64,000 nucleotides of DNA from Branchiostoma floridae (taxonomy: Eukaryota > Chordata > Leptocardii > Amphioxiformes > Branchiostomatidae), in assembly GCF_000003815.2 (NCBI RefSeq), contig NC_049982.1:16290621-16354620 (forward strand), read 5' to 3'. Position 1 is the stretch's first letter. Each line of letters begins with the position of its first letter. Shown piece after piece: positions 1 to 64,000 of this stretch. The translations under genes and the position numbers were made by a program. The notes beneath the pieces are model-generated. The model was not told the DNA's origin. It was given only the letters and a program-made list of their open reading frames with translations, and searched no databases.

Positions 1-2086
1 TTGTACTGCCTACACCCAACATCGTTCCTCCGTCTTCTGGAAGGATCTGTCACAAATTTCAACGATAATGTCCCGTGATTATGTCCTAATTCAGGTAAAC
101 TGTCAGGAGGCTCCCCATTTCTTTTCGATTTTAAACGCAAACTCTTCGGCCAATTCTTATGCTTTGCTTGTCTGTATTTGTTTTTATTTTCTATCTTTAT
201 TGTATTTGTTTGGAATGGACTCTGATGATGTCGACACGAAAATAATAGGCTTGTGTATGTCGTCATCATGCGTATCTAAATGTTGCAATAAAAAAGTCAT
301 TTGTGTCGAAATCAGTTGGAGTTTTCCGTAAAAACGTTTGCTGACTTACAAAAGAACGGAGATTTACACAAAACGGGCACTGAGAACGATCCGGATCCTC
401 AAGTTCAACACTTATCATCATCATGTCTTGTCGGGCTTTTGCCAGTACTTCAACCTGAGTCCAGGGCCTAGGGCCTCTTGCTTCAACACTAATAGAACAA
501 TTGTGTTGAAAGAACTGTAGAATATAAGATGTGTGCACCGAAATAGCCATCTAGATGATTGTCGATCCTTGTTGGAGGATTGTTTTCTGTTGAGAATATA
601 CCCAAGCAGTTGAGCTGTATTTTCGATGGTTATAAGAGTTTTTGAACATTCTAATGTCAATTTTTTGTTGCGCAGTATATTGTCATAGGCTGACTGAAAG
701 CACTATTGCAGTATTAGTACTGCAACAGAGTTGTTTATGAAGTCTTGTCAGGGTATACACATGTACGTAGCACTTTCCGTTGATGAATTAGTCTTCATCT
801 TGGACCCGGACGACTAACATCTACTTTTCATCCTGAGTTCTGAGGAGGCTGGCTCAGCAGCTGGAATCCCTAACCTCCGAATGTGGTCACGTACTGGTGT
901 TTCTGCTTATGTTCATGGCAATCTGTTGAGAGGCTAAACTTTGAGGTGTGAAGACTGAACCTGTTAATAATGTTTAAGAATTGGAGTGAATGATTGACAT
1001 AAAATGTGATGAGAATGGTTGGACTTGACGGAATTAGTTATTGCATTTTCATTTCTTGCCTGAAAATGGGAACTGGCTTCCATATTGTTCCCATTCAATA
1101 GAAGAAAGGCTTTCAAGCAGTTCATACCACCCTCTGGCCGACTCCAAATATCTAGCGTGCAGCATGTTGGGAGTCCCGAGACAGTAGTTAAAAATAATAA
1201 ATGAACCCGCAAAACAGTACGACAGATTTAGGCGCCATAATCACCCCATACTACGGTACTTGAGCCACACTCTGTTCAAATTAACCACATCTACACATGA
1301 CCTGAATCCTGATCAGGTCAGCCATGACAGATGATGCCGTTCGACTGGATGAATTCGAACTCACAGCTCGACGGGACGGTCGCGTCTATTCAGATGACAC
1401 CATGATCACACAAGACTTCCAGGTTGCCAACATGCATGAAAAGTTGTTGTTTTGCAGATGACAGAGTGTTACCAAACGTTAACTGTACAAATGTAGATAA
1501 GTAGAAACATCGGCTTGCTAGGCACACCGGCCTCTTGTTAATTCGAATGGAGGGATCTCTTTTATTGTAAAAAGGAAGCTTTCGTTGTAAAGCTCTGTTC
1601 CAATGATAGCAAGACAAATATTGAGCGTTCAAGATGGAGCTATGGTCAATTAGCATGTCTGGATGTCAAGGACAAGCTAAGCTACCCTCCGTGTGAGCAG
1701 CAAACTTAATCAGTCCCCCAGACAGACCGATTTCACTACCACTATGTCATCCCGATGTCGTACAGTCTAGATGCCGACATGAGTACGTCTGTGATGGTCG
1801 ACCTCACCAACTTGACACCGGCTAAATGTCACCATTAGCCTGAAGTTCACTTCACAGTTCACACTGCCATTAGAATGGTGTGAATATCTCGCCCGAGGAT
1901 ACGGATGCATTGTGTTACGGATTATAGCATTCTCAGCATACCTTACGAGTATCCACAGCTGGACATGTCGGCAAGAAAGTTTGGACCTCGTTTAGTTTTC
2001 ATTATCGCGCCCATGTTGTCATAAGTGCGAAACTAGACACGCTCGCCTTTTCGTCAATGTTGAATCATTTGTTTGATTTCGTTCAG
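1..2086. other. No gene recognised upstream of LOX-A
   Basis: Both strands were read. Only short open stretches occur (under about 90 codons), none with a recognisable domain or a convincing chain of splice sites. A first exon of LOX-A encoding the signal peptide could be hidden here or lie left of the window. I cannot identify it. Confidence 0.5.
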
Positions 2087-2229
2087 TAATACCAGCTGGT
2101 CCCCTCAAACGAGAAACAAAACGTCTGCAGAAGAGGAAAAGCTAAACTTCTTGTCTGATTCTGAGCGACAGACCTCCCACTCGTACATACCAGTGTCTGA
2201 CGACCCGGCTGGGATGACTCCCGCGACGG
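2087..2229 (+). CDS. Candidate propeptide exon of LOX-A
   Basis: This open segment sits between a plausible acceptor (pyrimidine/T-rich, ending TTCAG at 2086) and a donor GTAACC at 2230. It ends in phase 1 with a single G, which is the phase needed by the LOX-A exon at 2901 (G joined to GT gives the Gly of GLPDLV). The encoded segment is polar and acidic, with two N-glycosylation sequons (NTS, NKT), in keeping with a secreted glycosylated propeptide. No homology is recognised and no partner exon upstream was found, so this rests only on phase and composition. Confidence 0.25.
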
Positions 2230-2900
2230 GTAACCATGGAGATCAGAGAGGGCAATGAACTTTACTTGTCGTCTGTTGTGTTGTTTGTTGTCCTCCCCCA
2301 AGATGTCCCAGCCTTAAGCTTGTGTCTCTAACGTTGTAACGAACCAAGTTCTTGGTTCACAACTATGAAATGTTTACGGACCGAAATAGACCTTATGGCG
2401 ACAGGATATGCACCCTCCTATCATCAATGCATCACGATTTAAGGGGTTTTGCGCTCCCTCGTTGCTTCTTTTAGTTTGGATTTCCTTTACTATCGAGAAT
2501 GTTGCCAACCTTGATCTTGCCAAGGCTGTAGTGACACAGACACGGCTCAGCTCAACAGGCTCATACGGACTAAGATGGCACTGCGCTTTTGCATGTTGGA
2601 GAAATGCACACCATTTGGTAGAAGTTATTGACTTCATTTCTTCATTGCCATGTCGTCTTCCCTTATGTTCCCGTCCTGCGGGCATAAAACTAGAAGATCC
2701 AGTGTATACCCCCTCCCCCTTACACACACACAAACCATACGTACTTTGATAATGATGAGATTTGGGGATAGAATGTTGAGGACTTCGGGACAGAAACTGA
2801 TTAGAAAAATGTCAATGTAAAAACATGTCTTAATAAATGAATATCAATTCAAAGGAATACATGTCCTCAGTTTGATCGACACATAACATCTTGTTCCCAG

Positions 2901-5900
2901 GTCTACCCGATCTCGTCCCCGATGCCTACGTGATCCAAGTATCGGCCTACTTGGACACCCAGCCGATGTCGACGCTTCAGTGTGCGCTGTCTGAGAACTG
3001 TCTGGCAAGATCGGCATGGAACGCCGACTTGAGCGACGAGAGGAAGCTCCTCAGGTTCGCACTGAAGACAGAGAACAGGGGAAAGGGAGAGTTCAACCCA
3101 GAACTCCCTCGCCGCTACTGGGTCTGGCACTCCTGCCATCAGTGAGTCCAAATGATCATACATAGTTCTTGTTAGAACAACTTTCTACTTTGTCAATACA
3201 CGTGCATACAGTATGATTGAGTAGGTTGAGGTGTAGTTGTATTGTTAGTCATCACTTACCTCATCCCTGGTCAAAGGTTCTGCATGCAGATGAATATTGT
3301 AATGAGCTTTTTTAACAGTTACACAGTAAGGCGAGGTATGGTAAAATTTCATTTCTTTGTCAATTATAGAAAATGTTGATTACATGTCCACAACGTGGAT
3401 AACTATGCACCATCAGGTTAAACTGACCTACGCATCTATAGATGGAGTAGTGTTCTCAGCAGTGCACATTCCATAATTACCCAGACAAACCCACACCTGG
3501 TAAGCAATGATCGCAGGGCAGCTCTCTGTCCCTAGTATCAGGCCAGGTGTCCTTGAAAGAGATCTCTTCCTGAAGCAGGATTGTCTTACTCTGTTGGGCA
3601 GCGTTGCCCGCAAGTTGCCAATAAAAGAAATGACCACTGCATGGGAAATGTAAAAAAACACTCTGGCCAGTTGATGTTTAAAACATTTCATGTTGGTTCG
3701 GCTAAGCAGATGCCACAATTTGGACCTCAAATCATCAATCAAAAATTTCCAGCTATATGGAAATCGTCCAAACTTCACAAGAGAACATGGTTATGCCGCA
3801 CAGCTATGTTGGTGAACCCATTCTTCCAGCCAAGCAGCCAGATGGATCTAGATCTGTGCTCTGGCATGCACCATGGACAGGAACTGCCCTGAATGATGTG
3901 CACAGAGCCCACGTAGCCTGGTAACCGCACCGTTAGAAAACTGTTTAGCTATTCATAGGACAAGTTGTCTTTCAACAGGCAGACACAAGGCTTACCCTGC
4001 AGCCTGTCCTTGACATAGTTTCCGTCTTGTATTGAATGAGGGACGATGCGGAAGAATGATTTAAACGTGTCCATTCAAAGGATAAGAAACACCCACGAAA
4101 ACAAACACAAAGACGCGCAGAGGTGATGATGCATCATTGAGCACTAAATCTAGTAACGGTCTGTGGTAGGTCTGTCCTGTGTTCGTTTGTCACCTTTAAT
4201 ACCCGGAAACAAATTTTTCGGGTCAGGGCTCAGCACACACGACAAGTAGCAACCTACAAACGACCTGGTTAGACCGAAATAAAATACAACTGTTAGTAAT
4301 GATGTTACTGGTGCTAGAAAAGAAAGGAGTATTCAACTTGACACCCTGGAAAACATCATTTTTTCATTGTTTACTTCTCGTCTTTAAACTTTACCATCTG
4401 TAGCCATTTCGTCGGCACTGCAGGTGTGTGATCTGGAACATTTGCATGTAAGACGTAAGGCTCACTGCCTCAAGTTTGCCAGATCCCTTGTCCATTCTGA
4501 GGTTTTCGACTGGCTACCACCACGCCGCTCTGAGGCACATGGTAGACTAGAGACCTCAGAAACGCTGACAACTTCACTCAGTTTAAGTGTACAACGGCTC
4601 GTTTTGGGAACACTACGCTCCCATACTGTGTCGACCTTTTAAATTCATGTTAGACTTCAGATGTCACTTTTTAATATTCCTTAATAGTGATGTTTTAGAT
4701 TGAAATGAGATTTTATTACCGATATATATATATCTACTATGTGTGTGTAGATCCACACTTTTAAATTGTACAGCTGAGTGCGAATTGCGATTATAATAAT
4801 TTGATTACTGCACATATGCAGGGATTTCCATTATACTCTCCTTTGTACTTAGTACGAGGCAATTTAGTCTCCGGACTACCAGCTTGTACTTGATTTTGTG
4901 TGCGTTCAATAAATAAACCAGTTCTCATATTCTGTTAATCATATGTATCCAATTGCAATACGGAATATGACCATGCGCACCAACCCCAAGGCAACCAACT
5001 TGTACAGTCCGTTTCACGATATTTCATACATGTAAATTCATTCAATTGCACGCATGCATGCATGAACTTCGGGGATCCTTAAATAGACTTGTGGTTCGGT
5101 CTGCATGGCGGGGGGCATAAGCCGGCCTTGACGACAAACATTGCGGTTAGAGGTGAGTGAGGACTAAGTGTTTAGCACATGTTTCGTTTTACCACGATGT
5201 CTTGTGGTGAAAATTGGTCCCAAGCTTCGGCCATCTCCTCGCTAATTATAGGTAGAGGTCCCATTACACTTAAAAGTTCCTACCTGTACATGGGGGGGGG
5301 GGGGGTAGAGATGGTTCATTGCGACGAAAGATGAAAGTCGCATGTGAGACATTCACGGTGACCAACACAGGAAGCTGTATAACCTTACCTGACATGTCAT
5401 TGACCTCTCAAGTTGACCCTACCCCATCGCGAGTGAGACACATTGACATTGTACTCATCCGGCCTGGTCTGCATTTTGTGAGACGGATGAAAGGCCATGA
5501 TCTGAAGGACCTCTGGAATTAAAAAAAGTGATGACAGCTTTCACCATGACGCCTTAGAGAGGTCAACTTTTATCTCCTTTTTACGGTAAGTAGTATGAGA
5601 TAAAAGCGCTAAATTGAATGCTCCGCTCCTCAACACATCGCAGACACTGAAAACCGTCTGCAATGAAACAAGACCAAGTCCATGTCAAAAGATGCAGTAC
5701 TAGAAGTTCAGCTGCAGCACCAAGGTCACATACGAGGGGGGCCTAAATCGACCGTGACCTTCGTCTTCATAACACCCACCAATATGCCAAATGTCATTAC
5801 AATCCATCAAGAGGTTGACAGACGGACAGACGGACAGACACCACACAAACACAGAAACACACAAAAGCAATACCTCCATTTTTCATGGAGGAAAGCGGTA

Positions 5901-7768
5901 TACATGAAAGGTCACCAACATATAGTTGAAATTTCCCGTACTAGACACTACCACAGCATGGACGCCTTCTCGTACTACGACCTGCTGGACAAGAACACGG
6001 GCGGGCAGGCCGCGGAGGGGCACAAGCCGAGCTGGTGCCTGGAGAACACGGGCTGCGGCTACACCAGCAGGAGACCGGTCTCGTACAACTGTCACTGGGG
6101 CACACAGGTCAGCACTCACGGCCTTGGACTCTGGTATGGTAGGATAGGATAGGATGTCGTCCTGTGAGATGGGAACTAATAGATGGCACTGTATACCTGA
6201 TGATCATACAGTGCACTGCTCTCAGTATCAGGAAATGATGGCTTTGATGCCAATGCCATTGCTGTCTTAAAAATCATGGCGTCTCTCACAAACCAGCCTT
6301 GTGCTTTCATCATGTCCGATGTCCTATGTCTAGTGCATGTTCAGATTGCCAATAGAATTAATCTTTTGTTCAAAACATAAACATTTTCCAACCTTGTAGA
6401 ATTATCAGTAAATCGCCAGGCGCATATGATCTTCAATAGACTCATTCTCCAACAACCATTCATATGTTTGCCATATGGTGACACCACCATGACCCTACCT
6501 GGTGATGAGCCCATCTCCTGGCATGACGTCTGTGCAGGTGACCTCTCTCAGCAGGTGTTAAATATAGCTGGTGCATTTCAGGGCATCTCCAGTGGTTGCT
6601 GGGATACATACACCTCCGATCTGGACTGCCAGTGGATAGATGTGACCGATGTGACGCCGGGATTTTATATCATGGAGGTTTGTATTTACTGCTACAGAAA
6701 GTGTGGGTGTGTATTTACTACTTCAGAACGTGGGGGTTTGTATCTACTGCTTCGGAACGTAGAGGTTTTAATTTGGCAACAGAACATGGAGTTTGTGTGG
6801 ACGTAGATACAGAAACTGGAGGCTTGTATGTGTATGTACTATTAAATACAGCCTCAGACGTGGAGGCTTGTATTAACTAAATACAGAACGTGGAGGTTTG
6901 TATTTTCAATCGCGGAACACGGGGGTTTATATTGGCTAATACAGAACATGGAGGTTTTTATTGAAGCCATATACCGTCTCATCCACGGTGCTATGTATAA
7001 CAAGGTTCAGGGCGACGGCAAATACTAAAGGCTAGTGAGTTATGGCATAAGATTTTTTTTAATTTTTGGAACGATAACGAAAGATAGTTATGTCGCAACG
7101 TGTGTCATGATGATCTCAAATGCCCAAATATGTCTTGACTGGGTTCAAAGACAAGCAAAGGTAACAATAACATTGGGATCTATGAACTTTTAGAGACTCG
7201 ATGTAAAAGCTAACATAGTGTCCCTGTGTTTCCGCCTGATCTCAAGGTAGCCGTGAACCACCACCGACGGGTTATAGAGTCGGACTACTCCAACAACAGG
7301 GTCCGCTGTGACGTCATACTGGAGAAGTCCACCGCTTATGTCTATAACTGCATCAACACGTGAGGGCAATTTTTTTGTTCAGTCTTGCACCGTTTCTAAA
7401 TTCTACACCATTGGGGGCAAAAAGGAAAATTATCCCCATGTTCACAGCTGTGGAAAATGCATTAATGTAGATCACTCTATATCAATATGTAAATCTTGCA
7501 AAATTTTGAAATATTTAGAATTACAGAGAATATTATAATAAATGGTGGGTAGTCCTGACTCGAGACAAGGTTTTGAAGAACATGACTATAGATGTAAACC
7601 TTCTGTACTCGTTTTTCTTCCCCCAGGGACCTACAAGGCCTTGGACAACTATACCGGTATGGCCATTTTCATTTTCTTCTTCACGTTATTCTATTGAAAA
7701 AAAAAATATTCCTTTGAAATTTCTCACAGTCACGTTCTCCAATAAGATTTCGCTTTTTTTCCAGCTGA
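2901..7768 (+). CDS. LOX: LOX-A: lysyl oxidase catalytic domain, 5' part not found
   Basis: Lysyl oxidases are secreted copper amine oxidases that oxidise lysines in collagen and elastin so that they crosslink. Exons seen: 2901-3141, 5945-6107, 6582-6677 and 7247-7359, plus a terminal exon near 7765. The first starts at the GLPDLVPD motif and ends WHSCH plus CA. The second starts A then HYHSM, completing the copper site. The LTQ lysine is in EGHKPSWC and the LTQ tyrosine in CWDTY (equivalent to human LOX Lys320 and Tyr355). All ten catalytic-domain cysteines are present. Splice phases are 1, 2, 0, 0, 2, identical to LOX-B downstream. No SRCR domains are visible, so this is the simple LOX type. 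The signal peptide and propeptide exon is missing or upstream. Unlike LOX-B, each cassette is present once. A stop directly after NCINT is the simplest ending, but alternatives exist. Confidence 0.85.
4424..4665 (+). mobile_element. Decayed CR1-like non-LTR retrotransposon, RT 3' end
   Basis: The translation shows the usual C-terminal tail of CR1/L2-type reverse transcriptases: [18 protein letters not shown], then a [11 protein letters not shown] motif in the first frame. Near 4600 the match moves to another frame, [15 protein letters not shown], followed by a stop at 4663-4665. The frame change shows the copy is dead. It lies in the first visible LOX-A intron and is truncated on the 5' side. 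An AATAAATAAA tract near 4909 may be the end of its 3' UTR. Confidence 0.6.
5292..5305 (+). repeat. Homopolymer G run (14 nt)
   Basis: Fourteen consecutive G in a LOX-A intron. A second run of the same length lies at 29704-29717. Such runs often vary in length between assemblies. Confidence 0.9.
5690..5915 (+). repeat. Hairpin-ended dispersed repeat, copy 1
   Basis: This shares a string of landmarks with the copy ending at 31250, in the same order: a GCTGCAG-ACCAAGG segment, a GGGGCC box, ACACCC-CAAT-TGCCAAAT, CCATCAAG, a GACAGACGGACAGA tract, ACACAAACAC, and a terminal hairpin (CCTCCAT and ATGGAGG arms). Its end lies only about 30 bp before the 5945 splice acceptor of LOX-A. Confidence 0.7.
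6673..6965 (+). repeat. Imperfect minisatellite carrying donor-like sites
   Basis: About ten diverged units of 25-40 bp, each centred on GTGGAGGTTTGTAT and often preceded by ACAGAAC. The first unit is the real exon-intron boundary of LOX-A: exon end GGAG at 6677, donor GTTTGT. The array therefore consists of repeated copies of the splice-donor region inside the following intron. Confidence 0.75.
7627..7768 (+). CDS. LOX: LOX-A alternative terminal exons
   Basis: The preceding exon ends at 7359 with AC (phase 2). Two strong pyrimidine-tract acceptors follow. The acceptor at 7626 opens a 30-nt mini-exon (7627-7656, donor GTATGG) or, if not spliced out again, a tail of about 30 residues. The acceptor at 7764 gives AC plus C TGA, an immediate stop at 7766-7768. 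The mini-exon joined to 7765 gives a C-terminus about ten residues longer. The sequence does not decide between these. Confidence 0.4.
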
Positions 7769-7933
7769 TTGACAGGTATTGAAGATCCCGCTCCTACCAC
7801 GGACGACCCCTACCGACACCTCGCGAGAATGCAACATGTCAGCTTTCACTATAGTATGCCCGTGTGCCCGTGAAGCGATTAGGAGGTCTTTAATGTGTCT
7901 TATTGCTTAAAAACTTATGCAAACTCGAATCAA

Positions 7934-7939
7934 AATAAA
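7934..7939 (+). terminator. LOX-A polyadenylation signal candidate
   Basis: An AATAAA hexamer lies about 170 nt after the predicted LOX-A stop codon. It is the first canonical hexamer downstream and gives a short, ordinary 3' UTR. Confidence 0.45.
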
Positions 7940-9535
7940 AGGATGGTGCTATTAACGTTTGGTGCTAGATAATTGTAAGTTTGACATAAAAGTGTCGTCA
8001 CAAACGGAGGAAAGAAAACGTACGAGAGGTAAACGTTTAACTAAAATGCTCCTTTTTATCATCAAACTTGAAACAATATTTAAGTGTTGAAAACGTTGTC
8101 CTCTATTACAGCACATATACCTAGGTGCTGATGAAATCTATCACTGACCATGAAGTAACGATTCTTTCATAAGAAGCAATGATAGAAATGTCTCCTGGAC
8201 TTGCCGATTGGAGGTCTGTCTTTTTTAACAAGAGACATCTCCTTTCATAGCTCGTAACGATAAAGAGTGATTATCAATTGCACATAACACTAATTTACTA
8301 AGCAATGATTTCAATGCTGCTGAAACGATGAAAAGACAAACATCTTTGTTATGATAAGAATACCATTCACAACGAGAATTGTATACAGGGGCGTTGATTG
8401 TATTCTTGTATATGTACCTGATATGTATATCAGCGCTAAAACAATGGATAACGTATTTCTGGACGCAACATATTCATGTACATATGCACATATGTTACGG
8501 ATGTAATCATATTCGATCATCGTATCAACCAATATGCCTTTATTTGCCGACGCGGGAATATATTTTCTGGATCAGAACATTTAATTACATGCATTTGATT
8601 TGTCACATAAGCGCAAGTTCAAATAAACATTGATAAATGATAATTTTTGTCGTTCATTATGGTATAAATGATCAATGTACTGTTTTATAGGGTAAGGTAT
8701 TGAGTGTATTGTGCATTACACACTCGGAGGACCTGGACTGGGGACCCACTAGGTGCCCAAAAAAGCATGGAAGGGAAGAGGCCCAGAAAATAGTTTTTGT
8801 TTTACTGTGCAGAGCCGCGAGGTTTGATACAAGGGGAAAGGGACCAAGGTCTATCTCACATAGGTTGTTCAGAGTGTTCCAAAATATTTCTATCATTTCA
8901 GTCTCCATATAAACTGACCGCTTTGGCAAACTGCACGAAACACCATCAAATTATAATGATTTTGCCTTTAGAGGCAAAAGCGTCATAGAGAATTTAGAAT
9001 GCTTTAACAAACACAACTACATAGATTTGACATAATATCCCACCAAGGAAGGGTTTTCAATGGTTTTAGGCCTTGTTTTTCTATGGCGCGCGCGCTAACT
9101 GTAGCGTCCCCTAATATGTTGGGCCATTTCGCTTCCTCATCATACTTCGGAACGATCCCCATAAAATGAAATTGTCTTGAGAAAATGACGGAATGCTGGT
9201 GTACGTTTCCCCCAACGGGTACACACGGAAATTGCCAAGCAATGACGTCTGGTAAGCTTAATTTACCTCCATGTAGAAACGTCCTCTTTCGAATTCTTAA
9301 GGAACATCAGATTATACATTTGGTTGCGACGTACTTTTTCTTCCTCTAATTTGCAACGAAATTGCTCTCCATATCAAGATGTCGTTTCGTATCAATGACG
9401 GCGTCATGAATGTGACGTCGAGGTGCTGCAAGAACAGTGAATCTTAGGTCAGCTGTTTGTGCTACATTACATGTTGTACTGTAGTAGTAAGACATCGGAC
9501 AGAAGGCTAGTGATTAAACTTCACTTTGCCATTTC

Positions 9536-9765
9536 ATTTATTATCTCCAAGAAAATGGAGATATTGTTTTGGGATTGTTTTGGGTGTGCCTGTGTGTGTG
9601 CATGTGTAACTGTGTATGTGTGTGTGTCTGTTTGTGTTTGTGACCGGATTTTTGTAGACACTACAAACTATAACTCAAGAAACTCTGGATGGATTACGAT
9701 GACATTTGGTATGTGGGTAGGTGCTGGGAAGACAAGGTCAGGGTCCATTTTTGGCACTGGATGAC
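9536..9765 (-). repeat. Hairpin-ended dispersed repeat, copy 2 (reversed)
   Basis: Read on the - strand, this gives CCAAATGTCAT, TAATCCATCC, TTCTTGAGTTAT, a CA/GACA-rich tract, then a terminal hairpin (ATCTCCA and TGGAGAT). These are the same landmarks in the same order as the copies at 5.7 kb and 30-31 kb. The GT-rich stretch at 9590-9640 is its reversed CA tract. Confidence 0.65.
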
Positions 9766-12086
9766 TGGACTCTCAGCACTTTAACTTGTGTAAGTTTGTG
9801 TATATAGCCAAACATAGATTATGTAGATGTGGAAGTCATTTGCATCATAATTACATTTAATGTAGATTCGATGTCTATGTACTCATGTTACTATATGTTA
9901 TGGCTATCGATTGTCTACCCTGGATCGTTTGACACCCAGCAAAGTAATGGCATCGACACAAAGCAATTGACCCTTACCAAAATGCCATGTTACCACGTCT
10001 ATATATGTTTGAAGGTTCGTGTATCTGGTGGATTTGGAAGAGAACGGTCAGATACGTTTATGGGACCTAACCATTTACAAATGATTATTTGTTTGTATAT
10101 TTGTGTTTATTTGTATTGACCATACAGGAAAATCACGTTACACCGACGGTCTTTATCTCCACCCCTTGGACACGGTGCAAGAAGTGCCTGGTCACGGGGC
10201 AGGGGTTCCCGGCGCCGAGTGTAGAGTACCGGTCATGGGAACGTTGTTGCTCTTGTGTCCTTGTCGGGCTGTAAGTCTGAAGTCGCCGAACATCGCCCAA
10301 ACACAGACTATTTTCGGAACGAGAGGGTCCGTGGGTTCCATCAGGTGGGTTCCTGCGTCACAGGTACTCATGAAGAACAGGTGCGTCTCTCGTACCCAGC
10401 CCGACGGGACAGGCCGATCCCCCAGGCTCATTGCGTGAGAACTACGAAAGGCGTAGGACACTGTTGCCATTATATCCTGGATGAAAGGACTTTCTTCTGT
10501 TACGAGGTTCAAACATTCTGACGTAGAAAACTTACACGTACACTGTACAGACAAACCACAGACGGTTTGACAGAGCTAAAGAATACAGTGCAGTTGCAGG
10601 GTTTCAACTTCAGGGCTTGCGTCTAACGGCCTTCACCTAACGTTACACTACGCTACACTATACAAGCTTTATTGACACGACAAAAACTACAGTGACTTTT
10701 TTATGGTCAAATATAAAAAGTGGATACACAATACATCTTAAAACTCTACTAACTAAACAATATATTGTAATAATAAAACCTCCATACAATCAGGCGGGGC
10801 TAAACATGAGTGTCACTATCTTTTCTAATCACAAAGACTGAACATGTAACACAGCGGAGTTCGGGAGTGTATGTTTCAACTTGCGCCTAACGGCAACGTT
10901 ACACTACACTGCACTACAACATGGTTCACGCATCCAATACATGTGCTGACAAACTGGACAATAGCCAACGGTTTCACGCAGACACGACCCAGCGAGTGGC
11001 TCCTGTTACGTTGCGGTTAACAGTGACAGGTATACATGGGGTGTCTACTGCCTTCTGCAGACGCAACAAACACCGCAGACATCTGTTTGGACAACCCCGA
11101 AGCTCATTTCCACGCTACTGCAGCTGTGGTTAACCACAGGAATGCTCCTGGTGGGAAGAGAGCCTGTTTGTACTGATGAGTCAATGCCAACAGTAGACCA
11201 GGGATAAAACGCCTACCTTCTGAGTTTGTCACATAATACAAATGTTTACTGGTGGTGCCAAGCAGTTGTATGTAGTTCGGTACTGCTACTTTAGTTTGTC
11301 ATACGTATACCTTCCTTGCGTTACAAGCAAGCATTTGTAAAGGAGCTCATAACATTACTTTGCAACTCTGCGATGGTATTATCGGCAAATAACCATTGAA
11401 CTTTGATGGTAAAGCTTATCCGACACAATGTCACAACTGTGAGAGTCTTACTCCTAGTATGCTTTTGGATTCATGAAAACTAGGAGACAGTCACAAGTCT
11501 CACAACTATTTGTTTTATTTTGTAACAGGTTATCACAATGTTTTTTCCGTGTGATTCAATATGGTTGAAATGGAATTGAATGAAGGTAGATTCATCGTGA
11601 AGATGAGACGTCACAAAAAGTACCGCTCTCGTTCCCAGGATGCTCTCGCCAAGACGTTCCCTCGCCTCGTTCTCAGCTGGCTCGTGACGGTCCTGCCATC
11701 CCCGACTGGAACGAGATGTTTACATGCTTCTATATTTGTCCATCCTTGAGAGGATGTCACTCGCGCCTGTAATGTTACTGTTACTGATTGACGGATGATG
11801 ACAATAGTTTTCCAAATCGTGCAGTCTGCGCATGTGTGATTTACCACCATTAATTGGTGGATAGTTAAGATCAGTTAACTTGACAAGTCATTCTTCCCTA
11901 CAGAAATATTGCACTTCGATACCCTGGAGTCACAATACGAAATTTGTCCACGCACATTCATCTTCATCTAAGGTGAAGTACAAGGCTGCAACAAAAATAA
12001 ACGGCCTATTGCTCTCAAACAACCGTTTAGTTCCAAACATCAGCAGGCGTAAATAAGTTGAAAAGCCTGACCAGCCTGAGCCTAGC

Positions 12087-12107
12087 TGTTGTTGTTGTTG
12101 TTGTTGT
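12087..12107 (+). repeat. Trinucleotide TTG/GTT microsatellite
   Basis: Seven units of a TGT/TTG repeat, clearly visible in the sequence. Confidence 0.9.
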
Positions 12108-13055
12108 CGGAGCAGGATGAGAAACTGTACATGTCGAACACAGATATGCGGGGTTATCTCCGGTCGCCTTCTGTAGGACCAGCTGATGTTTACAGTATCG
12201 TTTTTCAGGGTTGGAGGGGACATGTGTTCCTCAGCAAACTATCCCCGCCATTACCGGACAGGTCTTTCAAATCCCCTTCCTTGATCATGAAACACATCAT
12301 AGCAGGTAATGTGATGCAAATTGACACAAATCGAACCTGGTAGCGTTTTTACTTTTCTGTTTGGCATTGACGTTCATGCCATAAGTTGGTAGGTACACAC
12401 TGCCGACCTTCCTGTGGACCTTGGGGTAATGAGCCCAGACAGGACTAATGTTTTTTCGTCTCCGGGCCATCCCAGCAGCACTGACGGCGCTGCCAAACGT
12501 ATCAAATGTACCGGCGTGTGGCAGGGTTTACAACTGAAGTTTCCCCGAGAGGAGTCCGCCCACTTTGGCATTTTTCTCTCGCCTCGGCTCGGCACGTAGG
12601 CCATATTGACCTGACAAACTTCCCAGTCATACAGACAGGGCCGGCTGGATTAGATTCTGGGGCAGAGGTCGATCCGCCCTTTTTGTGAAATCCCAGAGAG
12701 GTCTATGAGGCGAGGAGGAACATCAGTGAACTCTAGAGTGCGGCCAAGACTCTATCACCTGTGCTGAAGACGCCTATTGGCTACCCTTCCTCCAGACCCA
12801 GGACCCCTTGGGTCACGTGTTACTGTCGGCGGTCCATAGCCGGTGGGGGAGTCAGCAAGAGACGGACGTTCCCTCAGTCTCTAGCGAGCCCCCTAGGTGA
12901 ACCTTGGTGATCCAGAGTGCCAGAGAACCAGCGCAGCCAACAAAATACCGCTAAAGTTACACAAGCCGCAGCGATTGTAGGTCACTCAGCAATCCAGCAC
13001 CGCTCCAGCTCCAGGCTTTTCTCAAGCAAGTGTGAAACTTCCTCCTCCCGTCAAG

Positions 13056-13464
13056 ATGCCATCTCAGTGCATGAAAGTATTCCAGTTCACCGGCGTCACC
13101 TCGTTCGTTGTGTTCTGTATGTTATACGGTGTGTACCAGTACCAGTACTTCTACAACGGGAACTACTACTATCCGTACAACTCTTACCAAAGCTCGTCCT
13201 CCTCGTCGTCGTCGTCCTACGCGCAGCAGTACGCGCAGTACCTCGCCCAAAACTTCGGCTCCCACTCGCAGTACGCCTCCCAGTACGGGTCCTCGTCCTA
13301 CGGCTCCAGCCGCGTGCAGCCCGGCTCCCAGCCCCAGTACGCCTACCAGCAGTACAGCACAGGCGGCCGACAAGCAGGACAGCGCACCTACAGCCGCAGG
13401 TCTCCGGCCTATGGATACGCCAGGAGAACCACGGGCAGGCGCTCCAATTCTCTCAGGAGATCCG
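13056..13464 (+). CDS. LOX: LOX-B exon 1: signal peptide and Tyr-rich propeptide
   Basis: Encodes 136 residues plus one base. Residues 8-24 are hydrophobic (signal peptide, or less likely a signal anchor). Residues 24-127 hold about 22 tyrosines with many Ser, Gln and Gly, including a run of nine Ser (a TCG/TCC codon repeat near 13191-13217) and [11 protein letters not shown]. The last 25 residues are Arg-rich ([19 protein letters not shown]) just before the catalytic domain. Vertebrate LOX propeptides are disordered and Arg-rich, so the Tyr/Ser/Gln-rich part differs. The exon is open in all three + frames. The frame used is fixed by the ATG, the signal segment and the phase-1 donor (GTCGGT), which completes the Gly of GLPDLV. 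The donor is weak. Confidence 0.85.
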
Positions 13465-16400
13465 GTCGGTTGTTATACTCTTTTCTTACAATTTGAACAT
13501 GAAGAATGTTTCAAATCACAATTGATGTGTAATGCTTATTTCTTGTGAGCTGAAAACAAATTTACAGGATTATCGCACAGTGCAAGTTATAGGGGAAGTT
13601 TCTGTTTCAGAAATTGATGTTTACATATGTTCGTTAACTGATTTAAAGAAAAAAGTCAATCCCTTCATGCTGTACGGCAATTTTCCAGAAGTCATCAACA
13701 GTTTTGCACCCTCCCTTCAGCACTGATGAACAAACATTAGCTTGTCACCACCGGGCACTGTAACCTACACATCAAGTTCAACAGTGACGTTCCACCCGGC
13801 ACGTAAAATCCCGCTGTGTTTGCTTTGAAGGGAACTGTTTATTCCTGGCTAACTGCAGGAATGACTGTGTTAAAACGGGGCTTTGGGGCGTGACACTCAT
13901 CCAAAATCGCAGACGCAAAAGATGTAAATAAACCTGTCAGCATTCATATTGCTGTCAATCTGGTTTCTATTCAACAAAACATCTCCTCTGAATATCAGGT
14001 CATGTTATTTTTTTGCGTTCTTGAGCCTGAGAACGGGAACATTTGGTAGGAGTTTATTTTGGCTTTATATATGTACGACGTTGTCTTTACTGACACCAGT
14101 GTACAGTAGTGCTCTGTTGTCTGCTCACGACCGGGTGGCGCTTACAGTTCGCAAGAACGTTCCCACTAATTTGTAGACGAAGGGGTTAGGGGCCAACATA
14201 AAACAACGCCCATATTTGTGGTCAGTCTGAAGTGTGAATTGGTGCTTTGCTTTCGGTTTAAGGCCGCCTCACGTGAGGTGAGTTTGCGGTACAGCAGAAC
14301 TAAGGCAGCCGAAATGTTTGAACGTCAACAACGAAACAAATTAGCTGCAATACTTAGATGTGCCCAGTTTGTGGTCAAAACCTTACACAATGTAAAATGG
14401 GATCAGAGTTAGACCCGTAGTTAAAATAAGAAAAAGAGGGATGCTTTCAAGTCGCTTTGTAACTGTAGGACCTTAATATTATTAAGAGAGGCCAAACGTA
14501 GACCCTGCCGCTACGGGCGAATGTGACAGGCGCAAAGTCATCAGACAGTACTGATAGCGCAACTGTATTACGGGTGTACATTGGAAAATACCTTTTACAC
14601 CGAAAACGCCGTTCATATGGCCGATTAGAATATTGATTAAGGCCTTGGCTAATACAATTATACTGATTATCACCATAGACTTTGCCAATAGTGCCAGAAC
14701 TATTTCTTGTTGAAGTATGGGCCGTTTTGGTAAGACGTTTATCGGTAGGTCAATCAATGAATGACTGCTTTACTTAGGCCTCTCGAGTGGGCGGGACTGT
14801 AGCCAATGGCTAAGTAAGCTCACTGCCTGTCTTTATAGGTGTATGCTTTTAGTAGGAACTGAAGATACACAGGTTAATGAGTTAGCCGATTGGTTAGCAC
14901 ATCCTTTACTACTGTACTTAGTAACGTTAACATTTTGCCGCTGTGGGCCTGTTCGGTTAAGGAGATCGAACAGACCAATAAATGAGTTCACGCTTCCGCT
15001 TCTTGACAAATTATCTGTGTTGCCGGTTGTCCCAGGCCTGCCCGACCTTGTCCCTGATGCCGCCCTGGTGCAGACCACGGCCTACACGGAGAACGTGCCT
15101 CTGTACCGACTGCAGTGCGCCAAGTCGGAGAAGTGCCTGTCCAGCTCTGCCTACAGCCGGACCGCCACCCAGGACAGCGTGCGGCGGCTGCTGCGCTTCT
15201 CACAGCGGACAACCAACGAAGGAGACGCGGACTTCCTGCCCGACTCGGACCCGTCTCAGTGGGAATGGCACTCCTGTCACCAGTGAGTACTGATGTGTTG
15301 TTCTGGTGACTCACAGTTCCGCACCGGAGTTTGCTAATCCGTGACCCAGATGTTTCGGCATCCATAATTGGAGCCGGACATGTTTCATTTTCTGTTCAAA
15401 CATCATCAAAATCTATTAAAGGCATCAGATAATCAAATCTTTTTATAAGATGATAACAGGTGTCGGATTGAAAGTGTGATTACCATCTTTCGGAACTTGC
15501 CATGACTTTAGAATATATTAGACTAAGACTTCTGTTGCATTGACTGGCGCCTGCCCCAACTACATGTATCTTGACAAATGTGATAGCCGACAGCCATGGC
15601 CGACCAATGCTGTAAGAATGTTAGAAAAATAGTTTTCTCTAACTTAAGTACTGCTTGTAAGGCGCACTAAGTAACCTAACCATGTTTTACATGCCGCCTA
15701 AGCTGCCCCCCTCCCCACCTACTTGACCCCCGAGGCTCCCCCGGCGAGTAAGGTGCGCAACTCCATCGAATCCATATGGCAATAGGGAACAACATTCCGT
15801 GCCGCGGGAAGAAATATACTGACAGGTCCCTTCCTAGGAAATATAGGAGCTTTGAATCGTCGTTCCTTGATAGGCGGCTCTAGTTGTGATTAGCGTCGTA
15901 CGGTTACTTTTGCTGTATTTGCTAGAACACAAGGCAACCTCTTTGAGCTACTCAACAATCAGGTGTCCGTAGATTCCGTGTGGAAAGTCGTCTTAGTAAA
16001 GGTCTTACGTGCAGGTTCGACGGTCACTGTGGTGATTGGCATTAAACCTGACAAACCGTACCGCTTCCCGTTAGGTGGTCCTCTTCACCTGGCAACTAAC
16101 TACTCCTGCCTTCGCCAACATACACTACATACCTTTTATATGATAGGTCGCCTTTAAATATTCACAAGCTAGAAGGCCATAGAAAGCCCAGCCTGTCCAT
16201 TGACTAAACTTTGAGAGCTGAGGAAAGAATGTCAACATTTGAATCGTTTGTTTTGAAGTATGTCCGGACTTTAAAAGACTCATTATAGACTCCTTGCGTA
16301 CACGTCATGGCTACTTGAACTCGCCCATATTCAGTGTCTGTAGGCATTTCTGGAATGACAAACTCAATCTTCAACAACAGCGCGGAGTGTGTGTGGTTCT

Positions 16401-19400
16401 AGGTTGTTCTAGAAAGACGAAGATCATCATCGTGGAAGATGCAAAGACGACACGACAAATCATCACAGATATACAAGTGGCGAAAGTCGGAAAGAGCGTG
16501 TCCTGATGTTCACCTGAGACCTACCAGTGCCAGTGAGAATAAAACACTTTTGTCTTCGCACAAAACCGCTAGCTTTAGGAGAGCAGAACGTTACAACAAG
16601 ATGAAAGATGGTTTAGCCACAAACTATGCACAAAAGGCTGCTCAGTATAATTTTACAAAGGAGTGACAAAAATCAGTTTTTGAATGATAACTTGCCGTTT
16701 CATGTATATCCTCCGTTTAAAAGTACAGTAACTTCTATCCACTAACAAAAACTATAGATTTCCTAAAAAGCACAGGCAATGAAGAGCTTGTCAACAAACA
16801 TTTCACGTTTTTTCAGTAGCGTTTGACATCCAGCTACATGCCCAACATCCACTCATCCCCGTATGATACAATGTCTAGACAAATACCTATGGTCCAGCGC
16901 TAGCCGACACGGCTACTCCCAGGCAAAAGAGCATGAAGTGCTTCAGACTCAGTACATCATTCACAAAACACAGCGAGATGAAGACACAACAGCTTACTGT
17001 CTAGAACCAAACACCCTTAACCTTAAGGGGTGAAAGTAGTAAATAACCGAGAGGCCAGATCCTCGGTTAACGTACTGAAACTGGCGTGGAGAAAGGTTGG
17101 TATAACGCCTAGTCTAGTGCCAATGTTCAACCACTATAGCTAAGTGTGCTGATATATTTAACAACGGTCGGTGTTGTATAACTCCGCCATGGCATTAGGC
17201 AGTTAGATTCAAACGCACTACATTGTTTATGCTTCGGGACAGGTGATAACTCACCGTGAGGTTTTATACAGATCAAGCGCCTAACAAAAATACACACAGG
17301 TTACGGCTGTGTTTATGGTCCATTCTTTGTGCGTTTGTCACCACAACACACGTGTGGCGGGAGGCAGGGGTGGGGTTCCCTTGTCGCCGCTCCTTACCAT
17401 AGCTAAGAGCTATTACTTTCCTAATTAGCCAACATGTGTGACCACTTATGTTAGGTGAAACCTCGATGCCCCGATGGGGACGCTATGATGGACGTCTGGT
17501 TTTATAACGGCCTAAGCTCACTAATTCAGTTTGACATATTCAAACGACATACAAGGTCAACGACTTAGTTTGTAGACGTTCAACTTTTTTGAAGAGGAAT
17601 TGTACTGGAACAGATCATCATACCTGGTACATTATGGATGCTCATATAAAACACCAAAAGTTCATCTAAAGCTCATGAACTTGTAATGTCCGATGGCTGG
17701 TAATATCCTAGACAGGTGTAAGAGATTTTAGACTTGGCAAAACTTTATTTTTTGCTACTTTGTACCAATTTCATTGTATTCCATGTAGGTTGGATCTCAG
17801 TGAATTATTACGTACACAGTGACTCAGCAGTCTGATGTTCCCCTGACCCGTGTTAGCAGTTAGACTTGGTTTGGTACAAATGGGTTTTACCGCACCTTGT
17901 TCGAAATTCTGGGCCCTTAACGTGTTAAGTAACAAAAGTGACCCCAGGTCAGGTCATTCAGGTGTAGATTGCACTACATGAAAAACCGGCAGCCGCGGCT
18001 TGTTTGTTGTAGTCTATTAGCGAGGATGGGAAGAAACAATGAGGCTTTTCAGAAGGCGTTTTGTGAACACTGGGGGTAACATAAACTGATTCCAACCCTC
18101 CCCTAACCCTGTCGCCACCTAACGCGTGAGGAAATGCACGTATGCCCCGCCTCGCGACTGCCAAGTACAAAGTCCACTTCGCTTATCTTGTAGTAACATT
18201 GACTCTGGTCAACGTTATCCTATCACGTTTAAAAAAAACCTAGTTCTGCTACACGCGACAATTGCCAATTTTAGAGACATTATGCTTTTATGCAGGTAAC
18301 TACTCTCCAAGCAGAGGTTAGACTCCGGCTGCCTTTTGACGTTTTTTTCGGCGTTTTCATCGGGCTTTCTATTTTGTACCGTTTCCTGATGTCTCACGAG
18401 ACATTAACCGGGCCTTACCTTTGCTTAGAGAGTAGCAGGTCCCGTACTTTTATGGTTTTAGCATATTTTTCACCTAAATGGAGCATACCATAGCAAAGCG
18501 CACCGAATGAGGCAGCAACATAGAAGAAGAGGTTTTACTGATCTGATGAAGCGATCAGATATTGGAGGTTGAATTGGCAAAACATTGTCCGAATGGTATG
18601 TTAGGAGACAGACAAAGTAAAAAGAATATTGGTGCCATCCAAGGGTGATTGATGAGTAGAATGAGTTCATACTATAGTACCTCATCCTCGTAACCTCCAT
18701 CCCTCATGTAATTTCCATACCTCTACCGACCTCTGTTTAGCTGTGGTATAAATTTGGTTGTGACAAAAATGAGATACGCAAATAAAGATTCATAAATCAA
18801 GCTCTAAGGTCGATAGATGACGACTATGTTCACGCCTTTTTCGCCTGCATCACCATCAAAAGGTATAGTGTCTCTACATTCCACAAGTGGCATCGTATAC
18901 ACACGCCATGCGCGAGGGATACACTGCGGCTACAAGCATCAATCAGCGCCAGATTGCATTACCAGGGTGGTCTGTACAAATATAAACAAGCACCGCAATT
19001 GGTCCATTGACCAGATACTACTTTGGAAGGTGTGGGAAATAGCCTGTACCCTGTGATGATGGGTCTTCAAGGACAAATACGGCGGGATGGCCTTGGCGCT
19101 TTGTAAGTTTAGGAAAGGGCGGAGCACCAGCTGACGCGTGACTAAAGACCTGCACGTTAGATAACAACAACGTCTGGGCTGTGCTGACATCTTACTGTAG
19201 GGTCAACAGATCGAGTTTAAAGACTTAAAAAGCTTTAATCACTTAATCGACCGTCTGACATCATTAGCTCTAATGGGTCTGGAAAAATTGCAGGACAGTC
19301 TCAAGGGCCGAGTCTTGATAACTTCGACTCAAACACTAGGCTGTGTGCCTATAGCTTTCTTGTACAGACTAATTAGGCTTTTATGAACAACGATCTACTC

Positions 19401-22365
19401 TAGATGTAACGTTACTTAGCATATGTGTCTTTAAGGTAATGTAATTTGTATGATTGAAGTTCATCCTTCACTCACTATTTCTGCCCTCTCTCCCTTGTCT
19501 TCTTACAGCCCCTACCTCTGCGGTCAAGACTCCTGGATCCCATCCCTCTTCACTACTACCCAGCCACCATCTCCGCCTGCCTCTCTATGAACCCTCAGCT
19601 CCTGGTTGGTCTACACCTTCTGCCACGTGACCTCTTAACGTAAAACTGTGTTGATTTACAGGCATCACCACAGCATGGAGACGTTCGCAAAGTATGACCT
19701 GCTGGATGCGTCCAGTGGACAGCAGGTGGCGGAGGGACACAAGGCCAGCTTCTGCCTGGAGGACACCGGGTGCCGCCGCACCTACCGCAAATATAACTGC
19801 GCGCTAGGACGCCAGGTGAATAGCCTTTTCTGTCAACTGCCTCTAACGTATGGAGTTCTCATTTCTTTCTCAGGCACCATCATAGCATGGAGGTATTCAC
19901 GTACTACGACTTGCTAGACGAGCGCACGGGGAAGAAGGAGGCTGAAGGCCACAAGGCGAGCTTCTGCTTAGAGGACACAGGGTGTACCTTCTGGACGCAA
20001 AGGCAATATCTGTGCAGCACTGGTGTTCAGGTGATGTGTGGAGGTTAATCACTGCACTAACTGCATGTTTCTGTGTTGATGTCCCACCTCAGTCACCATC
20101 ACAGCATGGAGGTTTTTGCTCACTACCTACTCCTTGATGTAACGGGCGCGAGGGCTGCGGAAGGGCACAAGGCCAGTTTCTGTTTGGAGGACACCCAGTG
20201 TAGCTTCAATTATCTCCGCAAATACGACTGTGACCTCGGAAGCCAGGTGAATCTAGGGCATGTAGCCGTCCGTAGACAGCTGCAAGACGGCGCACCCTAA
20301 CGGCGCTATCAGCATAGCGCATGAGCGTCCCACTAGGGGTGAGCAAGGGCTAGCTAGCCCGTACAACTAGTTCCCACACTTACGCATTTTTGTGGCAGCT
20401 TAAACCCTACCTCCACTTTAGGCGGTTCAGAGCAGTAAAAACACCAGGTATCAACTTGGACCACAATAGACCCCTGAAGCTATTTACTGACAATATCATG
20501 TTAGAAGGTATTGCATCGATGATTGTATAGCACAAGCCACAAGTGTTTACGAATAGTGTAGGTATATATAGTAAGAGGCAATAAAAAATAGGAGTACCTC
20601 CAAATTTCTGTCTGTCGTATTTCATAGAAGCCAATCAGAAACAAAATCGTCAACACGCGTACAGTTGAAAGGCAGACTGCACACCCTGGCTGGGGAAGCT
20701 GTATAGTCTTCGGTTGCTTACTTCAACAGACTATATAATCAGCAGAACACACGCCATTACCATAGCAGCATCACCCATTTTGTCTGTGTTTTAGTTATTG
20801 ATAATATCATGCTAACTAGCATTAAACTTCCTTAATTTTAGCAGTTAGATTTGCTGGTCAACGAAAAGTTAACATTATCATTCGCCATATAATAAAACTA
20901 CAGTGCAGAGCATGCTGAAATCTTACTGATTTCGTTCGTCGATCCTTGTGACAGCAGGCTGGCCATGTTCCACTGACTGATTATGGCTACTTGATCTTTT
21001 CCATCTCTAGGGCATCTCGGCGGGTTGCTGGGACACGTACAAGCACGACATCGACTGCCAGTGGATTGACATCACTGATGTCAAGCCTGGAAAGTACATC
21101 CTCGAGGTGCGTACATACCAGTAGTGCCTGACACTAAACCTATGTTTTGTTGCTCTCTTCAAGGGAATTGCTGTCAACTGCTGGGACAGTTACGAACACA
21201 ACATTGACTGCCAGTGGATTGACATTACGGATGTCAAGGCCGGCAACTACGTTCTGGAGGTTTGACGACTACTGTGCCTACTGTGCCCTCAAGTTTGTTT
21301 TCTCTAACTAGATTTCAGTCTCAGTCTGCGTCTTCTTAAAACCCATTTCTCAGATGTCTTTTATCTTCAAGAGCCGATCCAGCTTTCTTCTCGCCGTGTT
21401 CTTCTTGGATGCTGCGTTCCTGATCGCTTTGTTATTGACTTGTCTGACCCTCTCTCTACCAGCTCTTCCCGTTCCTGAGTACCGATGGTATACAGAGCCC
21501 TACCAATGCATCCAATCCCTTCCTACCCATCCTGAGATCCACTGCAACTCTAATTGTCTGTACGGTTGTTACTTCCCAACCAATACAGAATACAATCCCT
21601 TTCATAGGCTGTCCTTTTGATGGTTCTCAGTCATTCAATCCTAAGACCTGGTTGACCTCTGTTACTGTTCTATCTTCCTGTAAAGACCTATTGTGTGAGT
21701 CTGAAAGTGCATGTATTAAGATAATGAGATTGGCATGGTGTGATGGGTCAACTATGGCATTTCTCCATCAATGAGTCCAGATAACCTCGTACTTGTCGAC
21801 TGTTGGTAGAAACGGCTCTGGGTAAGTCACAAATAATTGTGGCTTTATCATATAATTCACTGGTAGACTGGCTTCCGGCAAAAATATGGGGTACAACGGT
21901 ACTCATTCATTGACTAATCTGTAGGTTGTGTCGTGTTTGTATTCTCATTTCTTTGTAGATCTCAATAAACCCAGAACGCCGCGTCAGGGAGAGTAGCTTT
22001 GACAACAACAGGATCACATGTGACGTCCGGCTATATAGGAACAGCGTACAGGTCTACAACTGCATCAGGACGTAAGTTTGGGGTAGATCCATCTTGTATC
22101 GGTTCTGTTCTCCATAACTTTTAAACAGAATTCTGCTGTTTTGCGGATTACATGTATATGTATCTTTCTTTATGCAGTGTTGACTAAAATGTCAGCATCT
22201 GTTTTCTTCAAAATGCCGTTAAAAAGTATTTATCACCTCGCGGTGTCGGTTCAGTATATTACTAGGAGTGTCGGGAGAACATTGGCTGATGTACATCTAT
22301 CGTTAGTTTGGTCACGATGCTCCTGTTCGTTCCCTCACAGACACCTGAGAAGCAGCCGTGGGTGA
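13056..22365 (+). CDS. LOX: LOX-B: lysyl oxidase with duplicated active-site exons
   Basis: A secreted copper- and LTQ-dependent lysyl oxidase acting on extracellular collagen or elastin-like proteins. Exons: 13056-13464, 15036-15282, one of 19662-19815 / 19874-20030 / 20093-20246, one of 21011-21106 / 21164-21259, 21959-22071 and 22341-22365. With the first copy of each cluster the coding length is 1044 nt, exactly 348 codons including TGA. Phases run 1, 2, 0, 0, 2. The ATG at 13056 has no in-frame stop before the splice and precedes a hydrophobic signal segment. The catalytic domain keeps ten cysteines, the WHSCH-x-HxH copper site, EGHKASFC (LTQ Lys) and CWDTY/CWDSY (LTQ Tyr). No SRCR domain is seen. 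It is a tandem paralogue of LOX-A, same orientation, with the same intron phases. Confidence 0.93.
13465..15035 (+). other. LOX-B intron 1
   Basis: No extra exon is needed by phase. It holds a 12-bp palindrome CCTCACGTGAGG containing an E-box (14267-14278). Otherwise nothing recognised. Confidence 0.6.
15036..15282 (+). CDS. LOX: LOX-B exon 2: start of catalytic domain
   Basis: Starts at LPDLVPDA and ends WEWHSCH plus CA at a GTGAGT donor. It contains the first disulphide pair (LQCAKSEKC) and the first copper histidine of WHSCH. It ends in phase 2, so its last Gln codon (CA-) is completed by the first base of whichever copy of exon 3 is joined. Confidence 0.93.
15283..19661 (+). other. LOX-B intron 2 (4.4 kb)
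   Basis: The largest LOX-B intron, directly before the exon 3 cluster. No additional LOX cassette, transposon protein or RNA gene was recognised on either strand. Confidence 0.6.
19662..19815 (+). CDS. LOX: LOX-B exon 3a: copper/LTQ-lysine cassette, copy 1
   Basis: 154 nt, acceptor TTTACAG, donor GTGAAT, entering in phase 2 and leaving in phase 0. The first base G completes Gln. Then come HHHSMETF (two copper His), AEGHKASFC (LTQ Lys), the CLEDTGC disulphide pair and YNC. All catalytic residues expected from human LOX are kept, so it looks functional. It is separated from 3b by a 58-nt intron. Confidence 0.9.
19874..20030 (+). CDS. LOX: LOX-B exon 3b: copper/LTQ-lysine cassette, copy 2
   Basis: 157 nt, acceptor TTCTTTCTCAG, donor GTGATG, phases 2 to 0. 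Gln is completed by G; then [24 protein letters not shown] and YLC. It has one more residue than 3a and 3c in the variable part between CLEDTGC and the last Cys. If it is spliced after 3a instead of replacing it, the frame shifts and a TAG appears at the fourth codon. Confidence 0.9.
20093..20246 (+). CDS. LOX: LOX-B exon 3c: copper/LTQ-lysine cassette, copy 3
   Basis: 154 nt, acceptor CCCACCTCAG, donor GTGAAT, phases 2 to 0. The first base is T, so the junction codon becomes CAT (His) instead of Gln. The isoform would read WHSC followed by five His before SM. It keeps AEGHKASFC, the CLEDTQC pair and YDC. YDLLD of the other copies is YLLLD here. The splice sites are good and there is no stop, so it is probably used rather than a relic. 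Confidence 0.87.
20303..20360 (+). other. Two perfect inverted repeats after the exon 3 cluster
   Basis: The first is a 7-bp stem GCGCTAT / ATAGCGC with a CAGC loop (20303-20320). The second is a 14-bp palindrome GGGCTAGCTAGCCC (20347-20360). Both lie in the intron 57-114 nt after exon 3c. Intronic structure near exon clusters can influence exon choice, but no such role is shown here. Confidence 0.6.
21011..21106 (+). CDS. LOX: LOX-B exon 4a: LTQ-tyrosine cassette, copy 1
   Basis: 96 nt, 32 codons, phase 0 to 0. It encodes [16 protein letters not shown], with the Tyr matching human LOX Tyr355, then [16 protein letters not shown]. Acceptor TCTCTAG, donor GTGCGT. It differs from 4b at 9 of 32 residues. 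Confidence 0.92.
21164..21259 (+). CDS. LOX: LOX-B exon 4b: LTQ-tyrosine cassette, copy 2
   Basis: 96 nt, phase 0 to 0. It encodes [16 protein letters not shown] (LTQ Tyr kept), then [16 protein letters not shown]. Acceptor CTCTTCAAG, donor GTTTGA, which is weaker than that of 4a. It is 57 nt downstream of 4a. Because both copies are whole-codon exons, skipping one or including both would keep the frame, unlike the exon 3 cluster. Confidence 0.9.
21959..22071 (+). CDS. LOX: LOX-B exon 5: constant C-terminal catalytic exon
   Basis: 113 nt, the same length as the LOX-A counterpart, phase 0 to 2. It encodes [17 protein letters not shown] and the final disulphide pair (TCDVR ... YNC). Acceptor CTTTGTAG, donor GTAAGT. 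Confidence 0.92.
22341..22365 (+). CDS. LOX: LOX-B terminal exon
   Basis: Acceptor TTCCCTCACAG. AC joined to A gives Thr, followed by HLRSSRG and TGA at 22363-22365. It makes the total coding length divisible by three. Confidence 0.8.
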
Positions 22366-23164
22366 ACTGAAGTTCGTGCTCATTCAGAAGTCATCACTCG
22401 GCATTCAGACGCTCAATGGCTATTCATCGTCAGAGCATCTATTCTTGCGAAAGTCATCATCAAAATAGTTACAACTCGCCTCGACACAACTTGGTGCTAT
22501 GTGTGAACCGTTATCTTGTTTGTAGTAAAAGGACAACACGCTCCATTCAATCATGTAGAATGTTTTGCTATGCTGATTCCAACCAATAACTAAGTTTTAG
22601 CTAACATAAGCATCAACATTACTATGTAATAACCTCTGCAAGTGTTAACGTTACATGTTACAAATACAATGTTCTACAAACTAGCGAGAAGCGAAAAATC
22701 AACACTTTCATGGAATCCCATGGAGATATTTGCCATAAAGAAAAAAAAAACACAGATATGATGCTGACCGATTTCTACTGGATGTATATTTACGGTGAAG
22801 TTTTCTCAGGCTGTCAATTTAGAGCTTTTTGGATGTATTTGCTGCACGAAACGTGTATCTATATATATATAGTTGGACAAGTTGTTATAGGTAACTGTTT
22901 TGCCTGTCTCCATGACTGTGTGCTGTCTAATTCTATATATAATCAATACCTTGTACTATGTTGGCTGTACTTTATTCAGTGCTCTGTTTTGTATACCTGG
23001 TTATCAGTGTAATGCATGATTTCAGGAATTAATATTATGGTACTGCTAACCTCCATTGTAGTAATGATCCTTTTTTAAAATAATAAATCAACCTAAGTGA
23101 GAGATACACCCAACCAGCGGTAGATGTGATACTGTTTTGTTGTGTGAAAACCCGTTTCAATAAA
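22366..23164 (+). terminator. LOX-B 3' UTR with polyadenylation signals
   Basis: No further coding signal is seen. AATAAA occurs at 23082-23087 and 23159-23164. The second is followed within about 45 nt by a GT-rich tract (TTTGTTGTACGTTTGTTT), the usual downstream element. Confidence 0.55.
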
Positions 23165-23448
23165 GTTCATACCAAAGACAGAGAGAGGACTTCTCCTACA
23201 GTTTGTTGTACGTTTGTTTAAAGAAGATGTATGTCTACAGGACTTGTAATACAAACAGACACTTTCAGTTAAAACTGATGCTAGTTGAGCAATATATACA
23301 AATGTATAAGTGGAAGAAAGTGTCATTCTCCCATTCCTGGATCTGCTTTTAAATTATTTCCAATAGAACCTAGATATTCACAACTCTTCCTACCCACCAT
23401 CAGCCGAGACAAACAACACACTGTTCCTATTGACAATACATGATCCGT

Positions 23449-26400
23449 TTTATTGCTTTTCATAATAACTGAAATGTTCCAAGAGGAGTTAATCATTCTT
23501 ACATCTTATACAGCTATATTACAAAGCATACAATGAAAGGATCCTGCCCACAGTCCTTAAAAGTAGGATTTTACCCATAAAAATATGTCATGCAAACAAA
23601 AATGCCAATGCTCTGGAGTAAAAGAAGATATAAAAACGAGTCCAAAGAAACTTCAACAAAAGGCCCTGCACTATCACAAGAACACCATGACGCTTGTTAG
23701 TATAGCTAGATGATTAACTAGGAACAAAGCTACTTTACCATCATTGATTCTGAATCCAGTTAAAAGCACAAAGCACCTCACACAGAAGACATTACATAAA
23801 TACAGTCATGTCTGAAACATAAAGACAAGTATCTATAGTATACAGTACACACCCTTCAGGAACACTGCCATCATGTACTTGACATCTTAGGCTAACATTT
23901 ATTGTTTTTTCTGAATCTATCAATAACATTGAGTCCCCTCTTTTGGTTAAAGATTGTTCCAGTACTAACAACTCTGAGACCCATGTTAGTTTCCAGACAA
24001 AATTGTTAAGAGTACTACACGTTCTATCTAATGTGATTCAAATCTTCATCTTAAAACATGTGTCTTCAGAAAAGTAGAAATTTCAATCAGGGTGTTCAAG
24101 ACAGAGACATAGAAAGGTCTTACTGCAGTCATTTTTTACCATATTTGTATACAACAATAAATAAAATCGATCTGTTATTGCATTTAGCCAGTATCAGCAT
24201 TCTTATGTACATTTTTTAAAATCATTAAAAGAAAACAAAACATATAAAATTGTCAAATCAATGGACCTTTTTCAACTTATCCTTCATCCAATACTAACGA
24301 GAGGTTGTGCACAAATTATCCATACCTAACATGTCTATGATTTATCTATTGGTGGAGAAATATAAAATTAGAAAAGCTGTCAAATTCTACATCATGCCTC
24401 TGACTTTAACACAGCATTCTGGAAATACCAACATACCATCAAACTGGGCTGAAGCATGGTAACAAGACATTACTGTTTGTGTCACTCTAATGCTCAAGAT
24501 GACAGAGGGAAGGACAGTAAATATTTGAGAGACCTCAATAAGCTGATACAATTAAATTGGAAAGGGAAGTGAAAGAGGAAGAAAATATTGTCAATATATC
24601 ACTGGGATTTGGGAGAATAGGGAAGTGTGACAAGTATTGGAGATCCATAATGAAATGGGGACCTCAATTGACTAAATCAGGTAAATCTAGTACTGTATTA
24701 GTCAAAAGACTGAACACAATCTATCACATCCACCTTCTGACGCCTATATTGTACACCTATCTGAAACACTATGTAACAGTGCTCCCTGCCATTGTATTTA
24801 CACAAAAAATGTTCTCAGTTCCTATTGGTTTTCATAAATGTTTTCATAAATGAAACATGCTTCTTGAATTAGATTAATGCCGGCCACAGATGTTGATACA
24901 AACTGTGCAATAGCAAGAATATCTATGAAAGACAAATGGAAACTGTGTTGCCAACCGTTCTCAAATGGGAACAAAGAAAACCCTTTTGGAGCTGAGATCA
25001 TAGCAATCAAAGTATTGACAGACATTGTATTCTTACTATCTTAGAGCACTACATTGCAAAAATACTACATAGATTAGTACCTCCTTAGTACACTTACCCA
25101 TAGACTACTCCATAGACATATCAACTATGTTGTTATCTGCACAAATTACCACGACTATCTACCTCATTTACATGTAGATTTCATGGCACACGTTTACATC
25201 TTTGAAACTAATGCTTTAAGTTTCTTATTACATTGTAATTGCCAATCTTGTTTCAATTGACAAATGTTTGGGGAAGGACTTTGCTGAGGGGTTGTGTAAT
25301 TTTTGAAGACATTATTCTCATCAAATGCTGTAATATCATAAGGGAAATTTGGCAATTTTTTGAAGCATGAAGATGTTAACACTATAATTTTAGATACATG
25401 TTAGGGAACTTCTTCGTTAAAATCTTTCTTGGTAACAATTATCATATCAGTAGATTATAGAGTTCTGCTCAAACATGTATTTTATCTAATTTTTATTTAC
25501 TACTGTTAGAATTTCAAAACTGTGAGTTTTAAGGGAAAACCTCTGTTTTGAAACAAACATATTTACACATATACATGATTTTCCTTTCTTCAACTCCTGA
25601 TCCAATGTTGGGAATGACAACAATAGTCCCAACTCCCAACTGTTCTAAATTCTGCCCACATGTACACAACCACTGTCCAGTTTCTTATTTCAGATGTTCC
25701 AATTTGTAACTTACAATATAGTGGTCAAATTGGATGGCAAACATGAACATGGCAACCCTCAAGTTTGAGTTTGGCACACGTCATGCCAAAAAAGGAGGAT
25801 CTAGGAGACAGTAAATACTAGTATCATGTTTCAGCCTTCCCTGCTGTGTGCCAGTTCATTCACTAAATTTTCGTTTTTTTTCAGCAGAGGAGAAGTTAAA
25901 AAGTCCGTCTAATACTTTCATGTACATGTAGATCCTCTGTGCCCACATGATAACTAATTATGGCACAAAGTTGTGGGTTAAAATGCTCTGTCACAGTCAG
26001 ATGATTTCTCTATTTGCAAAATAGTCTTTCTAAGTGTCAAAGGGACAGTATCAATCTAAACAACTTCATTATCATTTGGATATGGCCTATTTGTTATAAT
26101 TAGACTGTGTGTATTTCAACACTTTAACATTATCAGGAGATTCCTATAGATTTGGCTATCACCATTTGAAGTTCTTTACTAAACACAGAATTCTTTTCAC
26201 ACAATTCTTACAAACTCTTTCACAGGAAGGTTTTTTCCCCATATTGTTTACATTTTGGGAGAACCAGTTCTCTGCTACAGCTGCACTGTTACATGATTCA
26301 GATACCACATGATTTCTTCCCTCACAAGACACTACATAAAAAGTCATTTCTGCTTGTGGATGGTAAGCAACGTCTTACATTTTGTAAGTGTTCAACATAT

Positions 26401-26849
26401 TCAACATTACAAACAATGCTACAGTACTGTAAAATCTGTTCATCAATACACCAAACTGTCCTTCTGCATGTGGGCAGAGTTACAGTACACAATACAATAT
26501 ACACAACAACTGTTTAGTATGTACAACCTGTCATGGATGTTACCATTCTGAGAGGACCACCACAGCTGTGGTGCCTTTAGGATGGGGTCATCTGTAAATA
26601 TGATTATCATAAGTCTATGTGTACATGTAGCTAACTGTGAAAGCTATTGCTCAAGCTATGTATGAAATACTACATGTACCCTTTCCAATACTGTCAATAA
26701 AAATTGGTTCAAGTTTTGGAAGAGTGTTTCTGCCTATACACCGAGACAAAGTGAGTCTGGAAGACTTAGTCCTCAATGTCGCCTGTCTTTACTGATAGCA
26801 CCACTGTACATCCTGCCCATTGTCAGACTGGGCTGCCTGGCCTGTTTGT
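23449..26849 (-). terminator. Probable long DOCK 3' UTR and polyadenylation signal
   Basis: After the TAG at 26850 the - strand has no recognisable coding sequence for 3.4 kb. TTTATT at 23449-23454 is AATAAA on the - strand, followed by a GT-rich tract (GTGTGTTGTTTGTC) within about 45 nt, a good poly(A) site. Earlier hexamers exist (for example near 25494 and 23902), so shorter UTRs are possible. Confidence 0.45.
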
Positions 26850-29800
26850 CTACTGCTGTTGCTGTCCTGATGGGTGGCGGGAGGGTTTCTTGGGGAGAGG
26901 TGGAGTTTGGGAAGGATCTACGCCCTCTTTAATGGGGAGAGGTGGCACTGGCTGTGGAGACAAGTACACTGATAATGTGACTATTGAACAAGCTTATCTG
27001 TGATGGCTGTGGTGTTAATTATGACAATTTATCTTAATTGGAGACAAAAGTTAATTGTTGGACAGATAATTGTCATGGGTTCATGTCATTGCCCAATGTA
27101 ACTTGTAGCATCTCTAATATCCCTTGCCTATGTGCTTCTATCCAGACAACCACATGCACATGAAATGATCTCCATACAGTACACATTCACCTATGTACAA
27201 TGTGGCAGAAGTGGATTTCAGCAGAGACAAAAGGGGTTGGATTTACAAAAAGCCTGCCCCAAATGTAATATTACAGGCAACATCTGCCTGCAAAGAAATA
27301 GAAAACTCTTTCCTAAGAAACTACATGTAGACAACAAAATGACCTACTTGTACATCATTTCCTCTGAGTTCCTTTCATGTTAAAGTAATTGATATTACTG
27401 TTTGAATCCCTACCTTGCTCTTGCTCTTGGGGAGGGATGAAACCCTCAGGGGAGGTGGTAACCCCTGTTCATCCTCATCTTCTGCGATGTTTCCATAGTC
27501 AGCATAAGCTTTCTTCTCTGGCAGTGGGGGCGGCACATCACTGGACGACGAACCTGATAAGCAAGAGAAGCAGTCTGTAAGACTGGGTGACTATTTAAGA
27601 CAGCTCATAGTGGAGCCAATAATAGAAGTTGTTTCCTATTATAACAGTTTCTGTCCTGTTCTGCGTACATTGGTTCAGGTCCAAGACAACGGGTTTGTCT
27701 TCACCACAACAATATTAGTGCTTTGCTGTAGGTGGAACATTTTTTTCCAATCTTATCTCTGTCTGTTCCAATGTAGATCACATGTGATGGCAACAGCCTT
27801 GGGTTCAAGTTCACGGTTCCCTGCATCTGTGTATTTGTCTCCACTGTCTTCAACAACATTTACTCTGTCGTTGTTGTTCCTGGCTCAGATTTGGAATAGT
27901 TTGAATTCAGCAGCTTAGATGTAATTGATGAGGGTAAAATGGGCCAAATCTTTGCATCTCTTTTCAAGGATGTGTGTGCATTCGTCAAATACCTAAAATT
28001 GTGTACAAAGGGCACAGCACCAGATACCTTCAGAAGCTGACAAAACCAGTCTTGAACTTTGCTAATTACTGCCATTATCTAAGATAAAAGACTGGTACCA
28101 TTCAATTACATGGTTATTTTTCTATGTCAGTGAAGATACTATATATGACATTAAAGAGTCTTTTACCTAATCCCTACCTGTCTTATAAGGCACACCAACA
28201 GATTACTTACTTGTCGAAGACACACTTGCAGCAGGACTTGCAGACCGGTTCACATCCCGATTCACCTTTGGAGGAGGGGTGGCTGGGCCCGGCACACCGT
28301 TCTGCTTTGTAAGAGAAATCCGTGGCTGACTGACAGGTCTCATAGGCCGGGCTGGCTTCAACTGTAGAGAAATCCGTGGCTGACTGACAGGTCTCATAGG
28401 CCGGGCTGGCTTCAACTGTAGGGAAAAGGATGTGAACATGGCTTGGGTGGATGTACAGCAACTGAATTAGGTTTGGCCAAGCAACAAACTTGAACTGCAT
28501 CAATTAGGCAGCATCATTATACATGTAAGGTAGTCCCTTGGCTGTTTTGAGCTTGTACATGTTGAGGCTGTGGGTTATCCACCGTGCGTAGGGCATGGTA
28601 TCGGAAGGTGAAGCCCACTTCTCTCCTTCCACTGTACTTTACCTCCCTAAAAAAGTCAGGTTACCCATTTTCACCCGTGTGGAGTGAGGAAAATCATTCA
28701 AAATACCTTTACCTTAGGTTTTCTCAAGTTATCAGGTACAGTGTTTAAAGCATAGAAACACAATTCTACACACATGTAGTGAAGTCTTTCCATGTTCCAT
28801 TTCTAGCTACCATCCAGATTCCCCAAGAGCTCCTATCTGTGCCTATCTGGGTGGTCTTTACCCCACAGGAGTGTGGCACCCTCCCACAGACAGGACAGGT
28901 GGGTACAGTCAGACATGTACAGGGCAGAACCACACCACTCCCTGGCCTTGTGTACCAAACATTTCTCAATCTCTCACCTTTGGGCCATTGAAGCTCCTTG
29001 CCCTTGTCTTGCCCTCTACACTGCTTATTTTTTCAAACCTTTCAAAAACATAACCTTTGTTTGAGCCATGCAAAAGTACGACTCCAGGGATATACACAAC
29101 TTGTTCTTAGGGGTGGCCTGTGCTAACACACAGCAGAATATTCAAAGGTCAGGTGATGTAAAATGTCTTACAGTGTCCATCTTTGTCTTTTTAGAAAAGC
29201 AAAAAAGAAAATTCAATAGCTGATTTCATAGACTGACAATTGAAATTGGAATATTTTTGTTTTGATACAGTCTTAGGCTAATGTGAAAATGNNNNNNNNN
29301 NNNNNNNNNNNNNNNNNNNNNNNNNNNNNNNNNNNNNNNNNNNNNNNNNNNNNNNNNNNNNNNNNNNNNNNNNNNNNNNNNNNNNNNNNNNATAGTGAAA
29401 ATGTATGGCAAAAACGTGTTCAGAAAGAACACTTGCATTTTGGTTTTCTCAATGTCACACTATTGTCACATTGAAGCATGAAATTCCTATTACTACATAG
29501 TTGTGATATTTTTGTATCAATCATGCAAATTAAGCCCTTATTTGCATGTTTGTTAGCTGTTTATGTTCTATCTACCATAAATTATGTGTGTTATTTGCAT
29601 AACTTGTATCTCATTGTGTTCATCTCTGTCTAAGCTACCTGCATGCCCAAAATGATGGAATTTGTCTGTCCTTTCTTCAACCATCTTCATTGAAATGTTT
29701 TAAGGGGGGGGGGGGGGTGCGGGGGCAAAAGTCTTGGGCAAGAAACTACCAATACTTACCACATTGCTGTATCTTTTGCAATTTGCTTTGTTGCCAGAGA

Positions 29801-32800
29801 CTTCAGGGTATTTTGAAGTAAGCACCCATTTCCTTTCATGCCCTGACAGAGCCAATTTGTCTTCATTAGTGCAGTTTTACTTTGTGACTTTAAACTTGAG
29901 GGGCCACATCAAAATGCTACTATTTGTGTCACCTGAACCAGACACACAGATACTGGTGCATTCTTTAATGTGCTATGGCAACACAGTGTGGTGTAGTAGT
30001 GCTGGTGGAATGTACACTGTTTTGATACCATGAGGCAGCAGACCTACAAGATGATAGGGGAGGTTGTGTTGGAAGAAATGGCACAAGGAAGATAAAAAAT
30101 ACATAATTCAACTGCATAAGTAAGCTGGAAAAACAAAGGTTTCTGGAAAATCAAATGTATTTGTAGCCCTGGTAGTTTTGAGTCAAGTAACTAGATTTCG
30201 GCGACCTCATACCTCCATGAAAATTTAGAGCTTTTGTAAATTTCATGCAAATGACTACCATTTACATAATTTATGTATGGCGATGTTCATTATTGACTAA
30301 CGTACACATGTCACAATTATGAAATTCCCAATATTAGTCATTATGTGGATTTGCTATTTCTGTATATATTATTCAAATCAGTTCCTCACTTGCATATTCG
30401 GTATCTGCTTATCTCTCACCTATCATAAATTACATGTGTTACATTTATGTAAGTTCAGCTATTGAAAACAATGGAATTGTACAATTTCCTCATTAATTAT
30501 GCAAATTAAGTCCTCATTTGCATAAAATGTATATCATTATAAACACCTTTGCCTAAGCTACCTGCATGCCAAAAATGATGGCAATCCATCATTCCTTTCT
30601 ATAGTTATCCTCTTTGGAGTGTCTGGACGAAAACACCCCTGCAGTTCCACAATTACATGTTAGGGGGCTGGAACTTGCCCCACTTTGCCATGACGTTGAA
30701 AGCTATCTACCACCCAAATATCAAAACCATATCATGTCCGGTACAAGAGATACATTGAAAAACTGCTATGATAGAATAAGCTCATTAATTATGCAAATGT
30801 AATCTAATTTTGCATAATTTGTATTTTATCTTGTATAACATTGTTTAAGGTACCTACATACCCAAAATCATGAAAATCCATTGTTTCCTTCTTGAGTTAT
30901 CCACTTCAGAAGTTTCTGACAAAAATCCCCCTGCTATCCCAAAACCAGACGCTAGGGGGCCCAAACTTATGTCACTTATTCCTGAGACAAGAGCTATCTA
31001 ACACCCAAAAATTGGGACCATATCTTGTTCAGAACACGAGATAGCAAAACCGGAAGTGGCGCTGCAGTACCAAGGAAAGTCGCTAGGGGGCCCAAAATCT
31101 AATCACTTCTAGCTTTCGTCACACCCCATCAACACACTAAATATGAAACTAATCCATCAAGCCGTTCTTGAGTTATCTTGTTGACAGACAGACAGACACA
31201 CACACAAACGCAGGGTAAAATATAACCTCCATGACATATCATGGAGGTAATCAGAAATATCTTGTTTTATAGTAATGATCAGAAAGCATGTTCAGCTGGT
31301 ACATTTGTTGAATGGTAGAAATTCTAGAGCTTACACAAATGTATGAGTCACTATCTGCAGAATCTTTTATGACAAGTATAAATGAAGTTAATTTGTACTT
31401 GGTGTCAAAAGGCACTTAAATATTTAAAAGGCACTTAAATATTTGAGTAGTTAAGTGCTTAGTTCACATTTATCTCCTGTAATGGTTGCAATAGAATTCT
31501 ATGGCTGTTATCCTAAGATGACAATAGCCATGAAAGCCGGTTTCCTGTCCTTGGCCAAAGAAAAGGGGAGAAAAGTAGTGCCTTTGACACTGAGACGACC
31601 TGTAAATATTTCTGGTGAAGCGCCTGGGGAATGGAGCTGTTTACATGATGGATTGGATGTTAAAGCCATGCGACCTGGGAGGGCAGAGGTCACCAGGAGG
31701 CAGGCAGGTGTGAGGATGAAGGCACAAAAGGTGGTCACAGCAAGGTGGGGGCAACAACATACCTGCTGTGAATAGCAGCTACTTTAGATTAAAGGAAACA
31801 TCCCACAAGTTGTCTACACACAGGAGGGCACTTTAATCCTCAGAGACACTTCTCAACCCTCTTGACTTTCCCACACCTGTCTATACTGTCTATTGTCAGC
31901 CAAGCAAAGGCAAAGTTAACACAATATCTACTAATTACGTCAATCATACAGGTTCACGGAAGGGTGGAGGGCATGGGAGATTCCTCTGTCAGATGGACCA
32001 TGTTGTATGTCGGGGAATTTCTAAAGTCTGTCATCATTTCTAGCAGTGTTACAGATAGCCAAATGGCCCTGAAAATTTCTAACACTTAAAATCCTCCAAG
32101 TGGATTCAAATCTACCATATTCTTGTGTGACCTTGTGCTGTCTTGCAGGGGTGAGGGGACTGCTGAACCAAGGTCAGCTTTAGGCAGGAGCGACAGTTGG
32201 GAAAAACTGCTTTTCAGCAAGCCCTTGAAAGGCTTTAATTCAACAGCCACTAAAGATAAGGAAGGTTTGACAGCATTGTGGCCTTGCTTCTTCAACAGCT
32301 CACAACAAGTTTCCTTGCATAGATTTGAGGACAATACCCAGCACCATGTTCCACTGTTAACCAGATGCAGAATGTTTCCTGACAATTTCTTTCCTGTGTC
32401 ACATCTTCCGATGTACCTGGCCTATATCACTCCACACATGCCTATTTGATGGTCTCATCCCTATGATCCCGACAACACCCAGGGCACCAACACTTCCCAA
32501 GTATTGTGGCTACTGTGTTCTGCCCTTCTCTTTGATCAGGCAAGCATGATGACATGACACAAACCACACGGGTTAAACAGACACTTTCCACAGGAAATAC
32601 AGACTAAAGATAGTACAGATCAATACAATACAAGTATCCAAGAAATTCAGTTTTTTGTACAACAGTAATACTTCTGACAACAGTCACTGTGACAGTCACT
32701 GATAGTTCAACATGCTGTACCGTGCTGAATGTGCCAAGCTACATACCAAAAAGTGCTACATGAAACTGTTCCTGCAATTTTTCTTCACATCAGGCATTTC

Positions 32801-34116
32801 TAAAAAAATTAATTCTTTGAAACTCCCAAGTGGAGATTCTACTTTTTTCTTACAATTACCCAACTATGTGTAATTTTCCTTGTCCTTTCCACAAATTCCA
32901 GTGAATGCATTGGTTCTCTGGTGAAGTGCACTTCCTAAACATAGCACAATATGTGAGACCTTTTCACTTAAAGATATTCAAAATAAACTGCTTAATTGTA
33001 ATCCAATCCAGATCCTTTTAAATATTGTTGTCTGCACAGCAGAAGACAGCAGTATAACATATACATGTAACTGTTGTGTGTTTGTTAGGCAGCAAAACCT
33101 AGCTTCCATCTAATTTACAGATGACATGAGTTGGTTTATATGGGTGGCGCTAAAATGAGGGTGGTCTCACGCATGCATATCCATAGATGACTGCAGATAA
33201 CAATGTGCTTCTTGTTGGATAAAAGGAGGAGTGGCCTGACTCTCTGTTATTCTTGAAGAAGAGGAATAAAGTAGAAACCGGTCGAATATCGAATCTCAGT
33301 GCTGTCATTTCCCAATGATAAGAATAATAATGTATCACTTGTTCCTTAGACTGGATAATAAATATCATCTTGACCATCATTGTCCGTTGATGTTTATTTA
33401 ACATTCCCTGACAGCAAGCACATATTTCTCAATTATAAAGGAAAGGCAGTAAGACTGAAGACAGCAGGGATGTAGCTTACCGTCTCCTTCAGTTCCACCA
33501 CAGGTCCATCCACAGCCGCAGCTTCTCGGGTTTTACTGACCCAGGTCTTGACTGGAGAGCTCTTGCCCTGCTGCTGGCTGGAGTGCCGCACTGACTTCTG
33601 AGGCAGCTGAGGAGGACTACGAGAGGAAGGAAAAAAAGAACTCTGTGTTACAATATTTGGAACAGATTACAGGGATGCATGATCTTTCTTGAGTGAAAAT
33701 GTCTGGAAAAAAATACATACAATGCAAGAATCAGATGTAATTGATTATTTCTTTGACTAGAGGCAGCAACATATTTCTCCTGGTGATTTGGTATAGGCAT
33801 TTTGCGGAAAAGGAGTCTGAAATATCAGACTGACAGAATTGCTGCGATCACTATGTGAATGAATGGGTGTGAAATAACATGTGCATGTTTATCACTTGTT
33901 ACAAAGAAAAGCAAGAGCTGACCCTAGGCCTGTCTCTGGGGTAGAAGGCCTGTCCTTTGAGTTGATCAGCCCATCAGAGGAGGTTGATGAGGTAGAGATA
34001 GTGGAGACTGGTCGGTCCACAGGCTTGTTCCTCGTGATCCACACCAACGACATTGGTCTGGATCGTGTTGTCTCGTCCATCGGAGGCTTCTTCCCATACT
34101 CAGACTCAACACGGGT
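26850..34116 (-). CDS. DOCK1: DOCK exons 44-48: proline-rich C-terminal tail
   Basis: Window residues about 1583-1840. Exon 44 is basic and Ser/Thr-rich ([24 protein letters not shown]) and ends at a weak GTCAGC donor fixed by phase. Exons 45, 47 and 48 carry PQLPQK, PPLPEK, PPLPIK and PPLPKK, all fitting the PxLPxK Crk SH3 ligand. Exon 47 also has the ADYGNI motif of DOCK1/5 tails. Exon 46 holds an exact tandem repeat of 18 residues. The stop is TAG at 26852-26850 after SGQQQQ. Confidence 0.92.
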
Positions 34117-37100
34117 CTGTGGTGAATAGAGGTTACAGAGAACATAACTCCAGGTGGAATATTTGGTCCATGAAAAAATATTTCCATACCAATGACGGCC
34201 ACCACTTATTTTATAGATGAGGAATACAGTACTGTCTAATAATCAACTTCCTAAAGGGTTCTGCTGCCAACAATCCTACACAAGTAGCAGTTGGTAGGAA
34301 AGATGCTGACAACAAATGATGAAATTTGAACAGAAACAAGAGCTAACCTTCATATCAACGAAGAGTGAGTCCATCTTCTCCTGTAGTTTCCTGAGAGAGT
34401 CGGGTGCTTTCTGTGCATGGACCTTCAGCCCCGCCTCCAGCAGAGGGATCTGACAGGCAATCAGGTCCTTCAGTCTCTCAATTCTTGCATGGTCTTCAGG
34501 GTGGCTTGCCATGTACTCTTCTGTGAAGAATGCCTGTGGAGTAGCGAGGAAAATTGTGAAGGTCTAAAATGATACACCACATGACACATCAAATTTCTAT
34601 CTTTAATCTTTCAGGAAAAGGAGAATTTAAAAAAAGTTAAGTACAGTTAAATGTAGAATACAGCCACTATGTTTCAAGCAGGACCAACTGTCTGTATGTG
34701 CTAAACTATTCGGACATTTTCTTCATTGAAAAAAAAAAGACAAATGTACAGACTATAACATTATATAAGCATCAGATTTTTAACAAGCTATTTGGACAAT
34801 CATTTGACTGAGGAAGAGAAGCCTGGCATGATTACATGACAGATTTAATGATAATTCAATTTGCGAACTAACAACATTATAGTTTCAGACAGAAACTTCC
34901 CCATTGTGTCTAAGGCTGAATGTCACATTCTGTACCCAAATGCGTTATCATACCTTCTCATAGTTCGCTGTGCCCCCCATGACTGCAGCATCAATGATGC
35001 CGTTGAGTCTAAGGCTGAGTGTGTTGACTGTGAGTGTGGGGTCCGCCCGCTGCTGTTCGATAAGATGTCTCAGCTCTGTGTTGGAGTTCTCCATGATCTC
35101 ACACGCGTTCTCCAGTGGGCTCACTTCAAACTGGGGAAAACAAAGGAATAATAGCATTGAAGTTCATCTGTGACCTGGTAAATGACATAACGAAAAAAGC
35201 TACACAACACAGTCACATCCCCCAAGCCACAGTAGACGGGTCCATTCCATGAACAAGAGGCCCAACTACACACTGTTATGAAAATAACTTTTTTTTAACC
35301 AACACTACAGATACAAAGGAATGATTTAAAACCCTGCAGAGGTACTAGGTCACTCTGTTCAAACTCACATTTATTGTCCAGTAACAGTCACAAAAGCACT
35401 CATCAAACACTCAAAAGTATGCTTCCCAGCTTCCCCAAAGTTAGTGAATCTACCAACTTACTGTGTTTGTTGAGGTGACTTCAAACCATCTGAGGATACC
35501 AGGAAGTTTGTAGGCTGTCACATAGTTAGTTCTCTCCAGAAACATGTTCTGTGAGAAAAAACAAAACAAAATATGGTTCCAACCACAGTCTTCAATCTGC
35601 AAATAATCTCTATTAGTAACATTTGTCTCTCTTCTTCCTCCAGTCAAATGAGCATGACAGTGTAGAGTGATTTTCTTTCAGCTAACACAGGTCACTTTAA
35701 CTTGAGAAAGCAAATGTTTTCATTTTGGCAACTGTCTGTTGAGCTTTATTTTATTCCAACCTTAAAGTAAAGTGATGTTTAATACAAGAACGTATAAAAA
35801 AGCCTTATTATTATTGATTTTGTATTTCCTTTACATGGTTAGCGCTTAACAATAACCAATGGGTAACCTTCAAGTAGATTGTACAGCCAAACAAATAAAG
35901 AGGCCTTTTATTTATCACTACACTGCAGCTGTGAGTATTGCTACAGCCATAATGACAGTTGCAGAACACAGTGCATCAGTTTTCAAGTACTGTATGCGGA
36001 TATTCTCCCTTCTTATGGTTGTATGAAGCTTGTTTTTGTGGTCTGATCTAAGAACAGTCCTGTGCCTTCTTGGAAAGTATCACTTCCAGACAAGAGAATG
36101 AATCACAACATCTATTGCTGGTAAACAATGAACTTTTGCACCTTGTGTGACAGGTGTGCCACTACAGCTAAAATAACACGAATGCCAATATATCCCCCCC
36201 TACCAACGGAAGTGTTTGTGGATCCTGTTTCAGCCACATTCTGGAGCTGGCTGCCCTTTGAATTAGGAAGGAATGCCCATGACGTTGGTATAATTAAGAA
36301 ACAGCTTTCTACTGGTGCCAAACAAAACACTGAAACTACAATTATCAGGACGGTCCTGTCTACAGACAAATCTGATGTACTTAGGGCTATCTGTTAACTT
36401 CAGTTTAAAAAATAACCTCAACAATGCACAACATGCTTAGTAATTTGTAACCATAGCAACCAAACATAAACAAACTTATCACATGTGCACATGATAGATA
36501 TGATAGGGATAAGCAGAGACACTCCCATTTTCTAAATGATCAGCTATGACATTTTGAAAAAATTCTCCACCCCCTCAATAAGAAATTTTAATTCCACTTT
36601 GGTGTACATGGAAAGTCACTAATTATTACACAAGAATGTTTGGTAGTTTGGCCCTGGTATTCTGCCTGTAGGCAGATCGTGGTACATTCCTGTCGCTTTC
36701 TATTTCTGAATCAGTGGTAATCATTTAGGATCCATGGGTATCTATGTGTGGCTCTCATTAACCCAGTCTGTGTCTGGTTATAAGTTATGAATGACATCAG
36801 AGAAAAACTACAAAATACAAAAGATGCCGAAAGTACTATCTGGCTTTCAATCCAAATCTTCTTACCGCAAATTCGTTGTCACTGTCCCGGTCACCCTTTC
36901 TGATTGGTCTGGAAAAGGTGAACTTCTGAACCTCGTTGACCTTGTAGAAGCTATATATTAAACACAGATGTGAAGGTTGAAACATGAGTTTGCACAAAGG
37001 CACACCTCTCAGTAACAACATACATGTATAACATTATATTTTGTCACGTTAAATGTAGTACCTAAATCAACTTGTTATTTCATTCTTCCTTAATATGTAA

Positions 37101-39965
37101 GGCAAAATTCAGAGCCCTGAAAACTATATACACAGACAAGGCAAATATGCCTCTTAATTGACTTCTTCATTTACAGGTGGAATATTTAAAAGTGAATCCA
37201 TTCATGGTAAGAAAAATGGCCAGCTAAACATCAGACATATCTCATTGTACAACATGCCCAAACTACCTTTACTTCCATCCTCTATCCTTACACATCTGGG
37301 GACATTTACTCAATTACTGGGAGGCCAAAAGGTTAAGGTAGGAGGGTTTAATTGGAACACCTGTTGCAGATTTTAACACTTTGTTCCATGCTTAACGAAG
37401 ACGAGAAGTGAAGTCTGAAAATTTCTTGAATTTCTCCCTTAAGGAACAAGAAAGCCCAATGTGCAGGCAAATATGCGAGACTACGTCAGCCTTATCAAAT
37501 AATCTAATCATGGTAAAGGATGGTATTTGGGTGGGTTAGATGAGGGGCGTGGAGAAAATTCCTTTATCACACAACTACAGTGCACTGTTTTTTTTTTTAA
37601 ATTACCTGTACCTGTATTTGTAAAGTTTGTACAACAACTCTTCAGCATAACACACCAGCTTCACAGGTATGCAGCAATGAATAAGGTTATATTACGTGTA
37701 CACTGAACAATGCAGCTTTTGAAATTTCTCACTCCCTGAGTTGTTCAAAGAATCTAGTGAGGATGCCCCTACTGTACTTATCGACAAGTGCCATCAACAT
37801 CAGAAAAACAGGTGGACACCTAAATCTTGACTTGTAACATGACATTTTTTTTTCTCTTTTCTGAGCTAGTGCTGATTTTACATACTTTGTAGTTAGCTTT
37901 CTCTAGGACATGTGTAACAGGAAGGATTTATGTTGTCCTGGAAGCTGAAGGTCAAGTCAACATCACAAGGAAAAGGTCACTTGAAACAAGAGGAAAATTT
38001 ACAACAGATCTTTGTGATGTTTGGTAGAAGCTGTAAGGAAACCTGGATGTGATTAAATCAAAGCTAGACAGAGGCAAAAACATGAACACACATTTAGATA
38101 TTTTGAAACCTATCTGTTAGACAGACTACATGTGATTGGAATAGTTAGTTTGCCACCATAAATGAAATTAAAAGAAGGCTAAGATTATGAGCATGTGGAC
38201 AGGAGAAAGACTGTGCACCCTACAACTTCTACCTAATGTACATGTATCATACATGATCCATAACGAAGGTGTAGAGTGAAACAATGAAGATCTTTACCAG
38301 CAGGGTGCATGTCTGAGGAATGTGCATCCAGTAAGGTAAGCAGGGAAGAGAGAAGATCAGAGTGGCATGACAGAAACAGGAAGTCAACAGTCATCTTCAC
38401 AGGAAACTTTCTAAAAATATGTTTAGATATGCAATTTATGTTTGTGATCAAAATAAAATAAATTTCCTTTTCAAGCGAACTATTTGTCATATGTTTCATA
38501 GTCATCTTTACAGCAGGGAAAAACTTTCTGTAGACAAATGCAATTGTAGTTTAGATAAAATGGAGTAAATAAAGAATTTCCCTTAGATTCATCTTGTATA
38601 GCCACAGATGACTGTTAATACCTGAGGTTAAGTTTTACAAGTTGTGATTAGGCAATGGAGACAGGTCATATACATATACAGATCACTAGGCACAGAAGAC
38701 ATCCACATCAAGCTAAAAATACATGCAGATTGAGAGCAATCAGTTCTATCAATAAGACTTCCTCGCCCAACCGATGACCTGACTGGGGAAGGAAAACTAT
38801 TCAGACAATTTACGTAGTTTCCAACCCCAAACAGCAGTTCATAAAGCAGCCCCCTTTATTTATAGTCAGTGCAACAGTTTGGAAATAACATCCTTCTATA
38901 GTAACTAAAACCATATGATGCACCCCTGCTGGCTAAAACCTTTTCTTGCCAAGCACGCGCCAACATTTGTTTGTACGAAGTTTCTACATGTTGACTAGAG
39001 TGGGGATGAATTGCTTGAGATGTTTGGCCTTGACATTTAACCTTTCAAGGTCAGAAGACACAAATGTAAACCCCAGCTGTATCTCAGACACCAAACATAC
39101 CGTATGGTGTCAATGATTGCATAATCTCATTTAAGTGCAAAGCATGTAAAATGATGACTAAAAATGTTTCGCTTGACTGTTGAATAAAGGGTGGTTTCCA
39201 TTTTCAAGAATTTACAAGGCAAGGTAAAGAGTAACATACTTGAGAATCTGGTCAGCTACAGGCTTTCCTCTGAACTCCCTCCTTTCCTCCAGGATTGGGT
39301 CCACCTTAAAAATCTGCAGATCTGGAACTGAGTTAAGGACACTCCAAGTACTACTACATGCATTTATTGAATTCAAATCAGCAGCAAATCATGTTACTAA
39401 GGTTTTTTAAAGTACAGGTACATAAATAGAGAAAACAACCATGCAAACTCCTCTATGATAAATTTTCATCAGCAAAGGTTAACACTGCAGTACTTGAGAA
39501 TGTGGCTAGGGGGCATAAATGTAAAGGTATCCTCATCTAAATTCTGTACATGACAGAGTGTGTATACAGTATACATTGCACAGTGCTGACAAGTAAAGTA
39601 ACTCTCGGTCATTACTATATGTACCATAGCTGTATGTTGAGTGTAAGCACTTTACAGGCTCTTTTATTTATGTGCTACATTGGTGCTGGTACTGTGTCTG
39701 TGCACTATAAGGAATGTACACATGTATATGTAGGGATGTGTTTGTGTGAAAATGAGACTTCCATGTACAAATAGGATACGTTGGCTGGGTGACTCCAGGA
39801 TTTCTGGGCCGGGAGCAGTGACCTTGTTGATGGGCTGTGCATGGGGGAACTGGCTGAGCAGGCGAGAGGTGAAGTCACCCAGTCGCTCATACTCCTTCCC
39901 TCTGTAGATGAACACCTTGTTCTGTGGGACAGAGAGAAAGTCAAGAGACAAATTCTTTGGAAAGC

Positions 39966-40004
<39 letters not shown>

Positions 40005-43000
40005 CATTGTCCAACATCATTTAAACAATACTTTCCACATAAATCTAACTGATCCTAATCCCCATTCAGTTTGAAAGCTCTCCCAAAAGAGAACTAGTAA
40101 GATCAAATGGCACATGAACTTGTCATTTCTTTCTAACATGGACTGTAGAATAAGAAGGAAGAGAGAGAAATGTCTTGGCAAAAGATTTCAATACACAAAC
40201 ATGTGTATTAAAAGAAGATGACTCTTGTTCTCACCCTGAGGAAACTGGGATAGCCCTGTCCAAAGTACCCCACCCTGAAGTACTCGGGGTCTGGTCTCAT
40301 GGTCTTCATGATGTTGTCATAGAACATGGCCTGCTTTTGCTGCAGGGGACAAAGATAGAAATGTCTTCGGGTGAGATAAACATACAAATGCACAGACTGG
40401 CTGACATTTGTTCACAATGTACGAAACAAACATGCACCTTTTGTTATTTAACAGGTTGTTATTTCAAATATCCGCCACACAACACAGACCAGGACATGTC
40501 TGCACTGTAGTCAACAAATATGACAGTTTGCAGTAATTAGAGCTCTATGGCACAAAGTTTGTTGATGTTGATATACACTTACTTTAAAGTTTACATAATT
40601 GTCTATCAATGCCTGAATGTAATTGCAAACATGTACTTTTCATGCAGAAGGTGTTCTCTTGGTTTATTTTCAGTCTGAAAAAACGAACTTCTATGTCTGA
40701 ACTGCACTTGGCATTTCCTGTTTAGCAAGAGCAAAAATAGGATGTATTCAACTGGATGTTGTGGTTCAGCAAGCCCAAGACAGAGGTTTTGCTTCGAGGT
40801 AAAGGTCACCATCACATTACATCTTCCAACTCATTTCAAATAGAAAGGGACATATTAAACACTGAAGCTCTCTTACCAGAATGAGGCTGAGGTTAAGGAA
40901 GTCGAAAGTCTCGTTCTCGTACTGGGAAGCCAGCTCCTTACACAGTCTGATGCCCTCCTCCCACATCTACAACACACAAGATACAATATCACACTTAACC
41001 AAACCCTTACACTGTTCCAATGTCTATACATGTAACGCACCAAATAACTTAAATACCAAACTATGGAAAATCACACCCTCTTTAACAGTAAAATATACCA
41101 GCCCATATTGATTGATATGCTTGTAGGTTTTGTTCTCACCTTGCCCTTGTCAAAGTACTCAATGATGTCGTAGTAGAGCATCTCCTTGAGCTGTCTGTGT
41201 GTCTGTGCCTCCGGGTACTTGTCATGAGTTGTGATGAGGGGCTCATCTGTCCACTACAACAGAAAATACATTCAGCTACATGCATTTGTAAATGTTGCAA
41301 AAGTGCTGTCAACCTGCTAATACCAAAGATGTTTTTTTCCTAGATAACTCCAAAATTTCTGTGGCAAAGAAAGGTTGTGTGCTTTTAAAGCTGAAGACTT
41401 CTTAATACAGCATTTACACCAAAGTACACATAGAAAGTTGCAGTACTGTGTAGGGTAATTAGCTTACCTTGAGTAGTGTGGCATGCAGCAGGAGAGTGTA
41501 GGCTGCCTCCGTGTAGTTGTCACACTCCAGGTGGAGATCACATAACTTGTACAGATATCTGATGAACACAAAAATAGAATGTCATATTCAAATGGAGCCA
41601 TTCTTAAACAACTGTAGTAGATCATTACACTCCTACACTGTATATAAAAAAAAGTCAGAATCACAGGGTTCACATTGTCTGTGGGACAAGTCAATCCAAG
41701 CACTGATCTTACCTCCGATGCCGTAGTGGTGGAGTTTGTTGATTGTGGTCGCTTCAAAAGGAAGAGGAAGAGGAGTCGTGCAATGTCTGCCTTACCTGAT
41801 GTACATCTCCTGTCTGTTGATCTCCTTGTAGAAGTTAAGAAGGTTGACAGTGCAGCTCATCCTGTTCTCCCTGTTCTCATCGTTCATGATGGTCCTGTAG
41901 TCCAGCAGTCTCTCCAGCAGTCGGTTCACCAGGTCTACAAAATACAGGCCCCGCTGGCGCAGGTACCGGTGCTTCTGGCAGTGGTCTGAGATACTATGGA
42001 GGGGCAAAATTACAATCACTATCCCAGTTACCTTGGTTATCACATCTCAAAGCAGTCTAAGATCACATGTAAGGTCCTTCCTTACTTCTGATGTAGACAA
42101 CAAGAAACACACAAAGTCCTTGACCACTAAAGACAAAATGAGTCTGACCTGATGATCAGTCAATAGAAGATTACCATATCTAACATCAATTCTGTGCAAT
42201 ATTGATTGTGTCAATTCTGGACAACCTCTATGCACATCTGTACTTACATCCTGTAGAACAGCTCCTTGTACTGATCGTCACCACGCCCACCTTCCACCAG
42301 GTGATCCAGCTGGGTGATGATCTCATTCTCCACCTGTACCAACAACACAGAACTGTCATCAGCAGCAGCCATAAACTTTTGCATTCTCACATGTACAGAA
42401 TCTGTGCACATTCAGAAGACACAACAAATTTTACAACAATTTAGGACAGTGGCAGAAGATATCATACTTCAACTGCACTTCAGGTGTTGGAGAGTACAGA
42501 TAGATGTCTACCACCACAAAATCATATTTAACTTTGTTTCTTCAAAAACAGACTACTGAGGATGTTATAAACTTTCCTTGTAGACTTGAATATCATTTAT
42601 GCATAAACAAGCCTTTGGGACAGTCTTCAATATTGAGCATCTTTTTGGTTTTATTCTCTACCCACCTGGTTGAAGTTTCCCCTGGTTGCAAACTCACACT
42701 GCATCATGTCAAAGAAGATGGGGATGGTGTGCTCTCTTAGCTTTGTCTCCGGGATCAAAGTCATCTCCAGCATTGGGCCAACCATTTCTGGGATGAACTT
42801 GATCTTATGCTGACCTGAAGAAACATACATAAGGCTCAAATTAGTTTGATCCACATGCAGACTTTTTAAAGTGCAAATGTTCTGCTATATCTACATCCAT
42901 TCAAATATATACAAAATGTATGTAGCCTGTTAAAAACTGTGTAGAATTGGTTTAAGGATCATTACAATAAGATTCATTCATCCAGCTTAACTTACATACA

Positions 43001-46000
43001 TTGTGCATGTAGTATTATACAAAATGTAACAGCTGTGAATGATATACCGGTATGGCAGCTAATTCAGTTTCTTTCAAGCTTATGAGCCTCTGCAGTTAGA
43101 ATGTACCTAGACTTACCGAGGTTGAACCACATGGACAGGATTTCAAACCCTATCACCCTCCTCATGTCCTGGTACCTGTGGGAAAGGAACACAGGGAAAA
43201 GTGATTCTCAAATCAAGAGAATCCTTAAATAATCTATTCTCAACAAATCAATGAGACCACAGACGTTTTCCAGGTATAGACATATGTTACAGTTCAGAGC
43301 TAAGTGTTAAACTCCTGCTCACAGGCATCATTATTGAGACTGGTGGTCTGACTTACTTGTTGATGATCTTCATCCTCTTGGCATGAGAGAAGTTCTCCAG
43401 TTGCAGTGACTCCTGGGTTAAGAAGGACACTGCCAGGTGGAAGAAATTGTTCCACAGCTATGGGAGAGGAGACAGAGTAAACACTGTTCACACACAGGTA
43501 CCCTTCCATCTCAAGCAATCCTTGTGTTAGACTGTAATGTTGACCTTTAAGGAGGTCTGAATACCAACTTGGAGATATCGTTTTTTGTTTTTGCCAAATT
43601 TATATACAAACACGTGTACTCGCCAACAAAGCTGACTCAGTAAAATACTACTCAAGGAAGACTTAAAATATGTAAATAGCACTAATTAAAGTGTATTTTT
43701 GCTTTTTTCAGTCTTTCACTTTGTCCTATTTACGACCAAGATACAAGATGTATTTAGCAAAAACAAGTCTCTTCATCTACATCTAGTCATTGGCAATTAC
43801 AGATCTTACAAGCTCTTTACCATCATGCGGTAATACCCGTTTATTGATATGGAGGCCGAATGATCTGAGCAACCCATTATAACATGGATTTTGCAAAGAT
43901 GCAGACACACGTACACATACACTGTATTGGAGCCTGCCCTGAACCAAACTGCCATGCAGAGCAAGTATATGGTCATAGCAAAACAATTACCAGGTCCCAT
44001 GGACAAGTGCTAATATAATATTTCAGATGCTTTTGCTTCATTCTGCTCATGAACAGTTGTAAGAACATCAGTCACAACACAGAAAGCGTAATAGAAAGAT
44101 AGCAAAGAGATATCCTTGACAATCTCTGAAGGTAGCCAAACACACACAAGGCAAGAACATAGTACATGCATGTTATTAATGATAGGCATGAAATAAAAAG
44201 GTCTGAATGAAGCAAAGAAGCCCTGGCATAAAGTCCACTGGACCTGTACTTATCATATGCATGCATGGTAGTTTGTTATCAAGGCGACTACCGCAATAAG
44301 AGCAGAGAGCACGACCATGATCATGTGCTTATCGAGAAACGGCTGGCAGTCCCCTTCCCTATCCTGACACTAGTGGCAGTGGAGAGGGTTGGAGGGGAGA
44401 AAAAAGGAGAGAAGTTAGTGAACCGCGGCATGAGTTAGCTCAGGAGGTACAAAAAACAAAAAAAAGGACTTAACAACAGTCATCATGGAAGGGCAACAAG
44501 AGCAATATTCAGCAGTTAAGAGCACAAAAGATATGTTAGCTTTAAAGATCAAAAGTGTCATGAAGATCGCCAGGCATATTTGAAGGGAGCATGCAGTGAA
44601 CACAGAATTGAGGTATGAACACTAGAATAACTTTAATAGGTTTAAGGAAAGAAAATCTTTTAAAAAATACGGCTTTGTATGCACATTTCATGGCTCTACA
44701 GATCCAACAATGGTATATCAACAATAGATGTCTTCTTTTATAAGAATATCTGTAGGTCACATGATACTTTCATTAAAGTCTGCAACAACTGTACCCCTGT
44801 CAAATATTAATCTTCAGCCCATACCTGGTACTCAAAATTGTTCTCATCCAGGAAGGATTTGTGAAGCGTCTGGGTGAAATACTTGATGGCCGTCAGGACA
44901 ACACTGTCAAAAAAACAATGTTTGTTAGTGCAAGTTTCATTCTCAACATTTTAGTACACACCTTAACAAGGCAAAAAACGTCCTGAGTGGAAAATGTATC
45001 AGTGGAAAACGTAATGTGACAGCTTGTAACAAAGCGATGTGTGTTGTAGTTGCATGTACACATTAAGAGACTTACTGGTTTTGGTGCATGGTCATGACCA
45101 CCCAGTCCCTTGGGTACACATTCTTGCTGACCAGGTCACGGAACACCATGAAGATCTCCATCAGGAAGTCCTGGAAGTAGCAATGAACTGATAAGTCAAC
45201 CCACAAACATTCCCTATCTCCATGCTTCTCCTTGTTCATCTCTTGTCACAATGTTGTAATAATATATACCAATAACTCTAGATCATTTGTTTCAGTTCCC
45301 TTCAAATCTTCATGTGGTGCCAAACCCCCTTGATTAACTTGGTGAACTCTATTCTAGATGGCTTTAAGGTACACTTTGTGTACAAAATGAGTAGATGAGG
45401 TTCTTACCAGCAGGTCACTTCTGCTGGGGAAGGCATCGATGTAGGCCTGGTAGTGGAACTCATTCATTTGACGCAAGATGCCCGTCATACATGCCACAAA
45501 TGAACCCTGTTGGGTGAATGTATCATATATATGTCAGAACAGTATACTGTTTAACTCATGTACTTAGACTCTACACATTCAGTAAATGGGATTGTTGAAT
45601 AAAATGCTGTAACAAACTTGAAATAATGACACATAACTGTTATGCAATGTTTGTCACTGCTGCAGTGTTGATAAACTTGTATTTGTATTGTGTGTCTTGA
45701 ATCTATTGTTATTTACCTGCAAAGATATACAGGTTGTAAAGGTGACTTGTACCTGTTTTGTTTCCCTCTTTGAAATGAGGGTAATTTTGATAAACTTACA
45801 ATAAGTGGTGCATCCCTGTCCATGAAGATTACTGTCTGTATCACTGTCCTTAGTATCTCCTTCATCACTATCTCCATGTCCCCATGGATAGGGCCCTGTT
45901 TGGGGACAAAATCATCCAAATCATTACTAAAAAGGTTTGGATAGCCATGAAATTGAGAGTAACTGCAACACTGAAAATGTAAAGGAAGGAAATGATTCAA

Positions 46001-49000
46001 AATAGCACCATCATTCTGACACAATCCTAATATGATGCATGGTCAACTTCTGGACCTGCTGTAACATAAAACTGAATGACATAGTGCTGCATACCACATC
46101 TTTCCTGTTGAGGCGGTCTAACACGTCACTCAGCATCTTCACACAGTCTGGCATTTCTTCCTTCCTCTCAATCAACTTCTTCAACTGTGCCATCATCATG
46201 GGCAGGAGGATACCTCTGCACTCTACAGGGTGGGACAAGAGGTTGGCGAGTTCTCATAAACAGAATGGAGACTGCTGCATCACTCAATGGCATGAAGCTA
46301 GTCTTTCTGAAGGATCTCTTACACTCAGGTGATCTACTACTAAGTTTACGTATTGGGACTAACGTACACAGTGACATATACTAAGGGTGTTCAAAACACA
46401 AATCCCTTATCATATTCTAGAGGACAGAGATGATGTAGTTCCAGTTCCCTGCTGTAGCCTTCCATACTGAGGACAATACTCCCAAACCTACTCATACTGG
46501 AGCACCTATCCAAGTGCAAGTTTACTCCATGATGGCTCTCTTCACTTTTTACCTGATAATCTGAACAGGTCACTGTGGACGATGTTGTTCATACACTGAA
46601 CCTTCTGCTTCACCAGCCGGTCAGGGGGAATGTTGTTGATGAAATCCTTTAGCAGGAGGCTGGAATAAGGACAAATAGGGTACAAATAGAACCATATGTA
46701 ACATCTACATGGTATGGTTTCACAAGTAGTACAATCAGATCTATCTAGGCTGTTGGTATTTCAGATCTTTCCTTCCCTTGAATACAACTTAAAAAGCACT
46801 GTAGCCAATATTTGTTTCCTTTATAAGTTTGGCTGGAGAACAAAATGAACAATATAAATGACATGAGTATTGAAGTACAAGTGGTGCAGTGTGCACTCCC
46901 CAGTCAAACACCCAACCATGATACCTTTTATTGCTTTTTCTCCTAAGTAACTTATTGTAGTCAGGAAACAGGTGGCTGCAAAAGGTCCAGAGAAGGAGAC
47001 TGGAGGAGGGACAGGGTGGACAGAAACAGAGGAGAAGGAAAAAACAGAAGCAAGAATAAAATATCAATGGCCAGCAGTTGGACTGTGATGAAGCTTTGAA
47101 CATGTCCTTCTGGAAGGAAACTAAACTTACTCCAACTGAAGTTTATTGAAATGAAGCAAAATCAATGTAATAGACTAAGTATGCCAAGCAAATAGGGCAA
47201 TATTAAAGAAAGAATTAAAGAAGAATGAAGGGAAATGTGACCCACATGAACACAGCATGAGCATGGTATGAAATAAATAAGAAACTGAACTGCTTTGCTG
47301 TAAGTTTTATCTATGGAGAAATACCTTAGCTCTTTCGGATCAAACACTGTGATTACATCAGGGATGACTGTGGGAACGTATCTCAGTGCTGCCCCCTAGT
47401 GGCAAAAAGAATATTGCAATCACTTCATTGTACAAAGTTGAAAAGAAGTTGACACACTAAAAATTGTTATGGTTCTAACACATCTGACACTTTCTTAAGT
47501 TAGAGAACATTACAGAACAAAACATTACTTATTATAGCTCAGTGTGATTCATCGTAATTGTAAACATGACATTTGTAAAAAAACAACTGCTGGGAAGCAA
47601 ACCACTATTCATTCAAAATTCAAACTTTTGTCATGGTGAAACCAGAAACACTTCAGTGTGTGCATCATGTACATGGCAATCTCATTTGAAAAGTGATGGT
47701 TACTGTAATATCATACAAATTATATCTATTTGATTATAATATGCAGACATGTAAGACAGACGGAGGAAAACAAAAAAAGCTTTTTTTTATTTATCAATCA
47801 TAGGGACAGCAGAAACATAAGCTACAAGTTTCTGAATAACAGTGATTCACCAGAAAGGATATGATAAAAGTGTGTAACCTACAATGTACAAGTATGCTAA
47901 ACATCCAAGAAATATTTAGTATTATATAGGCGACTATACTAGGAAAAGTGTCTCAAAAAAGGCCTGATTACTTATCAATAAGTGACAGTAATACACAGAC
48001 AGAAGACAGTGCCATGTCTTTACACCACACAGCTAAGAACAGTACCTTGATTACTCTCTAGAGTCCAAGAGGAAGGGAGTCGTGCAGAGGAAAGACAAGA
48101 CACAGATTAGGCAGGCATGAGGCTTTGAGACTTCAAAAGTTGTGCAGACAACAGAAGGCTGTTACATAGTCAAAGCAAGGTTCCAACTAAATGTGCATTT
48201 GGCACTGTTATAAACACTCTGAACTTTACACAAACATCAAGGCAATGTTGCACAAAGCAAGAATTGTACGCAACACAGGAGCAGAATCAGAACACAAGAC
48301 AATCTGATTTGTAAGAGACGTTGAAGAGAGTTTCAGCATGACTTTTTCTTCAGTACCATTGGCTGCTGAGGTTCTCCTTACCTGCACCCCTACTGTAGAG
48401 TCAGATGTGTACGTCATCATGCCGTTCAGAGACTGAAACAGGTGTCGGACTGCTGCTTCAAACTGCTGCTTACCTTTCCCTTCATACAACCTAGAGAGGA
48501 ATGACAAGTACATGTATGGGTCAAACTTACACTTCACTGTAATGAAAACAACTGGCACTCAACAACTGAAAAAAGGTTCACATTAAAAGGGGCTTGGCTT
48601 GCACTTGAATATGTACAAGTTAATGATACATGTAGGTCTATCATCTGAGCCATTAATTTGTTCTTGGTGTAAAGCCCAGCCCTGCAATATAGGACAGTGA
48701 CCAATATCAGCCCATAGAAATACAAATAATACAAAAAGTGACCAAAGGATTAGCAGATAGAAAGAGGTTACTTACTGTGAGTAGAGCACTCTGGACCTTA
48801 CAATGAACTTGAAGATGTACTGTAGAGACTTCATGGCCTTCAGTAGAGACTCATGGTTATCCCGCTCATTGGCATTGTCAATGTAGTACTTCAAGACTAC
48901 CATCAGTTTACTGGGAACAAAGAGGAACAAGTTTATTAGCCTCAAAAGTTTAGAGCTGAATTACAATGTACAAAGTACAAAGTCTTACTGATGGAAATAA

Positions 49001-52000
49001 AGGGTGCTAAGTAACTTACATATTTTTACGATGCTACTAATAAATGTATGTAAGATTTCATCGCCTGATTGCAAATTTAGCACCCCAATACTATGCTGTC
49101 TGATTTGTCATAGAGCACATCATCGTAAAATCATTTCAATCATAAAATGTGAAAATATTTTTGGCCATAATAGCAATCTCCTTGATATGAAAATACTTAT
49201 CATTAAAACATTATATCAGTTAAACCTAATCCAAATTCCCAGTTGATGACCCACACTGTTGCTGTGTAGCATTACAGGCCTGGCATGATCTATTTTACAC
49301 ACATGTCAGGCAGCCCCGGGCCCAGAGGGTAAAAGGTTTACCACAGGTATTGTCTCCAATAACTTGTCTACAAACCAGTACATGTCAAATCAACTCCACA
49401 TCTAGCTCCGAACATAACCTGTATCATGGCCAATGGTATCTCCATCACAATCACACACGTCAGCCATCATAATAGTTGCTGTAGTTTTCTATTCAAATCA
49501 GCCAGCATTTCAACCGCACAATAATGTGCTATTTGGGACGACTGAACCGACACAAATAAACTCTAGTTCAGTTATGCCCTGAGGAGAGGTTTTATCAGTT
49601 GGGCAGACTGTTAAGACCCAGAAGCCTGCATTAAGGGACAGACCACAAAATATGTTAGGGGATGAACACTGTGGAAAATTTAAGTATATGGAGTGTGTGG
49701 AGTATTCTAATGAAAAGCAAACTTGCACAAGATGTAGGCAAAGCAAAAATGTAAGGAAGGAAATCAAAAAGATATTGACAAGGAAAAATGTATGCAACAG
49801 AACATTTTAATGTACCTTCCCTACCAATCCTTTCAGTACCATCCCTACTATGCTTCTATTTTTATTGCTTGTGTTTAAAATCAGTAACATAAAATCACTC
49901 TGGCCAAAGTGGACTTTGTTACATTATGATACCAGCATGAAACAACATATGAACAATGTGCATTAACACATGTATACAAAATTGTGAAAGAAAACTTTAA
50001 GTAGCATTTCATGTACACCATTCTATAACAGCCGTCCACCTGCCTTTCCATAATACCAGACTGAATTGATGATTTATTGTGTTACAGTAACAATGCCCAG
50101 CAGGAGATCACACCTAGAACAGGTGACAGACGTGCAGCACTGTGATGATTGTTTGGTTTAACATAATAATCCCTGGTGATCAGACAATACACATCACTGA
50201 ATCACCTAACACCAGGTACAATGTACCCTGCATACCCTCTTAGACATAGGTCTTATAATCGCTATGTTGAAAATTTCCCCTGGAATCATTGGATTACACT
50301 TATTCAGTTATCAACAACACAGAGAATTTGCAGCAAGACTCAAAAAGATTTCAATGGAGGCTAAATTGTGTGCATTTTGCATTGTTACCAAAGGTGGCCA
50401 TGTTGTTTTAGAACAACACATTATCTCAGAATATATAATGTTTCATGTTCCTATTGGTTGAAGTAAATTGTACTGATTCCGAGCAAAACCATCAAATGTA
50501 CCAAAATAACATGATGAATCCTTCATATCAAAGTCTCTCAATGCAAATCTGTGATACCTTGTGTATATCTTCTATATAAAACATTAAAAACATCTGATTC
50601 AATATTCTGTAAAAAGACTACTTTTAGTACAAAATTGAGACAACTAATTTTAATAAACTGTCCCTGTCTGTTTACATGTTAACAAGGCAGCCACTTAAAT
50701 CAATCAGGCAGTCCAGAGACCTGTGCAATCTTGTAGGGACTGGTAATTACTGTGATTAAGGCATGAAAGAAACTGGATCATTAAGAAATATGCACTGTGC
50801 AATGTTTATACAACCACTTCAGCAAATTAGTGTCTTAACAAAATGGACAGAGTTAAAAACCTTTGAGGGTGAAACACCAAAACATCAACAAAGAACTATC
50901 ATGGTATCAGTAATTTGTGAACAAAGGTACAATGAAATACATATGGCAGTCACAGAATACAGGCAAGTCACAAATTTGTTTCTTTGTACAGTTGACAAAC
51001 TTTACAGGCCAGCATATAGAAATTTATCATTTAAAACTTCACAATTTGGGTTACTTCCTCTGAATTACATGTACATATCTTATTGAGTTTTTTTGTTCTT
51101 TCCGCTATGACAAAAACATGGCTGAAACAAAGGGACTTTGCAAGTAACGGCTACCTACATTAGTATCAACTACTCATAGGTCTTTTGAAGCATTGATTGT
51201 TGATCTTTGCACCCTAATCTCTTCTCTCCATTCACAGCTCACTTCAATGTGAGCCCCCTGAGCATTGTCTCCCAGCTCAAATCAAGAACCCCCCTCCCCA
51301 CATATCTAACATCACCTGCTGAAGAAGCTGGCCTCTTGGCACAGGGTACAGCTGACCTCCCCTGACAGGAGCAGCTCCCGTTCAGGGAGTTCTTTCATAA
51401 GTGGAATCATCTGGCACATGGACGACTTCTTACTGAATTGTTTTGAGACAGAATTTGGTGCAAATCCCTTCATGGCGAGAACTCGAAATACTACCCTGGT
51501 GGCCAGAGGCCATTGGAGTGACTAATCAGGTCATGGGACACAGAGGCAAACAGTTGACCTTTTGAGCATCAAAATGGTCCTCTCATGTGGTCACTGGAGC
51601 ATTAAAATAGTCCCAAAACACTGTAGGTACAGTGAATACCCACTAATTGAATCTAAATGCTTACTTGGTCTTGCCTTAAGTGAGATCTTTTAAAACTGTC
51701 TATAAGTATGAGCTTACATGCCAGACCAAAATGTTGCCTCAAATTGCAGTTTTTTAGTGCATGCATGTCTAACATGTGCACAAGTCATTTACTCTATCTT
51801 CTATAAATGAAATGTCACAATAGTTCATCTTTTGTCAAGTTTCCTACCACCGGAGAGGAAACAAAATAACTGTTGTGCTGTAGAATATTCTAAACCAAGA
51901 AAAGAAGTAATCTTTGTCAACAGAAGTTGACCTTGACCTATCTGTTACAGTAATGGTAATCATGACCATTTTCCCTGCAATCAGCTTCAACAAAATGAGA

Positions 52001-55000
52001 GTGCACTGACTGGGTAATGACATGTCTCTTAAGTGTAACAACTTCGTAACACCTGAAACTGAATGTTTGTACTTTGCTTATTGTGGTCAAAATACTCAAA
52101 ACCTTTTAGCGCCAATTTTCTAACATTCAGGTGCAATCTTTCATTTTCCCCATTCTTCATGGTCTATCCCTTTTAGTTGTGTATTTATCTATTTCTTTAT
52201 TCCAAAATACAACAAGGCATTACTGTATGTGACCTTTGTGACTATCAATGGCTCAAACTGTGGAGACCACCAGGTATTGTTAACTAATTTAATTTATTTC
52301 ATAATTGGTCTCCAAGGGAAGTGGGGAATGATGAATGATAGGGTAAGACACAAACAAGATGGATGGAAAATGTTGTCATTCTAGAAAGTCATTATGTCCA
52401 TTCTAAGCTAAAAACTGACACAGTTTCATATATTTTTCTCATTAACACAGATACAAACAATCTGTAAATAGGCCTTTCAGTAGTTGTTGATCTCTCCCTA
52501 CAGTAAATAAACTTTAAAAGACAGTATGGAATGAAATTGGGGAAAAGTTGTTTCTTTCAAATATGAAAAGTAGTATCAGATCAGGCACCAGACTGGTTTT
52601 CCCAACATTTGATATGTAAATACCTTTGCTCTTAAGTATTAAGACAAGGACCAACCCCAAAGTGTCCATCAAAGTGTACAAATGCAAAAGAAAAACATGG
52701 AAATGGAAAGATTTGATGGACATACAGCCCCTCTCAATTGTCATTAATTGCCATAATATAATTGAACTGAAAGGTTGTTGTGATGGACAGTCAGGATTGT
52801 GCCCATTGTATTGGTTATGCAGTACACCTGTGTTCTGCCAGGTGTCATTAACCAAGTACAAAAGTCATCTATCAAAGAGCAAACTGCCTTCTTATATCCC
52901 TATTCACACATGTACTTACTTGTAAGCCAGTGTGGCACTGAAATGCTCCCTGATGTATGTGTCCAGTACAGGGTGGAACTGGTGGAACTTACGGTCAGCA
53001 ATCAGACCAATCACACCGATCTGTAAGGTTCAAAAATATTTCATCATAAGTATTGGAACCTTAACATGATGATATTACAATTTGTGTCAGTATATTCCAG
53101 ACTGCATACAGTTACAAATTGCTTCACAATATACTACATTCCTTGATATAAGTGTATCTAATGACTCACCAGTGCATCAAAGACCAGGTTGTCATACAGG
53201 TCGGAGTCTTGGTTCTCCATAAGAATGTTGAACAGGGCATCCAAGACATCTTGAAGGAACTGGGCAGAAAAAAAAAGACGTATATTCCTTACTAACAGTA
53301 AGTTCTTCATATACGAAATGGCAACTGTATTGTGATTATGCAATGAAAGAAAAATCCCAAGTCGACACTTTCACAATGGTTACCTTGACGACCTCCTCTC
53401 CGCTGACCTCGCACACCTTCATGAGTGACAGCAGACTGTTTTTCAGGTTACCTGGGTTTGCTCGCCACTTCAGCAGACCCAACAGATCAACTGGGATAGG
53501 CAAGAACAACACAGGTTAAATACTTCCAGCACGATGTCATACAAATTGAATCTACACAGTCATGTATTTCTTTTTAGTCACAATATAAGGTGAGGGTGCA
53601 ACTTAATGATGAAAACCTTATCTGGTATAGGCTACAATGATCATTGAAGTGAAGTTCTATCTTGCACAGTTGCCCCTAGAACCCCAGATACTGGAGACTC
53701 ACCGTTCTGTGTGAGTTTGGTGGAGCAGCCCAGTGTCTGGATCTGGAAGCTGTCCTTACTGAGGGTCAGGTTTCCAGCATGCAGGGTGGACTTGCTGTTG
53801 TTGTTGGTCACACCTTGTCTGTCCAGGGCAGGCAGACTCACGTAAACCTTGGCCTCGTCTGGCTTATATCTCTCACACTGGAACAACAGAAGGGCCAGAA
53901 GAAGTTGGAGCAAAATTACCTGATGCTTTTGGTATTCTTAAGAAGTGGAGAAGATTTAATTTGGGCAACAGAAGTAGGGCAACAGCCCAACATGATGGTG
54001 ATGATGACTATAATGCGGTACCTTGTAGACTGCCAGGTCATGCTTGCCATCCCTGAGTGTGGTCCCTTCCTGCATCATTAGCTGCACATATGCTATGGCA
54101 AAAATCTTCTCCTTACGATCTTTCTCTGTAGAGAGAACATAATTCCAAACAATTTACCACATCATAATATCAAGATATTACAGTCATTTTGCCTCATAAA
54201 AAACACAACATTTAGGGCCATAATATTTACATATGAATGTTAAATGTCACTTTCAAAACCAATATAAAGTGTGCTTTATGCTTGCAAATTACATTTCATT
54301 CAACACGAGGTGCAATAAATCATCATAGTTCAGTAAATTGAGGTTTTAGAATAGACGAAATTTCCCCACACAATAAACTCCCTCACAGTATAATTTAGGA
54401 ATTCAAAAACATTTGCACAGTTTGACTTCACAGGATACTACCCCCCCAGATAGAAGATGATAATGTCTAAGTGGAAGATATTTTCTGTCCAAATCCCCGA
54501 TGTAAGCCTCACCTTCCATGGAGGACCTGTGCCGGAAGGCAAACTTGAGGTGGGAGCCGTAGAAGTCCTCAATGGGGATGGCCACCTTTATCGTCTCCAT
54601 CCACCGCGGCTGCTTCTGCTGGTAGTAGATCACTGACTTGTACTCGCTCACAGGGGGAACCCCAGCACCAGTGAATATCACATTCTGCAACATGGTGGGC
54701 ACACAGTTATCTACGAAGTACAGTCAACTTGGAAAACCAGTTCATAGAGATACAGTTGTTAAGGCATCAGAAGGGTTACTGGTTTTGACCTTTTATTCAA
54801 AAGTCTTCATTAGAACAGTCATCTTCATGATCTCACCTGGACCTGAAGACAATTGCAATTCATGGTGACTTTGAGTGAAAAGAGGATACTTTTAACTCTG
54901 TATACAAATACAGACCTATTTAGATAGATACAGCCAAGCATGTAGACCCTATACCTGTATTGGGTCTTGCAAAATATAAGTCATATATGTTGAAACAAGT

Positions 55001-58000
55001 GAAATGACCAACCTGTACAACAGAACCATCGTCCTTACACACGCACATCGTCACTTCAACGTTCTTGTTACGAGCTTTGGTCCCTCTGTCAAACTCCCCT
55101 GACACCAGCGTCACGTACATGTCATTCCTGACATCGCCTGGGAAATGGCACAGTCACAAAAACATAACAACTCATTCTGATCTTTGTTCTCTTGTTATTG
55201 ATGATATTTTTCAAATACATCTATCATGATCATGAAAAATATATCAACCATCCAACAATGAAACACCAAAAGGATTCTGTCCCTGACTTATCAAAATACT
55301 GTAATGGTGGTAAGATATTGTACTTCTTCTAGGGCTGTTCTAAACAATGTCAAGCATCACCAAAAGAGCGACCAACCTGTCATAATTAAAAGTAAATGTA
55401 CAAACCGCAATAGAAGAACTTTTAATGTTATCATAGTGAGGCAGTCATCATCCAGTAGCAAACCACTTTCAGTGCAGATTTTCATCCCTGTAAGCAGCGA
55501 CAGGAAAGAGAATGTTCATGTTTCTTACCAGGCATGATAACTTCTGGAAAGCCCATCTTCCTAGCAACAGCTGTCCTCCCATCTACCAGATGTGGATACT
55601 CTTTCCTGACCTGTTTGATGTCCCCATCCAGCATCTTCATAGAAACCCACAACCCTGTAAAACACCATGTCAGAAAGGTATGAATAACAAGCTACAGGGA
55701 CAGTATGTCTAACTAAACTAAACTGGGACTGATACACAGGTACAAGTGCATGATTGCCCATTGCCTTACAAGCGACAGTATTGATATTATTGATACCAAT
55801 TATATTGTCCTTTAGGCCATACCAATTTAATTTGTTGGTTCTCGGATTTTTTCCTAAAAAAATTGAAGCGACAGGGCGAAAAAAAAAAAAAAAAAACTTG
55901 CAACAAGTCTGGGTTCAGGTCCAGGCTGGTTAGTCCAGACCTGAACTCATGGTATACGTGTGATAGAAATAGTTAATCAGTTAAAATTACATGCAAAATT
56001 GCATGTTGGCATAAATTTGTACAATATACATTAAATTATGTACAGTTGCTACAGTAAACAGAAATGTTCACAAAACATCTCAAATAGACTAATATAGTAT
56101 TTTTACAGAGATGCAACGACAACAACAAACATTATTTAAGTTTGCCTCTAGAAATAAAATACCATCGCTGGAAGACTTATTTGCTCTCTGAGTTGATAAG
56201 AATCTGTCTATCCAAGGCTCTAATTACATTTCATGGTCGACTGGTGCAAATTGGAAAAAAATTACAAATACTTCCACTCACCCAAAAATACATGAACAAG
56301 CCAAAGTACTGAACTACATGTTGCATAAAACCATAGGTTTATTCTCTCTTTTTGTTACATGTACAATTATTTGTTGACAAAAAATGAAGATGCAGTTTGA
56401 TTAAACTTCCTTGGAAAAACCTAATGTTACATGCAAATCACTGAAATCAGCACTGAAATGGTATTATCTAGCCAAATCTGCAGTTCCACTAGAAACAGCG
56501 TGGGGGCGCTTTTTTGACTTACAGACCAAAACAAAAGAAAGATGGCCGCCCGAGATTTTCCGACTTCATTTTCATCTCCATTTGGAAGACTTTGAGCATT
56601 TCAGGCATATCACAACATGTTGGCTATGGAGGCACAAGAGTGAAAAAGTATTGTTGATTTATTGAGTTGTTTGTTTGGGTGCCGATTTCTGTGTTTCAAT
56701 TGAAAATTTGCATGTGAAAGTGTGTGTGAGAGAGAGCACATGCTCAGCCGAACTTCTGGTTCTGCTACGTTATGTTATGCCCATGTGTATCTCATTTACG
56801 ATGATTTATTTGTTCCTAAATATACTTTGCAACAAAAAAGATATGAATCAATTGGTAGCAAAGGACTTGGGGGTGAGAAAAAGTAAACGCACTGGTACTT
56901 TCCAGACGTTCTGTTTCTCTAACGGAACCAAAGTTTTGCAGCACGATTACGTATACTGAATGGAATTTTTTTTTTTTTGAAATTTGGAAAATTAGAAGCG
57001 GCGATTCCGAGAACCAACGAATTAAATTGGTGTGGCCTTAGCAAAGGCCATCACCATACAAATAAAATAGATCTGTATTAATTTCATGAGGCTACATTTA
57101 CAAGTAGAAAAAAATGAAACACAAATATTTCATGACTAAAGCAAGCATCCTGACAGTCATCATCTACAGACAAGGAAACTTGTGCAAGCACCTTGTCCCT
57201 TGTGATTCAGCTCTCCCCTGGCAGACACCACCTTCTTGATAACTCCCTCCAGAAAGTCATTGTCCCCAGAAACTCTGGAAAATAAAGAAAAACATTACAG
57301 CAAGAGAAGTACATGTAGGTATCAAAATACATGTAGTACATTGTTATCTGTAAGAAAAAATAGGGACTGTCTGAAATGTTCATGTTACGTCAGAAAAAAC
57401 ACAGATAAAGAATGCTTCTTAAGCACAGGTATATACCATCTTGCAAAAGACGCCTATACTCACTGTTGGAATGGTATGAAGTGTTGTTTCTCAATATCTG
57501 ACTCCATCTTGCCATTTACTACATCTGTAATGTCCATCACTGGAAAAAAAAAATTAGATGTTCAATTGTTTGTCACGAAAAGCCTTGGCTATGGATTATG
57601 ATGGTGAAAACTAGAACATATCACATCTGTACAACTTGAACAGAAGTTTAAGCACTGTATAACTTTATTTTACCTGCAACCCCAAATGGTCTTCTTAAGC
57701 CATTTGTGAACTTCTTGTTGTCTGCCTCTTTCAGGTCCATGCGTCCTAAGGGATAGATGGAAGATAAGATTCAGTAATAAAGAAAACACAAAAATACAAA
57801 GGAAGGAACTAAAAAATTGAAAGGATGTAACCTTTAACAACAGCTATCTTATAGTACTTCTGAAGACACACTCACCTACTCTGATGATCTGACACAGCAG
57901 ACAGATCTTTTCTCTTCTGAGATCATATTGTCCAAGGTCCTGTGTGTAAAAGAGGTTAGTCACAGTTCCCTCACAACAGTGTGTCAATGTACAATATGAC

Positions 58001-61000
58001 ATGAAGCTCAATTGACATGAAGCTCAATTTTGTGAAACAGCTATTGTATTATTATACAAGGCTTGTAATACTGTTAAATCAGATAGTTTTGTCTATCAAA
58101 GAATTTTCTATGCCCTTGAAATTGTAGAGGTTTTTAATTTTTCTACTGGTTTACTTTTCTACTGGTTTAATTTTGAATAAACTATTACTCAAAATTGTAT
58201 GCATTGCATGATTGCAGTCAAAACTGGCTAAAATTTCCGTACAATTGTAAATCATAATTCAAACTGTTCACTAACATCTGTAAAAGCAGCTGTCCATCTC
58301 AGGGTCAAAAATCGATGACACCTCCATCTTACATATACAGTTTTCCATCATTTAAATTTACAACATTAAAATTAGACATAAAACATCGGCATAAGCAATG
58401 CAATTGGATAGTCTTACTGTGAAGATTGCCCTGAGGTTGTTCAGCATCTCAATGTCCTTGGGCATGCCCTGTGGGCTCCAGCTCACCACATAGTTCTCAC
58501 TGGAAAATACATGGAGAAATCAGCACACTTATACTGCAAACTGAGCAGCTTGTGCTATTTCTTTTCTTTTAATGTTTGACTTGAATTAAGCAAATATGTT
58601 TTGATTTTACACAACCACTACCCAAACCTCATACAATGTAGACCTTGTAGTTATGTTAAGCGCATCCGGTTAAGTTTTTGGCACATGTGCCATATTGACA
58701 GATATGTTCATGTAGCAAACAGCATTAAATCCATTGTACATTTGTCCAAAATTCATTTAATTTTGTCATTTAATCCTTCTATACAATGTTTAACCCTAAC
58801 TAAGGGGGCATGTCAGCACAAAAGCTCTGTCCTGTACCTGATGAACCTGTTTTCCTTGGCATCATACAGCGCCATGAAGACATCAGCATCCTCCCCCACC
58901 CTGCACACAAAGTTCTTCACCACCACGTACAGGTTGTGGGAGGTGGCCTGGGTCTGGGAGGACCTCTGCACACCCTGCATAGACTTCTCTCTCTGTATTC
59001 TTTCAGTGGCTGTCTCATGCTGGGAAAGAAAAAAAAATCATGTAAAAACACTAATAGTCTTACAATACTATGGTATTTCCGGTCTTTCAGGCCATTCATA
59101 TTTTGAAACCTTTAATAATCAGTGTAAATGATGCCGGCAGATGAATCAGGCACGCCAGATATCCGGCATGCCAGAATCCGGCACGCCAGAATCATTGCAA
59201 ATTTCTTCAATTAAAACCATTCGTCCATATCAATTAAAACATCATACTGATACAGCAAAATTTTGTCTAAATAGTTTTTAAAATCCAATTCTTTGATCTT
59301 AAAACCTTGATTCTTACATTCTCACATAAATTATGTCATTACAAAAGAGACTTCTAGCAAGATAGAACGGTATTGCAGGAAACTGGATTTTGCTTAGTAA
59401 GCAAAATAAAAGAGGGTCCAAAGTACTGCAAATCTACATTCAATCATTCAGTCATACTTGTTTCAGCAATTTTTTTTCTGTTGCCAAAAAAAAAATATGT
59501 CATGATAGAAATATGCTTATATAGAATTTTAGACTGACAATGTTTCTATGTTTAATGGTTTATTACTTGTTTAATGTTCATGTGTATGTGAATAAATGTA
59601 TCTCAGAACTGTTGCAGTGGGTACTGATAAAATTTGTCACTTATTGCTAGTGGTCAGTTAATCAGCCTTTTCTTTATAGTGGCCACCTGTCCATACTGGT
59701 CAAATCTAGCCAGTCCCTTGAGCAACCACTACAGACAGGCTTGACAGTATTACTAATTTGTCCCTCTCTAACAAAGGGGAAGTGCCCCTCTTCCACTAAT
59801 TCTTTGGAACAGTCAAATTGAGTAGAGTTGAGCATGACTCACAGCTCTGTACAGGCTGATGGTTCCTGTAGTCTCAGGGTCCAGGATCCCTCCCTGTTCA
59901 TCCCTCACCACCAGGTCTAACCCCAGTAACCTGTCAGACAACATGGAATAAATCATTCAACAATACAATGCATACTGGTACTTCTTTTATAGACTTCTCT
60001 ATATGTAAGACTCAAACAAAAAGCTTATACAGAGAAGAAAAAAAAAACATCAATAGATAATGTATGTTAATGTATGTCTGTAATTAAAATCAGCAGTCTG
60101 TGTCAGAAATTCCCCGTACTTGTCAATTAAATCACAATTGCAAGGTGGGGCAGACACTCCCACGACGGGAGAGAACCGAGTCTGGGCTTTGATACTGAGT
60201 TTTAGTGTCAATCTATGACAAGAGGAAGACGAGTGACAAAGGGTGATAATTGATCAAAGTTTTCTACTCTCTCATTCCAATTATGTGATGAAAACTGCCA
60301 CGTCAGAGTTACCTACAATATATATGCATCTAAAGCTTTGAAACCAAAGTAGCATGACTACCTGTTTCCAAAGTCTATCTTGGAGGTGACCAGCTGTTGC
60401 AGCTCCTTGAGTTCATCCACAGGAAGAGTTCCCGACATGATCTGTCTTCGCCAGTCAATCATCTCATACATCATCTTCCTGACTGTATCAAACAGGTCCA
60501 TGCTGTGTCTCTATATGGGCAAGAAAGGATAAATCAACTATACAAATGTACATCCATCAGAAACATCTTGTCCATTTTTCAGTGGGACTATCTCTTCAAG
60601 AATGGAAAGCCACTCTTGTTTGGGGGCATGGTTGCAGGAGCTGGATTAAATGTCAGATCACCATATTTGTGATTGTAATTATAGCTATCAATTTTTGTAC
60701 AGACTGACTAGGCGGGGAGAGGTAACTGTTTCAAACTGAATAATCATTGATAGCTGACTAAATAATCAATATACCAATCATTCCTTTCAAATCATTTGAT
60801 TTAAGATTTGATGAGAAGCTGGTCATCATCCCCATGATTGTGACAATACTGGAATCAGAAAGCCTAGCATTGGAAAAGGAGTTCAACTGGCAATCAGCAT
60901 GGCAATCACAGCCAGGTGAGAAATAAACACCAGTGTACCTTTCCAGCTTTAGGCACACTGGAGGGATCGTTTCCCCTATCCTACACAGTGTGGAAGAAGG

Positions 61001-62048
61001 CAGCATGTTACATACATTTATGAAACACCATATCTGGGTACTATTTTACAAACAACATTTCTGCAATTTTGAAAGAATCGCTTCAAAAACTTTCCACAAG
61101 GGCTTGAAAACCACTTTTCTACTTATTCCATAGATACTGCAAGACTGAACAAAAACATACCACATATAGCTGTTTCCATATCACTCCCCATTCTCTCAGC
61201 ACTGTTGTCATTTCTTGCACCACCTTAGGCTCCTTTGGTGCCACAGTTTCATTGTACTTCCTGTGTCAGGTAATGTAAAACATCCAGAGTTACAAACAAA
61301 ATATATTCCAGTATGGAGCACAGGAATTGTGAGTACCGGTAAGAGGAGAAGTAGAACTAAACCTTTCATTTTATATTTCTAAATGACTGAACAAACCGTT
61401 CATCCCATACACTGGGCAATAACACAGGAGGACATGCTATTGAAACATTACTTCTTTCTTAAACTCCAGGGTCATTTTGGTTTTACATCATGTCTGGCAT
61501 TCTACTTGATATAGTCAATATTTTTATTTTTGTTCTGTGTGTATTTGTGCCTTACCCTGCATTCTCCACCATTGCCTGCTTGATGTGCACATAGCTGGTG
61601 GGGAAGATTCCCTTGACTGACTTGTTCCGCAGCTTGAAGCCTCTGAACCAACCTGAAATTCATAAGAATTCAGAATTCATAAACATAAAGCAAGAACCAT
61701 TACCATTTTACATTTTATTTTTGTCATGGAATTTCTTTCCTTTCCAGGTAAAGTCAATGAGCATAATAAGTCCTCAAACACTGTGCACATAAGAAGACAA
61801 TCTTTTGTCCTTATCTCCAAGCTGATTTGGGGAGGCAAAACCTTTTCCATTCCCCAAGAAGTAGGTTGTAACAGAAACAGGCAGCAAGGTAAACATCACA
61901 TTTATTCCTCCCAACATCTGCTTGTCCAATTGGAGATTTGTCCCTCACTAATTCATGCACATACCATCATTCTCCTCCAGTATATGCAGTGTGTCTCCAA
62001 CAGTCAGGTCTAGCTTGGTCTCCCCATTTCCATGGTAATTGTAGATAG
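26850..62048 (-). CDS. DOCK1: DOCK-A (DOCK1/2/5-type) Rac GEF, 5' end outside window
   Basis: Atypical Rac exchange factor acting with ELMO and Crk at the membrane in migration, engulfment and cell fusion. Exons 5' to 3': 62048-61965, 61652-61556, 61260-61161, 60510-60362, 59930-59843, 59019-58838, 58499-58418, 57939-57876, 57745-57674, 57539-57464, 57274-57192, 55654-55529, 55137-55013, 54684-54513, 54125-54022, 53877-53703, 53490-53384, 53259-53170, 53020-52920, 48910-48776, 48490-48382, 47395-47325, 46659-46553, 46222-46095, 45895-45800, 45506-45408, 45170-45076, 44903-44825, 43457-43357, 43175-43117, 42814-42666, 42333-42248, 41993-41796, 41558-41468, 41253-41140, 40966-40877, 40339-40235, 39921-39780, 39321-39240, 36950-36866, 35548-35462, 35130-34954, 34533-34348, 34116-33923, 33616-33481, 28415-28211, 27553-27414, 26951-26850. 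Phases all match; 1840 codons plus stop, close to vertebrate DOCK1/2/5. The first coding exon (about 15 residues) is absent, so intron 1 exceeds 1.9 kb. It matches DOCK1 and DOCK5 about equally, as expected of a pre-duplication orthologue. Confidence 0.95.
28308..28415 (-). repeat. 54-bp tandem duplication inside DOCK exon 46
   Basis: Copy 1 occupies 28415-28362 and copy 2 28361-28308. The first 50 nt of the copies are identical, and the six bases before each copy (CTACAG) are also shared. The real acceptor has therefore been copied into the exon. The unit encodes [17 protein letters not shown](Q). Both acceptors are in phase 0, so use of the inner one removes exactly 18 residues. Confidence 0.9.
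29292..29391. other. Assembly gap (100 N)
   Basis: Exactly 100 N in the intron between DOCK exons 45 and 46, the usual placeholder for a gap of unknown size. It adjoins repeat-rich sequence, which explains the failure to assemble. Confidence 1.
30205..31250 (+). repeat. Hairpin-ended dispersed repeat, copy 3 (longest)
   Basis: Begins near ATACCTCCATGAAAATTT and ends TCATGGAGGTAAT, so its ends are short inverted repeats. The interior repeats a module two to three times: ATGCAAATTAAGTCCTCATTTGCAT, AAGCTACCTGCATGCCAAAA, GAGTTATCC, CCCCCTGC and GCTAGGGGGCCCAAA (the first of these shown only in part: ATGCAAATTAAG). The 3' part has CCATCAAG, GACAGACAGACAGACA, a CA tract and a terminal hairpin. A further related fragment lies at 29470-29715. 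No protein-coding capacity was seen, so it is probably non-autonomous. It lies in the intron between DOCK exons 45 and 46. Confidence 0.65.
34348..42814 (-). CDS. DOCK1: DOCK exons 31-43: catalytic DHR-2 domain
   Basis: The Rac GEF domain. Lobe A begins around FDMMQCEF. Later motifs are [87 protein letters not shown] and [11 protein letters not shown]. The VMGG loop in exon 42 is the alpha10 insert whose Val senses the nucleotide in DOCK structures. VSP stands where DOCK180 has the ISP triplet needed for Rac binding. No stop codon or frameshift, so exchange activity is expected. Exon 38 ends with an unusual CAAC/GTATCC donor that is confirmed by phase. Confidence 0.94.
39968..39998 (+). repeat. 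GT/CA microsatellite close to DOCK exon 38
   Basis: Fifteen and a half GT units on the + strand, (CA)n on the DOCK strand. It ends 47 nt upstream of the acceptor of exon 38. Confidence 0.95.
43117..53490 (-). CDS. DOCK1: DOCK exons 17-30: central helical (ARM-like) region
   Basis: Fourteen exons spanning window residues about 593-1051. Helical repeats with family motifs [106 protein letters not shown], and [20 protein letters not shown]. The intron between exons 19 and 20 (48911-52919, 4 kb) is the second longest in the gene. Confidence 0.93.
48911..52919 (-). other. Intron between DOCK exons 19 and 20
   Basis: AT-rich. The longest open stretch is a 107-codon + strand frame (50763-51086) with no recognisable motif. 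No transposon protein, RNA gene or further exon was identified. Confidence 0.6.
53703..55654 (-). CDS. DOCK1: DOCK exons 12-16: DHR-1 (C2-like) domain
   Basis: Contains [61 protein letters not shown] and the [15 protein letters not shown] end. In the family this C2-like domain binds PIP3 and recruits the protein to the leading edge. The basic KARNK stretch lies beside the C2 loop. Exon 16 carries the [20 protein letters not shown] motif shared with human DOCK1. Confidence 0.93.
55815..57037. mobile_element. Harbinger-like non-autonomous DNA element
   Basis: Terminal inverted repeats of 32 bp (55815-55846 and 57006-57037) match at 30 of 32 positions and begin GGCCAYACCAATTTAATT. They are flanked on both sides by TTA (55812-55814 and 57038-57040), a 3-bp target duplication typical of the PIF/Harbinger superfamily. 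The 1223-bp interior has two short + strand open frames (56411-56665, 56675-56959) without visible transposase motifs. It sits in the intron between DOCK exons 11 and 12. Confidence 0.75.
57192..60510 (-). CDS. DOCK1: DOCK exons 4-11: linker between SH3 and DHR-1
   Basis: Window residues about 94-358. Recognisable DOCK-A segments include [79 protein letters not shown] and ELNHKGQG. Exon 6 (182 nt) carries a Gln/Ser-rich less conserved stretch. No domain with a defined catalytic role is expected here. Confidence 0.93.
59146..59195 (+). repeat. Short GC-rich direct repeats in a DOCK intron
   Basis: Three imperfect copies of CCGGCAYGCCAGAAT or CAGGCACGCCAGAT in an otherwise AT-rich intron between DOCK exons 5 and 6. 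Confidence 0.7.
61161..62048 (-). CDS. DOCK1: DOCK exons 1-3: SH3 domain and following helix
   Basis: The first visible exon starts in phase 1 and reads [20 protein letters not shown], an SH3 start. The second gives GWFRGFKL and [12 protein letters not shown], the SH3 WxxG and ALYDY-family end motifs. The third gives the EVTT-like helix ([20 protein letters not shown]). In the family this SH3 domain folds back on DHR-2 and is released by ELMO binding. Confidence 0.93.
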
Positions 62049-64000
62049 CTGGAACATAAGTTGCACAAATTTAGCCTTACATGTATTTCCCTCTTAATAA
62101 GGCTAATTGGCGAAAACATGCCCCCTCTTGTTCCCTTTTCTGTTCTTCATTGGCTTTACACTGTTACAGAGCACAAACATCATCATCACTAGCAGAATAG
62201 TTTTGTCCTTGGCCTTTCCTGTATTGTGCATATGATTTGCATTGCAATAAAAAGTTAGAATTCTATTCCATAAAACATGTGTTCGTGATACCCTTATTCC
62301 TTGCAAGATAATAACGACGTTGCAACTCAGGCATTGTGGCAATCTAAAATGTGCAATATGGTACATTTTTGTTTCCTCCTAAGATAAATGACTTTGCATC
62401 TTTTTTTTTTCAAAACCTGCATTGCCACACTGCTAGTTTGACATTTTTAACTTCTTTCCTTGAAGCCCTAAAGCTGGAACAGGTTATACACTAAATCCTC
62501 CTGACCTTCCCCTTTAGGGTTGGGGAACGTAACACAAGGTACAAATGTAGATGGTAGTGAAATGGAGAAGACATAGTAATAGCCATTATATCAAGTATAC
62601 ATGTACATGTAGTGTTCCACTAACTTCCAGATATGATATTCAACTCCTGTTAACAAAGAGTATAGATAAATACAACATAGACAGAGGGCTAACAAAATAA
62701 CAGCTGCTAACGCTTAAACCAGTAGGGTACAAAAACAAGCTGCTATCTGTAGCAGCCATATGGTCTGGAAAATACCTACAGCAACTACACAAGCAACACT
62801 CAAGCCTTGTGATCCTTCCTACTGCTGATTGAACATCATGGTATGTCATCATAAGAACTGTGGGACTGAGTGATGAATGTTGTGCATCATCTATCATTGA
62901 TACCACAGAATGTTGTAATTTCTGTTGGAACTGAAAATGGTGGGCTCAACTAGTTATCCACACGCCCATGGCTGCCATGTTTCTTATCACTTTCCTAGGC
63001 TGGTAAACACAGTCTGTTGTAACTCCCCTTCACCTTAGGAGCAATGAAAGCTATGGACGAACCAGCTACATGTATCTACAGTATAAGGCTACTACTATAC
63101 CGGTATGGCCAGTTATCACTTCATAGGTCACTTGAACAAATTATCAAATCAAATGATAATACCAGCTGTTAGGGCTGTTTAGCCACAGTAGGGCTGATAT
63201 CAGTTAGGATTTTACCATGGTCAATATTGACAGAAGGAGGCCATATTTTTTATAAATACCGACTCCAAAATCCAATATTGCTTACATACTGCTGGCCAAG
63301 ACATCTCCACCTATGTGTACACTGGTAGTAGTACCAGATAATGCTTTCTTTTCAGATAGATCTATGATATTGAATACAATTACCCAGATACATGCACGGT
63401 GTTACAGCATTTTCTAGAAAGCCTGCATGTACAATGTATTGTACATGTACTGAGTATATTCTGTATATCCTCATCAAGAGAAAGATTGAGTACCATTGAT
63501 TTTCCTGTTGCCGGACAGCCTACAGCTACAGTTACTAGCTTTATTGGTACAGGTTTTCCCTCTTGAATTCTATGCTTGAGATAAAAACATGTGGTCAGTT
63601 ACTACAGTCACATAAATTCAAGCCAAAAATGTTTCTAATCATGACTTCGATTAAGGGCCTGTCAAGTCAAGTGTAATGACTGATTGCTTCAACAGTCTTT
63701 CTGTTATGGACTATTGTAGAAGTTTAATCCCTGTATATTGGTTACCATTTTGCAGTAGTATAACTCATAATTATCCACGATTCTATAGGGTACACCATAT
63801 GGAAGATACACATTAGAAGAGCTCCCTGCTTGCTGTGCTGGGTGTGATGCTAGAGCAGTGACATAGGTACAAACCATCAGTTCTTGTTCTTGGCCGTCTC
63901 ACAAGGCTGGAATGGCTTTTTATCATGACTAATTACTTTGAGAAAAAAACAACATTGGAATGTCAAGGCTATACTGCACCACTACTAGTAACTACTTGCT
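62049..64000 (-). other. DOCK intron 1, no first exon found
   Basis: The first visible exon needs an upstream exon ending in phase 1 and encoding the short N-terminus. No - strand ATG with a fitting sequence and donor was found here. No other gene or RNA was recognised. Confidence 0.6.

What the first reader, a model, noticed from the sequence alone, without database searches (positions are those of the whole stretch)
19662..20246. Three tandem copies of the LOX copper/LTQ-lysine exon, locked to one-at-a-time use by reading frame
Exons 3a, 3b and 3c are 154, 157 and 154 nt. All are 1 mod 3, enter in phase 2 and leave in phase 0. One copy keeps the frame. Skipping all shifts it, and joining two copies shifts it: 3a to 3b gives a TAG at the fourth codon, and any join to 3c gives a TGA about 15 codons in. 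All three keep both copper histidines, the LTQ lysine and the cysteines, so none looks like a relic. This fits mutually exclusive splicing inside the active site of a lysyl oxidase. I do not know of a described case in this family.
Basis: partly seen in the sequence, partly recalled or inferred. Interest (0 to 1): 0.92.

Follow-up and report, generated by a model that had tools for sequence, protein, structure and literature searches.

The report
Lysyl oxidase with swappable active-site exons
One animal gene for lysyl oxidase, the enzyme that cross-links collagen, carries three versions of one active-site exon and two versions of the next, laid out so that a working message should use only one of each, which would let one gene make six versions of the enzyme's active site; no RNA has been examined yet.

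Summary
Exons 3a, 3b and 3c (154, 157, 154 nt; 19662-20246) are diverged tandem copies of one lysyl oxidase exon. Each has splice sites and an open frame, and each keeps the LTQ lysine, two copper histidines and three cysteines. Of 32 possible splice paths, 12 keep the native C-terminus, and all 12 use exactly one exon-3 copy.

First, the next exon is also duplicated (4a, 4b). It carries the LTQ tyrosine and is 96 nt long, so the reading frame cannot keep 4a and 4b apart. Second, the three introns inside the arrays are only 58, 62 and 57 nt, with best branch points 25-31 nt from the donor. That is below the published ~50-nt steric threshold, and the introns are shorter than each of 145 intron lengths estimated from this genome (shortest about 107).

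Best explanation: mutually exclusive splicing, with adjacent copies blocked sterically and leftover exon-3 errors made unproductive by frameshift, giving 3 x 2 active-site isoforms. Two paralogues next door have single copies. Pairwise tests show strong purifying selection.

Not shown: any transcript, conservation in another species, or functional difference between isoforms. The searches named found no published case in this family.

The parts
13056..13464 (+). exon 1 (inferred): ATG, hydrophobic N-terminus, tyrosine/serine-rich pro-region; donor G|GTCGGT is weak
   Evidence: sequence and translation; joins in frame to exon 2; no transcript
15036..15282 (+). exon 2, 247 nt: start of PF01186 domain, ends WEWHSCH with the first copper histidine (role recalled); leaves in phase 2
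   Evidence: PF01186 hit E 3e-21
19662..19815 (+). exon 3a, 154 nt: copper histidines 2 and 3, LTQ lysine (EGHKASFC), 3 Cys
   Evidence: residue roles recalled
19816..19873 (+). 58-nt intron 3a-3b, best branch point CTAAC 31 nt from donor
19874..20030 (+). exon 3b, 157 nt: same elements
20031..20092 (+). 62-nt intron 3b-3c, best branch point CTAAC 30 nt from donor; one TGCATG (Rbfox-type motif, recalled) at 20062
20093..20246 (+). exon 3c, 154 nt: same elements; split codon gives His instead of Gln
21011..21106 (+). exon 4a, 96 nt, phase 0/0: LTQ tyrosine (CWDTY) and [12 protein letters not shown]
   Evidence: residue role recalled
21107..21163 (+). 57-nt intron 4a-4b, best branch point CTGAC 25 nt from donor (next candidates 31 and 32); in-frame TAG if retained
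21164..21259 (+). exon 4b, 96 nt, phase 0/0: second copy of exon 4, LTQ tyrosine kept (CWDSY)
21959..22071 (+). exon 5, 113 nt
22341..22365 (+). exon 6, stop TGA

Best explanation
This is a LOX/L1/L5-type lysyl oxidase gene with two neighbouring clusters of mutually exclusive exons, three copies of exon 3 and two of exon 4, giving up to six catalytic-site isoforms. Each mature message takes one exon 3 (copper histidines 2 and 3, LTQ lysine) and one exon 4 (LTQ tyrosine), so both partners of the self-made cofactor are encoded by swappable exons. Shown from sequence: the copies, their open frames and splice sites, the frame arithmetic, intron lengths, candidate branch points and purifying selection. 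Inferred: adjacent copies cannot be joined because donor and branch point are too close (25-31 nt) for U1 and U2 to assemble together; the 3a-3c join and total skipping are removed by frameshift and nonsense-mediated decay; isoform choice is regulated; and isoforms differ in substrate or matrix context through the variable residues around the conserved core.
For: Pfam: three predicted isoforms (3a-4a, 3b-4b, 3c-4a; three of the six combinations) match PF01186 over positions 1-204 of 204, E 1e-81 to 1e-84. Frame: 12 of 32 paths keep the native C-terminus, all with one exon-3 copy. Introns inside the arrays 58, 62, 57 nt against 1571, 4379, 764, 699, 269 elsewhere in the gene. Best branch points 31, 30 and 25 nt from the donors; all top-four candidates in these three introns lie within 49 nt. 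Genome base rate: 145 estimated introns in CCT, kinesin and myosin genes, shortest about 107, none under 70 (18 long or stop-containing hits looked at for hidden introns; the one 63-nt suspect is coding). Published steric threshold about 50 nt, and OGDH exons 4a/4b enforced by branch points 25-41 nt from the donor (PMC7969005, passages). Purifying selection, pairwise: 3a/3b/3c and 4a/4b, Fisher P 4e-7 to 1e-9. Retention of any of the three mini-introns also hits a stop. Both neighbouring paralogues hold one exon 3 and one exon 4.
Against: No RNA evidence, no second species. The ~50-nt steric threshold was worked out in vertebrates; some other animals splice 50-60-nt introns routinely (recalled), so joining may be possible here. 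My intron base rate comes from three conserved families, from capped hit lists, with lengths estimated from profile edges. Branch points are scored with motif weights written from recall. The exon-4 pair can be joined in frame (ORF of 379-380 aa), and PF01186 matches that form in two stretches with a higher total score than the single forms (318.9 bits against 273.5-283.3). Skipping exon 4 altogether also keeps the frame. The 4b donor GAG|GTTTGA is weak (5 of 9 consensus; the other seven donors 6-7). No competing RNA structure was found. The exon tree does not resolve when the copies arose.
Confidence: 0.82

Rival explanations
1. Exon 3 is chosen mutually exclusively, but 4a and 4b are cassette exons that can also be included together, giving a longer protein with two copies of the tyrosine segment.
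For: 4a+4b keeps the frame; PF01186 matches that form in two stretches with a higher total score.
Against: 57-nt intron, best branch point 25 nt from the donor, shorter than each of 145 estimated introns. A repeated segment inside a compact disulfide-bonded domain would probably not fold (inference).
Confidence: 0.09
2. Only one exon 3 and one exon 4 are used; the others are unused or barely used leftovers of tandem duplication.
For: No transcript data; 4b has a weak donor; 3c has D to L in HYDLLD and a changed split codon.
Against: All five copies keep open frames, splice sites and catalytic residues although synonymous sites are near saturation. Unused copies should have decayed over that time.
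Confidence: 0.06
3. Extra copies act as a brake: double inclusion or skipping makes NMD targets that tune enzyme level, and the protein variants themselves hardly matter.
For: All 20 paths without exactly one exon 3 end early, at least 103 nt before the last junction.
Against: Amino-acid sequence of the copies is constrained, which a pure decoy would not need. The exon-4 pair makes no frameshift. Short introns would suppress double inclusion.
Confidence: 0.03

Closest known systems
OGDH mutually exclusive exons 4a/4b
   Same: Enzyme gene; neighbouring mutually exclusive exons; branch points 25-41 nt from the upstream donor in the intervening intron, below the ~50-nt threshold (PMC7969005, passages)
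   Different: One pair; sets calcium sensitivity (abstract). Here there are three plus two copies, in exons that carry the catalytic cofactor residues
Human and insect mutually exclusive exon clusters, including multi-cluster genes (Dscam, CUX1, TTN)
   Same: Clusters of tandem exons; possible steric interference in 57 of 629 human clusters and frame-shifting exon lengths in 377; several clusters in one gene (PMC5740500, passages)
   Different: The term LOX does not occur in that paper's main text. Here both safeguards occur in one cluster and only the steric one in the other
Neighbouring lysyl oxidase genes A (SRCR-LOX type) and B in the same genome
   Same: Same catalytic exons, about 52-75% amino-acid identity per exon
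   Different: Single exon 3 and exon 4 each; gene A has an intron inside exon 3 and none between exons 3 and 4
Human LOXL2 (PDB 5ZE3)
   Same: Catalytic domain aligns over residues 3-201 of the 211-aa query, E 1e-66; copper histidines, LTQ lysine and tyrosine conserved (roles recalled)
   Different: No exon variants of this kind known to me (recalled)
P4HA1 mutually exclusive exons 9/10 and PLOD2 exon 13A (recalled)
   Same: Collagen-modifying enzymes with alternative exons
   Different: Recalled only; searches did not bring up a paper confirming it. Not the cofactor-forming residues of a lysyl oxidase

Membership tests
Lysyl oxidase family | PF01186 catalytic domain complete | tested here: met
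   positions 1-204 of 204 in three of the six predicted isoforms
Lysyl oxidase family | Copper histidines, LTQ lysine and LTQ tyrosine present in every exon choice | tested here: met
   alignment with 5ZE3 and between copies; residue roles recalled
Lysyl oxidase family | Oxidase activity with LTQ cofactor | not testable with these tools
   needs protein
LOX/L1/L5 subfamily | No SRCR domains | tested here: met
   only PF01186 found in the predicted protein. Exon 1 is inferred, and the open frames upstream were not scanned for SRCR. Subfamily description from PMC4448552 (passages)
Mutually exclusive exon cluster | Neighbouring homologous exons of same phase and similar length | tested here: met
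Mutually exclusive exon cluster | Exon 3: joint inclusion unproductive | tested here: met
   all 20 of 32 paths without exactly one exon 3 terminate early
Mutually exclusive exon cluster | Exon 4: joint inclusion unproductive by frame | tested here: not met
   96 nt each, frame kept; the steric argument is the only safeguard found here
Sterically enforced mutually exclusive exons | Branch point under ~50 nt from the upstream donor | tested here: met
   31, 30 and 25 nt for best-scoring candidates; true branch points not mapped
Mutually exclusive exon cluster | Junction reads for each copy to the flanking exons and none between copies | not testable with these tools
   no RNA data held
RNA-structure (docking/selector) mutually exclusive splicing | One site able to pair with a site before each copy better than chance | tested here: not met
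   17 of 60 and 27 of 60 shuffles did as well; single species, so a weak test

The most novel reading that the evidence does not exclude
A single gene makes six lysyl oxidases whose copper/LTQ active sites are assembled combinatorially: one of three lysine-side exons with one of two tyrosine-side exons. The isoforms would be tuned to different collagen or other matrix substrates, replacing by splicing the gene-family expansion that vertebrates used. The two cofactor halves, which must react with each other, would be co-selected or freely mixed.
Probability: 0.45. Interest if true: 0.82.

Novelty: new member of a known kind. Interest (0 to 1): 0.66.

Why it matters
Lysyl oxidases set the stiffness of animal matrix, and vertebrates have five or more genes for them. 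A gene that swaps the exons for both halves of the self-processed LTQ cofactor would be a natural series of active-site variants on one scaffold, useful for asking what controls lysyl oxidase substrate choice. The gene also separates two safeguards of mutually exclusive splicing: exon 3 has steric block plus frameshift, exon 4 has steric block only. Comparing joining errors in the two arrays would measure what each safeguard adds.

Tried and rejected
Competing RNA structures: searched 501 and 754 nt beside the exon-3 array for a site pairing with the region before all three copies; no better than shuffles (17 of 60 and 27 of 60).

Age of the duplications: neighbour-joining bootstraps on exon peptides were unresolved (3a+3b+3c together 15 of 300, 3b+B3 183 of 300; 4a+4b 63 of 300, 4a+B4 176 of 300). 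This gives no support to the copies being younger than the split of genes B and C; the shared HHHSM (HYHSM in A, B and LOXL2) argues the other way. A maximum-likelihood attempt timed out.

Further copies: of 10 matches at E <= 1 in the genome, nine lie in genes A, B and C and one (C6, E 0.15) is unrelated. The DNA of the array occurs once in full. A weak window hit at 35069-34935 (minus, E 0.001) lies in a DOCK-like exon, not a lysyl oxidase (DOCK recognised from memory).

A kinesin gene showed three tandem hits and looked like another array. Read by eye, the copies are near-identical and the first two are cut short against the third, so it looks like a recent duplication; it was not used as a parallel.

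Base rate caveats: hits come from capped lists (kinesin 122 of 191 first-look candidates scored; myosin 65 of 346). I left six of 134 kinesin rows with stops inside out of the pairing and looked at them. One of the 78 rows (87 nt) lies in a single open frame and is not an intron. One hit with 63 extra nt proved to be coding.

A GFP family search found nothing and did not help. Size (513 Mb), hits on contigs numbered 19 or below plus C143, and a LOX/L1/L5 gene without SRCR fit an amphioxus, probably Branchiostoma floridae; this is inference from recall.

Coordinates had exon 1, 2, 5 or 6 boundaries off by one to three bases; one search is the corrected version. One paper (PMC9013439) held none of the terms looked for.
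Full report
WHAT IS THERE. The window lies in a 513-Mb animal assembly (contig C4). Its first 23 kb hold two lysyl oxidase genes on the plus strand: gene B (catalytic exons at about 2.9-7.4 kb; its first exon was not sought) and gene C (13056-22365). A third gene, A, ends about 8 kb upstream of the window (L009); it has further exons that look like SRCR domains (recognised by eye, not scanned), the SRCR-LOX type. The finding concerns gene C. All 14 scored PF01186 hits in the genome fall in these three genes. A search with the joined exon 3a + 4a protein gave 10 matches at E <= 1, nine in these genes and one unrelated at E 0.15.

THE OBSERVATION. Exons 3a, 3b and 3c are at the stated places with AG/GT borders and lengths 154, 157 and 154. 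Each enters in phase 2 and leaves in phase 0. I built all 32 paths that take any subset of the three exon-3 and two exon-4 copies between exon 2 and exon 5. Twelve keep the native C-terminus, and these are exactly the paths with one exon-3 copy. The other 20 end early, 103-604 nt before the last exon junction, so they should be targets of nonsense-mediated decay by the usual 50-55 nt rule (recalled).

Exon 3 carries the LTQ lysine and exon 4 the LTQ tyrosine (roles recalled; residues aligned with LOXL2 5ZE3). Both halves of the self-made cofactor are therefore in duplicated exons. Exon-4 copies can be joined, or exon 4 skipped, without breaking the frame, so a frame argument cannot explain the whole arrangement.

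INTRON SIZES. The three introns inside the arrays are 58, 62 and 57 nt; the other five are 269-4379 nt. Best-scoring branch points lie 31, 30 and 25 nt from the donor, and all top-four candidates in these introns lie within 49 nt (motif weights from recall). As a base rate I estimated intron lengths from neighbouring exon hits in CCT/chaperonin, kinesin and myosin genes of the same genome: 78 (from the lists) and 68. One of them (87 nt) is not an intron, because both hits share one open frame. Of the remaining 145 the shortest is about 107, and none is below 70. Eighteen long or stop-containing hits were checked for introns hidden inside a hit, and the one suspect of 63 nt is coding sequence. 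The estimates are good to some tens of bases, come from capped lists and cover only three families. Published work gives a steric threshold of about 50 nt between donor and branch point and shows OGDH exons 4a/4b enforced this way, with branch points 25-41 nt from the donor (PMC7969005, passages). In human, 57 of 629 clusters may use this mechanism, and 377 have exon lengths that would shift the frame on joint inclusion (PMC5740500, passages).

HOW IT MOST LIKELY WORKS. Neighbours (3a-3b, 3b-3c, 4a-4b) cannot be joined because U1 at the donor and U2 at the branch point would collide. The 3a-3c join is not sterically blocked (277 nt between them, from the coordinates), nor is total skipping; both shift the frame and should be destroyed. 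Retaining a mini-intron also hits a stop in all three cases. The result is one exon 3 and one exon 4 per productive message, six isoforms of 347 or 348 aa. The steric step and the decay step are inferred; only the sequence layout is shown. What decides the choice is unknown. One TGCATG motif, of three in 13000-22400, lies in the 62-nt intron, and no shared docking site beat chance.

ARE THE COPIES FUNCTIONAL. The copies are 63-68% identical at nucleotide level for exon 3 and 75% for exon 4. Synonymous differences are near saturation while non-synonymous ones stay at 20-27% (exon 3) and 13% (exon 4); Fisher P 4e-7, 1e-9 and 1e-9 for the exon-3 pairs and 2e-7 for exon 4. These are pairwise tests and do not date or rank the single copies. 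All three exon-3 copies keep [13 protein letters not shown], and both exon-4 copies keep CWD(T/S)Y and [12 protein letters not shown]. The differences in exon 3 lie mostly before [13 protein letters not shown] and after the second cysteine. 3c is the most unusual (His for Gln in the split codon; HYLLLD). These are facts of sequence; that they change substrate choice is inference.

AGE. Exon peptides are too short to place the duplications relative to the B/C split, and the bootstraps slightly favour 3b with B3 and 4a with B4. A shared change in all three C copies (HHHSM against HYHSM) points to a common origin within C or to conversion between copies. Near-saturated synonymous sites say the copies are old either way.

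LITERATURE. Ten papers hold 'lysyl oxidase' with 'mutually exclusive exon'; from the listing none concerns such exons in a lysyl oxidase. I opened passages of one of them (PMC8321248), and they do not describe the feature. 'Lysyl oxidase' with 'exon duplication' gave three unrelated papers (listing). 'Lysyl tyrosylquinone' with 'splice variant' and 'exon' gave none. Listings for 'lysyl oxidase' with 'amphioxus' (10 papers) and with 'Branchiostoma' (12) show nothing of the kind. The main text of the family-evolution paper PMC4448552 has no word beginning with 'splic' or 'intron' (passages) and places LOX/L1/L5 forms without recognisable associated domains in tunicates and cephalochordates; PMC5120351 has no 'splic' either (passages). 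Most subscription journals and all database gene models were out of reach, so a predicted isoform set may already sit unremarked in a genome annotation.

VERDICT. A well-supported sequence prediction of a two-cluster mutually exclusive exon system in a lysyl oxidase. The splicing logic is of a known kind; its place in the cofactor-forming active site of this family appears new.

Noticed in passing
L009 (G000:C4:16275000-16284999), 3500-7510: Gene A, ending about 8 kb upstream of the window, is an SRCR-LOX type lysyl oxidase (SRCR by eye) with different intron positions: exon 3 is split by an intron and its last part is fused to exon 4.
   Followed up: partly
window about 2901-7361: Gene B, a second lysyl oxidase with single exon 3 (5946-6107 from the first whole codon) and exon 4 (6582-6677) and HYHSM at the copper site.
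   Followed up: partly
L011 about 1607-2132 (G000:C2:31967610-31968130): Three near-identical tandem copies (spacing 151 and 154 nt) around a kinesin P-loop exon; the first two copies are cut short against the third, so probably a recent duplication and not alternative exons.
   Followed up: partly
window about 35125-34950, minus strand: An exon resembling a DOCK-family protein (recognised from memory) on the opposite strand, so a DOCK-like gene probably occupies part of the right side of the window.
   Followed up: no
window 6673-6961: Imperfect repeats of about 29 nt starting at the donor of gene B exon 4.
   Followed up: no
window 29504-30873: Two families of diverged direct repeats, 66 and 90 nt; not identified.
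   Followed up: no
window 20062-20067: TGCATG, a motif of the Rbfox type (recalled), within the 62-nt intron between 3b and 3c; three in 13000-22400.
   Followed up: partly
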